From Xenorhabdus japonica (GTDB lineage Bacteria; Pseudomonadota; Gammaproteobacteria; Enterobacterales; Enterobacteriaceae), in NCBI RefSeq assembly GCF_900115195.1, contig NZ_FOVO01000025.1:1-57648 (forward strand): a DNA stretch of 57,648 bases. Reading direction: 5' to 3'. Within the stretch, counting starts at the first letter, position 1. Each line of letters starts with the position of its first letter. This document shows, piece after piece, positions 1 to 57,648 of the stretch. The notes beneath the pieces are model-generated. The model saw nothing but the letters and a program-made list of their open reading frames with translations, was not told the origin of the DNA and made no database searches. A program made the position numbers and the translations under genes.

Positions 1-14
1 ACACGAGATTACAA

Positions 15-73
15 AACACCGAATGAGTTATTTAAAGGAATACCCACTCATTTACTTCGTTCATTACGGTGTT
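15..73 (-). terminator. Possible terminator hairpin after the membrane-protein gene
   Basis: A 12-13 bp inverted repeat (arms 15-26 and 61-73, one bulged base) begins 4 bases past the stop codon of the minus-strand gene ending at 78. On the minus strand the second arm is followed by a short T-rich stretch. It could end the hcp island transcript. The long loop (34 bases) makes this only a moderate case, and it could instead be an end of a decayed element. Confidence 0.35.
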
Positions 74-77
74 GCGC

Positions 78-1073
78 TTAATATGTGAATCCAAGAAACA
101 TTAACACCAAAGCTACTAAAAAAAATAAAATAGGAAGGTCACTCTTGTTATCAAGATGAGATAATAATATAAATGTAGTCATTACATAATCCGTTACCAG
201 TAAAACAGTAGACAATAATGTTATCAGTAATGCCTTTTTTTGCACTCCGAAATCTAATAAATTCCGATATTTATTTAATCTATCTTCTGCCAGCAAACTA
301 ATATCATTCTTTTTTACTCTTTGGTTAAGATCATAGCTTATTTTAAGCACATCATTCAGGTTTTCATTTAACACACAATATTGCCAAATTTTTTTAAAAA
401 AATTTATTTTTATTTTTATTTTTATTTTTATTTTTATTTTTATTTTTATTTTTATTTTTATTTTTATTTCATGATTTTCAACAGCATCCTCTCCTGCTAT
501 TCCATTTATCTTCTTTCTCAAAATATGATTAGTTGTTCTAAACCATAAAATTTCCGTCATTGTTTGGGAAAAAACCTTACTATTAATAATAATTCGGTTA
601 GATAGGAAATTAAAAAACACGACTGTTAATAAATACCATTCGTGATGCATATAATAGACAAAGTAATCAAGCAAAAGAATAGCGATCGCAAATATGATAC
701 TTACTGTATTCAGCACATTCAGAATTTTTAAAGCAAAAAGGCTTCCTCTGTAGGCATACAACGTTAATAAACAGGTTATAGAAATAATGAATATACCGGC
801 GGAACGTTGGAAACCAGCAATATCAGAGGAAAAGTAAAAACCATAGAATACAATAACCAACATGATATAGGAAATAGATATCAATATAGTAAATAACATC
901 AGCAGTAGACTTGCTTCTGAAGTTCGGTTAATGACCATTTGATTTTTTAGCCTGGAAATATCTGGTTCACCCAACAGTGAAGAGTCATTTGTTTTGATCC
1001 TACTATTTATATTTTCATACTGAATCAAAATATTTCTAAATTGATTGTTAGTTAATATATATCTTATATTCAT
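78..1073 (-). CDS. Multi-pass membrane protein, putative duplicated T6SS immunity protein
   Basis: This 331-residue protein has no function I recognise. Residues 1-200 start with a soluble segment (MNIRYILTNNQF, then RIKTNDSSLL) followed by about four hydrophobic segments. After a tract of alternating Ile and Lys, residues from about 230 onward again show a soluble segment of the same kind (VLNENLNDVL, then RVKKNDISLL) and two hydrophobic segments before the stop. I read it as two related modules in tandem, the second cut short. The neighbouring 229-residue protein begins in the same way (MNIKSFVLNAGF, then KIKTADPTI). It is last in a minus-strand series hcp, putative effector, membrane protein, membrane protein, so immunity to the effector is the natural inference. 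It is AT-rich relative to the core genes. Function is inferred from position only. Confidence 0.6.
   Translation of the reverse strand: MNIRYILTNNQFRNILIQYENINSRIKTNDSSLLGEPDISRLKNQMVINRTSEASLLLMLFTILISISYIMLVIVFYGFYFSSDIAGFQRSAGIFIISITCLLTLYAYRGSLFALKILNVLNTVSIIFAIAILLLDYFVYYMHHEWYLLTVVFFNFLSNRIIINSKVFSQTMTEILWFRTTNHILRKKINGIAGEDAVENHEIKIKIKIKIKIKIKIKIKIKINFFKKIWQYCVLNENLNDVLKISYDLNQRVKKNDISLLAEDRLNKYRNLLDFGVQKKALLITLLSTVLLVTDYVMTTFILLSHLDNKSDLPILFFLVALVLMFLGFTY
403..469. repeat. Hexanucleotide microsatellite (TTTTTA)n inside a CDS
   Basis: A single A recurs every six bases from 406 to 466 within a run of T, giving about 11 uninterrupted copies of a six-base unit. On the minus strand it is read as AAA-ATA, that is Lys-Ile dipeptides, in the middle of the membrane-protein gene 78-1073. 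Because the unit is six bases, gain or loss of copies changes linker length without shifting the frame. Confidence 0.95.
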
Positions 1074-1163
1074 GTTTATTTTTCCAAAAAATAACTATTT
1101 TTATATTTCTTTTTTACTTAAATAATCAACGAGTTTGATACGTGACCGGATTTTTCATTCATC

Positions 1164-1853
1164 CTATTTTTCCTCAGAATGTCTTGCTCTTTTTTTATCT
1201 CTGATTTTTTTACGCTTTTCCAATTTCAACGCTCTGGAATACTCTCTTAATTGTTTTTTATTAAAAACTTTTATTTTATCCAGTTCACTTTTAAAAACAA
1301 CACGATTAATTCTGAGACACATCCTAGTCCATATAAAATCAGAGTAATACTGACTATTCAATATAAACTTAATCAACAAGCAACATAACGCTATAGAAAA
1401 AAAATATAGACCATCAGAATCAAACGCCTCTTTTAAAATAGCAACAAATAAACTAAAAATAAATACAATTGAATTTACAATCTTATGAATAACAGGGCCA
1501 TAATAATATCCACTCAAAGTAAACCCAATATGAAAAATTGAAATAACACCACTAATTAACAATGACAATAAGAAAGAAAATGCTTTTATTTCGTTACTTG
1601 GATTATTTATTAACAAATCAGGTATAGCTACCGCTGCACCTGAAAAAAAAGCCATGAAAACTATCGTAATAAAAAATATAATAAGAGTTATCTTAAACCT
1701 ACCAGGATAATCGAAGAATTTTTTATAACTCCGTTCATCCACAGTGATATGCTCTATAGTTGGATCAGCCGTCTTTATCTTTGATTCCAGATCTCTAGAC
1801 TTATCCAATAATTTTTTGAATCCTGCATTTAAAACAAAACTTTTTATATTCAT
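1164..1853 (-). CDS. Membrane protein, putative T6SS immunity protein
   Basis: This 229-residue protein has a soluble N-terminal segment of about 55 residues and four or five hydrophobic segments (around residues 55-75, 90-112, 120-140 and 145-165). Its basic C-terminus is rich in Lys and Arg (for example KLEKRKKIRDKKRAR). The N-terminus resembles both modules of the next gene downstream (78-1073). It lies 45 bp after the putative effector gene on the same strand. In Hcp-linked islands, membrane proteins directly downstream of a hydrophobic effector are often the cognate immunity proteins; that role is inferred here. No catalytic motif is visible. Confidence 0.6.
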   Translation of the reverse strand: MNIKSFVLNAGFKKLLDKSRDLESKIKTADPTIEHITVDERSYKKFFDYPGRFKITLIIFFITIVFMAFFSGAAVAIPDLLINNPSNEIKAFSFLLSLLISGVISIFHIGFTLSGYYYGPVIHKIVNSIVFIFSLFVAILKEAFDSDGLYFFSIALCCLLIKFILNSQYYSDFIWTRMCLRINRVVFKSELDKIKVFNKKQLREYSRALKLEKRKKIRDKKRARHSEEK

Positions 1854-1898
1854 ACAATAATTATCACAAACAATGCGCCCATAGAATCAATAAAGTTA

Positions 1899-2924
1899 TT
1901 AAAAATGTTCAGATAAATAACTAGCGGGGTTTTCGTAAACAATAGAGTGAATCGTGCCAATAATATATTTACCCGAAGTAAATATATTTTCTGGACTCTT
2001 AATTGTTCCTGTCATTCCACTACCTACAAATCCACTACCTGCGACAAGCGAATCCTTCAAATGGTTGCGCAATGCCTTTTGTATCTCTTCATTAGGATAA
2101 CGCTTAATATATCTTCCCTGCTCTATCGCTTTCTTAATTACTTGATTAGATATTCCAGGATTATTATGTCGCATAATTTCTTCAGTTAACCGTTTTCTCT
2201 CATGTCTTGGCATGTTTTTTAGCCATTCTGATGCTCTACGAGGAGAAGTTGCTTTCATTATTTTATAAGTTTTATATGCATCCTTTAGTGCAGCAGCTCC
2301 AGAGGTAAGGGATATTACATCTAATATAGTTGTGGTTGTAACATACCAATCTTGCGAATCTAACCAAGCAACATGTTCTACTCCTTCCCTCCCTGCACCT
2401 GTAAGTTGATAAACTCTATATCCTCCATTTACACATTGAAGACCAGATGCTGTTAAACCGCCATAAGATAAAATAGCTACGGGTGTACTCATTCCTCCTG
2501 TAAATGGTGCTGCTACTCCCGAGCCAAATAATCCGAATGCCGATACCAGTGCTCCACCACAAGAAAGCGCCGTAGAGCCAATCTCCAGCATCAAACTAGG
2601 CTCTGATACCGTTTTTTTCAGTTCTACTTTTGGAGTAACTCCTGCCTCAAGATTGAAAATAATAATATGTGTTAACTCAGAAGAGACATTATTCCCACGT
2701 CTTTTTGATGGTCTAACTAAATAGCGTTTATAGAAGCCATCGGAATAAATAATTCCAGCACCATAAAAATCACGGTGGCAATCTAATGCATCCGCAATAG
2801 CCTGAAAATCTATATTGGGAACGCCGTGATGTATGGAACCAAGCATTCTGGCATACTGTAAGCTCGGTAACTTACTTTCATCAAACTCGTTTCTTAGTTG
2901 TGATGTTAGACTTTCAAATTGCAT
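1899..2924 (-). CDS. Putative Hcp-associated T6SS effector with hydrophobic core
   Basis: This protein is 341 residues from the ATG at 2924; an upstream GTG at 2936 in the same frame is possible. No named domain is obvious to me. The first 100 residues are soluble. Residues about 105-175 form a Gly/Ala-rich hydrophobic stretch (including GGALVSAFGLFGSGVAAPFTGG) that could insert in a membrane. A basic helical region follows, with PRHERKRLTEEIMRHNNPGIS near residue 240, and a further Gly-rich segment near the end. I recall similar proteins encoded next to hcp in other Enterobacterales, but could not check. It sits 57 bp after hcp and 45 bp before a membrane protein gene, the order expected for hcp, effector, immunity. 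A membrane-acting effector is my inference. Confidence 0.6.
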   Translation of the reverse strand: MQFESLTSQLRNEFDESKLPSLQYARMLGSIHHGVPNIDFQAIADALDCHRDFYGAGIIYSDGFYKRYLVRPSKRRGNNVSSELTHIIIFNLEAGVTPKVELKKTVSEPSLMLEIGSTALSCGGALVSAFGLFGSGVAAPFTGGMSTPVAILSYGGLTASGLQCVNGGYRVYQLTGAGREGVEHVAWLDSQDWYVTTTTILDVISLTSGAAALKDAYKTYKIMKATSPRRASEWLKNMPRHERKRLTEEIMRHNNPGISNQVIKKAIEQGRYIKRYPNEEIQKALRNHLKDSLVAGSGFVGSGMTGTIKSPENIFTSGKYIIGTIHSIVYENPASYLSEHF

Positions 2925-2980
2925 ATTATTTACCACCCGTGATTATTATTTTATGTATTGTTCTGGGATAATTTATATAA

Positions 2981-3460
2981 TCAGTAAACCGTCTCTTCCC
3001 AAGCACAATACCCTGATGTGCCTGCCACATAATGCTGACAAACAATATCTTTATATCTTACTGCAACAACTTCCTCTGGTTGCCGATCATTATGGTTCAC
3101 AGAATGTGGATATTGAACATTAACATTTATTAACTTGGCATTTCTTAAATGGACAGAGTAATAACGTTCTTGCCCACCAGCTTGCGAAGTTCGGTAAAAA
3201 TCAAACATGAGATCAAGTTCTTCATTGTTTGAAATTGCCATCAATAGTAATGGTGATGATTTATCCAGAGGTTTGATAAACTTAACCGGTTGATGAGCAA
3301 CGTTTTGTGAACGAGAAACTCCATGATTAAATTGTAATACAAAAACTTGATCTTCATGCCCAAACTGAAATTTATTACCAATAGAATCCAGCGTGGAACA
3401 CCCTTGAGAGATCAACCCTTGAAGCTTCCCTTTTATTGTCACATAAATAGAATTAGCCAT
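2981..3460 (-). CDS. hcp: Type VI secretion system tube protein Hcp
   Basis: At 159 residues this is the usual length for Hcp, the protein whose hexameric rings stack into the T6SS tube and can carry small effectors in their lumen. The sequence is strongly diagnostic: MANSIYVTIKGKLQGLISQG at the start, GHEDQVFVLQFNHGVSR, then DKSSPLLLMAISNNEELDLMFDFYR, and AGTSGYCAWEE near the end. No sheath, baseplate or VgrG genes are present in the window, so this is an orphan hcp whose apparatus must be encoded elsewhere. It is first in the minus-strand island, and the gene after it is the likely cargo. Confidence 0.95.
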   Translation of the reverse strand: MANSIYVTIKGKLQGLISQGCSTLDSIGNKFQFGHEDQVFVLQFNHGVSRSQNVAHQPVKFIKPLDKSSPLLLMAISNNEELDLMFDFYRTSQAGGQERYYSVHLRNAKLINVNVQYPHSVNHNDRQPEEVVAVRYKDIVCQHYVAGTSGYCAWEETVY

Positions 3461-3727
3461 ATTATCTTAATCCTTCATCATTATTTTTTGCTTTACCTCT
3501 TGTTGTTATAGCATAAAAAATCAATCAACAAATACCGATTAGATCCTAAAAAACAAGTTAATCACATAGATAAAAATATTTTGCTTTAATAAGAAAAATA
3601 TCAAACGAGTAAATTAAATAACTTTAAAATTATCAGCCTAATATAAAAAATCCCCACCTCACGGTAGGGAATGAATACAACAAAAAATATCTGCCAGGTA
3701 TCAGATATTAAATTTGAGAAAGTGTGT
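3461..3727. other. AT-rich intergenic region upstream of hcp
   Basis: I see no convincing gene here. The region is very AT-rich and should hold the hcp promoter, reading leftward. Near its right end is the minus-strand hairpin listed separately (3646-3668). Confidence 0.5.
3646..3668 (-). terminator. Rho-independent terminator, minus strand
   Basis: On the minus strand an 8-bp stem (TCCCTACC with GGTGGGGA, one wobble) with a four-base loop is followed directly by a run of six T. It lies about 60 bp past the stop of the transporter remnant 3728-3920 and was probably that gene's terminator. Confidence 0.6.
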
Positions 3728-3920
3728 TCAATGTTTTTTTTCGCGTTCGTCAGTGACTGTGAAATTAGCGGCAATTAAGTCAATTTTCTTGGAAGAAAGC
3801 AGGGGAATTCGGTTTGCTGGATTCGTTGGACGCAATTCCAACTTTACTCCCAAATCATTGGCAATATCCACATCACAGCAAAGCCGCCACCGCTATGCGA
3901 GATTTATTGCTAATCTTCAT
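3728..3920 (-). pseudogene. Remnant of an amino-acid ABC transporter substrate-binding protein
   Basis: Reading leftward from the ATG at 3920 gives the start of a signal peptide (MKISNKSRIAVAALL), then a stop at 3873. In another frame the sequence goes on as CDVDIANDLGVKLELRPTNP, ANRIPLLSSKKIDLIAANFT and VTDERE, ending at a stop at 3728. That second part is typical of the family 3 (amino-acid type) solute-binding domain. It is about 55 residues of a domain normally over 200, joined to a broken signal peptide. The gene has lost an internal segment and its 3' portion and cannot make a working protein. Confidence 0.8.
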
Positions 3921-4029
3921 TGTACACCCCTGTTGGTTATTAATTTTTATATGCCCAACAAAAGCTATCAATTTCGATATAGCACCTAAAATAATATAAA
4001 ATTCTATATTTATAACCATATAGAATATA

Positions 4030-4064
4030 AAAAAGAAAACGCCGGAGAAAAAACACCAGCGTTT
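4030..4064 (-). terminator. Terminator of the pst-phoU operon
   Basis: On the minus strand, 16 bases after the phoU stop, a 9-bp stem (AAACGCTGG with CCGGCGTTT, one G-T wobble) is followed by TCTTTTTTATA. This is a standard rho-independent terminator for the phosphate operon. Confidence 0.75.
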
Positions 4065-4079
4065 CAAGCGATTAAAAAA

Positions 4080-4796
4080 TTATTCTTTTTGGGTAAGCAA
4101 TTTTTCCAACTTATCACCGCCAACATGGCGGAAATCCTGTCCTTTGACGTAATAGAAAATAAATTCACAAATATTCTGGCAACGGTCACCAATGCGCTCA
4201 ATAGAGCGGGCACAAAAAAGAGCCGTCATAATATTCGGAATCGTTCTGGGATCTTCCATCATGTAAGTCATTAGCTGACGGACAATGCTTTCATATTCCT
4301 GATCAACTTTTTTGTCTTCACGATAAATACGGATAGCCTCTTCCAGATCCATGCGGGCAAAGGCATCCAGCACATCGTGCAACATTTGGATAGTATGGCG
4401 CCCCAATGATTCCAAATTGACCAGCAAGAATTGATGTTGATGTGAAAACTTTTCAAGCGCAGTCTGACAGATCTTATTGGCAACATCGCCAATACGCTCC
4501 AGTTCAGCAATGGTTTTTGAAATAACCATAATCAAACGCAGGTCGCTGGCTGTCGGTTGGCGTTTTGCAATGATGCGAACACAAGCCTCATCAATCGCCA
4601 CTTCCATCATATTGACCTTCTGGTCATCTTCAATCACTTGCCGTGCCAATACTTCATCTTGGTTGTGCATCGCCAGAATGGCTTTACTAAGCTGTTCTTC
4701 CACCAGCCCACCCATTGTCATCAATTCTGTACGAATATATTCCAGTTCAGCAGTGAACTGACCAGAGATGTGTTTGCTGAGATTCAGATTGTCCAT
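4080..4796 (-). CDS. phoU: Phosphate signalling protein PhoU
   Basis: PhoU (238 residues, usual length) is a cytoplasmic protein of two three-helix bundles. It links the PstSCAB transporter to the PhoR-PhoB two-component system and keeps the Pho regulon off when phosphate is plentiful. The sequence is typical: [20 protein letters not shown] at the start, [20 protein letters not shown] in the first bundle, and [20 protein letters not shown] in the second. The paired ERIGD motifs are the metal-cluster sites of the family. It is the last gene of the operon, 17 bp after pstB, and a terminator follows. Confidence 0.97.
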
Positions 4797-4813
4797 CTTA
4801 TGCTATCCCCATA

Positions 4814-5656
<843 letters not shown>

Positions 5657-5749
5657 TTATCTCTTTAATACCTTTCATGCTTTTATTCCATCGAATATTT
5701 CATTAAAGATCGAGGAATGGCATGTTAAAAATGCAGGTTTGAAAAAATA

Positions 5750-6658
5750 TTAGTGCTTTTTCTTCGCAAACAGCGCACGCGCCACAATATTAATCAACAG
5801 TACGCACAGAGTGATCAGCAATACTCCCGCCCATGCCAGCTGTTGCCAGTCAGCAAATGGACTCATGGCAAACTTGAAAATCGTGACAGGCAAGTTTGCA
5901 ATCGGCTGGCTGAGAGCGGTGCTCCAGAACTGGTTGGAAAGCGAGGTGAACAGCAGTGGAGCCGTTTCACCAGCGATACGGGCAATAGCCAGCAATACCC
6001 CAGTAATAATGCCTGATACCGACGCCCTCAACGTAATGGCTGAGATCATTTTCCATTTTGGTGTTCCCAGTGCATAAGCAGCTTCGCGCAGGTTATCCGG
6101 TACCAGTTTCAGCATGTTCTCCGTCGTGCGAATAACAATGGGAATCTGCAACAACGCCAGAGCAATGACCCCTGCCCAACCGGAAAAGTGTTGCACTTTC
6201 GCTACCACAACCGTGTAGACAAATAACCCGACAACAATCGAAGGTGCTGAAAGCAGGATGTCATTTATAAAGCGAATGATTTCTGCCAGCCATGAACGAC
6301 GGCCATATTCCGCCAGATAAATCCCCGCCATAATCCCCAATGGCGTACCAAATACCGTCGCCCATAAGATCAGCAAGCCACTGCCAACAATAGCGTTTGC
6401 CAGCCCACCGCCCTCTGTATTAGGTGGTGGCGTCATCTCAGTAAACAACGCCAGTGACATACCATCAATGCCTTTAGTGACGGTGGAGATTAAAATCCAA
6501 CTCAGCCAGAATAAACCGAATGCCATCGTCGCCATAGATAACATCAGAGCCAACCGATTTTTCTGACGACGCCATGACTGCATACGGCGGCGGCTTTTCA
6601 TATCCACTTCGCTGATTACACCAGCTAGACGTGACGGTTGCTTATTGGTGGTTGTCAT
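5750..6658 (-). CDS. pstA: Phosphate ABC transporter permease PstA
   Basis: This is one of the two inner-membrane permease subunits of the high-affinity phosphate transporter. It is 302 residues from the ATG at 6658. I prefer that start to the in-frame ATG at 6673 because it lies one base after the pstC stop and has a GAGGGG ribosome-binding site. Six hydrophobic segments are visible, beginning with [19 protein letters not shown]. The permease loop carries [14 protein letters not shown], the EAA-type motif that contacts PstB. It is third in pstSCAB-phoU. Confidence 0.96.
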
Positions 6659-6659
6659 C

Positions 6660-7616
6660 TCAGCGCCCCTCATTTTTTGCCAGACGCAGAATCATCAATT
6701 TCGACAACGCCAACACAATAAAGGTGATTACAAACAAAATCAGTCCCAGCTCCATCAATGCGGCGGTATGCAAGCCAGATTCAGCCTCAGCAAATTCATT
6801 CGCTAATGCAGAGGTAATACTGTTCCCCGGCATATACAGAGACAAACTATCCAGTTGGTAGGTATTACCGATAATAAAGGTGACAGCCATTGTTTCTCCC
6901 AATGCCCGACCAAGCCCCAACATTACGCCACCAATCACACCATTCCTGGTATAAGGCAAGACGATATACCAAATCACCTCCCATGTTGTACAACCGATGC
7001 CATAGGCCGACTCTTTCATCATCACGGGGGTTTGTTCAAACACATCACGCATTACAGAAGCGATATAGGGAATAATCATGATGGCAAGAATGACACCTGC
7101 CGCCAGAATGCCAATGCCAAAGGCTGGGCCGGAGAACAACTCGCCAACGATAGGAAAGCTCAAGAGCACATCACCGACGGGTTGCTGGAAATACGTGGCA
7201 AATAATGGAGCAAAAACAAACAGCCCCCACATGCCATAAACGATACTGGGGATCGCTGCCAATAGCTCAATAGCCACGCCCAACGGACGTTTCAACCAAT
7301 TCGGAGATAATTCCGTCAGAAACAGGGCAATGCCAAAACTCACCGGAACCGCAATAATCAAGGCAATTAATGAAGTCATCAATGTGCCATAAATCGGTAC
7401 TAATGCGCCAAACACTCCCGCAGGCGCATCCCAATCTTTACGCCACAAGAAAGCAAAACCAAATGTTTGTATACTCGGCCAAGAAGCAATGATCAGCGAA
7501 ATGATAATGCCTCCCAGCAAGAACAAAGTCAGCAATGCCGCCAATCTAACCAGAGCGCTGAAGATAATGTCGCCATTCTTACTCGGTGCTTTCAGTGCCG
7601 TTTTACGTTCGGCCAT
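6660..7616 (-). CDS. pstC: Phosphate ABC transporter permease PstC
   Basis: This is the second permease subunit of the Pst transporter, 318 residues from the ATG at 7616 ([16 protein letters not shown]), close to the usual 319. The ORF is open five codons further to 7631, but the shorter start fits the family. Six transmembrane segments are visible. The loop [20 protein letters not shown] carries the ATPase-contact motif, and [18 protein letters not shown] is the conserved segment after it. It follows pstS after a gap holding a hairpin. Confidence 0.96.
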
Positions 7617-7643
7617 ACGCTTAATTCTCATTTTGGGTTATTT

Positions 7644-7661
7644 CCCCCTTGATAAAGGGGG
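7644..7661 (-). promoter_or_regulatory. Intercistronic hairpin between pstS and pstC
   Basis: A perfect 7-bp stem (CCCCCTT with AAGGGGG, loop of four) lies in the 85-bp gap between pstS and pstC. It is not followed by a T run on the minus strand. It is therefore more likely to protect the pstS message or reduce downstream expression than to end transcription. That would fit the need for more binding protein than permease. Confidence 0.5.
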
Positions 7662-7701
7662 AGATTTTATAATCGCAGATTCACAGCGGTGATAGGAAAA
7701 T

Positions 7702-8742
7702 TTAATATAGCGGTTTGCCACTGCTGTCTTTGATGTTGCTCTTCCATGCTGCACGTACCTGGCTGATCACTTCTTTCGGCAGAGCGGCATAATCCAGATC
7801 TTGTGCCTGTTTTTTGCCTTTGTCATAAGCCCAATCAAAGAATTTCAGAACTTCAGTACCATTTGCAAGATTTGCCTGTTGCTTGTGGATAAGAATGAAT
7901 GTGGTGGAAGTAATTGGCCACGCATTATCGCCTTTCTGGTTTGTCAGATCCTGAGCAAAGCTGCTGCTCCAATCTGCGCCTTTAGCCGCTGCGCTGAAAT
8001 TTTCTCCGGTAGGCGCTACTACTGCACCATCCGCTGAGACCAATTTGGTATAAGCAAGGTTATTCTGCTTCGCATAAGCATATTCAACATAACCTATCGA
8101 GCCGGGCAAACGCTGAACAAACGCAGCAATCCCATCATTGCCTTTGCCACCTAATCCGGTTGGCCATTTGACGGTCGAGCCTGCCCCGACTTTTTGTTTC
8201 CAATCGCTGTTCACTTTAGATAGATAACTCGTGAAAACGTAGGAAGTTCCTGATCCATCAGCACGACGAACCACAGCAATGTTTTGATCCGGCAGCTTGA
8301 GATTTGGGTTCAGCTTTGCAATCGCCGGGTCATTCCATTTCTTGATATTACCCAGATAGATGTCACCAAGGGTTTTACCATCCAGAATCAACTGACCAGA
8401 TTTAATACCGGAAATGTTCACCGCCAGCACAATACCACCAATTACCGTCGGGAACTGGAATAGTCCATCAGCCGCCAATTTTTCATCAGCAAGAGGGGCA
8501 TCAGATGCGCCAAAATCAACAGTATTGGCAATAATCTGTTTTACACCACCAGAAGAGCCAATGCCTTGATAATTGATTTTATTGCCAGTTGCTTTCTGAT
8601 AAGAATCTGCCCACTTGGTATATATCGGTGCTGGAAATGTCGCACCTGCCCCCGTCAAGCTGGTGGCAGCAAATGAAGACAGGGATGTCATGGCAAATAC
8701 AGCGGCCATGATGCTCGCCACGGTGGTACGCATTGATTTCAT
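7702..8742 (-). CDS. pstS: Periplasmic phosphate-binding protein PstS
   Basis: PstS captures phosphate in the periplasm and delivers it to PstCA. From the ATG at 8742 it is 346 residues, the standard length; that ATG follows an AGGAGGGAGT ribosome-binding site, whereas the upstream ATGs do not. The signal peptide is [20 protein letters not shown] with cleavage expected after LSSFAA. The mature protein begins [18 protein letters not shown]. Phosphate-contact segments are visible: [19 protein letters not shown] and [16 protein letters not shown]. It is the first gene of pstSCAB-phoU, behind a Pho box. Confidence 0.97.
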
Positions 8743-8872
8743 ACTCCCTCCTACTGGGATACGCATCATTAATTAAAAACAAATGCCAAGCATGGCTGAC
8801 AATTTGATTTTTAGGTTAAAAGATGAATCGTGAAGGAAAGTAAGTGAATTCAATGACAATACAATGTATGAA

Positions 8873-9997
8873 TTATGACATTTTTATGACAGGACGTTTC
8901 GGCTGGATCTTATTTTGCGCTTTCAATTTTTGTATTTTCAATGAAGTACTCAATGCTGTGCTCAATGGAATATATACGCGAATGGATAGCCCCTCTTTTT
9001 CACTGATTCCCACCTGAATGCTCCCACCGTGGATACAAATGATCCGGTGGATGATCGCAAGCCCCAATCCCACACCACCATTATTCACTCCATCATTATT
9101 CACCCCATCATTACTACTGATGCCGCTAGCCCTAACGCCTTGCTTAAAGGGCTGGAACAAAATTGTGGCTTCTTCTTTCGTAATTCCAGTGCCGTTATCC
9201 TCAACCTGAAACCAGCCAAATTTTTCTGTTGAGCCGCTACTGATTCGAATCCATCCATTGCCATAACGCCGGGCATTAGTGAACATATTGACTAATACAC
9301 GCTTGATGGAAAGGGGATGGGCTAAAATAAAAATCGGATCTTTAGATAAGCGATTCTCAATATCTATCATATTGTCTACATTTGACATACCACGTTGTTC
9401 TGCCTCGATCACTTCTTCAAGCAGCTCATTCAATTCACAACATGTAAATGGCATATCCTGCCCCGCCCGCTGATAATCAATGAACTGATCAATCATGGCA
9501 TTGCACTCTTCAATATCCTGATGGATAGATTCTGTCAGAAAATCATCTTTTCCTTCCATCATTTCCATCGCCAGACGAATACGAGTAAGCGGAGTGCGCA
9601 AGTCATGACTCACTCCAGCCATCAATACCACCCGATCACTTTCTTGTGATTTCAGTGCTACCGACAATTGGTTAAGTGCTCTAATAACAGAACGGATGGC
9701 GGGTGTTCCCTTTTCAGGCAACGGTGATACTTTTCTTCCTTTTCCCATGTCAATGACTGCTTTTTGCATGGCTTTCAATGTACGTTTTGGAATAGCGAAA
9801 TACCGCCGGAACACCGCGAATAGTGATAGTCCCACCACAAAGACACTTATAAAGAGATAAGGAAATATCGCGCTGAAAGCGAGTTTTTCGAACGTCACCA
9901 GCAATAAAGTGATCAGAGAGCTGAACAGCAGGCTGCCCAGCATCAGGTACAGAATATAGGAAAACCAGGCACGCAGAGAAGGACAAGGCTTTTTCAT
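8873..9997 (-). CDS. envZ: Osmosensor histidine kinase EnvZ, periplasmic domain nearly absent
   Basis: EnvZ phosphorylates OmpR. Two hydrophobic segments (about residues 12-34 and 41-62) are separated by only a few residues, where E. coli EnvZ has a periplasmic domain of over 100. A HAMP-like linker follows, then the H-box with His131 ([12 protein letters not shown]), the N-box ([11 protein letters not shown] near 237-247), the G1 box (VEDNGTGI, 265-272) and G2 (GVGLGLAI, 308-315). Between G1 and G2 the ATP lid carries an extra insertion of repeated pentapeptides ([15 protein letters not shown]; residues 295-309). The C-terminus extends about 25 residues beyond the catalytic domain. At 374 residues it is shorter than the 450 of E. 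coli. The start overlaps the ompR stop by four bases. Confidence 0.95.
8874..8892 (-). promoter_or_regulatory. Pho box (PhoB binding site) for the pst operon
   Basis: On the minus strand CTGTCATAAAAATGTCATA matches the Pho box, two CTGTCAT-type half sites spaced 11 bp apart. It lies about 130 bp upstream of the pstS start, so phosphate-starvation control by PhoB is expected. It overlaps the last codons and stop codon of envZ. Confidence 0.8.
9071..9115 (-). repeat. Three 15-bp tandem repeats in the ATP lid of envZ
   Basis: Three near-identical 15-base units encode [10 protein letters not shown] and NNGGV immediately before the G2 box of EnvZ. This looks like an in-frame tandem expansion in a flexible loop. 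Confidence 0.85.
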
Positions 9998-10713
9998 ACC
10001 TTACTTCCATCAGGGACAAAAACGTATCCCAATCCCCAAACCGTCTGGATATAACGCGGATGGGCAGGATCTTCTTCAATCAGGCGACGCAGGCGGGAAA
10101 CCTGTACATCAATAGAGCGCTCCATTGCGCCATATTCTCTCCCCCGAGCCAAGTTCATCAATTTGTCCCGTGATAACGGCTCACGAGGATGAGAAACCAA
10201 CACTTTCAGCACGGAAAACTCCCCACTGGTCAAAGGCAACAATTCATCTTGGTGAAACATTTCACGTGTTCCGAGATCAAGTTTAAATTTCCCGAAATTA
10301 ATCACCGCATCATCTGACGCCGGCGCTCCCGGCAATTCATGTGTCTGTCGCCGTAAGACAGCACGCATGCGTGCCAACAATTCACGTGGGTTAAAAGGTT
10401 TGGCAAGATAATCATCAGCGCCAATTTCAAGACCAACAATCCGATCAACCTCTTCTCCTTTCGCGGACACCATGATGATCGGAATCGAGTTATGCTGACT
10501 TCTCAACCTTCGACAGATAGACAACCCATCTTCGCCCGGCAACATTAAATCCAGGACAATCAATTGAATGGATTCTCTGGTCAATAAACGATCCATCTGT
10601 TCTGCATTTGCTGCGCTACGCACTTGAAATCCCTGTTCGGATAAATAGCGTTCCAACAACGCCCGCAAGCGCATATCATCATCAACAACAAGGATCTTAT
10701 AACTCTCTTGCAT
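9994..10713 (-). CDS. ompR: Response regulator OmpR
   Basis: OmpR (239 residues, same length as in E. coli) is the DNA-binding partner of EnvZ and controls porin and many envelope genes; in Xenorhabdus it also affects exoenzymes and motility. The receiver domain (residues 1-120) has the acidic pair DDD near 11-13, the phospho-acceptor Asp55 in [13 protein letters not shown], and the conserved Lys in [10 protein letters not shown]. The C-terminal winged helix carries [20 protein letters not shown] and [17 protein letters not shown]. It is first in the ompR-envZ operon, and translation is coupled to envZ through an ATGA overlap. Confidence 0.98.
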
Positions 10714-10881
10714 GTTTCAGCTCCCAAGATGCTCCATGCCCGTAACATCCATTACAGAAAACCCATACTTTAATAGAGACTAACCGCATGTATTTTAAGG
10801 CCATTCACGACATTGGCAAACATTGCTTATGTTTCAGTTTTTGATTCTTGTTCTCCCTATTTTTGCTCCGCAATCTGTAAC

Positions 10882-11364
10882 TTATGTCAAATGCTGATAA
10901 CTAATTTCCAGTATCCAGTAAGTTACCATTCCATTAGGTGTCATCACTGTGACTTCATCATCAACCTGCTTACCAAGCAGCGCCCTTGCCACCGGAGAAT
11001 CAATGGAAATCCACTTCTTGGCAGGAGCGAATTCATCCGGCCCTACCAAACGAAAAATGTGTTCTTCCTCATTATCATTTTCAACTTTTACCCATGCCCC
11101 AAAAAAGACTCTTCCTTCTTGTTGCGGATCAGGATCGACAATTTGCAATACATCCAGCCGCTTGGATAAAAAACGCACACGACGGTCAATTTCTCTTAAT
11201 CTTTTTTTACCATAAATGTATTCTGCATTCTCTGAACGATCCCCTAACGCAGCAGCATCTGAAACAGCCTGAGTGACTTTAGGACGTTCAATTTTCCAAA
11301 GGTATTTCAGTTCCTGATCAAGCGAATGCCAACCTTCTCGGGTAATATAGTTACTCTTGGCCAT
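10882..11364 (-). CDS. greB: Transcript cleavage factor GreB
   Basis: GreB rescues backtracked RNA polymerase by stimulating cleavage of the extruded RNA end. At 160 residues it has the expected two parts. The N-terminal coiled coil carries the acidic tip (DAAALGDRSENAEYIYGKKR). The C-terminal globular domain ends near SPVARALLGKQVDDEVTVMTPNG. The start MAKSNYITREGWHSLDQEL is typical of GreB rather than GreA. It is divergent from tex, the order seen in other enterobacteria. Confidence 0.96.
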   Translation of the reverse strand: MAKSNYITREGWHSLDQELKYLWKIERPKVTQAVSDAAALGDRSENAEYIYGKKRLREIDRRVRFLSKRLDVLQIVDPDPQQEGRVFFGAWVKVENDNEEEHIFRLVGPDEFAPAKKWISIDSPVARALLGKQVDDEVTVMTPNGMVTYWILEISYQHLT

Positions 11365-11637
11365 AAAAAACTCACTTGAGAAAAGATGATTGATAGCGAA
11401 GTACTATATCTTAATCCAGCAGACATTCGATCTTAATCCAGAAGATATTCGATGAATTCTGCCGCAATATGACCGAAATATCGCGCTAAACTGGAAATTA
11501 TCGCGCTCAGCACGTATAAATGGAGCCAGTTTGAACCATGCCGATATTGTTTCAGGTGAAATTTGATTTTATCCGGCTCTGTCTGATGATGTCTCAGGAT
11601 ATCCACAAGCACCAAGAAAATTGAAGAAAAACAGACC
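11365..11637. promoter_or_regulatory. Divergent promoter region of greB and tex with a 22-bp tandem repeat
   Basis: This 273-bp gap separates greB (minus) from tex (plus) and must hold both promoters. At 11408-11451 a 22-base unit (ATCTTAATCCAGCAGACATTCG) is present twice in tandem with two differences. No other element is convincing. Confidence 0.5.
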
Positions 11638-13986
11638 ATGAATGAATCTTTAAGTCGAATCATTGCCGGTGAGCTACAGGCTCAACCACAGCAAGTCCTA
11701 GCCGCCATTGCTCTGCTCGATGAGGGAAATACGGTTCCTTTTATCGCCCGTTACCGTAAAGAAGCCACCGGTGGTCTGGATGACACGCAGCTCCGCCAGC
11801 TCGAAAACCGCCTCGGTTATCTGCGCGAACTGTCCAATCGCCGTCAGACTATTCTGAAATCGATTGAGGAGCAGGGAAAGTTAACTGTTGAGCTTGCAGA
11901 ATCGATTAACGCTACGCAAAGCAAAACCGAATTGGAAGACCTGTACCTACCTTATAAACCTAAACGCCGTACCCGTGGACAAACAGCCATTGAAGCCGGA
12001 TTGGAACCTCTGGCCGATCTGCTGTGGCAAGATCCGCAACAAGAGCCAGAACTGACGGCGGCTGCCTATGTTGATGCAGATAAAGGTGTTACTGATACCA
12101 AAGCAGCATTAGATGGCGCACGTTATATCCTGATGGAGCGTTTTGCCGAAGATGCAGCTTTGCTGGCAAAAGTGCGTGAATATCTATGGAAAAATGCCCA
12201 TTTGGTCGCCAAAGTTGTCGAAGGCAAAGAGGAAGACGGTGCCAAGTTCAGCGATTATTTCGATCACCACGAAGCTATCGCGACTGTTCCCTCCCACCGT
12301 GCTCTTGCCATGTTCCGTGGACGCAATGAAGGTATCCTGCAACTGTCTTTGAATGCCGACCCTCAATTTGAGGAAGCCCCGAAAGAGAGCTACTGCGAGC
12401 AAATTATTACCGATCACCTTAACCTGCGCCTGAATAATGCACCTGCTGACAACTGGCGCAAGGCCGTGGTGAACTGGACATGGCGCATCAAAGTGCTGCT
12501 GCATCTGGAAACCGAACTGATGGGCACACTGCGCGAGAAAGCCGAAGATGAAGCCATCAATGTATTCGCCCGTAACCTGCATGATCTGCTGATGGCTGCG
12601 CCTGCGGGTATGCGCGCAACAATGGGACTGGACCCGGGCTTACGTACTGGGGTAAAAGTCGCCGTTGTTGATGCGACAGGCAAACTGATTGCCACCGATA
12701 CCATTTATCCGCACACCGGACAAGAAAACAAAGCCGCTGCCACCGTCGCAGCTCTGTGCACCAAACATCAGGTGGAATTAGTCGCCATTGGTAATGGTAC
12801 TGCATCCCGTGAAACAGAACGTTTCTTCGCTAATATCCAGAAACAATATCCTGATGTCACGGCACAGAAAGTCATCGTCAGCGAAGCAGGAGCTTCTGTT
12901 TACTCCGCTTCTGAGTTGGCTGCACAAGAATTCCCTGATCTGGATGTTTCCCTGCGTGGGGCTGTTTCCATCGCCCGCCGCCTGCAAGATCCGCTGGCTG
13001 AGCTGGTGAAAATTGAACCAAAATCTATCGGTGTTGGCCAATACCAGCATGATGTTAGCCAGATCCAACTGGCCAAAAAACTGGACAACGTGGTTGAAGA
13101 CTGTGTAAACGGCGTCGGCGTTGACCTGAACACAGCTTCTGTCGCCTTGTTGACCCGCGTTGCAGGCCTGAGCCGTGCCGTTGCCCAAAATGTTGTTAAC
13201 TGGCGTGATGAAAACGGCCGTTTCAATAATCGTGACGAACTGCTGAAAGTCCATCGTTTGGGGCCGAAAGCCTTCCTGCAATGTGCTGGCTTCCTGCGCA
13301 TCAATCAAGGTGATAACCCGCTGGATGCTTCAACGGTTCACCCGGAAACCTATCCTGTGGTTGAGAAAATCCTGACAGCAATTGAACAGACCCTGCCTGA
13401 CTTGATGGGCAATCCTGCCGCCCTGCGTAATTTGAATGCTCAGGATTTCACAACAGAAAAATTCGGTATCCTGACCGTCACCGATATTCTGAAAGAGCTG
13501 GAAAAGCCGGGTCGCGATCCTCGCCCTGAATTCAAGACAGCCACATTTGCCGATGGTGTTGAAACCATGAAAGACCTGCAAATTGGTATGATTTTGGAAG
13601 GCACCGTGACTAATGTGACTAATTTCGGTGCATTTGTGGATATCGGTGTCCATCAGGATGGTTTGGTTCATATCTCCTCACTATCCGATCGCTTTGTGGA
13701 AAATACCCACACTGTGGTCAAAACAGGCGACATCGTGAAAGTGAAAGTGATGGATGTTGACCTCAACCGCAAGCGTATTGCACTGACTATGCGTCTTGAT
13801 GAGCAACCGGGTGAGACTCAGGCACGCCGGCCTCAAGGTGACAACCGTCAGGATCGCAATGATCAGAACCGCAATAATCACAACGGTAATGGCAGAAACC
13901 GACATAATTCGCGTTCAGGTTCTGCATCCTTAACCAACAGCGCCATGAGTGATGCACTGGCTGCTGCTTTTAATAAAAAACGTTAA
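11638..13986 (+). CDS. tex: RNA-binding transcription accessory protein Tex
   Basis: Tex (782 residues; about 773 in E. coli) is a conserved cytoplasmic RNA-binding protein whose exact role is unsettled. In order it has the N-terminal helical Tex region ([39 protein letters not shown]), a YqgF/RuvX-like RNase-H-fold domain ([17 protein letters not shown]), helix-hairpin-helix repeats ([20 protein letters not shown]) and a C-terminal S1 domain ([20 protein letters not shown]). The extreme C-terminus is a low-complexity Asn/Arg/Gly tail. A strong terminator follows. Confidence 0.97.
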
Positions 13987-14018
13987 TTCGTAAAACCGTT
14001 TGTTTACGTAAATGATTT

Positions 14019-14053
14019 CCTGAGCTGGCGCAATTGCGCCAGCTCAGGATCTT
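14019..14053 (+). terminator. Terminator of tex
   Basis: A perfect palindromic hairpin runs from 14019 to 14048; each arm is 15 bases with sequence CCTGAGCTGGCGCAA or its complement. It is followed by ATCTTTTCT. It lies 33 bp past the tex stop. Confidence 0.85.
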
Positions 14054-14397
14054 TTCTATATTCTTTCAAAACACGTGAAGCTCTGACTGGTTAATATCAC
14101 TAAATATATTTTTAATTTAAATAAATTGTTACATGAAGATAATAAAACTTCTTCAATATCCACTCTAAAAACCCCATTGTTTTCATAGTAATAATTCTAT
14201 TTATTGCTGACGTGATAAATTTGAATAAGTGATGACACCTGCATCTTTACATAAATAATTCGTATACTTCGTTTCGCAATAAATCTCATAACAATGGGAA
14301 CTTATTGAATAATATAAAAAACTTCCTGATGTTCTTATACCCAATGGGCTTCGGGTTTTAGGTATAAAGAACTCATTCACACTGTTGAGGAAAAAAC
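14054..14397. other. AT-rich intergenic region with short ERIC-end-like dyad
   Basis: I see no gene in these 344 bp. At 14335-14367 TTATACC and GGTATAA form a dyad around CAATGGGCTTCGGGTTTTA. Its left part matches the outer end of an ERIC element (TATACCCAATGG), so this may be a much-deleted ERIC remnant. The promoter of the next gene must lie here. Confidence 0.4.
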
Positions 14398-14925
14398 ATG
14401 AACAAACACGTCCAAAGCAGTTTTGATCTACTCAGCAATATCCGTTTTTTCAGTCTTTCCACTCATGATCCAGATGCAGATACAGTCTGGTCATCAACAA
14501 TGTTTTATATTCCGAAATACAATCCACTGACACTGATCTGGTACTCCAAACAAGATACCCGACATTCGCAAGAATTGTGTATCAATCCCAGTGTAAGCGG
14601 TACAATCTACAGTAGTCGGGTTATGCCTGATTCATCGCTGGATCTGGCTGGTGCTCAATTTGTTGGTAGTGCCCGCCAAGTCCCCGATGATCAAATAGAA
14701 GAAACCTATGACTACTTTTTCTTAAAAACTTATCCTGATCCCGCTATCAGAAAGAAAAAATCCCGTCCTATCAGTGACTATCAAGGCCATGCCGTACGCC
14801 GTTTTTATGAGTTGGAAATTGAAAAATGGTGGGTGTACGACTCAAATGCCTGGAGCCAACATCAAGATGATGAGCGTGTACAAGTATCATTGAGTGAACT
14901 AAGTTACCCTCCTAAAGGTCAATGA
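14398..14925 (+). CDS. Pyridoxamine 5'-phosphate oxidase-like split-barrel protein (YhbP-like)
   Basis: This 175-residue protein resembles the FMN-binding split-barrel family, especially YhbP-type proteins (about 147 residues). The shared pattern is VWSSTMFYIPKYNPLTLIWY, then a DTRHSQEL segment, CINPSVSGTIYSS, and LAGAQFVGSARQVPDDQIEE. The C-terminal third, with ELEIEKWWVYDSN, matches the family's last strands. Whether it binds FMN, and on what substrate it acts, cannot be read from the sequence. It is a lone gene between tex and feoA with its own ribosome-binding site (GAGGAAAAAAC). Confidence 0.7.
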   Translation: MNKHVQSSFDLLSNIRFFSLSTHDPDADTVWSSTMFYIPKYNPLTLIWYSKQDTRHSQELCINPSVSGTIYSSRVMPDSSLDLAGAQFVGSARQVPDDQIEETYDYFFLKTYPDPAIRKKKSRPISDYQGHAVRRFYELEIEKWWVYDSNAWSQHQDDERVQVSLSELSYPPKGQ

Positions 14926-14934
14926 AAACCAACG

Positions 14935-14956
14935 AGCCCTGTTTATTGACAGGGCT
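14935..14956 (+). terminator. Possible terminator after the split-barrel gene
   Basis: An 8-bp stem (AGCCCTGT with ACAGGGCT, loop TTATTG) lies 10 bp after the stop. It lacks a clear T run, so its strength is uncertain. Confidence 0.45.
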
Positions 14957-15162
14957 TATCAGTTCAAGAAAATTTCCCGAATATTAAACAATTCCAATAG
15001 CGATTTATTTCCAATAAAGCCACCATTAATTTGATTAATATCAATTTATTCCTGCGTTATTCAGTATAAATAATCTGTATCGCAGTTACGTATTATTATC
15101 ATTAACAATTAGAGTTCAGATCAATTACCGAATTTTTTTCTTGTGAATTTCCCTTTATTGAG

Positions 15163-15181
15163 GATAATAATTCTCATAATC
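15163..15181 (+). promoter_or_regulatory. Fur box upstream of feoABC
   Basis: GATAATAATTCTCATAATC matches the 19-bp Fur consensus at 15 of 19 positions by my count. It lies 31 bp upstream of the feoA start. Iron-dependent repression of feoABC by Fur is expected, as in other enterobacteria. Confidence 0.75.
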
Positions 15182-15211
15182 ACTTATTTTTCAGTCAGAA
15201 TGGAGAGTTAT

Positions 15212-15460
15212 ATGGTTCTTATTCCAGAACATAGATATAAAATTCTGGGATTTTCTCCAGAGATTAGTCCCGCTTATCGGCAAAAATTATTGTCACTCGG
15301 CATGTTACCCGGCTCAACATTTCAGGTTATTCGCTTTGCTCCGTTAGGCGATCCAATACAAATCGAAACACGCAGAGTTAACCTTACCCTTCGTAAGCAA
15401 GACCTGGCATTTCTCATGTTGCATGAAGATCTGAATCCACAAAGCACTGAGTCGATGTAG
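15212..15460 (+). CDS. feoA: Ferrous iron transport protein FeoA
   Basis: FeoA is a small cytoplasmic SH3-like protein needed for FeoB-driven ferrous iron uptake. From the ATG at 15212, which follows a GGAGAG ribosome-binding site, it is 82 residues; the longer ORF from 15143 is not needed. The core [20 protein letters not shown], followed by [14 protein letters not shown] and LRKQDLAFL, is nearly the same as in E. coli FeoA. It is first in feoABC. Confidence 0.95.
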
Positions 15461-15576
15461 TTCAGAACAACCATTGTCTATACCGTTTTATAACCAGCTT
15501 AATAACCAGAGTACGAAGGTATAACCAAATTTATAACCAGAGTATGAAAGTCGCTTCCTGATTGGCAGAAAGTATA
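15461..15576 (+). repeat. feoA-feoB spacer with short tandem duplication
   Basis: The 116-bp spacer contains repeated copies of ATAACCAGAGTAYGAA separated by partial copies (ATAACCAGCTTA, ATAACCAAATTT), between about 15490 and 15549. No hairpin or gene is apparent. Confidence 0.55.
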
Positions 15577-17901
15577 ATGAAACAATTAACTATAGGCCTG
15601 ATTGGTAACCCCAATGCCGGCAAAACGACGCTTTTTAACCAGCTTACTGGCTCCCGACAACGAGTAGGAAACTGGGCTGGCGTTACGGTAGAACGCAAAA
15701 CAGGCCACTTTACCACCCATGACCATCAAGTCGAGCTTGTCGACCTCCCTGGTACTTATTCGCTCACCACTATTTCTGAGCAAACCTCCATTGATGAACA
15801 GATTGCCTGCCACTACATTCTGGGGGGTGAAGCCGATATGTTGATCAATGTTGTTGATGCATCGAATCTGGAGCGTAATCTTTATCTCTCACTGCAATTG
15901 ATTGAACTGGGCATTCCCTGCATCATTGCACTGAATATGCTGGATATAGCCCAAAGCCAACGCATCAATATTGATATTCCAGCACTGGAGAAACGCCTCG
16001 GCTGTCCGGTCATCCCGCTGGTTTCAACCCGCGCCACAGGAATAGATGCACTAAAAAACATCATTGATAATTACCCACAAAATACCTCACAGAAGTTCCG
16101 CCCTGTTCAGGTTGATTATCCTGATGCGTTATTGCAGGAAATTTTCCACCTTTCCAGCCAGATTACAGAGAAATTCACGCCACAACAGTGTCGCTGGCTG
16201 ACTTTGCAAGTGTTGGAAGGAGATATTTACAGCCGTGAGGTATCCGGCCTGACTCACGCGCAACTGGCAGAAAGCAACGGGCGCTTGCAAAAACAACAAA
16301 TTGAAGAACCCGACCTCATCATTGCAGGTTCACGCTACCAGACAATCAGTGAAATTTGTCTGTCTGTCATTGATACCCGCGCGGCAACACCAAATAAACT
16401 AACCCAAGCGTTAGATACCGTTATTCTGAACCGCTGGTTAGGGGTACCTATTTTCCTGTTTGCCATGTACCTGATGTTTGTGCTGGCCATCAATATTGGG
16501 GGAGCTTTACAGCCAATCTTCGACGGCGCTTCCACCGCCATTTTTATTGATGGGATGCAATGGCTTGGTCATACTCTCCATTTCCAGAATTGGTTGACGG
16601 TGTTCCTTGCTCAGGGAATTGGTGGAGGCATCAACACGGTACTGCCGCTGGTTCCCCAAATTGGCATGATGTATCTGTTCCTCTCCTTTCTGGAGGACTC
16701 CGGCTATATGGCACGAGCGGCGTTTGTCATGGACAGGATGATGCAGGCAATGGGATTGCCGGGTAAATCTTTTGTGCCCTTGATTGTTGGCTTTGGTTGT
16801 AACGTGCCTGCCGTGATGGGAGCAAGAACACTGGACGCCCCTCGCGAACGTTTGATTACCATCATGATGGCACCATTTATGTCCTGCGGGGCAAGATTGG
16901 CGATCTTTGCCGTCTTTGCAGCGGCTTTCTTTGGAAAAAGTGGGGCAAGTATCGTTTTCTCCCTGTATATACTGGGGATTGTCGTCGCCATCCTGACAGG
17001 GCTGCTGCTCAAATACACGCTGATGCGTGGTGAAGCATCGCCATTTGTGATGGAGCTGCCGGTCTATCACGTTCCTCATGCCAAAACTCTGCTGCTCCAG
17101 ACATGGCAGAGGCTGAAAGGTTTTGTGATACGCGCGGGTAAAGTGATTGTCGCGGCGAGTATGCTGATTGGTGCCCTGAACAGTTTCTCCTTCTCCGGTA
17201 AGACCGTGGATAATATCAATGAATCAGCATTAGCTTCCGTCAGTAAAGTGCTTACGCCTGTATTGCACCCCATTGGTGTGGATTCTGATAACTGGCAAGC
17301 CACTGTCGGGCTTATCACCGGAGCGATGGCAAAAGAAGTGGTTGTAGGAACCCTGAATACCCTATATACCGCAGAAAACATTACTCAAGAGCCATTCAAT
17401 CCAGATGCATTTAATTTATTGGATGAACTAAAGGGCTCCGTAGCAAAAACGTGGGATAGCCTGAAAGAAACCTTCACGCTGAATGCACTTTCTAACCCGA
17501 TTGAAGCCAGCAAAGGTGACGGCGATATGGATCGCGGTTCAATGGGAACCATGAGCGCCAAATTCGGCTCTGCTATTTCCGCTTACAGCTACCTGATTTT
17601 CGTGCTGCTGTATGTGCCTTGCGTTTCCGTCATGGGAGCCATTGCCCGCGAAACCAGCCGTGGCTGGATGACATTCTCCATTCTGTGGGGATTGAACGTC
17701 GCTTATTCTCTGTCAGCGCTGTTTTATCAAATCACAACGTTTTCGGCTCATCCACAAAGTAGCTTGATAACAATCTCGACCGTGATTCTGTTTAACATAT
17801 TAGTCTTTATTGGCTTACGCCGCGCACGCAGCAGAGTTACCGTTATGTTCAATAACACGACTGACCGTAGTTGCGAATGTTCAAAGGGCAGTTGCCACTA
17901 G
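15577..17901 (+). CDS. feoB: Ferrous iron transport protein FeoB
   Basis: FeoB is the inner-membrane Fe(II) transporter with a cytoplasmic G domain. From the ATG at 15577 it has 774 residues, against 773 in E. coli. The G domain shows G1 (GNPNAGKTT, residues 10-18), G3 (DLPG, 56-59) and G4 (NMLD, 120-123). The membrane domain, beginning near residue 280 (VPIFLFAMYLMFVL), contains the GFGCNVPAVMGART and SCGARLAIF gate motifs. The C-terminus ends in Cys-rich CECSKGSC. The ORF also runs five codons upstream from a TTG, which the family does not support. Confidence 0.98.
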   Translation: MKQLTIGLIGNPNAGKTTLFNQLTGSRQRVGNWAGVTVERKTGHFTTHDHQVELVDLPGTYSLTTISEQTSIDEQIACHYILGGEADMLINVVDASNLERNLYLSLQLIELGIPCIIALNMLDIAQSQRINIDIPALEKRLGCPVIPLVSTRATGIDALKNIIDNYPQNTSQKFRPVQVDYPDALLQEIFHLSSQITEKFTPQQCRWLTLQVLEGDIYSREVSGLTHAQLAESNGRLQKQQIEEPDLIIAGSRYQTISEICLSVIDTRAATPNKLTQALDTVILNRWLGVPIFLFAMYLMFVLAINIGGALQPIFDGASTAIFIDGMQWLGHTLHFQNWLTVFLAQGIGGGINTVLPLVPQIGMMYLFLSFLEDSGYMARAAFVMDRMMQAMGLPGKSFVPLIVGFGCNVPAVMGARTLDAPRERLITIMMAPFMSCGARLAIFAVFAAAFFGKSGASIVFSLYILGIVVAILTGLLLKYTLMRGEASPFVMELPVYHVPHAKTLLLQTWQRLKGFVIRAGKVIVAASMLIGALNSFSFSGKTVDNINESALASVSKVLTPVLHPIGVDSDNWQATVGLITGAMAKEVVVGTLNTLYTAENITQEPFNPDAFNLLDELKGSVAKTWDSLKETFTLNALSNPIEASKGDGDMDRGSMGTMSAKFGSAISAYSYLIFVLLYVPCVSVMGAIARETSRGWMTFSILWGLNVAYSLSALFYQITTFSAHPQSSLITISTVILFNILVFIGLRRARSRVTVMFNNTTDRSCECSKGSCH

Positions 17902-17913
17902 TCGGAGCCATAA

Positions 17914-18153
17914 ATGATTAATCTGCTGAAAATCAGAGATGCTGTTGCCCTCAACGGGCGTACCGATGCAAGGTCATTGAGCCATCAGTTTTCAGCACCG
18001 CTGCCAATGGTAGAAGCCATGCTCAAGCAGCTTGTCATTATGGGTAAACTGGAGGAAGTGGACACTTCCTCCTGCCTCAGCGGGGGCTGCAAACAGTGCC
18101 CGGAAACGCAAAAATGTGACACTAAGGCGTATCAGATTGCCGTAAAAAAATAA
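17914..18153 (+). CDS. feoC: Fe-S dependent regulator FeoC
   Basis: FeoC (79 residues) is a small winged-helix protein, present mainly in gamma-proteobacteria, that affects FeoB stability or feo transcription. The N-terminal helix-turn-helix (IRDAVALNGRTDARSLSHQF) is followed by CLSGGCKQCPETQKC. Its four cysteines are the proposed Fe-S ligands. It begins 12 bp after feoB and completes the operon. Confidence 0.93.
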   Translation: MINLLKIRDAVALNGRTDARSLSHQFSAPLPMVEAMLKQLVIMGKLEEVDTSSCLSGGCKQCPETQKCDTKAYQIAVKK

Positions 18154-18213
18154 GGAGTTGCCCCGTTGTCTAAATTAAACATCAACGACGAACCAGGTGA
18201 GAGCCACATATAG

Positions 18214-19281
18214 CTAAGCCCTCAGCTTTTGTTCTACCCATTGTGCGACTCGTTGTGCATCTCTGGCAGCACCCAGTAATAACTCAGAGCTGCGACTACT
18301 AAGCCATTTTCTGCCCACGATAAACAGCCCCGAATAGGCTGTTTTTCCTCCGTTTATATTACCACTTTCGCAGACAAAACCTTGTGAATCACTAATATCA
18401 GGTAAGGTCAACCAATCAGTTGCGTCCTTATATCCCACACACCAAATCAGTCCATCAATCTGGTATTTTTTTCCTTGTTGGTCATATAGTGTTTCATGTT
18501 CAGTTTTTACCAATTTTTGTGCTATCTGCACATTAAGCCCAGATAGATGTTGATTAGTAAGTTCACCACATGGAAGTGGATTACGTCGTTGCACTATTTT
18601 ACCGAGCAGGCTTGAAGTATCTGCATACAGTATCTTTGATTTATGTAGCCACCAGAATAGATCCTTCCCCAGAACTCTATTTGACACGAGAGGACGAGGA
18701 GAGCCGCAAAATAGAGTAACCTGCATAGAGGAGGAAAGTTCTTTTGATATCTGTCGGCCACTAGCACCATCACCTATGACAGCAATCCGAGACCCAGCCT
18801 GAAATTGCTCTGGGTTCTGATAACGGTCAGCCGTCAGTTGTTGGACTGAAGGGGACAGATCGCTCGCCATCTCAGGAATAATTGGTACTTGATTAGCACC
18901 AGTGGCGTTAATTAAACAAGGAGCAGAAAACTGCTCCTTTTTTTCTGTAGTCAGCGTAAACAACCCATCTTGATGCTTAACACTGATCACCTGTGTTCCC
19001 GTTAATACATTTAGATTATGATGATGTGCATAACGTTCTAGGTAATCTGCTATCTCATCCTTGCCCGGATAGCCATCAGGAGCGCCCTGCAAAGGAAAAT
19101 CAGGTAACTGGCTCATCATCCGGGAAGTAAATAATAACATATTGTCGGGACGCCTACGCCAAACATCGCCAATATGCTGGTCTCGCTCCAGAATCAAAGT
19201 ATTAATTTTTTTTTTGTTAAGGGTAACTGCCAGCGTTAGCCCCGCTTGCCCAGCACCAACGATCAAGCAATCGATTTTCAT
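18214..19281 (-). CDS. Flavin-dependent monooxygenase / NAD(P)-binding oxidoreductase
   Basis: This 355-residue protein belongs to the flavin-containing monooxygenase-like superfamily. The FAD dinucleotide motif is at residues 9-14 (GAGQAG), and a second nucleotide motif (GDGASG, 170-175) should bind NADPH. INATGANQVP and WCVGYKDAT are the conserved strands that follow these domains. Such enzymes hydroxylate or oxidise N, S or C atoms. The substrate here is unknown, but the gene is the sixth in a coupled operon. Its ATG overlaps the stop of the acyl carrier protein gene by four bases, so a carrier-bound or released acyl compound is the likely target. The signature of classical dimethylaniline-type FMOs is not clear. 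Confidence 0.85.
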   Translation of the reverse strand: MKIDCLIVGAGQAGLTLAVTLNKKKINTLILERDQHIGDVWRRRPDNMLLFTSRMMSQLPDFPLQGAPDGYPGKDEIADYLERYAHHHNLNVLTGTQVISVKHQDGLFTLTTEKKEQFSAPCLINATGANQVPIIPEMASDLSPSVQQLTADRYQNPEQFQAGSRIAVIGDGASGRQISKELSSSMQVTLFCGSPRPLVSNRVLGKDLFWWLHKSKILYADTSSLLGKIVQRRNPLPCGELTNQHLSGLNVQIAQKLVKTEHETLYDQQGKKYQIDGLIWCVGYKDATDWLTLPDISDSQGFVCESGNINGGKTAYSGLFIVGRKWLSSRSSELLLGAARDAQRVAQWVEQKLRA

Positions 19282-19523
19282 GGCATTGGCTCCAATTGCA
19301 GTATGTGTTCAGCCAAAGCGTGAATAGTGGGGTATTCATAGCCAAGGATAGGATCCAATTTTCGCTGCAATACTTTTTCTAACTGACCAATCAGGGTAAC
19401 CCTGCTTGCAGAATCCAGGCCAAGACTATCGAAAGAAACGTGTTCACCGATAGGAAGGTCATAGCGTTGGAAATAAGGTGTTAAATATTCAATCAGCCAG
19501 CCTTTTAACTCCAGCTCAGTCAT
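19278..19523 (-). CDS. Acyl carrier protein
   Basis: This is a stand-alone carrier protein of 81 residues from the ATG at 19523, which is preceded by AAGGAG. The phosphopantetheine attachment site is Ser38 in FDSLGLDSASRV. The rest is a predicted four-helix acyl carrier fold ending in EYPTIHALAEHILQL. It starts two bases after the fatty acyl-AMP ligase gene and overlaps the monooxygenase gene. It is therefore almost certainly loaded by that ligase and presents the acyl chain to the other enzymes. A phosphopantetheinyl transferase must be supplied from elsewhere. Confidence 0.92.
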   Translation of the reverse strand: MTELELKGWLIEYLTPYFQRYDLPIGEHVSFDSLGLDSASRVTLIGQLEKVLQRKLDPILGYEYPTIHALAEHILQLEPMP

Positions 19524-19524
19524 A

Positions 19525-21219
19525 TTATGCTCCTTGAGTTTCGGTGGTAGACAGTACATCGGCTAGTTGTAATTTGCCTTGCAAGTAGAGCGAACGGCAG
19601 AGTTTTCGTTGTACTTTTCCACTGCTGGTTGTAGGCAATTTATTAGTTTGAATAAACACTAAATCAGCGATATCGATATCGAACGCTGCATTAAGTGTCT
19701 GGATTACATTTCGTCTCAATTCTCTGAACTTGTTGTTTTCCCGTTTCACATTTTTTTGCAGCTCTATGGCGACAACAACCTGCTGTCCCAGTTCAAAAGC
19801 TATTGCTTTTCCTGAACGAAAGGCTATGGATTGCATAGTGGCCGTATATTCAATGTCCTGTGGATAGATATTCCTCCCCCGGATAATAATCAGATCTTTC
19901 AAACGGCCTGTAATCAACAAATGGTGTTGATACAAACAACCGAGATCACCGGTACGGAGAAAAGGCCCTTCGCCAGTGGTCGTATAGGCCATGAAGTTTT
20001 GCTGGGTTTGTTGTGGATTATTCCAATATCCTACGGCTATACTTGGTCCCTGAACCCAGATTTCACCGATTTCATCAGGCTCACACAATACTTTTGTATC
20101 CGGATTAACAATAACAACTCGGTGACCAGGTGCAACCTGACCACAGGCTTGCATTATAATCCCATCGGGTTTTAAGACCAGTTTCCCTTTTTCCAGACTG
20201 CTGCTGCAAAGTGTTAAACTCAATGGAGGATCTTCACTCGTGGATGAACTGATAACCAGAGTCGCTTCAGCCATGCCGTAACAAGGTATTTGGCTTTGAT
20301 AAATAAACCCATATTCTTTAACTGCCTGATAAAAACGCATCAATGTTTCATTTCTAACGGGTTCGGCACCATTACCAGCCCAACGCCAGCGGGACAGATC
20401 CAAATTAAGCCCAGAGCAATCTTGGTCAGCACATAAGTCATAAGCAAAATTGGGGGCACAACAGAATTCTGCCTTATAATCATGCATCAACTGTAACCAA
20501 CGTAATGGCTGCTGGATAAATGATAATGGTGACATGAAGTTATATTGTCCACCCAAGGCCATAGTCATTAAAATATGTCCCACCAATCCCATATCGTGAA
20601 ACTGAGGTATCCAGCCTCCAATAACTAACCCTTCATGCAAGCCAAAAGTATTATTCATTGCCCGCAAGTTATGGATTAAATTATCGTGAGTGACCATCAC
20701 TCCTTTAGGGGTATCAGTGGAACCAGAGGTATATTGCAAGAAAGCCAATTGCTCTGGACTGATTGAGGGAAGTTCGGTTATTTCATCTATTGGCTGATTT
20801 TCCGAGTAATATATGATCCCCAACTCAGGAAATTCATTTGATAAAACCCTGCCTAACCCTGAAGTGGTGAGAATCACTTTAGCTTCGGAGTCATTCAAGA
20901 TTTGAGTTAACCTTTGTAGATGGCGACTTCCGCGAACTACATTGGATGGAACAGCAATAACCCCAGCCTTAAAACAGGCTAATAACCCGACAATAAACTC
21001 CAGACCTGCAGGGTACATCAAAATAACCGTTTTCCCTTGCTGCCCAGCAGTAACGAGTGCACAAGCCAGTTGATGAGAACGTTGTTCGAGTTCTTGCCAA
21101 GACAGGGTAACAGTATCTGAATCTCCTGAAGGTAAAAAACGATATACAATTTGATTTGGCCGCTGTGAAGCATAATGTTTAAAACAGCATAATAGTGTTT
21201 GTGCATGCTCCAACATCAT
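19525..21219 (-). CDS. Fatty acyl-AMP ligase (FAAL-type adenylation enzyme)
   Basis: This 564-residue enzyme is a member of the acyl-adenylate family. The P-loop is TSGSTDTPKG at residues 164-173. WIPQFHDMGL at 203-212 is characteristic of FAAL-type enzymes, which activate fatty acids as acyl-AMP and pass them to a carrier protein rather than CoA. The tail has RGRNIYPQDIE and the C-terminal Lys region (LPTTSSGKVQRKLCR). The start at 21219 overlaps the stop of the cysteine desulfurase gene as ATGA; the ORF runs 12 codons further upstream inside that gene. The acyl carrier protein gene follows after one base. Chain length and specificity cannot be read by eye. Confidence 0.9.
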   Translation of the reverse strand: MMLEHAQTLLCCFKHYASQRPNQIVYRFLPSGDSDTVTLSWQELEQRSHQLACALVTAGQQGKTVILMYPAGLEFIVGLLACFKAGVIAVPSNVVRGSRHLQRLTQILNDSEAKVILTTSGLGRVLSNEFPELGIIYYSENQPIDEITELPSISPEQLAFLQYTSGSTDTPKGVMVTHDNLIHNLRAMNNTFGLHEGLVIGGWIPQFHDMGLVGHILMTMALGGQYNFMSPLSFIQQPLRWLQLMHDYKAEFCCAPNFAYDLCADQDCSGLNLDLSRWRWAGNGAEPVRNETLMRFYQAVKEYGFIYQSQIPCYGMAEATLVISSSTSEDPPLSLTLCSSSLEKGKLVLKPDGIIMQACGQVAPGHRVVIVNPDTKVLCEPDEIGEIWVQGPSIAVGYWNNPQQTQQNFMAYTTTGEGPFLRTGDLGCLYQHHLLITGRLKDLIIIRGRNIYPQDIEYTATMQSIAFRSGKAIAFELGQQVVVAIELQKNVKRENNKFRELRRNVIQTLNAAFDIDIADLVFIQTNKLPTTSSGKVQRKLCRSLYLQGKLQLADVLSTTETQGA

Positions 21220-22397
21220 ATTCTTTGTTCTCCTGCAATAGCTAATAGATGCCATGTTTCCTGTTGTAAAGCATTAGCCAGAACACTAACTTCATGCTGC
21301 TCAGTAACATGTCCAAAGCTTATCCTTAATGCACTATCGATATAGTCATGGGGAGATTGCATCGCAAGTAAAACATGTGAACGTTGGGGTGACTGTGAGT
21401 TATTGCTACAAGCAGATCCCAATGAAACAGAAATACCGTGGCATAAATCCAATCGGCTTGCTAACGCTTCGGCTCTAATACCAGGGAAACTGATATTTAA
21501 TGTCCATGGAGCCTGATACTCAGGATTTGTCTCACCGTTGACGTGATAATTCACACCGAACTCATCTAATTGAGTGAGCAGGTAAGTTCTCATTTCACGG
21601 CAGTAATTAATGCGTTGCATCAATTCTTCATGAGCTTCTTTTGCAGCAGCAGCTAATCCGGCTATTCCTAATGTATTTTCTGTGCCACTACGTAAACCGT
21701 GTTCTTGTCCACCGCCATGTAGTAAGGGATTAATTTTCACTTGCTGGCTGTAATACAGCCCACCTATCCCTTTAGGGGCATAAAACTTATGCCCGGAAAA
21801 GGAGATAGTTAATGGGATATCATCAAAACTGCTCATCGGCCATTTTCCTACTGCTTGTATGGCATCGAAATGCAGATGGATACCTTTTCCTTTCAGTCTG
21901 GAAGCCAGCTTATCGTAGGGTTGAATGACACCAGTTTCATTGTTGATCGCCATCAATGCGATGAAACAAGTTTGGGGTGTGATGGCATTACACAAGGTAT
22001 CCGGATCTATTCTTCCTGTTTTACTCGGTTCAATGACTGTGAGTTTCAGGCCTTGCGCTTGATACCAACGCAGAGGTTCCAGAATTGAAGAATGTTCAAT
22101 TGCAGAACAGATAGCGTGATAGCGTGATAATTGACCAACTGGAAGCTGGCTGAATACACTGTGCAGCGCCAAGTTATTGCTCTCTGTTCCCCCAGAAGTA
22201 AAAATGATCCTTTCTGACGAACCTCCCACTAATTGAGCTATTGACTCTTTTGCCTGATGAATCAACGTCACCAAATTTTGGCTCAAACGATATCTACTGG
22301 AAGGATTGCCAAATTGATCCAACATACCCTGAATTGCCATCTTTGCCTTATGACTCAGTGGTGTTGTCGCATTGAAATCAAAGTACAACATTGTCAT
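21216..22397 (-). CDS. Cysteine desulfurase (NifS/IscS family)
   Basis: This is a PLP enzyme of 393 residues that would turn cysteine into alanine and an enzyme-bound persulfide. The PLP lysine is Lys204 in SFSGHKFYAPKG, His102 lies in AIEHSSIL, and the sulfur-accepting Cys330 lies in VSLGSACSNNSQ. GGGQEHGLRSGTENT is diagnostic. It is close to NifS/IscS in length and motifs but is not part of an isc or suf cluster. It lies between a NifU-like scaffold gene (4-base overlap) and the fatty acyl-AMP ligase gene (4-base overlap). Its sulfur could go to an Fe-S cluster needed by the pathway or into the product itself. Confidence 0.92.
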   Translation of the reverse strand: MTMLYFDFNATTPLSHKAKMAIQGMLDQFGNPSSRYRLSQNLVTLIHQAKESIAQLVGGSSERIIFTSGGTESNNLALHSVFSQLPVGQLSRYHAICSAIEHSSILEPLRWYQAQGLKLTVIEPSKTGRIDPDTLCNAITPQTCFIALMAINNETGVIQPYDKLASRLKGKGIHLHFDAIQAVGKWPMSSFDDIPLTISFSGHKFYAPKGIGGLYYSQQVKINPLLHGGGQEHGLRSGTENTLGIAGLAAAAKEAHEELMQRINYCREMRTYLLTQLDEFGVNYHVNGETNPEYQAPWTLNISFPGIRAEALASRLDLCHGISVSLGSACSNNSQSPQRSHVLLAMQSPHDYIDSALRISFGHVTEQHEVSVLANALQQETWHLLAIAGEQRI

Positions 22398-22750
22398 ATA
22401 TGCACCCTTACCTGCTGAAAAAGAGCATGCAACATAGCCAAACAATGCTGCTGTGAAGGTTGCAACTTACCTAACATACTATCGATATCTTGTGTGCTGA
22501 ATTGGGCAATCTCTGTCAGCGTTTTTCCTTGAACCTGACGACAAAACTGATTGGACATGGCTAAAGAAGTCGTACATCCCCAGGCTTGAAAACGAGCCTC
22601 ATTGATATGCCCTCCTTCACTCAATGACAAATCAATATTCACTGTATCCCCACACACAGGGTTACCCAACTTCAGTTGAATATCCGGATTTGTTAGGCTT
22701 CCCTGAAAATCAGGATTACAGAAGTTATCAGTGATAATTTCATTAAACAT
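22394..22750 (-). CDS. NifU/IscU-like Fe-S scaffold protein
   Basis: The 118 residues correspond to the IscU/NifU N-terminal domain. GNPVCGDTVNIDL holds Cys33 and Asp35, FQAWGCTTSLAMSN holds Cys59, and PSQQHCLAML holds Cys103. These are the three Cys and one Asp that bind the nascent cluster in IscU. The NifU C-terminal (Nfu) and central ferredoxin-like domains are absent. It starts 9 bp after the LuxE-like gene and overlaps the cysteine desulfurase gene by four bases. The full ligand set suggests a working scaffold or sulfur acceptor dedicated to this operon. Confidence 0.88.
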   Translation of the reverse strand: MFNEIITDNFCNPDFQGSLTNPDIQLKLGNPVCGDTVNIDLSLSEGGHINEARFQAWGCTTSLAMSNQFCRQVQGKTLTEIAQFSTQDIDSMLGKLQPSQQHCLAMLHALFQQVRVHI

Positions 22751-22759
22751 GATTAAACC

Positions 22760-23941
22760 TCACTGAGTCACAGGGCACGCATCCCTTTGTTCATCAGCAG
22801 ACATTTTACCTTCGAGATTAACGGCACAGCAGCCGAATTCTGTTGCAGAAGGTGCCCGCATAACATATTGCATACGTTGGGAGTTACGCCCTGATGGATC
22901 ATAATCAGTACGCAGATAAATCATGTCTTCAGTCAACAACATACCCGGTGTTGAGCGTGCTATGGGATCAAAAATAACAAGCTGTCCCATCTCACCATCA
23001 GCAACTTCCTGGGACAAATTTTCCGGATCACGCACAGAGAAATGAATATAAGGTGGTATGTGTTTTTGATTAAACTCATCCTCTATAGCCAAAAAGTTAG
23101 CTTCAACAAGTCCATACATATCACGAATCTGGTTAGCAGGAATACCCAACCAAGTTTCCAGCTCCTGATTAAATTCGGTGCGGGAGATCATGGCACCAGT
23201 GAAACGCTTCCAGCCACCGAGCGTAATGACCATACTTCCACTATCCAATTCCAACTTAGTGTTTGTAGCTTTTAAGAAGCTGATAAAACGATGAATAAGA
23301 AATGGAGGCCCAATCAGATGGCGAGTAAATTTTCCTTGCCATTCTTTTAATTGACTGACAGCTTCTTCCGGAACAAAACGTTCTTCCTTAACCATAAAGC
23401 GATTTGTATCCAGTAACCCAGCCAGCCAATTGAAGGCTTTTATCATGCCCATTTCAGGGATTTCCTCTGTGGAAGGACATAAACAGAGTCCCGCACCACT
23501 GGAGAGTTTAAGCATATCGCGAAATGAGTTATAGAGACCCAGAGTCGTATAATCCATTGTTTCATCACATCGACGGGCAACACTCGGAATACCACTAGTG
23601 CCTGTCGAACGCATTTCATGTTCGATGCTGGAAAGAGGTTTACTTAAAAGACGATGACTATTTGCAGATTTAAACGTAGATACGGGAATAACCGGGATAT
23701 TTACTAAATCTGTGTAATTTTGAATATCACTAGGTTGTACCCCTTTATTTTGACATTGTTCACGGTAGTAAGCATTATTTTCAAAATGATATTTAAAGGC
23801 ATCTCTAATAATATGGGTTTTTAATTCTTGTTGTTCTTCAATTGGAAGACTATAGAGAAAGTTACTATTTGTGATTAACCATTTTATAGAGTCACCATTT
23901 ACTTCCTTTATTTTTTCATACAACTCTATCGATTTGAACAT
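22760..23941 (-). CDS. LuxE-like acyl-protein synthetase
   Basis: This 393-residue protein belongs to the LuxE/PaaK branch of the adenylate-forming enzymes. It shows STGTSGIPS at residues 112-120 (nucleotide loop), ITLGGWKRF near 240-247 and MYGLVE near 275-280. In bioluminescent bacteria LuxE activates a fatty acid and transfers it to its own Cys before reduction by LuxC. Here a pair of Cys at 371-372 (TEFGCCAV) lies close to where LuxE carries its acyl acceptor. No luxC, luxD, luxA or luxB is nearby, so this is not a luminescence operon. It is the first gene of the six-gene operon. The start at 23941 follows AAGGATGG; an upstream in-frame start adds 13 residues. Confidence 0.85.
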   Translation of the reverse strand: MFKSIELYEKIKEVNGDSIKWLITNSNFLYSLPIEEQQELKTHIIRDAFKYHFENNAYYREQCQNKGVQPSDIQNYTDLVNIPVIPVSTFKSANSHRLLSKPLSSIEHEMRSTGTSGIPSVARRCDETMDYTTLGLYNSFRDMLKLSSGAGLCLCPSTEEIPEMGMIKAFNWLAGLLDTNRFMVKEERFVPEEAVSQLKEWQGKFTRHLIGPPFLIHRFISFLKATNTKLELDSGSMVITLGGWKRFTGAMISRTEFNQELETWLGIPANQIRDMYGLVEANFLAIEDEFNQKHIPPYIHFSVRDPENLSQEVADGEMGQLVIFDPIARSTPGMLLTEDMIYLRTDYDPSGRNSQRMQYVMRAPSATEFGCCAVNLEGKMSADEQRDACPVTQ

Positions 23942-24487
23942 ATAAACCATCCTTATAGTTATTATATATTTTTTTACCATCGTTTAACGAATATCTTTAC
24001 CAAATATGCATAAGAAATAAGTAATTCGTATAAGTAATTTCTTGCAAACGCAAATCTAACGATGGTGCTTTAATTTTGCTTGAATAAACTGGCTAATTTT
24101 GTCCCTCTGTAAATAATTTGTATGGAATACATGACTGCCTGTCATAATTACATAAATTTTTTCTTAACATTACCTTCCATCTTCCTCAGTTCCACCCACC
24201 TCAGCCAGATTATTCAATTCAATCACTTCAATAAGTTATAAAGTGAATATTCCGAGTATCTTAAAGTGTTAGCAGGCAGAATTTCTAAGTATGAAATTCA
24301 CTCTATGAACAGTATTTTCATTTGAGTCATATGAAACGATAAAGCTAAGAGGGTGATATATAGTTAAGTTGGTTTCTCATTTGAGGAGAGTGGTAAACCT
24401 GTGATAGGGCAAATACGGATGTCTGGAGATAGCATATCAATATAAGTTTTTGGATATGCCTATTCATTCAATGAATCGGAGTTGAGT
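23942..24487. promoter_or_regulatory. Divergent regulatory region between the acyl operon and the exporter genes
   Basis: This 546-bp AT-rich region holds the leftward promoter of the six-gene operon and the rightward promoter of the emrA-like gene. An outer inverted repeat AAGAAAT (24012-24018) and ATTTCTT (24037-24043) encloses two direct copies of ATAAGTAATT-like sequence. A second dyad, ATTCATTCAATGAAT (24462-24476), lies just before the emrA start. Either could be an operator, for example for the AraC-type regulator at 27190-28071. I see no gene here. Confidence 0.45.
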
Positions 24488-25675
24488 ATGGGAAATAACC
24501 AAATTGAAACAATGCCTGAACAACCACAAGAAGAAAATAATAAGAAAAAACGTAAAATAATACTTTCTTTTGTTGTATTACTTTTTTTGTTTGTTGGTTT
24601 AGCTTATCTGTTTTACTGGTACACAGTATTACGTTTCTACCAATCAACAGATAACGCCTATGTTGTCGGTAATCAGATCCAAGTCATGTCTCAAACCCAT
24701 GGCAGTGTGAAAAATATTTATGTTGATAATACCGATTTTGTTCAGCAAGGTGACCTTTTACTAACGTTGGATAGTGCTGACGCTAAGAATATCTTCGAGA
24801 AAAGTAAGCATGCATTAGCCCAGGCAGTGCGTGAAACACGAGAAACTATCCTCAGTAATCCCAAGCTCCTGGCCAATGTGGAATTAAAACAACTTACCTT
24901 AGACAAGTTAAAAAGTAATCTAGCACGACGGGAAAAGTTGGGTAAGGTCAATGTCATCGCTGTTGAAGAACTGGATCACTCTCGTAAAGCTGTTGATATT
25001 GCTAAGGCAGATTTAAAAGTCGCCATGCAGCAGTATAAAATCAATCAAGCTTTGGTGATGGGAACGCCACTAAACAAGCTGCCAAATATAGAAAAAGCAG
25101 CATCCAATTTACGTGAAGCTTGGTTGTCTTTACAACGTACTAAAATCTACGCTCCGGTAAGTGGGTATGTATCACGCCGCAGTGTTCAAGTTGGAGCGCA
25201 AATCAATCAATCCACGCCATTGATGATTATCGTTCCTCCTGACCAGATATGGGTTGAGGCAAATTTTAAAGAAGTACAGTTCACTGATATGCGTCTGGGG
25301 CAGCCCGTCAAGTTAATCAGCGATTTTTATGGCGATAGTGTTACTTATCAGGGACGTATTACGGGTATGGATATAGGAACCGGCAGCGCTTTTTCTATCC
25401 TCCCTGCTCAGAATGCAACAGGTAATTGGATTAAAGTGGTTCAGCGCCTCCCTGTACGCATTGAATTAGATCCGAAACAAATTGCCTCCAATCCATTACG
25501 AATCGGTTTATCCATGCATGCGACAGTTGATACCAGAGAAACAGCAGGCACAACTCTGACTAATAAAACTCCACAACGGGTTATTTATCAGACTGATGTC
25601 CTTTCATTCAATAATAATGAGATAGATGAAATCATTGAGCAAATCATAAAAAGCAACGCAAGTGATGAAAATTGA
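24488..25675 (+). CDS. EmrA-like membrane fusion protein (HlyD family)
   Basis: This periplasmic adaptor of a tripartite drug or metabolite exporter has 395 residues from the ATG at 24488, with GGAG upstream. A charged N-terminal tail is followed by one membrane anchor (about residues 24-46). Next comes the biotinyl-lipoyl-like strand YQSTDNAYVVGNQIQVMSQT, a coiled-coil hairpin (roughly 100-190), and the return strand RTKIYAPVSGYVSRRSVQVG. The sequence is EmrA/EmrK-like. It partners the MFS gene just downstream, and an outer membrane TolC-type channel would be encoded elsewhere. Confidence 0.9.
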   Translation: MGNNQIETMPEQPQEENNKKKRKIILSFVVLLFLFVGLAYLFYWYTVLRFYQSTDNAYVVGNQIQVMSQTHGSVKNIYVDNTDFVQQGDLLLTLDSADAKNIFEKSKHALAQAVRETRETILSNPKLLANVELKQLTLDKLKSNLARREKLGKVNVIAVEELDHSRKAVDIAKADLKVAMQQYKINQALVMGTPLNKLPNIEKAASNLREAWLSLQRTKIYAPVSGYVSRRSVQVGAQINQSTPLMIIVPPDQIWVEANFKEVQFTDMRLGQPVKLISDFYGDSVTYQGRITGMDIGTGSAFSILPAQNATGNWIKVVQRLPVRIELDPKQIASNPLRIGLSMHATVDTRETAGTTLTNKTPQRVIYQTDVLSFNNNEIDEIIEQIIKSNASDEN

Positions 25676-25688
25676 GGATCACACAGCT

Positions 25689-27197
25689 ATGGAACCTTTA
25701 TCAGCCAGCCAACGCTGGTGGCTAATCCTGTCTCTGGCGGTTATCGCTTTTCTGCAAATATTGGATTTGACAATTGCTAACGTGGCATTGTCAACCATTG
25801 CAGGTGATCTTGGATCATCCGTGTCACAAGGAACTTGGGTTATCACGTCATTTGGTGTTGCTAATGCAATCTCTATTCCTTTGACTGGCTGGTTGGCAAA
25901 ACGGGTAGGGGAAGTACGGCTGTTTATCATTTCGACTCTGCTTTTTATCATTTCTTCCTGGCTATGTGGCATATCCAATAGCCTTGAAATGCTAATTATT
26001 ACAAGGATTATGCAAGGTGCTGTTGCAGGCCCTATTATACCTTTATCACAAAGCTTGCTTTTAGCGAATTTTCCTAAGAACCAACACAGTATGGCTTTGG
26101 CCATCTGGTCTATGACCGTCATTATTGCCCCGGTTTGTGGTCCAATCCTCGGTGGATGGATTAGCGATAACTATCACTGGGGCTGGATTTTCTTGATCAA
26201 TGTTCCCATCGGCCTGGCTGCTATTTTTATCACTTACTTGTTATTGAATAAGCGTGAAACAAAAACTGAGGTTATCCCAGTTGATAAGGTGGGGTTGGTT
26301 CTACTCATTATCGGTGTTGGTTGCCTACAACTCATGTTAGACAGAGGAAAAGAACTCGACTGGTTTAATTCCAATGAGATCATCTTGCTGGCTATTATTG
26401 CAACGATAGGGATTATCCTATTTATCATTTGGGAACTGACTGATGATAACCCGATTGTTGATTTATCGTTGTTTAAATCACGCAATTTTACAGTTGGTAC
26501 GATTTGTATTAGTTTGGCATTTTTATTACACATCGGTGTCCTAGTCTTACAACCTCAGTTGTTACAGACAGTTTTTGGTTATACCGCCACTTGGGCTGGA
26601 CTAGCATTAGCTCCTCTTGGCATTCTTCCTGTTTTTCTAGCCCCAGTCATTGGCCGATTTGGTGCTAAAATTGATATGCGCTATTTGGTTACTCTTAGCT
26701 TTGTTGTCTTCTCTTTCTGCTTTTTTTGGCGAGCGTATACTTTTGAGTCTGGAATGGATTTTTCCAGCGCAGCATGGCCACAGTTTGTGCAGGGGATAGC
26801 GATCGCCTGTTTTATTATGCCACTCAATGTGATTATTTTATCTGATATTCCTCAGGAGAAAGTTGCCTCAGCTGGAAGTTTGTTTAACTTCTTTAGAACA
26901 TTAGCCATATCTATAGGTACATCGTTAACCAATACGTTATGGGTTCAACGTGAAGCGGTTCATCATTCTCAGCTCACTGAGCACATCACACAAAATAACG
27001 TTCTTGTCGATTTAGCTTATCAGGATATCAAGCTCTTAGGATTATCTGACTTGCAAGCAACCGTTTTTTTGGCAAAGAGGATCACCAACCAGAGTTTAAT
27101 TCTGGCCGCTAACGAAATTTTCTGGCTCTTTGGTTTTATTTTTCTGGCACTAATCTTGATTCTGTGGTTTTCCAGATCGAATTTGTCGTCTACATAA
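25689..27197 (+). CDS. EmrB-like MFS multidrug/metabolite exporter (DHA2, 14 TM)
   Basis: This is an inner-membrane proton antiporter of 502 residues from the ATG at 25689. An earlier ATG at 25665 overlaps the emrA end and is possible. Fourteen hydrophobic segments are expected. The N-terminal half is nearly that of EmrB: LDLTIANVALSTIAGDLGSS, QGTWVITSFGVANAISIPLT and WSMTVIIAPVCGPILGGWIS (family motif C). With the EmrA-like protein it should pump an amphipathic compound across both membranes. Being divergent from the acyl operon, it is the obvious candidate to export that operon's product, but exporters of this type also give general resistance. Confidence 0.93.
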   Translation: MEPLSASQRWWLILSLAVIAFLQILDLTIANVALSTIAGDLGSSVSQGTWVITSFGVANAISIPLTGWLAKRVGEVRLFIISTLLFIISSWLCGISNSLEMLIITRIMQGAVAGPIIPLSQSLLLANFPKNQHSMALAIWSMTVIIAPVCGPILGGWISDNYHWGWIFLINVPIGLAAIFITYLLLNKRETKTEVIPVDKVGLVLLIIGVGCLQLMLDRGKELDWFNSNEIILLAIIATIGIILFIIWELTDDNPIVDLSLFKSRNFTVGTICISLAFLLHIGVLVLQPQLLQTVFGYTATWAGLALAPLGILPVFLAPVIGRFGAKIDMRYLVTLSFVVFSFCFFWRAYTFESGMDFSSAAWPQFVQGIAIACFIMPLNVIILSDIPQEKVASAGSLFNFFRTLAISIGTSLTNTLWVQREAVHHSQLTEHITQNNVLVDLAYQDIKLLGLSDLQATVFLAKRITNQSLILAANEIFWLFGFIFLALILILWFSRSNLSST

Positions 27198-28071
27198 TTT
27201 GGAGATGAGCCTCTTCTTCATGATGCTCTTGTTCCTCGGAAATACTATGTATTACCTGTTTATTGATGTTATAAAGGCATTGAGCTGTGTGACAGTTGAG
27301 CTGTGAATTTTGTTGAATTATCTGCTTAAGATCGGAGGGGCGCATTCCATAAGCCATTTTGCATGTCCGGCTAAAATGAGCAGTATCAGAAAAACCACAG
27401 TTATTCGCAATCAAGGTTAAGGAATCAGCCATATGAATCTCCTCAATAGCATCACTTAAGCGTAACCATAGTAAGTAAGCCCGAAAGTTAATTCCCACTT
27501 GATCACGGAAAAGATGTAAAAAACGGCTTTCAGAAAGGTAAATTTTATCAGCCACTTGACGGGATGAAATCCGCTTTACTGATAGCGATTCGATAAACGA
27601 AACAGCTTTCAAAATACGTTTATCAAATTGACAATGACATGACAAGTATGGGCTAAGTAACAAGTAAACAGTGAATGTGTCTGGTTTTTCACCACAAAGA
27701 AACGACTTAACCAGATAATCTGTTACTGCCACAATATTATCATGCTCTAGCAAAATTACTGCCACATTCTCTGTGAGATGGCTAAATAAATGGTAATGTT
27801 CATCAATCGGTTCAATAAGCAATGTAATGCTACAGGTATTGGAGGAGTCCATCTTATGCATTACGTTTGAGCGAATCAGAAAACCATGAGTGGAGTGAGT
27901 CTCATCCTGTATTGATAAGGCTAACGATTCATCTGTATGTAAAGATAGGCTGAGTTGAATACAGGGATGTTGATGCCACTCAGTTGATACATTGTAAAGA
28001 AAGTTTAATTCACTAGTAGCATATTTATATTGCTGGATAAACCTAGGGGCAGCCGGAATATTTGATAGCAT
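27190..28071 (-). CDS. AraC-family transcriptional regulator
   Basis: This 293-residue protein has the typical AraC layout. The N-terminal sensing region (about 1-160) begins with a cupin-like stretch (WHQHPCIQLSLSLH). The C-terminal double helix-turn-helix (about 165-265) shows ISSRQVADKIYLSESRFLHL and SLTLIANNCGFSDTAHFSRT, then YGMRPSDLKQ. The start at 28071 is preceded by AAGGATTGAGG. It overlaps the end of the emrB-like gene tail to tail by 8 bp. It is the likely regulator of the exporter and perhaps of the acyl operon; the ligand is unknown. The His/Glu-rich tail (SEEQEHHEEEAH) is unusual. Confidence 0.88.
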   Translation of the reverse strand: MLSNIPAAPRFIQQYKYATSELNFLYNVSTEWHQHPCIQLSLSLHTDESLALSIQDETHSTHGFLIRSNVMHKMDSSNTCSITLLIEPIDEHYHLFSHLTENVAVILLEHDNIVAVTDYLVKSFLCGEKPDTFTVYLLLSPYLSCHCQFDKRILKAVSFIESLSVKRISSRQVADKIYLSESRFLHLFRDQVGINFRAYLLWLRLSDAIEEIHMADSLTLIANNCGFSDTAHFSRTCKMAYGMRPSDLKQIIQQNSQLNCHTAQCLYNINKQVIHSISEEQEHHEEEAHLQIM

Positions 28072-28494
28072 AACCTCAATCCTTATCAACAAAGCAGTGA
28101 GTGAATGTAGTCGATCTTAATTTGCAATCTTCTCTACATTAATCTTGTAGCCGATATGCAGTCAACCATATACAGTCAACCAATAATAACAAGGCTAATA
28201 GCACAATTCACATAGGATTATTATGTTTGTTTAGAAATCGCAATATTATCACACTGATAACCTGTCAAAGATAATATGTAAAGAAATATTTACATGAAAA
28301 ATGAGGATAAAAAATTCATTTTTTAACTCTGATAATGTTTTTTACCAGAACAAGTTTACTCACTGTTTTAATGTAATTTATGTTATTACTTGGGAACTAA
28401 ATTTTATTAGTTTCATTAAAATTGAAAAATAAAAAACAGTCCCTTATTATCTGATTTGCATTTCTATCATTATTAATAACCTAAGGATACCAAT
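28072..28494. other. AT-rich intergenic region
   Basis: This 423-bp region lies between the divergent AraC-type and OsmC-family genes and carries their promoters. At 28158-28182 CAGTCAACCA occurs twice in tandem (spacing 14). The right half is above 70% A+T by eye. No gene is supported. Confidence 0.5.
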
Positions 28495-28938
28495 ATGTCT
28501 AAAGAGTTATTTACTGCAACTATAGAGCCTGTAGGGCCTCTGAAAATGAAATGTTCCTCACGAAACTTTTCCTTCTATGTAGACGAACCAAAAAGCTTAG
28601 GAGGGGAAGATGAAGCAATGACTCCGGTAGAAGCATTACTTTCCGCTTTCGGAGCCTGTCAGGCTATGGTGGCGAAAGTCTTTGCTAATGCACAGAAGAT
28701 AAATCTGATTGATATCAAGATAACACTAGAAGGTGAATTAGACCTCGACCGAATCAAAGGCATAAATAAAAACGCCAAACTGGGTTTTTCAAAAATTACC
28801 TCAAAATTTTATGTTAAAGCAGATAATACCGAACAAGAGATCCGAGATTTTATTACTTTTGTCGAAAATCATTGCCCTGTTCTCGATACTATCGTTAATA
28901 CACCCGAAATTGTGACTGAAGTTTATCCTGTCAAATAA
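28495..28938 (+). CDS. OsmC/Ohr-family protein
   Basis: This 147-residue protein has the OsmC fold, whose members are thiol-dependent peroxidases. Two conserved cysteines are visible, one in LLSAFGACQAMVAKVFA and one in VENHCPVLDTI, as in the YhfA/OsmC group. It probably protects against organic peroxides or handles reactive acyl or sulfur species. Being next to the acyl-sulfur operon may be meaningful, but it is a separate transcription unit with its own ribosome-binding site (CTAAGGATA). Confidence 0.8.
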   Translation: MSKELFTATIEPVGPLKMKCSSRNFSFYVDEPKSLGGEDEAMTPVEALLSAFGACQAMVAKVFANAQKINLIDIKITLEGELDLDRIKGINKNAKLGFSKITSKFYVKADNTEQEIRDFITFVENHCPVLDTIVNTPEIVTEVYPVK

Positions 28939-28947
28939 TATGGTTTA

Positions 28948-28983
28948 TTACCCATAACTTTTCATGTTATGGGTAATTTTTAG
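28948..28983. terminator. Bidirectional terminator between the osmC-like gene and bioH
   Basis: A perfect 11-bp stem (TTACCCATAAC with GTTATGGGTAA, loop of 7) is flanked by T-rich and A-rich runs. It lies between two convergent genes and can serve both. Confidence 0.85.
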
Positions 28984-29006
28984 CATAAATTACTATTCCA
29001 TACTGA

Positions 29007-29783
29007 TTACCATTCCATACTGGAAGTAAAGTTCATTAATATTTCGACAAACTCATCAGGATGGGAAATAAAAGGTGCATGAGCCGCATTACGCATAATA
29101 ATGGAATGCGTATGTGGCAATGCACTATCAAGCTGCGAAGCAATTTTACGTGGCACCAAGCCATCAAGGTAACCATAAAGACGCAGGAAAGGTAATTGAA
29201 GCCGAGACAACTCTTCTCTTAAATCGTCAGTGCGCAGGATTTTCAAACCAGCATTCAATACATCGACTGTCGGCATCGGCTGGTTCAGTACCACTGATTT
29301 CAGTATACGGGCATCCTGACGTGCGCTGTCTGTTCCCAGTGTCTGCAAAGCCAGAAAACGTTCGACTGTCTTCTGAAAGTCCGAACTCAATTGACGTTCA
29401 AATGCACGCAAAACCTCTGGCTTAATGCCTGGCCAATCTCCATCAGCACTAAATTTTGGTGAGGAAGCCACAGTGACCAAACCCGCAACTTGTGTCGGAT
29501 GATCTAAAGTAATCCGACTGGCCACTAATCCCCCCAAAGACCAGCCGAGCCACAAAGCATTTTCTGGCGCTTGCTGCCATACCGTATCTGCAATATCTGC
29601 CAATGACATTGCCGGATACAATTGGCTACGGCCATATCCCGGTAAATCCACCAGATGCAAACGAAAATGCGAAGCCAATCGCGTTTCCACTGAACGCCAA
29701 ACCTCAGCGTTTAATCCCCATCCGTGCAGCATCACAAGATCACGTGGTGCATCTCCGATTATCTGCCAAGACAACTGATTCAT
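29007..29783 (-). CDS. bioH: Pimeloyl-ACP methyl ester esterase BioH
   Basis: BioH removes the methyl group from pimeloyl-ACP methyl ester and so commits the chain to biotin synthesis. From the ATG at 29783 it has 258 residues. The alpha/beta-hydrolase triad falls at the same positions as in E. coli: Ser82 in LGWSLGG, Asp207 in GYLDGLV and His235 in NAAHAPF. It is divergent from gntX, as in other enterobacteria. The last codons and stop lie inside a 17-bp tandem duplication (28990-29023). Confidence 0.96.
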
Positions 29784-29821
29784 TGTTATTCTCACTTTAT
29801 TTGTCACCAAGGAAGGAAACT

Positions 29822-30505
29822 ATGCTAACAATGGTTGGATACTGTTGGCTATGCCATCAAAATTTGTATCTTGCCCATCATGGAATCTGCTGCATCTGCC
29901 ATTATTACTTAAAGCGGCAGCAACAGGTCTGCCCCCGCTGTGCACTGCCTTCTGAATCCAGCGATCTTCCCTGTGGGCGATGCGTGAGAAATCCCCCTCT
30001 GTGGCAACATCTGATCGCCATTACAGATTATACTCCGCCGTTAAGCCAGCTTATTAAGCGGTATAAGTATCACGGTACTCCGCAACTCGCGCCAGTGCTG
30101 GCACGCTTGTTCCTGCTGCATTGGTTACAAGGCTATCGAGAAGGCCGCTGGCATAAGCCGGATCGTATACTGGGTATTCCTCTGCACAACAGAAAACGCT
30201 GGCAACGTGGGTTCGATCAGATTGAACTCATTGCCCGCCCCCTCTCACGCTGGCTGCAATGCCCGTATCACCCCGGTTTTTTGCAACGCTCACGTGCTAC
30301 ACTCACACAGCGGGGCTTATCTGCTGCCCAAAGGAGAACCAATCTTAAGCGAGCCTTTCAATTACAGGGCGATTTTGCCGATCAACATGTCGCTATTTTC
30401 GATGATGTGATCACCACAGGCACCACGCTGCATGAAGCTTCACAGTTGTTAATTCGTGCGGGAGCTCGCTCTGTACAGGCTTGGGCAATATGCCGAACCT
30501 TGTAG
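29822..30505 (+). CDS. gntX: DNA utilisation / ComF-family protein GntX
   Basis: This ComF-family protein has 227 residues from the ATG at 29822, with a GAAGGAAAC ribosome-binding site. An N-terminal zinc-ribbon-like set of Cys pairs (CWLCHQN, CCICHYY, CPRCALP, CGRC) is followed by a phosphoribosyltransferase-like domain ending in the PRPP-binding segment VAIFDDVITTGTTL. The family is linked to DNA uptake and use as a nutrient; the name GntX is historical. It lies between bioH (divergent) and nfuA. Confidence 0.92.
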   Translation: MLTMVGYCWLCHQNLYLAHHGICCICHYYLKRQQQVCPRCALPSESSDLPCGRCVRNPPLWQHLIAITDYTPPLSQLIKRYKYHGTPQLAPVLARLFLLHWLQGYREGRWHKPDRILGIPLHNRKRWQRGFDQIELIARPLSRWLQCPYHPGFLQRSRATLTQRGLSAAQRRTNLKRAFQLQGDFADQHVAIFDDVITTGTTLHEASQLLIRAGARSVQAWAICRTL

Positions 30506-30564
30506 TTCCTTTATAAATGGGCGTATTATAACCAACTAGAACAGTCAACTATTGAGCAAATGAC

Positions 30565-31140
30565 ATGATTAATATTACTGAAGCAGCGCAAGCGCATTTT
30601 GCCAAACTACTGGCAAATCAAGAACCGGACACACAGATCCGCGTTTTTGTCATTAATCCCGGAACTCCGACGGCTGAATGCGGCGTTTCCTATTGCCCAC
30701 CGGATGCTGTTGAAGCTACTGACACCGAACTGAAGTTCGACCAACTCTCCGCCTATGTTGATGAAATCAGCGCACCTTTCCTGGAAGAAGCCGTCATTGA
30801 TTTTGTAACCGATCAACTAGGTTCTCAACTGACCCTGAAAGCCCCGAACGCCAAAATGCGTAAAGTGGCTGATGATGCCCCACTTATTGAACGTGTTGAA
30901 TATGTCCTACAGTCACAGATTAATCCACAGTTGGCGGGGCATGGTGGCCGTGTCAGCCTGATGGAAATCACCGATGAAGGTTACGCCATTCTGCAATTCG
31001 GTGGTGGGTGTAACGGCTGTTCAATGGTCGATGTCACCCTGAAAGAAGGGATTGAAAAACAGTTATTGCAGATGTTCCCTGAATTGAAAGGCGTGAAAGA
31101 TCTGACTGAACACCAGCGCGGTGAACATTCATATTACTGA
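30565..31140 (+). CDS. nfuA: Fe-S biogenesis protein NfuA
   Basis: NfuA (191 residues) carries and delivers [4Fe-4S] clusters to client enzymes under stress. The N-terminal half is a degenerate A-type carrier domain, and the C-terminal Nfu domain holds Cys149 and Cys152 ([19 protein letters not shown]), the same positions as in E. coli. It lies 59 bp after gntX. Confidence 0.97.
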
Positions 31141-31188
31141 TTTTTCATTCTTGTTTTGATGTTTCTATATTTTCTATCTACATTTCCA

Positions 31189-31218
31189 CGCCTTTCCAAT
31201 GTAAATATTGGGAAGGCG
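31189..31218 (+). terminator. Hairpin downstream of nfuA
   Basis: A 12-bp stem (CGCCTTTCCAAT with ATTGGGAAGGCG, one wobble) lies 48 bp after the nfuA stop. There is no T run on the plus strand, so it may stabilise the 3' end rather than terminate directly. Confidence 0.45.
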
Positions 31219-31293
31219 GTAAGGTCATACTAGACGACTATTAAGAAATTAATATATTGAAAATGAATATTTGAGAAACTATGTTGAGTATTT

Positions 31294-31617
31294 ATGGACC
31301 ATTTTCAAACGATAAACCCTGAACAGGCTTACCAACACTGGCTCGACAAAACCGCAGTCTTGGTAGATATCCGCGATCCACAAAGCTTCCGTTCTGGACA
31401 CGCAACAGGTGCGTTTCACCTGACAAATGAAACAATTAATAGCCTTCTACAGGAAGCAAATTTTGACCAACCGATCATGGTGATGTGCTACCACGGCAAT
31501 AGCAGCCAGGGTGCAGCACAATACCTGATCAATATAGGGTTTGAGACCGTTTATAGTGTCAATGGAGGCTTTGAAGTATGGCAAAGAGAATATCCTCACG
31601 CTGTCCATACTCAATGA
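31294..31617 (+). CDS. glpE: Thiosulfate sulfurtransferase GlpE
   Basis: GlpE (107 residues) is a single-domain rhodanese of the cytoplasm. The catalytic Cys65 lies in [14 protein letters not shown], and [20 protein letters not shown] is the conserved rhodanese start. It leads the glpE-glpG-glpR series on the plus strand. Confidence 0.96.
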
Positions 31618-31689
31618 ATCTTTAACGCACTAATACACGATTAATCCCTGTGCAATTAACTTCAACTTAAGGCAGAGATAAGACGAGCA

Positions 31690-32538
31690 ATGATCCATGT
31701 AACCTCAATATCCAACCCTCGACTGGCTCAGGCCTTTATTGATTATATGGCGACGCAGGACATTCATTTGATCATGCGGCCCAACAATGAATCGTCACTC
31801 GTTGAACTCTGGTTAGAAGATGACAACCAACTAAACCGGGTTGAACAGGAACTTCACCACTTTACCCGCGATCCATTCCATGAACGCTATCAGGCTGCCA
31901 GTTGGCAAACTGGCAAACCAGCCAGCTCCTTCAAGTACCACAACAGCCTGAACTTGAAGACACTAAAAAGTCAGTCTGGGCCGCTGACAATTACTATAAC
32001 GATGCTCTGTATCCTTGTTTATCTTTGGATAACAATGACAAGCATTCCCGATGTCATGAACTGGCTGGCGTGGCCGACTAACAGTGATCAATATCTGGAA
32101 TTATGGCGCTGGATCAGCCCAGCCCTGCTACATTTCTCTCTAACACATATCCTCTTTAATCTTGCATTATGGTGGTATTTCGGCAGTCAGGTAGAACAAA
32201 AAATTGGCAGCAGCAAACTTTTTGAAATCACAATAGTCTCAGCATTTTTCAGTGGCTGGGCACAATCATTGTTCAGCGGAGCTAATTTCGGGGGGCTGTC
32301 TGGTGTGGTTTACGCACTGATCGGATATGTCTGGCTAACAGGTGAAATGTCACCTAAACGTGGAATAAGTGCTCCCAGAGGGTTAATCGCTATTTCTATC
32401 ATTTGGTTATTGGTTGGCTATCTCAATCTATTTTCACTCAACATCGCCAATACCGCCCATATTTCAGGGTTAATTATCGGGTTATTGATGGGGCTATGGG
32501 ATAATTTGAATAATTTGCGTAAACAAAAAAACCAATAA
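31690..32538 (+). CDS. glpG: Rhomboid intramembrane serine protease GlpG
   Basis: GlpG (282 residues) cleaves membrane proteins within the bilayer. An N-terminal cytosolic domain (1-90) is followed by six transmembrane segments. The catalytic dyad is Ser204 in [10 protein letters not shown] and His257 in [11 protein letters not shown], matching Ser201 and His254 of E. coli. [10 protein letters not shown] provides the oxyanion-site His and Asn. It follows glpE by 72 bp. Confidence 0.96.
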
Positions 32539-32639
32539 AATTCCAAAAAACACCCGATATATTTCATGTTGCAATAACGACTTGAAATAGAGAGGTAATT
32601 TTGGGCAACTATAATCTATGCAAACATTAGGGGAATGTT

Positions 32640-33398
32640 GTGAAGCAAACTCAGCGACATGATGCAATAATCGAGTTAGTGCGCTTTCAAGGTTATGTCA
32701 GCACTGAAGAGCTGGTTGCACATTTTGATGTCAGCCCGCAAACTATCCGGCGTGATTTAAATGATCTGGCTGATAAAAATAAAATCCAGCGTCATCACGG
32801 CGGTGCCGCGCTGCCATCCAGCTCCGTCAACACCGCCTATCATGACCGCAAGATAATGTGGTCGGATGAAAAAGCTCGCATTGCACAACACGTTGCTACC
32901 CAAATTCCAAACGGTGCAACCCTGTTCATCGATATTGGAACAACCCCAGAAGCCGTGGCGCATGCCCTGCTAAACCACCGCGATTTACGGATTGTCACCA
33001 ACAACCTCAATGTCGCAACACTGTTTATGGGCAAAGAAGATTTCCGGCTAATTTTGGCGGGTGGTGAAGTGCGTTCCCGTGATGGTGGCATTATTGGTGA
33101 AGCAACGCTGGATTTTATTTCCCAGTTCCGCCTTGATTTCGGCATTCTTGGGATCAGTGGTATTGATAGTGATGGCTCATTACTGGAATTCGATTACCAC
33201 GAAGTCCGTACCAAACGCGCTATTATCGAAAACTCCCGCTGTGTCATGCTGGTTGCCGACCATTCAAAATTTGGCCGCAGTGCCATGGTTAATCTCGGTA
33301 ACATGAACCTGATTGATTTCTTGTTCACGGATAAAACACCGCCTCCCAACGTCCAGAAAGTCATTGATCAATATAACGTTAAGTTGGAACTGTGCTAA
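32640..33398 (+). CDS. glpR: Glycerol-3-phosphate regulon repressor GlpR
   Basis: GlpR (252 residues, GTG start) is the DeoR-family repressor of glycerol-3-phosphate genes; glycerol-3-phosphate releases it from DNA. The N-terminal helix-turn-helix is YVSTEELVAHFDVSPQTIRR. The sugar-phosphate domain shows LFIDIGTTPEAVAHAL and RLDFGILGISGID. Operators of the expected type lie in front of glpD, 220 bp downstream. Here glpD is on the same strand after glpR, whereas in E. coli it is divergent from glpEGR. Confidence 0.96.
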   Translation: MKQTQRHDAIIELVRFQGYVSTEELVAHFDVSPQTIRRDLNDLADKNKIQRHHGGAALPSSSVNTAYHDRKIMWSDEKARIAQHVATQIPNGATLFIDIGTTPEAVAHALLNHRDLRIVTNNLNVATLFMGKEDFRLILAGGEVRSRDGGIIGEATLDFISQFRLDFGILGISGIDSDGSLLEFDYHEVRTKRAIIENSRCVMLVADHSKFGRSAMVNLGNMNLIDFLFTDKTPPPNVQKVIDQYNVKLELC

Positions 33399-33432
33399 TC
33401 ACTTTTTACGCAATAATCTCATCGTAATATTC

Positions 33433-33464
33433 CCCCACCTGAAATTCTGGTGGGGCTTCTTTTC
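33433..33464 (+). terminator. Terminator of glpR
   Basis: A 7-8 bp stem (CCCCACC with GGTGGGG, loop of 9) lies 34 bp past the glpR stop and is followed by CTTCTTTTC. It separates glpR from glpD. Confidence 0.75.
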
Positions 33465-33620
33465 AAATGGGACTCCTTCCATAAATATTTCCTCTCAAAA
33501 TTTGTATCCCACAAGATCCTTATTAATCTTATGAATATGATCAAGATTTGTTACCTGTATCACGTGGATATGTTTTTTCTGAGTTAATAGTTGGCGGCTG
33601 ATGAATTTTTGATTACAATC

Positions 33621-33660
33621 TTTGAGCGAAAACGAACATTAAAGAACTGTTTCGAACATT
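33621..33660 (+). promoter_or_regulatory. Tandem GlpR operators upstream of glpD
   Basis: Two adjoining 20-bp sites each end in CGAACATT: TTTGAGCGAAAACGAACATT (33621-33640) and AAAGAACTGTTTCGAACATT (33641-33660). They match the GlpR consensus WATGTTCGWTAWCGAACATW at about 16 and 14 of 20 positions. Abutting pairs of this kind repress glpD in E. coli. Confidence 0.75.
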
Positions 33661-33674
33661 TCAAAGGGGATGCA

Positions 33675-35168
33675 ATGGAAACCAAAGACTTGATTGTAAT
33701 CGGCGGCGGAATTAACGGCGCTGGTATTGCGGCAGATGCTGCTGGCCGGGGACTTTCTGTCCTGCTGTTGGAAGGTCAAGACTTGGCCAGCGCAACTTCA
33801 TCTGCCAGTTCCAAGCTAATCCACGGTGGCTTGCGCTATCTGGAACATTATGAATTCCGTTTGGTCAGTGAAGCACTGGCAGAACGGGAAGTGCTTTTAA
33901 AACTGGCTCCCCATATTGCATTCCCGATGCGTTTTCGTCTACCACATCAACCACACCTGCGCCCAGCTTGGATGATCCGCATTGGCCTGTTCCTGTACGA
34001 TAACTTAGGCAAACGCGTTAGCTTACCGGGCAGTAAAGGGTTGAGATTTGGTGCAAGCTCAGTATTGAACCCTTCTATCACTCGTGGCTTTGAATACTCA
34101 GACTGTTGGGTTGATGATGCGCGTCTGGTTGTTCTGAACGCACAGGAAGCTCAAAAACACGGTGGCGAAGTACGTACTCGTACCCAAGTGACCCGCGCAT
34201 GGCGTGAGGACGGTTACTGGATAGTTGAAGCCAAAGATCTCAAGACTGGCGAAACCAACACATGGCGCGCAAAAGGTTTAGTCAACGCAACAGGCCCTTG
34301 GGTGAAAAATTTCTTCGATAACGGCCTGCAATTGAAATCGCCTTATGGCATCCGCTTGATCAAAGGCAGCCATATTGTTGTTCCCCGCGTTCACGATGAA
34401 CCACAGGCTTATATTCTGCAAAATGAAGACCATCGCATCGTGTTTGTTATTCCATGGAATGACGAATTCTCGATCATCGGTACGACGGATGTTGAATACA
34501 AAGGCGATCCAAAAGAAGTCAAAATTGACGATAAAGAGATCGACTATTTGCTGAAAGTCTATAACGACCACTTCAAGAAACAACTTGTTCGCGATGATAT
34601 TGTCTGGACTTACTCTGGCGTCCGCCCTTTGTGTGATGATGAATCCGATTCACCACAAGCGATTACCCGTGATTACACTCTGGATGTGCGGGATGAGCAA
34701 GGTCAGATGCCATTACTATCCGTATTCGGTGGCAAGCTGACAACTTATCGTAAATTGGCTGAACACGCTGTAGATAAACTGGCACAGTACTACCCCAACG
34801 CGGGTCAGGCATGGACGAAAAATTGCAAATTACCGGGTGGTGAGCTGGAAGGCTGCGATCGCGATGGTTATGCGCGTCTTCTGCGTCAACGTCACAACTG
34901 GTTACCAGAAGGTGTGGCACAGCGTTATGCCCGTACTTACGGCAGCAACAGCCAAATCATCCTGAAAAGCGCTGAAGCACTGACTGATCTTGGCGAATTT
35001 TTCGGTCATGGTTTGTATGAAGCTGAATTGCGTTATTTAGTTGAGCACGAATGGGTAACACAGTTAGATGATGCTATCTGGCGCCGTACTAAACTGGGTA
35101 TGTGGCTCACCAATGAACAGAAGCAACGTGTAGCTGATTGGCTGGCACAAAACGTCAAAGCCGCTTAA
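33675..35168 (+). CDS. glpD: Aerobic glycerol-3-phosphate dehydrogenase GlpD
   Basis: GlpD is the membrane-associated FAD enzyme that oxidises glycerol-3-phosphate to dihydroxyacetone phosphate and passes electrons to quinone. From the ATG at 33675, behind AAAGGGGA, it has 497 residues (501 in E. coli). The N-terminal FAD motif IVIGGGINGAGIAADAAGRG, the SSKLIHGGLRYLEHYEF loop and the VFGGKLTTYRKLAEHAVD segment are all family hallmarks. The open frame extends 28 codons upstream across the operators, which argues against the longer start. Confidence 0.97.
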   Translation: METKDLIVIGGGINGAGIAADAAGRGLSVLLLEGQDLASATSSASSKLIHGGLRYLEHYEFRLVSEALAEREVLLKLAPHIAFPMRFRLPHQPHLRPAWMIRIGLFLYDNLGKRVSLPGSKGLRFGASSVLNPSITRGFEYSDCWVDDARLVVLNAQEAQKHGGEVRTRTQVTRAWREDGYWIVEAKDLKTGETNTWRAKGLVNATGPWVKNFFDNGLQLKSPYGIRLIKGSHIVVPRVHDEPQAYILQNEDHRIVFVIPWNDEFSIIGTTDVEYKGDPKEVKIDDKEIDYLLKVYNDHFKKQLVRDDIVWTYSGVRPLCDDESDSPQAITRDYTLDVRDEQGQMPLLSVFGGKLTTYRKLAEHAVDKLAQYYPNAGQAWTKNCKLPGGELEGCDRDGYARLLRQRHNWLPEGVAQRYARTYGSNSQIILKSAEALTDLGEFFGHGLYEAELRYLVEHEWVTQLDDAIWRRTKLGMWLTNEQKQRVADWLAQNVKAA

Positions 35169-35189
35169 TTGCAAGTTTGATTCAGCGTG

Positions 35190-35222
35190 AAAAATGGCGA
35201 TAGAAATTATCGCCATTTTTCG
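35190..35222 (+). terminator. Terminator of glpD
   Basis: The stem AAAATGGCGATA with its partner TTATCGCCATTTTT forms a standard hairpin with a T tail 21 bp after the glpD stop. Confidence 0.85.
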
Positions 35223-35227
35223 TTTCG

Positions 35228-35259
35228 ATTTATTCCTATCATAATTTATTCCTATCATA
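35228..35259. repeat. Perfect 16-bp tandem duplication
   Basis: ATTTATTCCTATCATA is present twice without a gap or mismatch, just after the glpD terminator. Confidence 0.95.
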
Positions 35260-35373
35260 TGAGTTTTCCCCCGCTCATTAACATCCCCCAAACTGACCGT
35301 AAATTTTCGAAAACAATCATCCCTATTAATCCAATAAAATACTTTTTTACTAACGGGATATAAAATCAAGAGA

Positions 35374-36078
35374 TTAGGGACTCCAATTATGTGGTAATCC
35401 AGTAAAAACTTCTGCAACAAATTCATTCGAATTATTTTTCTGTATAGCATAATCACTCACCTGTTCAACAATCATTGCTGGGATAGTATATTCCCCTTGC
35501 TCATCCGTCCTTCTAGCACACCAAAATTTTCTTTCTGATTCAATGCGCTGTGCATGAAGTATATGCCCAATTTCATGTACGATAGAAGCAATAACCCTAG
35601 TTGAACATTCGGGATTAGATTCCAATAATTTCCTTTTCCCTGATATGGACTCCTGATGAAGTTGATCGGAGACACCAGACACATTCACTCCAACTTGACC
35701 CGAGTGACTTGTATTTCTAAGCCCACTGCTTCCCCAGAAAGAATGTGGGAGAGACTTAACTTTATTCACTTGCGTAATTTGCTTATCATTTATATGAAGA
35801 CATGGACTTTCAACCCATACTCTTTTCGAAATCAATTCATTATAAGTCTTTTTGTCTTCTATTTTCAGCCATCTAACTTCAGTTCTTTCTGTTTCCTCCG
35901 CTACATAAATGTTAATATTTTTCACCACTCCAGATAAATTTCTCACTTTTTTGTTAATCTTATTAAGAGCGTAAATAATAGAATTAAGACTGGGGTGAGC
36001 GAGCGTAGCCAACAAAGAGGCAACTTGAAAGATGAAGGGTATAATCTCTATTCCTTTACTTCTGAGATCACTCGTCAA
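35374..36078 (-). pseudogene. 5'-truncated metallopeptidase-like (HEIGH) gene, possible toxin domain
   Basis: The open frame is 234 codons. Residues 160-176 hold a zinc metallopeptidase motif, HEIGH at 168-172 (RVIASIVHEIGHILHA). A second acidic motif, NEFVAEVFTGLPHN (residues 218-231), could supply the third zinc ligand, as in gluzincin-type toxin proteases. I do not recognise the family. Codons about 12-30 (IPFIFQVASLLATLAH) are simply an ERIC half-element read backwards, and no ATG lies between it and the motif. The original 5' end has therefore been lost or replaced. It looks like the C-terminal enzymatic part of a larger protein, such as a polymorphic or secreted toxin. Activity is unproven and expression is doubtful. 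Confidence 0.55.
35988..36043. repeat. Half ERIC element (56 bp)
   Basis: The sequence from GACTGGGGTGAGCGAGCG to GAAGGGTATA matches the right half of the complete ERIC at 45692-45818 with few differences. The left half is missing. It lies at the 5' end of the HEIGH gene remnant. Confidence 0.85.
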
Positions 36079-36496
36079 TATTTCTCCGCGATTTGGTTAT
36101 TTTTTCCACCTAAACAAAATGTTCTCCTATATAACACGAGAGAATTAGGGTTATTAATCCTACTCCCTTCATTAAAGAAAACATAAAATAACAAAAGTTA
36201 TAATCGCACATGAAACTAACATGTTTTTATCTATTGGTTATATATAAATGGCTGAAAATATAGATATAAATCAGAAATAATTCCTCTATATTCCCTATAT
36301 TTTTCCATAATGGCGGTTTTTATATCTTCAATGAAAAATCAAAATATATCTTCAAGATATTGATAATATTAGACTTTATTATTTTTTAAATTTTCATTTT
36401 TTTCGCAATTGTGATACTAATCCCCTTTCTTTAATTCGCTTATTGCGATTTATGTTCAAATTTATGAAGATAAAAGAGAATAGATAAAAACTTGCA
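36079..36496. other. AT-rich intergenic region
   Basis: These 418 bp lie between the metallopeptidase remnant and yhfZ. They are strongly AT-rich with many short TATAT runs and no supported gene. The promoter of the yhf cluster is expected in the right part. Confidence 0.5.
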
Positions 36497-37405
36497 ATGA
36501 TGAGTCAAACATTCATTAAGAAAGAGGGGATCGCACAGTCATTTTTGGCTCGCTATCTCCTCTCTGAGAAATGCGGCAATCGCCTGAAAACCATAGAATT
36601 ACTGTCTAAAGAATGTGGATTGTCCGTGGGTTTGATGCAAGCCGCATTAAAATCTCTCGAGCAGGCACAAGCGGTTGGAATTAAGCGTCGTGGTCGTAAT
36701 GGTAGCTTGCTTGCACAGATAAACCACAAATTGCTCCTGGAGTATGCCGATATTGGCAATGTGGTTTGTGCGATGCCGCTCCCCTACACCCGTGCTTATG
36801 AAGGGCTGGCAAGTGGTTTAAAAACATTGTGTGCAGGTGTTCCTTTTTACTTTGCACATATGCGTGGCTCGGATATCCGCATTGAGTGTTTGCTGAACGG
36901 CGTCTACGATTTAGCAGTAACGTCAAGGCTTGCTGCAGAGCAACCCCCAGAAAACAAAGATCTATATATTGCGCTTTCACTAGAGACACAAAGTTATACC
37001 GACAGGCATAGGTTAATCTTTCGTCATGGCGAAATGGAATCCATTCGCCGCGTTGGATTAGATAGCACCTCAGCAGACCAAAAAATAATGACAAATCAAT
37101 ACGTTGCTGGAAAAGATATTGAATTGGTCGAGGTTTCCTATCATGAGTGCCTAAATCAAATCATAAAAGGCCACATTGATGCGGCCATCTGGAATGTTGG
37201 GCAAGGCCATAAACTGATAGCACAAGGCCTGATGACACAACTCCCCGACGACAGCGAATGTTTTATCAAGGCTTCTGAAGCCGTTATTCTTGCCCGCAAG
37301 GATAATATCCCCATCCAGCAACTCCTGCATACTATGGTTGACCGGGATCTATTGCTGACCCATCAACAAAATGTAGTAGCAGGTACCATCGAACCCGTTT
37401 ATTGA
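36497..37405 (+). CDS. yhfZ: YhfZ-like transcriptional regulator
   Basis: This 302-residue protein matches YhfZ, the predicted regulator at the start of the E. coli yhf operon. The N-terminal winged helix (LKTIELLSKECGLSVGLMQA, then LEQAQAVGIKRRGRNGSLL) is followed by a substrate-binding-protein-like domain (YDLAVTSRLAAEQ, GHIDAAIWNVGQG). Two ATG codons open the frame, at 36497 and 36500. It precedes yhfY and yhfX in the same order as in E. coli. The ligand is unknown. Confidence 0.8.
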   Translation: MMSQTFIKKEGIAQSFLARYLLSEKCGNRLKTIELLSKECGLSVGLMQAALKSLEQAQAVGIKRRGRNGSLLAQINHKLLLEYADIGNVVCAMPLPYTRAYEGLASGLKTLCAGVPFYFAHMRGSDIRIECLLNGVYDLAVTSRLAAEQPPENKDLYIALSLETQSYTDRHRLIFRHGEMESIRRVGLDSTSADQKIMTNQYVAGKDIELVEVSYHECLNQIIKGHIDAAIWNVGQGHKLIAQGLMTQLPDDSECFIKASEAVILARKDNIPIQQLLHTMVDRDLLLTHQQNVVAGTIEPVY

Positions 37406-37459
37406 AACTCGATCAGCCAAAATAAACGGTTTATTAACACCTACGTATATCAAAAAGCA

Positions 37460-37822
37460 ATGATAGAACAACGGCTAACTATCCTGCTACAGGGTGGCGT
37501 TATAGATCAAGATATCTACGATAACATGCAAAACTTCCAGCATGTTATCGTAGATATCTGGCTTATTCCTGTCTGTCATCCACAAGGTGAAATGGTACTT
37601 ACCCATATGGCAAGTGCTTTCATGCGCTCACGCCGGGGCGAAAGAGTTTCCCCGCTGGATAAAGACATATTGGTAAAACTCGAGCAATCTGAATATTACA
37701 ATCAATTAATTACAGTTCATCGCTCTCTAATCAGAAAATTTACAGTGGCACTACATCCCAATGAAGAAGGCTATCTGTTAGCAAATTTATATGGTTTAAT
37801 GCTTTCATTCGAAAGAGATTAG
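37460..37822 (+). CDS. yhfY: YhfY-like PRD-domain protein
   Basis: This 120-residue protein has the size and pattern of YhfY, a stand-alone PTS-regulation-domain protein. It shows MIEQRLTILLQGGVIDQDIY at the start, LTHMASAFMRSRRGE with the conserved His, and ALHPNEEGYLLANLYGLML near the end with a second His. Its role is not established. A perfect 20-bp inverted repeat (37510-37529 and 37540-37559) lies inside the gene. Confidence 0.8.
   Translation: MIEQRLTILLQGGVIDQDIYDNMQNFQHVIVDIWLIPVCHPQGEMVLTHMASAFMRSRRGERVSPLDKDILVKLEQSEYYNQLITVHRSLIRKFTVALHPNEEGYLLANLYGLMLSFERD
37510..37559. repeat. Perfect 20-bp inverted repeat inside yhfY
   Basis: The arms AGATATCTACGATAACATGC (37510-37529) and its exact reverse complement (37540-37559) flank a 10-base spacer. 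Such a hairpin is unusual within a reading frame. Confidence 0.97.
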
Positions 37823-37925
37823 CTTTTGATTCCTATATGAATATTTAAAAAAATGAAGATTTACCTGTGTAAAAAATTTCGATTTTCACACAGCTTTGCT
37901 GCTTTGCAGACATAAAGAGCACCCT

Positions 37926-39101
37926 ATGTTTATTGAGGCATTAACAAAACAGAACCCCAAATTGATTGAAGTTGCAAAAAATCTTTGGCATCAAGGTGCA
38001 ATCTTGCCAGATACTTACGTCATTGATGTAGATCAGGTTTTAGACAATGGCCGTCTCTTGCTGCAAGTTGCAGAGCAATATGGCATTGAACTCTATTTGA
38101 TGACCAAACAAATTGGGCGTAATCCCTGGCTGACCAAGAAACTAATTGAACTCGGTTATCGCGGCGTTGTGGCTGTCGATTTCAGGGAAGCCTATAGCCT
38201 GAGTCAGCATGATATACCGCTGTGCCACATAGGCCACTTGGTGCAGACACCAACCCATTTAATAGAAACTATGCTCAAGCATAATCCGAGTATCATTACT
38301 GTATTCTCCCTTGAAAAAGCACAAGCCATTTCGGATATGGCGGAGAAATTGGGGCGAATTCAGCCCATCATGCTGAAAGTATTTGATAAACGAGATATTA
38401 CCTTTCCCGGCCAAGAAGCAGGAATCACCTTTAGTGAACTCGATACCGTCGTGGATGCTTTAAAGCTCATGCCTGGTATCAAATTGAGCGGACTGACTCA
38501 TTTTCCCTGCCTATCATGGGACTCTCGGTATCAGACAACCTTACCCACGACCAATTTACTAACTCTCATTCGTGCGCGGAACCGGCTTGAACAACTCGGT
38601 ATTAAACTTTCACAAATCAATGCGCCGGCAGCCTCAAGTTGTAGCACCATACCATTACTGGCCAAATATGGTGCCACCCACTTAGAACCGGGTCATGCCT
38701 TGACCGGTACCGTCCCTGCCAATGTCAGTGGTCAGGAGCCGGAATGTATTGCGATGGCCTATCTCACCGAGGTTTCTCATCACCATGATGGCAACAGTTA
38801 CTGCTATGGTGGCGGCTCCTATAAACGCGGACATATGAAACATGCGTTGGTTTTTCCTGAACGCGCCATCTCTCCTAAAAAAGTGCGCATACTGCGTTTG
38901 GGTGAACCCTGTATTGATTACCACCTCCCGCTATCAGGCACCCATCCTATTGGCAGCCCAGTGCTTATGTGCTTCCGGCCTCAGATTTTCATAACACGCA
39001 GTGATGTTGCCCTCGTTTCAGGTATTCAGTCTGGCTCGCCAAAACTTGAAGGCATTTATGACAGTCAAGGAAATTGGAAAAATAGTGGCTATTCTAAATA
39101 G
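37926..39101 (+). CDS. yhfX: YhfX-like PLP-dependent (alanine racemase-type) enzyme
   Basis: From the ATG at 37926 this is 391 residues, close to YhfX (387). The N-terminal barrel begins with the segment where alanine-racemase-fold enzymes carry the PLP lysine (DTYVIDVDQVLDNGRLLLQV, then ELYLMTKQIGRNPWL). Later segments include INAPAASSCSTIPLLAKYGA and HLEPGHALTGTVP. It is thought to act as an amino-acid or amine racemase or decarboxylase-like enzyme, but the substrate is unknown. It appears intact, although the genes that follow it in E. coli (yhfW, yhfV) are missing here. Confidence 0.8.
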   Translation: MFIEALTKQNPKLIEVAKNLWHQGAILPDTYVIDVDQVLDNGRLLLQVAEQYGIELYLMTKQIGRNPWLTKKLIELGYRGVVAVDFREAYSLSQHDIPLCHIGHLVQTPTHLIETMLKHNPSIITVFSLEKAQAISDMAEKLGRIQPIMLKVFDKRDITFPGQEAGITFSELDTVVDALKLMPGIKLSGLTHFPCLSWDSRYQTTLPTTNLLTLIRARNRLEQLGIKLSQINAPAASSCSTIPLLAKYGATHLEPGHALTGTVPANVSGQEPECIAMAYLTEVSHHHDGNSYCYGGGSYKRGHMKHALVFPERAISPKKVRILRLGEPCIDYHLPLSGTHPIGSPVLMCFRPQIFITRSDVALVSGIQSGSPKLEGIYDSQGNWKNSGYSK

Positions 39102-39181
39102 TCCCTCAGAAGAGGTATCACAGATAATATTATTCCATCATTAAATAATGTTATTTTCGCTATAGTGGATTTACCGCATGA

Positions 39182-39385
39182 TCCGGCCGTTTGGCAATAA
39201 AAAATGGCGAAGCAGATTACTATCTTGGCGCATGCAATACCGGTGGGGGAGGTGCTTTGGCAATCGCAATTGCTCTTATCGGATTAGATCAATGTGCCAC
39301 TATCAGCATGCCGGGGAAAATCCTGTCTGATGAAGAGATTATTACCCATGTAAAAGCAGGTAAAAAGGCTTTTGGTCATGCTCAC
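39182..39385 (+). pseudogene. yhfU: YhfU fragment
   Basis: In frame after a stop, LAIKNGEADYYLGACNTGGG, then GALAIAIALIGLD and AGKKAFG, match the middle and C-terminal part of YhfU (about 117 residues). The first third is gone, and after AFG the frame runs into unrelated sequence overlapping the yhfS fragment. yhfW and yhfV, which lie between X and U in E. coli, are absent, so a deletion has removed them with the start of yhfU. Confidence 0.65.
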
Positions 39386-40376
39386 CGCACTGATCGGCTA
39401 TCTGGCGACCAAGGCGATTGGCCCGATGAGCTTCGGAGGCATGATCGAAAAACCCGTCAGCATTGACCCTAACGGTGCCGCGCTATTGCTGTCGATGATT
39501 GCGGAGTTTTTTGGCGCTGAAAATGCGGCCTTTGTCAATGGAGCGGGAACAGGTGCATTGCGCGCGGGACTGGCTGCCTTAGTCAATCCCAATTCAATAT
39601 TGCTTGTGCATAACGCGCCAATTTACCCCACGACCAAAGCATCAATTGAACAAATGGGGCTTCGTATCGTTCAGGCGGATTTCAACCACACAGAACAAAT
39701 TGTGGCTGCCATCCAGCAATACCAACCAACCGCCAGCCTTGTTCAGCATACACGCCAGAAGATATCTGACCGTTATTCCTTGCAAGAAGTTATCGATACA
39801 CTAAATCAACATGACATCCCTTCGTTGATAGACGACAACTATGCCGCTATGAAAGTGGCACAAATTGGTTGTCAGTACGGTGCAACACTTTCCACATTCT
39901 CTTGCTTCAAATTATTGGGACCACAAGACGTTGGGATAATAGTCGGAAAACAGGCAATCATTGATAACCTACGCCACAACATGTATTCCGGTGGCTGCCA
40001 GATACAAGGTTATCAGGCAATGGATGCCTTGCGTGGTATGGTATTCGCACCAGTTATGCACGCAGTACAAGCAGAAGTGAATGACGAACTGGTCACTCGT
40101 TTGAATCAGGGAGAGGTGCCACAGGTAAAACACGCCTTTCTCGCCAATGCCCAATCAAAAGTATTATTAGTAGAATTTCACGAACCTATCGCAGAGAAAG
40201 TACTCACCGCAGCCCATAAATTCGGCGCACTACCTTATCCGGTAGGTGCAGAGTCAAAGTTTGAAATCCCGCCGTTGTTTTACCGCATTTCCGGTACATT
40301 CCGTCAAACAGATCCCCCGCTGGAACAACGTATGATCCGCATTAACCCCAATCGCAGCGGAGCAGATACCGTATAA
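39378..40376 (+). pseudogene. yhfS: YhfS-like PLP aminotransferase, both ends altered
   Basis: From about residue 45 the frame follows YhfS, a fold-type I PLP protein: FVNGAGTGALRAGLAALVNP, then YPTTKASIEQMGLRI, TFSCFKLLGPQDVG with the candidate PLP Lys, YSGGCQIQGYQAMDALRG and AESKFEIPPLFYRISGTFRQ. The first 40 residues (LTALIGYLATKAIGPMSF and on) do not look like YhfS; they may be a leftover of the membrane protein YhfT, which should lie between U and S. The C-terminus stops about 15 residues early. The core could still fold, so loss of function is probable but not certain. Confidence 0.6.
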
Positions 40377-40758
40377 TGCGCATTTTACGAGAAAGTTGCC
40401 AGTTGAAATAAAAGAGCGCAGCTTAAATGGTAAATAACATGCATTCAGAAAATATTAGGGTCATGAATTCAAGGTCTTGTTCTTCATCTATAATGTCTAT
40501 TTTTGCGAGATAACATTCAGCCTGAATTTAAACTTTAGAAAAAAGCCTGAGGCGCTTCATTATCATTGACAAATCCCCTCAGGCTCATCCATTCGCTTGG
40601 TTTAATGAATCAGATTAACTCATTTCCTGTATTCTTACTTTTAAGATAGACAGCAAGTGAACATATACCCCATTTTTCTATGTGGTTTACGTCTACTTAA
40701 TGTGACGCTATTATGTATACATAAACAACATTTAAAAGTGATATAAGCGCCCACTTAA
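40377..40758. promoter_or_regulatory. Region before the abiE operon: direct repeat copy and palindrome
   Basis: The 382 bp contain the left copy of a 128-bp direct repeat (40513-40640) and, at 40711-40724, the perfect palindrome TTATGTATACATAA, 35 bp before the abiEi-like start. AbiEi antitoxins repress their own promoter by binding inverted repeats, so the palindrome is a candidate operator. No gene is supported. Confidence 0.55.
40513..40640. repeat. 128-bp direct repeat, left copy
   Basis: The first 108 bp match 42183-42290 with one mismatch, and the next 20 bp match with about four. It contains an orphan copy of the last codons of the abiEii-like gene (CAGCCTGAATTTAAACTTTAG) and of the paaZ terminator hairpin. 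Confidence 0.95.
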
Positions 40759-41295
40759 ATGAATCAGATTACAGCCATTCAACGTTTAAATAAGTTCGAT
40801 CAACAAGGTCGCTACGTTTTTACTAGTAAAGATCTCGCCAAACTGTTTTCAGAAGACAGCAAGCGCGCTTTTGAAGCCGGATTAAGCCGTCTTATTAAAC
40901 AAGGGGTACTGTTACGTGCCTGTAAAGGAATTTACGTGTTTGCCTTGTCCCACCATAAAGGACTCTACACATTGGAATTGATTGCCAAAGCGATGCGGCG
41001 TGGTGAATACAATTACGTCAGTTTAGAATCCGCGCTATCTGAATATGGTGCCATCTCACAAATCCCAATTGATCGATTAACAGTGATGACCACTGGCCGC
41101 AAAGGCGAATATCAAACTCCTTTTGGTATGATTGAATTTACCCACACCAAAAGATCAGTATCAGACATTATTAACCATATTCATATTGTCGGCAGACCAC
41201 TCCGTTTGGCGAACAAACAGGCTGCTTACCGTGATCTAAAAAGAGTTGGTAGAAACACACATTTAGTCGAAGAGAATATTATCTATGAAGATTGA
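40759..41295 (+). CDS. AbiEi-family antitoxin / transcriptional regulator
   Basis: This 178-residue protein has an N-terminal winged helix (YVFTSKDLAKLFSEDSKRAF, LSRLIKQGVLLRACKGIYVF) and a C-terminal domain with NYVSLESALSEYGAISQIP and MTTGRKGEYQTPFGMIEFTH. This is the layout of AbiEi antitoxins of type IV toxin-antitoxin and abortive-infection systems, which repress their own operon. Its end overlaps the toxin gene by 11 bp. Confidence 0.88.
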   Translation: MNQITAIQRLNKFDQQGRYVFTSKDLAKLFSEDSKRAFEAGLSRLIKQGVLLRACKGIYVFALSHHKGLYTLELIAKAMRRGEYNYVSLESALSEYGAISQIPIDRLTVMTTGRKGEYQTPFGMIEFTHTKRSVSDIINHIHIVGRPLRLANKQAAYRDLKRVGRNTHLVEENIIYED

Positions 41296-42208
41296 AAGAT
41301 CTGATTTTGTGCAGCTCGTTAAACAGGCTATGCAAAAAAATACTCATATTTCACACATGCAGCCAGTTATTGAAAAAGAGCTTCTCCACTATGATATTTT
41401 ATTCTGTCTTGACCAAGCTGGTTTACTGGACACCCTTGTATTTCAAGGGGGAACCTCCTTACGTCTATGCTATGGCGGCAATCGTTTTAGCGAAGACCTA
41501 GATTTTGCTGGTGGGAAAGATTTTTCGTCCAGCCAATTGTCCGCAATGAAACAATGTATCGAAGATTACATCGGTACGCGATATGACCTGAAAGTAACAG
41601 TAAAAGAGCCAGAAATACTCAAACAAGAGCCTGAATATGCTGCACTTAAAATCAGTAAGTGGCAAATTTCCATTATCACCTTCCCCGGTCGCAAGGACTT
41701 ACCCAAGCAACGGATTAAAATTGAAGTTGCCAATATTCCTGCCTATACCCGAAATATTCTACCACTACACCATAACTATGATTTTCTGCCTGATGGTTAT
41801 GATGACACGTTAATCTATACAGAAACTCTTGATGAAATCATGGCAGACAAATTAATTTCTCTACCTGCTACAGAAAAGCGTGTACGCCATCGTGACATTT
41901 GGGATCTCGTCTGGTTGCAGCAACAAGGTGCGAAACTCAATGTTGATTTGGTGAAGAAAAAAGTTGCTGACTACAAACTGACAGATTTTGCAAACTTATT
42001 GGATAAACGTCTCCAATCCTTACCTGATATCATTGCCAGCGATGCGTTTATTGAGGAAATGAAACGCTTTTTGCCAAATGATGTATTTGTACGTACTTTG
42101 GCAAAAGAGAAATTCAGCATGTATTTGATAGCAACATTGACAGAATTATTTCAAAAATTACAACTCACATATGCTGCCGATCACATTCAGCCTGAATTTA
42201 AACTTTAG
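41285..42208 (+). CDS. AbiEii-family nucleotidyltransferase toxin
   Basis: This 307-residue protein belongs to the AbiEii/AbiGii nucleotidyltransferase toxins. The signature FQGGTSLRLCYGGNRFSEDLDF (residues about 56-77) holds the GGTSL motif and the catalytic Asp pair. DEIMADKLISL and KRVRHRDIWDLVWLQ are conserved downstream motifs of the family, which block growth by nucleotidylating tRNA or by a similar reaction. It overlaps the antitoxin gene by 11 bp. The last eight codons lie inside the right copy of the 128-bp direct repeat. Confidence 0.9.
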   Translation: MKIERSDFVQLVKQAMQKNTHISHMQPVIEKELLHYDILFCLDQAGLLDTLVFQGGTSLRLCYGGNRFSEDLDFAGGKDFSSSQLSAMKQCIEDYIGTRYDLKVTVKEPEILKQEPEYAALKISKWQISIITFPGRKDLPKQRIKIEVANIPAYTRNILPLHHNYDFLPDGYDDTLIYTETLDEIMADKLISLPATEKRVRHRDIWDLVWLQQQGAKLNVDLVKKKVADYKLTDFANLLDKRLQSLPDIIASDAFIEEMKRFLPNDVFVRTLAKEKFSMYLIATLTELFQKLQLTYAADHIQPEFKL

Positions 42209-42310
42209 AAAAAAGCCTGAGGCGCTTCATTATCATTGACAAATCCCCTCAGGCTCTTCCATTCGCTTGGTTTAATGAATCAGATTAACTTATTTCCTGC
42301 GTTCTTATTT
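42183..42310. repeat. 128-bp direct repeat, right copy
   Basis: This copy covers the 3' end of the abiEii-like gene and the paaZ terminator, and stops 11 bp short of the paaZ stop codon. It is 1670 bp from the left copy, and the whole toxin-antitoxin operon lies between the two. Confidence 0.95.
42208..42254 (-). terminator. Terminator of paaZ
   Basis: On the minus strand an 8-bp stem (GCCTGAGG with CCTCAGGC) is followed by TTTTTTC. It lies about 67 bp past the paaZ stop and within the right direct repeat. Its left-hand twin (40545-40584) no longer serves a gene. Confidence 0.75.
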
Positions 42311-42320
42311 TCAAATATTC

Positions 42321-44393
42321 CTACACAGAAGCCGAAAAATCGCCCAACTGCCGTTCAACCAGTGTCAGAATGCTATAAAGCGCCACAGGCTGTTGCTCCT
42401 GATTCAATACCTGCACATCCCACATTACGACACCATGTGGCTTATCTTCCGGGGTTTTCTGGACTTTCTTGATCTTCTTCTTGCAGGTCAAACGAACCTG
42501 AATAGTATCGCCGATTTTGACCGGCTCAATGAAACGCAGATTTTCCATACCGTAGTTGGCAAGCACTGGTCCCACCGCATCATCAACAAACAAGCCCGCA
42601 GCAGCCGATACAACAAAATAGCCGTGTGCCACACACTCACCAAACAGGGACTCAGCCGCACCAATTTTATCCATGTGGGCATAAAAATGATCTCCGCTCA
42701 GGCAAGCGAAATTCACAATATCCGCTTCCGTCACTGTCCGGCGAGCGGTCAGCAAACTTTCACCAATTTCGAGCTGCTCAAAATACTTGCGGAATGGATG
42801 TATCGCCTCTTCCTTCACTTTCGCACCACGAACCCACTCACGACCAATCGCTGCCAGCATACTTGGGCTGCCTTGAATCGCGGTGCGCTGCATATAATGT
42901 TTCACGGCACGTAAACCACCCAACTCTTCTCCACCACCAGCACGCCCCGGTCCACCATGTACCAGCATGGGCAGCGGAGAACCGTGTCCTGTGGATTCCG
43001 CAGAAGCCACGTCATCCAACACCAACATACGCCCGTGTGCACACGCTGTCGCACGGATCACCTGTACAGCAATCTGCTCATCTGCCGTCACCAATGAGCC
43101 CACCAAACTACCTTGCCCCATCAGCGCCAATGCCATCGCCTGCTCGGTATCCTGATACGCCATTAACGTAGAAACCGGCCCAAAAGCCTCCGTGTTGTGT
43201 GCTACCTGATTTGTCATTGGATCAGTACAATAGAGCAACGTCGGTGGGTAGAATGCCCCATTACTGTTGCTACTACCTGTCAGCACTAATTTATCCAATG
43301 AACCGCCACACAAAACCTCACAACCGCTATTGCGCAATTCGTTGACTCTCGCCTGTACCTCATCTCGCTGCTCCAGATTAATCAACGCTCCCATACGCAC
43401 TTCCGGCAACATGGGATCACCGACTGTCACACCAGCCAACCGTTTGAGCAGCGCTTGTTTGACTGTTTCCATCTGACTAGCAGGTACAATAATACGCCGG
43501 ATAGCCGTACATTTCTGACCAGCCTTTACCGTCATTTCGCGGACAACTTCCTTGATGAATACTCCAAATTCCGGCATATCAGGCGTAACATCCTCACCTA
43601 AAATGCAGCAGTTGAGGGAATCCGCTTCCATCGTGAAGGGAATGGATTTTTCTATCAGTCGGGGATGAGCACGCAATGTCTGCCCCGTTTGTGCCGAGCC
43701 AGTGAACGTCACGGCATCCTGATAATCGAGATGATCAAACAGATCGCCAATGCCACCGCAGATCAATTGCAATGCCCCTTCCGGCACCAAACCACTGTCG
43801 ATGATCATTTTCACCATCGCCTGTGTCAATTGGGCGGATGCCGTAGCAGGTTTGATAATCGCCGGCATACCTGCCATCCACGTTGGTGCCAATTTTTCCA
43901 ACATCCCCCAACAAGGAAAATTAAACGCATTGATATGCAGAGCAACACTAGGACGGGAAGTCAGTACATGACGAGCCACAAACTGAGACTGTTTAGACAG
44001 CGGGATCATCTCATCTTCCGGCCACAGGGTATCATCCGGCAATTCACGCCCGGCCAATCCAGCATAAGAGAAAAGTGTCGCCACTCCTCCCTCAATATCC
44101 ACCCAACCATCGGCACGGGTTGCGCCAGTTTCTGTGGAAATGGCATACAGTGCTTCTTTGTTGGCAAGCAGGTGTTTTGCAACCGCTTTCATCATTTGTG
44201 CACGTTGCTGGAACGTCATCGCAGCCAGCGCCTTTCCGCCTTTTTCACGGGCATACTCTAAACTTTCTGTTAACGGCAAACCTTCCGAAGATACCTGATA
44301 CAAAGCTTCACCGCTTACTGCATGATGGATGGTTCTGGTGTTGCCTTGCCCATAAACCCAAGCACCACAAATGTAACTCATTAAATATTGCAT
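42321..44393 (-). CDS. paaZ: Bifunctional oxepin-CoA hydrolase / semialdehyde dehydrogenase PaaZ
   Basis: PaaZ opens the oxepin-CoA ring and oxidises the resulting aldehyde in phenylacetate degradation. From the ATG at 44393 it is 690 residues (681 in E. coli). The N-terminal aldehyde dehydrogenase domain includes [31 protein letters not shown], Glu in TMEADSLN and Cys in [11 protein letters not shown]. The C-terminal MaoC-like hydratase domain includes [20 protein letters not shown]. It is divergent from the paaABCDE operon. The open frame extends 30 codons upstream but the family start is at [10 protein letters not shown]. Confidence 0.97.
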
Positions 44394-44720
44394 TTTTTTC
44401 TCCACCGATTTAACTAATGAAACAATCATTAAGTAACAGCATACTATTTTTGTATCACATACATGATTGACAAAACCACTCATGAAATTAACAAAATAAA
44501 AACATTTGTACTAAGTCACTTATTAATATTTTTACCGCCATACAATAAAAATAATTAATCTTTTGTTTTATAAGAAATAAAAATCAATACTGTGATATGA
44601 ACAACAAATATACAAATTTTATGTTTGATATTTTTGTTACTGGTTTGTAGATTTGTAGTTACAAAAGTGATTCGCTTTTATGCTTCATATCAAAAAATAA
44701 GAATCACAACGGAGTCGCAT
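44394..44720. promoter_or_regulatory. Divergent paaZ-paaA promoter region with PaaX-type site
   Basis: At 44664-44678, AAAGTGATTCGCTTT matches the PaaX operator consensus as I recall it (WWTRTGATTCGYGWT) at 13 of 15 positions. Just upstream, TTTTGTTACT (44632-44641) and AGTTACAAAA (44657-44666) form a dyad with one mismatch. PaaX bound here would repress paaA, with phenylacetyl-CoA as inducer. Confidence 0.6.
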
Positions 44721-45677
44721 ATGACAACAGATCCACTTCAGGCGAGCTTTGAGGCAAAAAGCTTTGAAGCAAAAATAGCAGCAGACCTTTCGATTGAGGC
44801 CAAAGACTGGATGCCTGAAGCCTATCGCCAAAATCTGATACGCCAGATCGGTCAACACGCACACTCAGAAGTCGTCGGCATGTTACCGGAAGCCAATTGG
44901 ATCACCCGCGCCCCGACATTGCGCCGTAAAGCCGTATTGCTGGCGAAAGTACAAGATGAGGCAGGGCACGGGCTGTATCTCTATAGCGCCGCCGAAACTC
45001 TGGGCTGTTCCCGTCAGGACATCTACCAAAAACTGTTGGATGGCAAGATGAAATATTCTTCGATCTTTAACTATCCCACCCTCAGTTGGGCAGATGTTGG
45101 TGTGATTGGCTGGTTGGTGGATGGCGCGGCAATTGTCAATCAGGTGGCTTTGTGCCGCGCTTCTTATGGCCCTTACGCCCGCGCAATGGTGAAAATCTGC
45201 AAGGAAGAAAGTTTCCACCAGCGGCAAGGTTATGAGGCAGTCACAGTGCTGGCGAATGGCAGCGAAGCCCAACGAGCTATGTTACAAGATGCCATTAATC
45301 GTTTTTGGTGGCCGACATTGATGATGTTTGGCCCCAATGACAGTGATTCTCCCAACAGCGCCCAGAGCATGGCATGGAAAATCAAGCGATTCAGCAATGA
45401 TGAACTGCGGCAAAAATTCATCGACAACACCGTGCCTCAGTTGGAAGCCCTGGGCATGACAGCTCCCGATCCTGATCTGGCTTGGGATGAAGCAACAGGG
45501 CATTACCGTTTTAGTGAAATCAACTGGGACGAATTCTATCAAGTGCTGAAAGGACAGGGGATATGCAATCACGAACGTCTGGAAGCCAAACGCCGGGCTT
45601 GGGAAAACGGGAGTTGGGTACGTGAAGCGGCTTCTGTTCACGCCAAGAAAATAGCCGCTAAAAATCGTGTTGCTTAA
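44721..45677 (+). CDS. paaA: Phenylacetyl-CoA epoxidase subunit PaaA
   Basis: PaaA is the catalytic di-iron subunit of the PaaABCE epoxidase that converts phenylacetyl-CoA to its ring epoxide. It has 318 residues from the ATG at 44721 (309 in E. coli). Di-iron ligands are visible in [17 protein letters not shown] and [35 protein letters not shown] is typical. The N-terminus holds a small duplication (SFEAK twice, residues 9-18), which accounts for part of the extra length. It is first in the operon. Confidence 0.97.
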
Positions 45678-45691
45678 TTTCTTGCTTTATC

Positions 45692-45818
45692 TATACCCAA
45701 TGGATTTCAAGATGCATCGCGGCGGCAAGGGAACGAATCCCCGGGAGCATAGATAACTATGTGACCGGGGTGAGTGAGCGCAGCCAACAAAGAGGCAACT
45801 TGAAAGACGAAGGGTATA
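45692..45818. repeat. Complete ERIC element (127 bp)
   Basis: It begins TATACCCAATGGATTTCAAG and ends CTTGAAAGACGAAGGGTATA, with the conserved centre (GAATCCCCGGGAGCAT, then GACCGGGGTGAGTGAGCG). The length is exactly the classical 127 bp of an enterobacterial repetitive intergenic consensus. It lies between paaA and paaB, inside the operon, and will fold into a long hairpin in the paa mRNA. Confidence 0.95.
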
Positions 45819-45843
45819 AACAGTATCGAAGGGAGTGAATCTA

Positions 45844-46131
45844 ATGAACGATACCGATTGGCCTTTGTATGAAGTCTTCGTCCGCAGTAAACAGGGATTG
45901 GCGCACCGCCATGTTGGCAGCCTCCACGCGGCAGATGATCAAATGGCATTGGAGAACGCACGCGATGCCTACACCCGGCGCAATGAAGGCTGCTCGATCT
46001 GGGTCGTACAATCCATCCATCTGGTGGCTTCACAACCGGAAGAACGCGGTGCTTTTTTCGAACCCTCAGAAGACAAAATTTACCGCCATCCGACTTTCTA
46101 CGCCATTCCTGATGGCATCAAGAATATGTAG
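45844..46131 (+). CDS. paaB: Phenylacetyl-CoA epoxidase subunit PaaB
   Basis: PaaB (95 residues from the ATG at 45844) is a small structural subunit that bridges PaaAC units of the epoxidase. WPLYEVFVRSKQGLAHRHVG and ALENARDAYTRRNEGCSIWV are diagnostic. The gap to paaA is 166 bp because of the ERIC insertion; the ribosome-binding site GGGAG lies just right of the ERIC. Confidence 0.96.
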   Translation: MNDTDWPLYEVFVRSKQGLAHRHVGSLHAADDQMALENARDAYTRRNEGCSIWVVQSIHLVASQPEERGAFFEPSEDKIYRHPTFYAIPDGIKNM

Positions 46132-46142
46132 GAGACGGGAAT

Positions 46143-46919
46143 ATGAATATACACAGCGTCTCATCACCCAAGCATGCTCTATTCAAATACGTACTTCGTC
46201 AGGGAGATACCCCACTGATTCTGGCACAACGCCTGTGCGAGTGGTGTGGACATGCACCAGAGCTGGAAATAGATCTCGCCCTGTCCAATATTGGCCTCGA
46301 TCTACTGGGACAAGCACGCCATTTCCTCAGTTATGCAGCTACCCTTTCAGGAAACGGGCTGAATGAAGATCATTTGGCATTTGAGCGCGATGAGCGTGAA
46401 TTCTTCAATCTGCTGCTGGTGGAACAACCCAATGGCGGCTTTAACGACACATTGGTACGCCAGTTTTTTATCGATGCCTATCACGTCCTGCTGCATCAAG
46501 TTCTGGGACAAAGCCGTGATCCCCAATTGGCAGCCATCAGTGCCAAATCATTAAAAGAAGTGGAATATCACCTGCGATTCAGCCGGGGTTGGATGATTAG
46601 ATTGGGAGATGGAACAGAACTGAGCCATGAAAAAATCCAGCAGTCCATCAACCAACTGTGGCGCTTTACCGGCGAACTATTCCATTACGACGAAATAGAG
46701 CAGCAACTGGCAGAAGAAGGTATTGCCGTTGATCCCAGTACCTTGCATGAACCGTGGCAGCAAATCATCAAGGAAACGTTCGCCGAAGCCACGTTAGAAA
46801 TGCCACAGGAGACACCTTATCGACAAGGCGGAAAGCAAGGACTGCATACAGAACATTTAGGATACATATTGGCAGAAATGCAGTACCTGCAACACACCTA
46901 TCCCGACTGTAACTGGTAG
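46143..46919 (+). CDS. paaC: Phenylacetyl-CoA epoxidase subunit PaaC
   Basis: PaaC (258 residues) is the ferritin-like but non-catalytic partner of PaaA. LAQRLCEWCGHAPELEIDLA, NIGLDLLGQARHFLSYAA and KEVEYHLRFSRGWMIRLGDG are typical. It begins 11 bp after paaB. Confidence 0.96.
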   Translation: MNIHSVSSPKHALFKYVLRQGDTPLILAQRLCEWCGHAPELEIDLALSNIGLDLLGQARHFLSYAATLSGNGLNEDHLAFERDEREFFNLLLVEQPNGGFNDTLVRQFFIDAYHVLLHQVLGQSRDPQLAAISAKSLKEVEYHLRFSRGWMIRLGDGTELSHEKIQQSINQLWRFTGELFHYDEIEQQLAEEGIAVDPSTLHEPWQQIIKETFAEATLEMPQETPYRQGGKQGLHTEHLGYILAEMQYLQHTYPDCNW

Positions 46920-46985
46920 TAAAAATGGATAGTAAAAATAAATAGCAAAAACGGATGGCAGAACGGATAGCAACGGGAGGAAATC
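46920..46985 (+). repeat. Degenerate short repeats between paaC and paaD
   Basis: The spacer is made of variants of GGATAGTAAAAA and CGGATRGCA in tandem (for example TAAAAATGGATAGTAAAAAT and CAAAAACGGATGGCAGAACG). It has no stem or gene and ends in the paaD ribosome-binding site GGGAGG. Confidence 0.6.
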
Positions 46986-47504
46986 ATGGAACAGCAATGC
47001 AATACACACTTTTATTCAGAGATTCAGCCGCCGGAAATTCACCAAATCTGGCAATGCCTGCACCAAATTGCCGATCCAGAACTTCCTGCGCTCTCCATTA
47101 CCGATCTTGGCATGATACGGGCTGTCACACCGTTACAAAATGGTTGGCGGGTGACATTTACCCCGACATATTCCGGCTGTCCTGCAACGGAATATCTAAT
47201 CGAAGCCATTCAGGAAACACTGGCACAAGCAGGTTTTTCTCCGGTGTATATCGAAGTGAGTCTGGCTCCTGCGTGGACAACCGACTGGATAAAGACCGAT
47301 GCCAGACAACGCCTGCGAGAATCCGGTATTGCACCACCTCAGGGGTTGATTTGTGAAAAAATGGCGAACATGGAACCCATCACCTGCCCGTATTGTGGCA
47401 GTCATGAAACAGAAAAAATCAGCGAATTTGGTTCCACTGCCTGTAAAGCCCTTTATCGCTGTCGAGATTGTTTGGAACCATTTGATTATTTCAAATGCAT
47501 TTAA
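46986..47504 (+). CDS. paaD: PaaD, Fe-S maturation factor of the epoxidase
   Basis: PaaD (172 residues) is a MIP18/SufT-like protein needed for assembly of the epoxidase, probably for Fe-S cluster supply to PaaE. The DUF59 core (LPALSITDLGMIRAVTP, FTPTYSGCPATEYL) is followed by a C-terminal zinc ribbon (CPYCGSHETEKI, then YRCRDCLEPFDYFKC). It is in the usual position between paaC and paaE. Confidence 0.95.
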   Translation: MEQQCNTHFYSEIQPPEIHQIWQCLHQIADPELPALSITDLGMIRAVTPLQNGWRVTFTPTYSGCPATEYLIEAIQETLAQAGFSPVYIEVSLAPAWTTDWIKTDARQRLRESGIAPPQGLICEKMANMEPITCPYCGSHETEKISEFGSTACKALYRCRDCLEPFDYFKCI

Positions 47505-47530
47505 CGAGGGATTTAACAAGGGAGTAGAAG

Positions 47531-48613
47531 ATGTTTCACCGCCATAGCTTTCACCATCTAAGCATTGCCGCCATCGAACGGGAAACACCTGATGCCGTCA
47601 CCGTTACCCTGCATATTCCCAATGAGCTGAAAAAATATTTCTGCTATCACCCGGGCCAGCACCTGACACTCAAGGCAAAAGTGGGTAATGAAGAACTACG
47701 CCGCTGCTACTCCATCTGTAGCTCACCGCTGGATGGCGTATTACAAATTGGCGTCAAAGCCATTTATCAAGGCCGTTTTTCGACCTTCATCAACCAGCAA
47801 TTAAAAGTCGGGGATAAGCTGGAAGTCATGCAGCCACAAGGCAGTTTTGGCCATCGCCCCAATACAGACCAACAGGGACATTATTTGTCCATTGCCGCCG
47901 GTTCGGGTATCACCCCCATTCTATCTATCATCAAAAGTACGCTGGCATTGGAACCGAATAGTACCTTCACCCTGATCTATGGTAATCGCACCAGCCGCTC
48001 CGTCATGTTCAAAGAGGCGTTAGCCGATCTCAAAAATCGCTACCTGACCCGTTTTCAGGTGCTGTACCTGTTCAGTCAGGAAACCACCGATAGCCCACTG
48101 TTTAACGGACGCATTGATACTGAACACCTGCACCGCATCGGCAAAACTCTGCTTAATTTTTCTCAGTTTGACCATGCTTTTCTCTGTGGCCCTGAAACTA
48201 TGTTGGATGATGCCCATTCTGCGCTGGAGCAGGCGGGAATACCTACTGAGCGCATCCATAGTGAACGTTTCAATACCGGACGCACCCACAAAGCTACGAC
48301 GAATTCCCGCCCTGCCAATCTCGCAGAGCGCAGTGAAACCCGCGTAGAGATCCATTTGGATGGCCGCACCCTCCACATTGTCATGAACGCCAAAGACGAC
48401 AGCATCCTAGATGCCGCATTACGTCAGGGCGCAGATTTGCCCTACGCCTGCAAAGGAGGAGTGTGCGCTACCTGCAAATGCCAACTTAAATCCGGCGAAG
48501 TGGACATGAGAGTAAACTACAGCCTCGAACCCGATCAATTGGCTGCTGGTTATATTTTAAGTTGCCAATCATGGCCGAAAGGCGATGGCGTGATTGTCGA
48601 TTTTGATGTCTAG
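47531..48613 (+). CDS. paaE: Phenylacetyl-CoA epoxidase reductase PaaE
   Basis: PaaE (360 residues) feeds electrons from NADPH to PaaA. In order it has an FAD-binding barrel (RRCYSICSSPLDG), an NAD(P)-binding domain (SIAAGSGITPILSIIK, FLCGPETMLDDA) and a plant-type [2Fe-2S] ferredoxin domain with its Cys set (YACKGGVCATCKCQL, then ILSCQSWPKG). Confidence 0.97.
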   Translation: MFHRHSFHHLSIAAIERETPDAVTVTLHIPNELKKYFCYHPGQHLTLKAKVGNEELRRCYSICSSPLDGVLQIGVKAIYQGRFSTFINQQLKVGDKLEVMQPQGSFGHRPNTDQQGHYLSIAAGSGITPILSIIKSTLALEPNSTFTLIYGNRTSRSVMFKEALADLKNRYLTRFQVLYLFSQETTDSPLFNGRIDTEHLHRIGKTLLNFSQFDHAFLCGPETMLDDAHSALEQAGIPTERIHSERFNTGRTHKATTNSRPANLAERSETRVEIHLDGRTLHIVMNAKDDSILDAALRQGADLPYACKGGVCATCKCQLKSGEVDMRVNYSLEPDQLAAGYILSCQSWPKGDGVIVDFDV

Positions 48614-48658
48614 CAGCGATATCTAACAGGAATCCAACACAGATAGCGAGGAGCCGCC

Positions 48659-49432
48659 ATGAATCAGGAGTGGATTTTATGCCACCAGCAGCAAAGAGTG
48701 CGCACACTGACCCTCAACCGACCAGAAGTACGCAACGCTCTCAGCAATGACTGCCTCGAACAACTTGTACAGCAATTGGAACTGGCAGATGCAGATAACG
48801 GCACAGGAGCGATTGTTATTACGGGATCAATGCGCTGTTTTGCTGCCGGCGCAGACCTGAAAGAACTACAGAAACAAAGCGTTGCTACAGCTATCACTGA
48901 TCTCCGTCCGCAACTCTGGCAACGTTTACACCATATCAGCAAGCCTTTGATCTCTGCCGTCAATGGCTACGCGCTTGGGGCTGGCTGCGAACTGGCATTG
49001 GCTTGTGATTTAGTGATTTGTGGAGAAAACGCCCGTTTCGGTCTGCCAGAAATTACCTTAGGGCTGATACCGGGGGCGGGGGGAACACAACGACTCATTC
49101 GCAGTGTTGGCAAAGCGCTTGCTTACCAGATGGTACTAACCGGAGAAGCTATCGGTTCCCATCAAGCCCAAGAAGCGGGGCTGGTCAGCGAAGTGTGCAC
49201 TGATGCCCTGACGTTAGAACGTGCAGAGCAGATCGCACAACGCATCAGTGAGTTTTCCCCTCTGGCACTGCGGGCAGCCAAAGCCTCCCTCAAAGTCGCA
49301 CAAGAAACGAGCCTGTCACAAGGGTTGCTCGCCGAACGCCAACACTTTGTTGCTTTGGCGGGAACAACCGATCGGCAGGAAGGCATCACTGCCTTTCTGG
49401 AAAAACGTCAACCAATTTTCAAAGGATATTGA
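48659..49432 (+). CDS. paaF: 2,3-dehydroadipyl-CoA hydratase PaaF
   Basis: PaaF (257 residues) is a crotonase-family enzyme that hydrates 2,3-dehydroadipyl-CoA in the lower part of the pathway. LTLNRPEVRNALSND, the oxyanion segment CFAAGADLKEL, and AVNGYALGAGCELALACDLV with LGLIPGAGGTQRL containing the catalytic Glu region are visible. It is followed by paaG after three bases. Confidence 0.95.
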   Translation: MNQEWILCHQQQRVRTLTLNRPEVRNALSNDCLEQLVQQLELADADNGTGAIVITGSMRCFAAGADLKELQKQSVATAITDLRPQLWQRLHHISKPLISAVNGYALGAGCELALACDLVICGENARFGLPEITLGLIPGAGGTQRLIRSVGKALAYQMVLTGEAIGSHQAQEAGLVSEVCTDALTLERAEQIAQRISEFSPLALRAAKASLKVAQETSLSQGLLAERQHFVALAGTTDRQEGITAFLEKRQPIFKGY

Positions 49433-49435
49433 TAG

Positions 49436-50233
49436 ATGGAAAACATGCCAATAGTACTCACTGATATAAACACAGGTGTCCTGAGTATTACTCTCAACCG
49501 TCCAGAATGCCTCAATAGCTTTAACGAGGAACTACATCAACAACTAAGCAAGGCAATGGACATTGCTGAACAGGATGAATCCGTGCGCTGTGTCCTGCTC
49601 ACAGGAACCGGACGCGGCTTCTGTTCCGGGCAAGATTTAAGTGATCGCAATTCCATCATCTCTAATGGTGATATCCCCGACCTCGGTCAATCCGTTGAAC
49701 GCTACTATAATCCGCTGATCCGGCGCATGACTTCCCTGCCCAAACCCATTATCTGCGCCATCAACGGTGTAGCCGCAGGTGCTGGTGTCTCCCTTGCCCT
49801 GGCTTGTGACATTGTCATCGCATCCCGCACAGCCAGCTTCATTCAGGCTTTCTGCCGCATTGGCCTGACACCAGATTCCGGCGGTAGCTGGTTCCTGCCC
49901 CATAAAATTGGGCAAGCACGCGCCATGGGAATGGCATTATTGGGAGAAAAAATCAGCGCTGAGCAAGCACTGGATTGGGGCATGATCTGGCAAGTCGTCA
50001 AACCCGAAGAGTTGGAAGATAAAACACAGGAACTCGCCCGACACCTTGCCACCCAACCCACCGTAGCACTTGGCTGCACCAAGCAAGCGACTTATGCCGC
50101 AGTATCCAATACGCTGGATCAACAGCTTGATCTCGAACGTGATTTACAACGTCGTTGCGGACACAGTGAAGATTTCCGTGAGGGTATCAGTACATTCATG
50201 GAAAAACGCCAGCCAACGTTCAAGGGGAAATAA
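49436..50233 (+). CDS. paaG: 1,2-epoxyphenylacetyl-CoA isomerase PaaG
   Basis: PaaG (265 residues) is the crotonase-family isomerase that turns the ring epoxide into oxepin-CoA and also acts on a later intermediate. LNRPECLNSFNEEL, TGRGFCSGQDLSDR, and AINGVAAGAGVSLALACDIV with IGLTPDSGGSWFLP are close to E. coli PaaG (Asp in place of Glu in the last segment is typical of PaaG). Confidence 0.95.
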   Translation: MENMPIVLTDINTGVLSITLNRPECLNSFNEELHQQLSKAMDIAEQDESVRCVLLTGTGRGFCSGQDLSDRNSIISNGDIPDLGQSVERYYNPLIRRMTSLPKPIICAINGVAAGAGVSLALACDIVIASRTASFIQAFCRIGLTPDSGGSWFLPHKIGQARAMGMALLGEKISAEQALDWGMIWQVVKPEELEDKTQELARHLATQPTVALGCTKQATYAAVSNTLDQQLDLERDLQRRCGHSEDFREGISTFMEKRQPTFKGK

Positions 50234-50235
50234 TC

Positions 50236-51837
50236 ATGACCACGCCTCTGCTCTACGGTCCCATAGCCGTTATTGGGGCGGGAACAATGGGTATCGGCAT
50301 TGCTCAGGTCGCGGCTCAAGCAGGACATTCCGTCCTGCTGTTTGATGTCAATAGCGAAGCCGTAAGTCAGGCACTGGATAATCTACGCACCCGCCTGCAT
50401 CAACGTGTGAAAGCAGGCAAAGCAGAAGCCGGCACAACAGAAGCCCTGTTACAGCGCATCACCCAAGTCAATTCATTACATGCACTGGCATCGTGTGGGC
50501 TGGTAATTGAGGCGATTGTTGAGCAATTGGAAGCTAAACAAAATCTCTTCCAGCAACTGGAATCCATTTGTTCAAACCAAACCCTGTTTGCCAGCAACAC
50601 CTCATCATTGTCGATTACTGCCATTGCCCGTGTCCTGTCTATGCCACAGCGCATGGTTGGACTACATTTTTTCAATCCAGCTCCCCTGATGAGGCTGGTG
50701 GAAATCGTACAAGGTCTGGAAACATCCCCCCGAACGGTGGCAACGCTAAAAACCCTCGTGACCGACTGGAAAAAACAGCCGGTGATTTGCCGTTCTACAC
50801 CGGGATTTATCGTCAATCGCATCGCCCGTCCATTCTATGCAGAAGCCTTGCGTGCACTGGAAGAGCAGATTGCAACTCCCGCCACGCTGGATGCAATCCT
50901 CAAAGAATCTGGTGGTTTTGCGATGGGTCCATTACAACTGATGGATTTGATCGGCCATGACGTTAACTACACCGTGACTGAATCCCTGTTCCATGCTTTC
51001 CACGGCGATCCTCGCTTTCAGCCTTCATTGCAGCAGAAAGAGCTGGTGGATGCCGATCATCTCGGACGCAAACGTGGTCGCGGTTTCTACGTCTATGACG
51101 TAAAGAAAAAAGATACTCAGCCACAACCCAAAATAGAACCGAAACAGAGCAAAACCCAAAAACAGCCGATGCGGATCAAAGCAACAGGGAATTGGGCAGC
51201 CTTACCTCATTTCGTTGCCTTGCTACAGAAACCAGAATTGCAGCAATACGGAATCATCTTCGAAGAAAGCAAAAATGACCGATTCCACTCCCCGACTTTA
51301 CAGATTGATGACGTACTCTTGGTGCTGACCAAGGGAAGAACCTGCTCCCAGATTGCTGACGAAGTCAGAGCACCCGTAATGCAATTTGATCTTTCTGCCA
51401 ATCACCAATCGGCTTCCATTATTACACTCAGTGCTGCTTGCCAGAATACGCCGCAACAAACCGCAAAAGTGATAGGCTTTCTGCAATCTCTTGGCAAGCA
51501 AGTGATTTACCTGCCGGATTACCCTGCCCTGCTAACGATGCGTACCGTCGTCATGCTGTGTAACGAAGCACTGGATGCCATCAACAAAGGGATCGCCTGT
51601 GCTGAAGATATCGATCTGGCGATGTGCCACGGGGTGAATTATCCCATCGGCCCACTGGCATGGGGTGGGCAACTGGGTTGGAAACATATTCTCAGCACAC
51701 TGGAAAATTTGCAGAAATTCTATGGGGAACCCCGTTACCGTCCAGCTCCCTTGCTGCGCCAGCTGGCGGCGGGGCATACCCAATTACTCTTCCCACTGGC
51801 CAAGAACCACAAAAAAGGGGATACCCATGCAAAATAA
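50236..51837 (+). CDS. paaH: 3-hydroxyadipyl-CoA dehydrogenase PaaH
   Basis: PaaH oxidises 3-hydroxyadipyl-CoA with NAD. The Rossmann motif is VIGAGTMGIGIAQVAAQAGH at residues 12-31. VGLHFFNPAPLMRLVEIVQG and the catalytic region GFIVNRIARPFYAEAL follow, then a second dehydrogenase C-terminal domain with GVNYPIGPLAWGGQLG. At 533 residues it is about 60 longer than E. coli PaaH; part of this is a Lys/Gln/Pro-rich linker after residue 290. Its last 11 bp overlap paaI. Confidence 0.96.
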   Translation: MTTPLLYGPIAVIGAGTMGIGIAQVAAQAGHSVLLFDVNSEAVSQALDNLRTRLHQRVKAGKAEAGTTEALLQRITQVNSLHALASCGLVIEAIVEQLEAKQNLFQQLESICSNQTLFASNTSSLSITAIARVLSMPQRMVGLHFFNPAPLMRLVEIVQGLETSPRTVATLKTLVTDWKKQPVICRSTPGFIVNRIARPFYAEALRALEEQIATPATLDAILKESGGFAMGPLQLMDLIGHDVNYTVTESLFHAFHGDPRFQPSLQQKELVDADHLGRKRGRGFYVYDVKKKDTQPQPKIEPKQSKTQKQPMRIKATGNWAALPHFVALLQKPELQQYGIIFEESKNDRFHSPTLQIDDVLLVLTKGRTCSQIADEVRAPVMQFDLSANHQSASIITLSAACQNTPQQTAKVIGFLQSLGKQVIYLPDYPALLTMRTVVMLCNEALDAINKGIACAEDIDLAMCHGVNYPIGPLAWGGQLGWKHILSTLENLQKFYGEPRYRPAPLLRQLAAGHTQLLFPLAKNHKKGDTHAK

Positions 51838-52258
51838 TGCCGCAAGTCAATTGGCTCGCCACCACGTTGAAATCATGTACGCTCAAGATGCCTGCGCCCA
51901 AACAATGGGAATGCATATTGAGCATATTGATGTCGGATTCGCCCGACTCAGCATGAAAATCATGCCCAACATGCTCAATGGTCATCAAAGTTGTCACGGT
52001 GGCATTCTGTTCAGTCTGGCGGATACCGCTTTCGCCTACGCCTGCAATAGTGAAGGATTGGCAGCAGTCGCTTCTGGCGGCAACATTGACTTCATCTGTC
52101 CGGCATTGGTTGGTGATCAACTGACCGCCACCGCTTCTGTTCGGCATCAAGGCAAAAAAACCGGCCTGTACGACGTGGAAATCATCAACCAGAACGGCAA
52201 AGTCGTGGCTATTTTCCGCGGTCACTCCCATCGCATCAGCCAGCCTATTTTGGATTAG
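51827..52258 (+). CDS. paaI: Hydroxyphenylacetyl-CoA thioesterase PaaI
   Basis: PaaI (143 residues from the ATG at 51827) is a hot-dog thioesterase that releases CoA from dead-end ring-hydroxylated phenylacetyl-CoA. The active segment NGHQSCHGGILFSLADTAFA and the later FICPALVGDQLTATA are typical. The start overlaps paaH; the longer frame upstream lies within paaH and is not real. Confidence 0.95.
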   Translation: MQNNAASQLARHHVEIMYAQDACAQTMGMHIEHIDVGFARLSMKIMPNMLNGHQSCHGGILFSLADTAFAYACNSEGLAAVASGGNIDFICPALVGDQLTATASVRHQGKKTGLYDVEIINQNGKVVAIFRGHSHRISQPILD

Positions 52259-52269
52259 AGAGAGCAATC

Positions 52270-53484
52270 ATGACCCATGCATTTATCTGTGATGGAATCC
52301 GAACCCCCATAGGACGTTATGGCGGTACGCTATCCAGCCTGCGGGCTGACGATCTAGCCGCCCTGCCACTACGGGCATTAATGGCCCGTTATCCGGCACT
52401 GGATTGGGGACAAATTGATGATGTCATCCTCGGCTGCGCCAATCAGGCAGGGGAAGATAACCGCAATGTCGCACGCATGGCCGTACTGCTGGCGGGACTG
52501 CCAGATACAATCTCTGGTACAACAGTTAATCGATTGTGTGGCTCCGGTCTGGATGCGCTGGCCTTCGCCGCTCGCAGCATTAAATCTGATGACGCCCAAC
52601 TGATTTTAACCGGTGGGGTTGAATCCATGACCCGTGCTCCTTTTGTGATGGGCAAAGCAGACAGTGCATTCAGCCGACAGGCTCAAGTCTTTGATACCAC
52701 ACTCGGCTGGCGTTTTATCAACCCCTTGATGCAACAACAGTTCGGCACAGACTCCATGCCAGAAACGGCAGAAAATGTTGCAGAACAGTTTCAAATCAGC
52801 CGTGATGACCAAGATGCCTTCGCCTTACGCAGCCAGCAACGTGCTGCCAGCGCGCAACAACGCGGTGTACTGGCCGAAGAAATCCTCCCTGTCACTCTGC
52901 CCCCAATCAATAAAAAAGGCGTAGCAACCGTTGTTTCACAGGATGAACATCTCCGACCAGAAACGACATTCGAACAGTTGCAACGGCTCAAAACCCCATT
53001 TCGTACTGGCGGCACGATTACCGCAGGTAACGCCTCCGGCGTCAACGATGGCGCAGCAGCGCTTATCATCGCCTCAGAAACGGCAGCATTACACCAAGGG
53101 CTTACACCACGGGCACTTATCATCGCAACAGCAACATGTGGCGTTGAGCCTCGCATTATGGGAATTGGGCCATTGCCGGCAACCCGCAAAATACTGGCAC
53201 TGACAGGCTTAAACCTAAACCAAATGGATGTTATTGAACTGAATGAGGCTTTCGCCGCCCAGTCACTGGCTGTTATGCGCCAACTGGGATTACCGGATGA
53301 TGCAGAACACGTAAACCCGAATGGAGGAGCCATTGCACTGGGGCACCCTCTTGGCATGAGCGGGGCTCGCCTTGCACTGACAGCCACCCTTGAACTGGAG
53401 CGACGCGCTGGTCGTTATGCCTTGTGCACCATGTGCATTGGCGTGGGACAGGGCATCGCCATGATTATTGAACGTATTTCATAG
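52270..53484 (+). CDS. paaJ: 3-oxoadipyl-CoA / 3-oxo-5,6-dehydrosuberyl-CoA thiolase PaaJ
   Basis: PaaJ (404 residues) makes both thiolytic cleavages of the pathway. The nucleophilic Cys lies in VNRLCGSGLDALAFAARSI, the His in GGAIALGHPLGMSGARL, and the second Cys in LCTMCIGVGQGIAMIIE. DGIRTPIGRYGGTLSSLR at the start is typical. Confidence 0.97.
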   Translation: MTHAFICDGIRTPIGRYGGTLSSLRADDLAALPLRALMARYPALDWGQIDDVILGCANQAGEDNRNVARMAVLLAGLPDTISGTTVNRLCGSGLDALAFAARSIKSDDAQLILTGGVESMTRAPFVMGKADSAFSRQAQVFDTTLGWRFINPLMQQQFGTDSMPETAENVAEQFQISRDDQDAFALRSQQRAASAQQRGVLAEEILPVTLPPINKKGVATVVSQDEHLRPETTFEQLQRLKTPFRTGGTITAGNASGVNDGAAALIIASETAALHQGLTPRALIIATATCGVEPRIMGIGPLPATRKILALTGLNLNQMDVIELNEAFAAQSLAVMRQLGLPDDAEHVNPNGGAIALGHPLGMSGARLALTATLELERRAGRYALCTMCIGVGQGIAMIIERIS

Positions 53485-53654
53485 CAACGATTTAAGCAAT
53501 AACGATTTATGCAGTAATGATTTATATAGAAACGCTTTTTTCAGTACCGATTTTCTTAGCAGCAATTGATACGCGATTACCTGATTTAACCAGCACCTGC
53601 ACATAACAATAAACACAACCTGTTACAAACAAGTCAACAAAAGGACAGGCAACT
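53485..53654 (+). other. paaJ-paaK spacer with tandem repeats
   Basis: From 53484 to 53524 a 14-base unit (GCAATAACGATTTA) is present about three times in degenerate form; the rest is AT-rich. No hairpin or gene is seen, so paaK is probably still cotranscribed. Confidence 0.5.
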
Positions 53655-54986
53655 ATGAGCAACAGCGTACAAAACCTAAAAAAATCCCCTGAACAACCTC
53701 TGGACTCCATTGAGTTTGCTTCACGTGATGAAATTCAGGCGTGGCAATTTAAACAGATAAAATGGACTCTCAATCACGCCTACAATAACGTTCCCATGTA
53801 TCGCCACAAATTTGATGCGGCAGGTGTCCATCCAAGTGATTTCAAGCAACTCGATGACATCACCAAATTTCCTTACACCACCAAACAAGATCTGCGGGAA
53901 CACTATCCTTTTGGCACCTTCGCCGTACCAATGGAGCAGGTTGTGCGCATTCATGCTTCATCCGGCACAACGGGACGCCCAACCGTAGTGGGTTATACCC
54001 GACGGGACATCGACATTTGGTCGGAGCTGGTCGCCCGTAGCCTGCGATTTGCGGGAGCGAGTACCAAAGACAAAGTCCACGTCGCCTACGGTTATGGCCT
54101 GTTCACAGGCGGACTGGGAGCGCACTATGGTGCCGAACGACTGGGAGCAGCGGTCATTCCCATGTCTGGCGGCAACACCGAAAAACAGGCGCAACTGATT
54201 ATGGATTTCAAGCCTGACATTATCATGATGACACCTTCTTACTGCCTGACTTTACTGGATGAACTGGAACATCAAATGGGTGGGGATGCCAGCACATGCT
54301 CCTTGCGTATTGGCATCTTTGGTGCAGAACCTTGGACGGCCGCTTTGCGTGCGGAGATTGAAACACGCATGGGCATCAAAGCATTGGATATCTACGGCCT
54401 GTCCGAAGTGATGGGGCCGGGCGTTGCGATGGAATCATTGGAATACGCTGACGGCTCCACCATTTGGGAGGATCATTTTTATCCTGAAGTGATTGATCCT
54501 GACAATCTGAATAATCTGGCCGATGGCAAAACCGGCGAACTGCTCCTCACTACCCTGACCAAAGAAGCCATGCCCGTGATCCGTTACCGCACCCGCGACC
54601 TGACACGTTTATTACCCGGTACAACACGTAATATGCGTCGTATGCACAGGATCACCGGACGTTCGGATGACATGCTGATTATCCGTGGCATCAACGTGTT
54701 CCCATCACAGGTAGAAGAACAGATTATCCGCTTTAAGGAACTCTCTCCTCACTATCAGCTGGAAATACATCGCAAGGGCAACCATGACTGCCTGTCAGTC
54801 AAAGTTGAACTGAAAGAGCCAAACCTGCTAAACCATGAACAGAGTTGCAACCTCTGTCATCAGTTGCGCCATCACATAAAATCAATGGTAGGACTTAGCA
54901 CAGATGTCAGCATCGTCAACTGTGGTGTCATTCCTCGCTCAGAAGGCAAGGCGGTGCGGGTCATCGACAATCGGCCACGCAAATAA
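53655..54986 (+). CDS. paaK: Phenylacetate-CoA ligase PaaK
   Basis: PaaK (443 residues) activates phenylacetate to phenylacetyl-CoA, the first step of the pathway. The P-loop is IHASSGTTGRPTVVGYTRRD, followed by YGYGLFTGGLGAHYGAERLG, DIYGLSEVMGPG and the C-terminal hinge RSDDMLIIRGINVFPSQVEE. It has the full family length. Confidence 0.97.
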   Translation: MSNSVQNLKKSPEQPLDSIEFASRDEIQAWQFKQIKWTLNHAYNNVPMYRHKFDAAGVHPSDFKQLDDITKFPYTTKQDLREHYPFGTFAVPMEQVVRIHASSGTTGRPTVVGYTRRDIDIWSELVARSLRFAGASTKDKVHVAYGYGLFTGGLGAHYGAERLGAAVIPMSGGNTEKQAQLIMDFKPDIIMMTPSYCLTLLDELEHQMGGDASTCSLRIGIFGAEPWTAALRAEIETRMGIKALDIYGLSEVMGPGVAMESLEYADGSTIWEDHFYPEVIDPDNLNNLADGKTGELLLTTLTKEAMPVIRYRTRDLTRLLPGTTRNMRRMHRITGRSDDMLIIRGINVFPSQVEEQIIRFKELSPHYQLEIHRKGNHDCLSVKVELKEPNLLNHEQSCNLCHQLRHHIKSMVGLSTDVSIVNCGVIPRSEGKAVRVIDNRPRK

Positions 54987-55079
54987 CCTTTTGCCACCGC
55001 AAGTTAAATAATGTGAAACGACGGTGGTCTTATAGTTATGCTAATGTCATGACACACTTTTGAGTAGATCACAAAAAAT

Positions 55080-56021
55080 ATGGCACACAAACTCGACGAC
55101 TTTATTCAGCACGCCCTCAATGCACAGCCTATCAGCGGAACATCGCTGATCATCTCCTTATACGGAGATGCGCTCAGTCACCGTGGCGGTGAAGTCTGGC
55201 TTGGTAGTTTGAGTCTCTTGCTGGAACCGATGGGCTTCAGTGACCGTTTCGTGAGAACATCCGTATTCAGGCTACAAAAAGAGGGATGGCTTGCGGTAGA
55301 AAAGCTGGGACGACGCAGTTATTACCGCATCGCTGAACGAGGCATGAATCAGTTTCGTTATGCAGAGAGCAAAATCTATCTCAGTGAGCAACCGGAATGG
55401 GATGGCAAATGGGATCTACTACTACTCGAAAGCGTCGCCAAAAACGAGCGTAATCGCCTGAAAAAAGAGCTGGACTGGCTTGGATTTGCGCAACTCAACA
55501 CAACACTGATGGCCGCACCAAGCAGCGCACAAAGAGATATCCCCGCCCTGCTGGGGGAACTGAACGCCAGCGATTCCGTCATCTACTTCCGTGCTGATTA
55601 TCCTTACCCGCGTTCGGAGCAGAGCCTGAAAGAACTTGTCTCTATCAATTGGTCACTGGAACAGATATCGCAGCACTATCACGAATTTATCGTTTCCTTC
55701 CGCCCGTTAATGGCCCTGCTGCGGGATTGCCATGAAGCCGACCTGACACCAGAACGTTGTTTCCAATTGCGCCTGTTGTTAATTCATTTTTACCGCCGCA
55801 TAGTACTGCGTGATCCAATGCTACCGGACGCGCTTCTGCCCACACAATGGGAAGGGCTGATTGCCCGTAACTTGTGTATAAATATTTATCAGCACATTGA
55901 CCTTGCAGCGACGCGTTACGTCAGTGAACGTTGTGAAACAACCATCGGTCAACTACCTCAACCCACCGCAGCGTATTACCGACGGTTTGGTAGTTCACAC
56001 AGTGAAATGCTTGCACAGTGA
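55080..56021 (+). CDS. paaX: Phenylacetate pathway repressor PaaX
   Basis: PaaX (313 residues) is the GntR-like repressor of the paa genes, released by phenylacetyl-CoA. TSLIISLYGDALSHRGGEVW, then FVRTSVFRLQKEGWLAVEKL and GRRSYYRIAERGMNQF, form its N-terminal winged helix and are typical. It is on the same strand as paaK, 93 bp downstream. In E. coli it is followed by paaY; here only decayed fragments follow. Confidence 0.95.
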   Translation: MAHKLDDFIQHALNAQPISGTSLIISLYGDALSHRGGEVWLGSLSLLLEPMGFSDRFVRTSVFRLQKEGWLAVEKLGRRSYYRIAERGMNQFRYAESKIYLSEQPEWDGKWDLLLLESVAKNERNRLKKELDWLGFAQLNTTLMAAPSSAQRDIPALLGELNASDSVIYFRADYPYPRSEQSLKELVSINWSLEQISQHYHEFIVSFRPLMALLRDCHEADLTPERCFQLRLLLIHFYRRIVLRDPMLPDALLPTQWEGLIARNLCINIYQHIDLAATRYVSERCETTIGQLPQPTAAYYRRFGSSHSEMLAQ

Positions 56022-56030
56022 AATTGATGA

Positions 56031-56247
56031 ATGTGCAAATTACTGGTCATTCTCAATGCAATGGTAAAGTCTCGTTTTTATCCTGCTGTTGTCCCGCTAC
56101 TGGCTTTTGCTGGTTTATCTGTCGGCGGTCAGTTGGAAGAGCTGAAAAAGATATCTTGGAAAGTTATCGTCATTTTCATGGTCGTTTCCACCTGCTGCTG
56201 CTTCTATCATTGCTCAAATTGGATTCAGCATAAAAGGGGTAATCTAG
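56031..56247 (+). pseudogene. Fragment of a membrane protein gene (DUF3100-like)
   Basis: VKSRFYPAVVPLLAFAGLSV, then QLEELKKISWKVIVIF, are read in one frame. After a shift near 56185 the other frame gives SIIAQIGFSIKGVI and a stop at 56247. This looks like the 3' end of a multi-pass membrane protein gene with one frameshift. I recall this type of protein next to M20 amidohydrolases, and an amidohydrolase start overlaps its stop here. Family assignment is tentative. Confidence 0.5.
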
Positions 56248-56405
56248 TGGATAAGAATCAATATAACATCAGTGAAAAACTGTTTGAATTGAACTCATTC
56301 AGCAAAAAGACACGTCAGGATTTACATAAAATCCCTGAATTATCCGGTCAGGAATTTAAAACATCCCAATAGTGCCGTGATTTGGTCATGCATTCAATCT
56401 GTTGA
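56247..56405 (+). pseudogene. N-terminal fragment of an M20-family amidohydrolase
   Basis: From a GTG at 56247 the frame reads VDKNQYNISEKLFELN, then KKTRQDLHKIPELSGQEFKT, and stops at 56372; past the stop it goes on as CRDLV. RQDLHKIPELSGQEFKT is the usual start of M20 peptidases and amidohydrolases (about 400 residues). Everything after about 50 residues is missing, replaced by the IS1-type remnant. Confidence 0.7.
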
Positions 56406-56442
56406 TTTTTATGTATAATCAGCATTTTCTCGGAGAAATGAA

Positions 56443-57006
56443 ATGGTGACGGTAGAAGTAAAATGTCGATTTTGTCAGCAAGTTGAATACGTCAAAAACA
56501 TGGCAAAGGCGAGGCAGGACATCAACGCTATCGCTGTTTCTCCTGCCAACGAACCTTTCAACTCGAGTACGCCTATCGGGCGTGCCAAGCCAGTATAAAA
56601 GAACAAGTCATTGACCTTACCATGAACAATGCCGGTATCCGTAGTTGATGAAGTGTGGTCATTTGTCGGCAATAAAAAATGCCGGCGCTGGTTATGGTCT
56701 GCTTGGGAGCCTCGTCTGAAACGTATCCTTGCTCATACGTTTGGAACGAGAAGCAAAAAAACACTCAAAAAGCTCGCTTCGTTCAATATTGTTTTCTGGG
56801 GTACAGATAATTTCAAGGCTTACAATCTATTGCCTAAAAATCAGCACCTTGTTGGAAAAACCTTCACTCAACGTATTGAGCGGGAGAATTTGACATTGCG
56901 CAACCGACTTAAACGGCTCAATCGAAAGACCCTGGGTTATTCTAAATCGCCGGAAATGCATGATAAAGTCATCAGAACTTTCATTGAACGTGAATACTAT
57001 ATTTAA
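56443..57006 (+). mobile_element. IS1-family element remnant (insA and insB fragments)
   Basis: InsA starts MVTVEVKCRFCQQVEYVKN, then needs a frameshift at about 56502 to continue GKGEAGHQRYRCFSCQRTFQ and to a stop at about 56648. The InsA helix-turn-helix end and the InsB start are deleted. InsB then runs from about 56629: VDEVWSFVGNKKCRRWLWSA, HTFGTRSKKTLKKL, YTQRIE-like FTQRIERENLTLRNR, and KSPEMHDKVIRTFIE to 57006. The zinc-finger Cys and the InsB catalytic core pattern identify IS1. I find no clear terminal inverted repeats, and the element cannot move on its own. Confidence 0.85.
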
Positions 57007-57101
57007 CACATATCAACAGGTTAAATACACGCCCCAGGGGATTGATAAAATCACTAATGTACTGTCAGTCGGGCATGATAGTGATAAGTTCAAAATCCTA
57101 A

Positions 57102-57527
57102 AGAGGTGAAAATAGTGCATTTGTAGGTGCACAATTGGATCTAATTTTAACAGGAGAATTGAATGTTAAATTTGGCTGGGCATCTGATGAAAAAGGAGAT
57201 TGGTCTTTTAAAAAAGATGGCGTACTCGAGGCTGGATTTGGCATTAAAGCTGAAACTAATATTCGCGGAGGGGTGAGTTATTATGCCATTTATGGTTATG
57301 TGGACGCGACGACCAAGGCTGATGCAAAATTACTGGTAGCACTGGAATCAAAACCCAAAAATTTAGATTTGGTTCTTTATCATGATGGAATTAAGGCATC
57401 GGTGGATTTTGCTTTTGGTGTGGGAAAAGATAAGTCTCGTGATGGTAAATTTAAATCAACTGTAAATATAGAAAAAAAAGAAGGAATAGGGAATGAATGG
57501 GTATTTCAAAAACCACTGTCTACGTGA
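57102..57527 (+). pseudogene. C-terminal fragment of an unknown protein
   Basis: In frame after a stop at 57099 the sequence reads GENSAFVGAQLDLILTGELN, then FGIKAETNIRGGVSYYAIYG, and ends KPLST. There is no good start (a TTG at 57135 or none), and the sequence begins mid-domain. I therefore take it as the last 140 or so residues of a longer protein whose 5' part was lost near the IS1 remnant. It is predicted mostly beta-strand with many charged turns. I do not recognise the family with confidence. Confidence 0.5.
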
Positions 57528-57648
57528 TAAATCATCCTATTGAGTTTCTTTGAGCTAAATAAGCTTTCAAAATAGTAGATCACTTGAAGGGAACTCAGTC
57601 CAATTTTTGCGATCTGATTAATCGCCAAATCAAAAAAATCCCAAAATG

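Follow-up and report, generated by a model that had tools for sequence, protein, structure and literature searches.

A six-gene operon of Xenorhabdus japonica, which joins genes for a LuxE-like enzyme, NifU, NifS, a fatty acyl-AMP ligase (FAAL), an acyl carrier protein (ACP) and a flavin monooxygenase (FMO), may be dedicated to the biosynthesis and export of a sulfur-bearing acyl product, a reading that we hold to be about evenly balanced. Incorporation of sulfur by the operon is likely, and a candidate product and mechanism are put forward here from the protein families, the conserved residues, the conserved gene set and its variants. The window, the whole stretch of DNA that was analyzed, comprises 57,648 nucleotides, and its relevant features are listed in Table 1.

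Table 1. Six-gene operon and adjoining features in the window.
Feature	Position	Strand	Family match or remark
Six-gene operon LuxE-NifU-NifS-FAAL-ACP-FMO	18214-23941	-	head to tail
FMO, single-component flavin monooxygenase, 355 aa	18214..19281	-	PF13738 (Pyr_redox_3), 94 bits
ACP, stand-alone acyl carrier protein, 81 aa	19278..19523	-	PF00550 (PP-binding), 39 bits
FAAL, fatty acyl-AMP ligase, 564 aa	19525..21219	-	PF00501 (AMP-binding), 220 bits; DIP2-like C-terminal domain
NifS-like class I cysteine desulfurase, 391 aa	21216..22391	-	PF00266 (Aminotran_5), 205 bits
NifU N-terminal/IscU-like scaffold, 118 aa	22394..22750	-	PF01592 (NifU_N), 80 bits
LuxE-family acyl-protein synthetase/acyltransferase, 393 aa, first gene	22760..23941	-	PF04443, 136 bits
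Divergent intergenic region	23942..24481	.	presumed control region for the six-gene operon and emrAB
EmrA/HlyD-type membrane fusion protein of exporter	24482..25675	+	HlyD families; listed start TTG
EmrB-type MFS exporter	25662..27197	+	PF07690
AraC-family regulator	27190-28092	-	HTH_18

Organization and genomic context

The sequence-only reading had placed the six genes on one strand with four-base overlaps or gaps of 1 to 9 bases, and this was confirmed: all six open reading frames are present, with spacings of 9 (LuxE-NifU), 2 (NifU-NifS), -4 (NifS-FAAL), 1 (FAAL-ACP), and -4 (ACP-FMO) bases. The family names given to the six proteins also stand, as each protein passed its Pfam cut-off and the set is conserved across phyla. 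Scans of positions 23900-24520 and 18100-18300 found no sigma-70-like promoter or terminator-like site.

The operon was further proposed to be inserted between feoC and bioH, which lie close together in other enterobacteria. The neighbors in the window, the one E. coli genome examined (rpnA alone between feoC and bioH) and most Xenorhabdus loci agree with this, but X. szentirmaii (L027) does not, as its module sits between ilvY and ilvA, a position also seen in Photorhabdus. In the window, the BioH neighbor scored 333 bits, over the cut-off of 207, and the FeoC-like neighbor scored 79 bits, under the cut-off of 111. The feo genes adjoin the module in five of the seven Xenorhabdus loci (L022-L026), and in L028 the bioH side alone is visible.

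An AraC-family regulator and the EmrAB exporter (24482-27197) accompany the module in all seven Xenorhabdus loci, and the unit is therefore larger than six genes in this genus. Identity to the proteins at the Photorhabdus locus is 73% for the EmrB-type exporter and 47% for the regulator. Exporter genes are the usual neighbors of the six-gene set elsewhere as well, being of the MMPL type in 21 of 24 loci (L029-L052) and of the ABC-2 type in a cyanobacterium (L046); no clear exporter adjoins the set in Priestia. In L032, L033, and L049, an ORF of 1285-1455 aa that lies on the minus strand downstream of the set was initially taken as a gene and then dropped as a likely antisense artefact, because a plus-strand MMPL ORF overlaps each copy (MMPL-LolA by Pfam in L032).

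Conservation and variants of the gene set

A search for the set across the genome collection, which the sequence-only reading had suggested as a check, found the genes conserved together: the order LuxE-NifU-NifS-FAAL-ACP-FMO is the same at 29 of 32 loci of LuxE relatives, with homologues 31-95% identical to the window proteins. This recurrence of all six in the same order excludes a chance association. The three deviating loci lack FMO (L029), end with the contig after FAAL (L044), or have LuxE followed by a transposase-like ORF (L053). A plasmid of Priestia (Bacillota) carries the same set in the permuted order FAAL-FMO-ACP-LuxE-NifU-NifS. That the set is conserved in Pseudomonadota, one cyanobacterium, and Bacillota supports the claim that all six genes serve one pathway. 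FAAL and ACP form a single ORF in L024, as do NifS and FAAL in L033. Gene distances among five of the operon genes gave Spearman correlations of 0.67-0.88 (21 of 41 alignment rows, picked to avoid near-duplicates, with shared ancestry left uncorrected), which is weak support for the genes belonging together. The LuxE marker was found in 9 of 30 Xenorhabdus genomes, in all 12 genomes searched from a genus that is most probably Photorhabdus, and also in Gilliamella and many marine and soil genera.

The acyl supply appears to be exchangeable. FAAL-ACP is replaced by a small type II fatty-acid synthase (ACP, KS, MaoC-like, KR) in Gilliamella and in the four loci of Photorhabdus type that were read. 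One Vibrionaceae genome (L092) instead has a FAAL-ACP-C-A-PCP synthetase that ends in neither a thioesterase nor a reductase domain. What stays constant across the variants is LuxE-NifU-NifS together with a carrier protein, and every supply route would finish as a carrier-bound acyl group. The oxidation step is not universal, since FMO was not found genome-wide in P. lipolyticum at E 1e-30 or in the region retrieved for the L092 variant.

Predicted acyl activation by FAAL and LuxE

The best NCBIfam matches of FAAL, all under their cut-offs, were the NRPS/PKS family PRK05691 (408 bits) and fatty-acid--AMP ligase (398 bits). Its PDB matches were led by entries named "Polyketide synthase" (7r7f) and "Saframycin Mx1 synthetase B" (3kxw), followed by the AMP ligases FadD23, FadD32, and FadD28, and the protein is nearer to fatty-acid--AMP ligases than to CoA ligases. 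The ACP has the motif GLDS, with S38 in 31 of 31 sequences. The pair resembles FAAL-ACP lipid and lipopeptide pathways, in which FAAL charges a free-standing carrier protein with a fatty acid; in contrast, the common form of the operon has no PKS or NRPS, and its FAAL-ACP is an exchangeable supply cassette joined to LuxE-NifU-NifS.

LuxE is a member of PF04443 (136.4 bits against a curated score of 24.9) and has the ATP loop STGTSG. In an alignment with the bioluminescence LuxE (PDB 7xc6_E), C371 falls on the C-terminal GC of that enzyme, and we take this residue to be the acyl-accepting cysteine near the C-terminus. Family, ATP loop, and this cysteine are shared with the bioluminescence enzyme, whereas the window gene lacks neighboring luxC, luxD, and luxAB, falls under the NCBIfam equivalog cut-off for bioluminescence LuxE (NF052244, 158.9 bits against 550), and adds a second cysteine, C372, directly after C371. 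The second cysteine is operon-specific: the CC motif occurs in 41 of 41 operon proteins (near-duplicates counted) and in 120 of 120 among the homologues listed, whereas none of eight distant LuxE-like proteins has it, the cysteine being followed by S or A in all eight. In a fold search with the predicted LuxE model (mean pLDDT 87.3, pTM 0.86), the 50 rows listed were PaaK-type ligases and other adenylating enzymes, a result in keeping with the superfamily, and 7xc6 was missing from these rows.

FAAL and LuxE both look ATP-dependent, and the second activation, which lacks an explanation in our main reading, speaks against it; LuxE might activate an acid different from that of FAAL. Sulfur could be incorporated other than as a carboxyl-terminal thioacid, for example by joining two acyl groups, one from FAAL-ACP and one activated by LuxE, via sulfur, or by coupling a second, LuxE-activated acid to the FAAL product. 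Such a route would fit the presence of two activating enzymes that each retain a conserved ATP loop, and it would also fit L092, which keeps LuxE beside a synthetase already holding FAAL and A domains. However, the conserved set contains no enzyme dedicated to coupling, and the vicinal cysteines of LuxE fit a meeting of acyl group and sulfur on one enzyme, so we regard this route as unlikely.

Proposed sulfur supply by NifS and NifU

NifS retains C328, presumably the catalytic cysteine, in 41 of 41 sequences and K202, which we take to be the PLP lysine, in 34 of 34. Of the 41 loci read, 40 have NifU next to NifS; in the remaining one, L053, LuxE alone was found. These observations bear on the possibility that the operon serves some ordinary lipid or lipopeptide pathway, where NifS would perform other PLP chemistry without sulfur and LuxE would only pass the acyl group to an acceptor. 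FAAL-ACP and LuxE-like enzymes are indeed common parts of many sulfur-free pathways, but the invariant desulfurase cysteine and the near-constant pairing with NifU (NifS lies within a longer ORF in L033) make such an operon improbable.

NifU keeps C33, D35, C59, H102, and C103, together with an extra C70, in 34 of 34 sequences; C33, C59, and C103 are present in 41 of 41 and C70 in 40 of 41, being missing in Priestia. With three cysteines and an aspartate (C33, D35, C59, C103) it shows the residue pattern of NifU/IscU/SufU scaffolds, and as it has all Fe-S scaffold ligands (H102 included), a role as sulfur carrier is not compelled, which also counts against our main reading. It stayed below the equivalog cut-off of every scaffold subfamily in NCBIfam (best matches NifU_clost, 62.1 against 187.9 bits, and SufU, 60.4 against 92.5 bits), and NifS likewise missed every NCBIfam cut-off. 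The NifS-NifU and IscS-IscU assembly systems also pair a desulfurase with a scaffold that bears three cysteines and an aspartate; the window pair differs from them in its coupling to acyl-activating genes, its sub-threshold NCBIfam scores, and C70. The same genome has a further NifS-like/IscU-like pair, with its two genes adjacent, at another place, and for this reason the pair in the operon is probably dedicated to it.

The retained scaffold residues would also suit the building of an Fe-S cluster for a pathway enzyme, either LuxE or an unlinked client, in which case the product would be sulfur-free or the cluster itself would be the sulfur source, as has a precedent in the [4Fe-4S] sulfur insertase LarE of Thermotoga maritima (available text of PMC9283937). 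LuxE does have further conserved cysteines (C63 and C125 in 120 of 120 and C155 in 118 of 120 among the homologues listed), but the Priestia LuxE has lost C125 and C155 while keeping C371/C372. An Fe-S site formed from all conserved LuxE cysteines was rejected, as C125, C155, and C389 are not universal. Among the pathway proteins searched in Pfam (the six of the window; ACP, KS, MaoC-like, and KR of two FAS-type loci; and the L092 synthetase and thioesterase), NifU alone has an Fe-S family match. The sequence-only reading had left sulfur addition and maturation of an Fe-S enzyme as alternatives between acyl loading on the ACP and oxidation by the flavoenzyme; its outline is partly supported, with sulfur addition favored because of this lack of other Fe-S matches and the second NifS/IscU pair. 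Fe-S maturation as the main role was therefore ranked below sulfur incorporation, and we consider it quite unlikely.

Proposed pathway and comparison with known systems

In the favored pathway, which leads to a sulfur-bearing acyl product, FAAL would adenylate a fatty acid and load the acyl chain on the ACP, while NifS would pass cysteine sulfur as a persulfide to the IscU-like NifU, here a putative sulfur carrier rather than a general Fe-S scaffold. Cys371 of LuxE may accept the acyl group, either from acyl-ACP or as the acyl-AMP of the released acid. Cys372 would receive the persulfide sulfur from NifU, and attack on the acyl thioester would transfer sulfur to the acyl carbonyl and free a thiocarboxylic acid (or acyl persulfide). 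Oxidation of this product by FMO would follow, in the simplest case at its sulfur (acyl-sulfenic type), before its presumed export by EmrAB under the putative control of the AraC regulator.

The closest solved structures to FMO are PDB 4usr (8.4e-27), 4usq, 4c5o, and 4a9w, which we take to be SMFMO-like flavin monooxygenases; by these relatives FMO is a predicted member of this type, with putative S-oxygenation. A flavin enzyme of the sulfenicin pathway (acylsulfenic acid) is reported to hydroxylate the sulfur of a thiocarboxylic acid, and the proposed FMO step would resemble it.

The PtmA3/PtmU4 thioacid cassette of thioplatensimycin, also found for thioquinolobactin, PDTC, and yatakemycin, relies on acyl-CoA, on a sulfurtransferase that resembles type III CoA-transferases, and on sulfur carriers of the Gly-Gly kind (available text of PMC6006322). 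It resembles the proposed pathway in that an acid is activated and protein-carried sulfur is transferred to give a thiocarboxylic acid. Unlike the cassette, as far as that text describes it, the window operon has LuxE, an IscU-like protein, NifS, and ACP in place of acyl-CoA, CoA-transferase, and Gly-Gly parts. None of the six operon proteins has a Pfam match to the two-domain type III CoA-transferase (PtmU4), and NifU, the sole sulfur carrier candidate in the operon, belongs to NifU_N and ends in VRVHI rather than Gly-Gly.

A precedent within the genus for persulfide chemistry on acyl chains, though derived from the pxb cluster, is offered by the photoxenobactins of X. szentirmaii DSM 16338, which have thiocarboxylic acid and dithioperoxoate ends (available text of PMC9177418). 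The likeness lies in such ends on a carrier-bound product and in the presence of the operon in the same strain (L027); the difference is a yersiniabactin-like NRPS/PKS source, with LuxE, NifU, and NifS unnamed in the text at hand (PMC9177418). The operon could in principle supply the sulfur ends of a known product of this kind made elsewhere in the genome, the more so as the pxb machinery is termed cryptic in that text (PMC9177418). Yet a FAAL-ACP or FAS comes with the operon itself, which is spread over many genera, and piscibactin-type pathways may form such ends unaided, to judge from the accessible part of a Vibrio anguillarum siderophore paper that contains the term thiocarboxylic acid (PMC12421891), which makes such a supply role very improbable.

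Implications

The sequence-only reading knew of no described pathway with this set, and no description of the operon was found in the literature searched, which covered few subscription journals and preprints. LuxE-NifU-NifS may, more tentatively than the reading of the operon itself, represent an undescribed and exchangeable sulfur-release module, in which a vicinal-cysteine LuxE would take a carrier-bound acyl group from FAAL, type II FAS, or NRPS and an IscU-like protein would donate the sulfur, giving exported lipid thioacids or their S-oxidized forms in Pseudomonadota, Cyanobacteriota, and Bacillota. The operon predicts a family of secreted sulfur lipids and, if the proposal is true, a way of forming C-S bonds in which an IscU-like protein donates the sulfur. 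The vicinal-cysteine LuxE would provide a handle in genome mining.

Gene Families and Conservation of the Set

The six ORFs (LuxE-like protein, NifU, NifS, fatty acyl-AMP ligase (FAAL), acyl carrier protein (ACP), and flavin monooxygenase (FMO)) lie where the sequence-only reading had placed them, spaced at intervals of −4 to +9 bases, and Pfam family scans of the six proteins bore out the families it had named: PF04443 for LuxE, NifU_N, aminotransferase class V of the NifS type, AMP-binding with a DIP2-like C-terminal domain for the FAAL, PP-binding for the ACP, and flavin oxidoreductase. NCBIfam returned the same families, all under the curated cut-off among the matches listed (the best 25 each for FMO and FAAL), and each of the six proteins is therefore a divergent member. 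Proteins of the operon, encoded in a genome of 3.56 Mb, share 90–95% identity (five genes) or 89% (NifU) with those of Xenorhabdus sp. BG5, which makes Xenorhabdus the most likely genus of the organism.

The set, proposed from one contig, recurs across genomes. Among 32 loci from a LuxE scan of genome contigs, 29 carry the six genes in identical order and strand, counting L042, in which the FMO lies near the contig end with 59% of the query covered. They occur in Xenorhabdus, Cellvibrio, Azohydromonas, Pseudoduganella, Pseudomonas, Deefgea, Curvibacter, Marinobacterium, Microbulbifer, Colwellia, Shewanella, Photobacterium, Lysobacter, Alteromonas, Pseudoalteromonas, Actibacterium, a Nostocales cyanobacterium, and further MAGs. 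The exceptions are Photobacterium lipolyticum (L029), with five genes and no FMO genome-wide at E 1e-30, L044, where the contig stops after the FAAL, and L053, where LuxE is followed by a transposase-like ORF. FAAL and ACP form a single ORF in L024, as do NifS and FAAL in L033. Among 72,556 plasmid records, 14 match at E 1e-40, all from Priestia at 48–49% identity; the P. aryabhattai LAD plasmid has the order FAAL-FMO-ACP-LuxE-NifU-NifS, so that the set is retained there but not its order. Features with coordinates are collected in the table.

Coordinates of features in the window and at related loci
Location	Coordinates	Feature
Window	78-1073	331-aa low-complexity ORF containing an extended Lys-Ile repeat (IKIKIK...)
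Window	28495-28938	OsmC-family gene, with the AraC gene on one side and bioH on the other
Window	40759-42208	Overlapping pair of ORFs whose Pfam matches are AbiEi antitoxin and AbiEii toxin (type IV toxin-antitoxin)
L022, Xenorhabdus sp. BG5	5123-5566 and 15855-16298	Two OsmC-family copies flanking the whole module, same orientation
L025, X. anantnagensis	10444-13607	Extra genes between FMO and feoC: ORF without Pfam match, class V aminotransferase, MFS protein
L065, own genome, contig C34	4297-7909	Second, distant LuxE-like gene (25% identical), adjoining an 827-aa ORF that combines a LuxC acyl-CoA reductase domain with an AMP-binding part
L092, Vibrionaceae genome G636	11826-17096	FAAL-ACP-C-A-PCP synthetase
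L101, Priestia megaterium KF18 plasmid	6820-8585	FAAL annotated as two CDS (one CDS in P. aryabhattai LAD)

The distribution of LuxE is patchy. Taking in the centre genome of each sample, it was detected in 9/30 genomes of the window organism's own genus, 12/12 of the genus of G138, 3/247 of the order (two from the own genus), 3/369 of the class, 2/398 of the phylum (both from the own genus), 4/197 of the P. lipolyticum family, and 2/339 of the Nostocales genome's phylum. In the own-family sample, 20 of 149 genomes match at E 0.001, but strong matches are limited to three at E 3e-181 or lower, with 4e-14 coming next. G138 was assigned to Photorhabdus through a congener (L082) whose LuxE shares 97% identity with a Photorhabdus luminescens protein, and a protein of genome G895 is identical to one of Gilliamella sp. 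B2776. A NifU relative (P0135, 55% identical) comes from Frischella perrara.

Variant Loci and the Constant Core

Four Photorhabdus-type loci were read from the 12 genomes; in them the FMO is divergent from LuxE-NifU-NifS, after which come ACP, ketosynthase, MaoC-like protein, ketoreductase, EmrA, and, wherever the stretch read reaches that far, EmrB. All four type II fatty-acid synthase (FAS) names are backed by Pfam in L081. Gilliamella L093 has this FAS set by homology, with no Pfam match for its MaoC-like protein at 1e-5. The X. szentirmaii locus (L027) has the FAAL-ACP form between ilvY and ilvA, the site of the FAS form in Photorhabdus (ilvC, ilvY, and ilvA were confirmed in L027 and L081); this could reflect an exchange of the acyl supply within one locus. 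In L092, a thioesterase and a synthetase without a terminal release domain come after LuxE-NifU-NifS, and the stretch covered there has no FMO. Read by hand, the A domain of this synthetase has D-L-Y-N at the first code positions, which would point to cysteine or alanine. Across the loci read, leaving aside those that are cut or broken, the constant part thus comprises LuxE, NifU, NifS, and a carrier protein.

Conserved Residues and Proposed Mechanism

Searching proteins with LuxE yielded 440 homologues at E 1e-60; all 120 that were listed have C371-C372, as do 41/41 operon proteins. C371 aligns to the GC of PDB 7xc6_E, this being the cysteine that is acylated in LuxE. The ATP loop is also kept in the 120 listed (T113 in 119, G114-G117 in 120). 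Other LuxE cysteines vary more among the 41 operon proteins (C63 in 40, C125 in 40, C155 in 38, and C389 in 34). NifS C328 and NifU C33, C59, and C103 occur in 41/41 sequences, near-duplicates included, and NifS K202 and NifU D35 and H102 in 34/34. The nearest solved structures to the FMO are 4usr, 4usq, 4c5o, and 4a9w, presumably SMFMO-type enzymes capable of sulfide oxidation.

As controls, eight loci of distant LuxE-like proteins (23–28% identical) were read. The cysteine is present in 8/8, followed by S or A, and NifS/NifU homologues are near none of the eight genes, seven of these loci being just 3.4–4.0 kb; L005 has a weak FAAL-like match. No NifS/NifU homologue was found in the 14 kb read at L065.

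The families, residues, gene set, and variants are established by the analysis. In the proposed mechanism, NifU would be the sulfur donor, acyl chain and sulfur would meet at LuxE C371/C372, and the product would be released as a thioacid and may then be S-oxidized. The variants favour this mechanism because LuxE-NifU-NifS is found with three distinct supply routes, each of which delivers a carrier-bound acyl chain. Retention of the LuxE ATP site is left unaccounted for if the acyl group comes from the ACP.

Export and Regulatory Genes

EmrA, EmrB, and an AraC-like gene are found at all seven Xenorhabdus loci from the LuxE contig scan, with the six genes inverted relative to emrAB-araC in L026 and L028. 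An MMPL transporter occurs in 21/24 loci L029-L052, 19 of which also have a barrel-protein match with a LolA-like part, separate or fused (fused parts called by length, and also by Pfam for L031 and L032). L034 and L041 have MMPL without the other parts; L042 and L044 are cut at contig ends. One cyanobacterium (L046) has ABC-2 genes and a second (L098) HlyD and FtsX-type genes. A lipid product fits this lipid-type export machinery. An AraC-like gene is present in 8/24 loci L029-L052. In Priestia, a TetR gene lies close to the set, which has no clear exporter next to it. The flanking OsmC-family copies in L022 are possibly a trace of module movement.

Comparison With Known Systems

No description of the operon was found in the open-licence literature searched, which covers few subscription journals and no preprints, so an earlier one may exist. 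In a survey of Xenorhabdus/Photorhabdus gene clusters, the terms "LuxE", "sulfur", and "cysteine desulfurase" are absent from the main text, and the conserved-cluster section does not describe this locus (PMC9177418). According to the survey, X. szentirmaii DSM 16338 produces photoxenobactins that terminate in thiocarboxylic acid and dithioperoxoate groups; the pxb cluster is responsible, and its machinery is termed cryptic (PMC9177418). This producer also has the operon (L027), and since both are found in one strain, the operon may contribute to photoxenobactins in trans.

The characterised PtmA3/PtmU4 thioacid cassette works with acyl-CoA, a type III CoA-transferase, and Gly-Gly sulfur carriers (PMC6006322). 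The operon lacks all three and is thus not a member of that cassette type, although it may do the same job.
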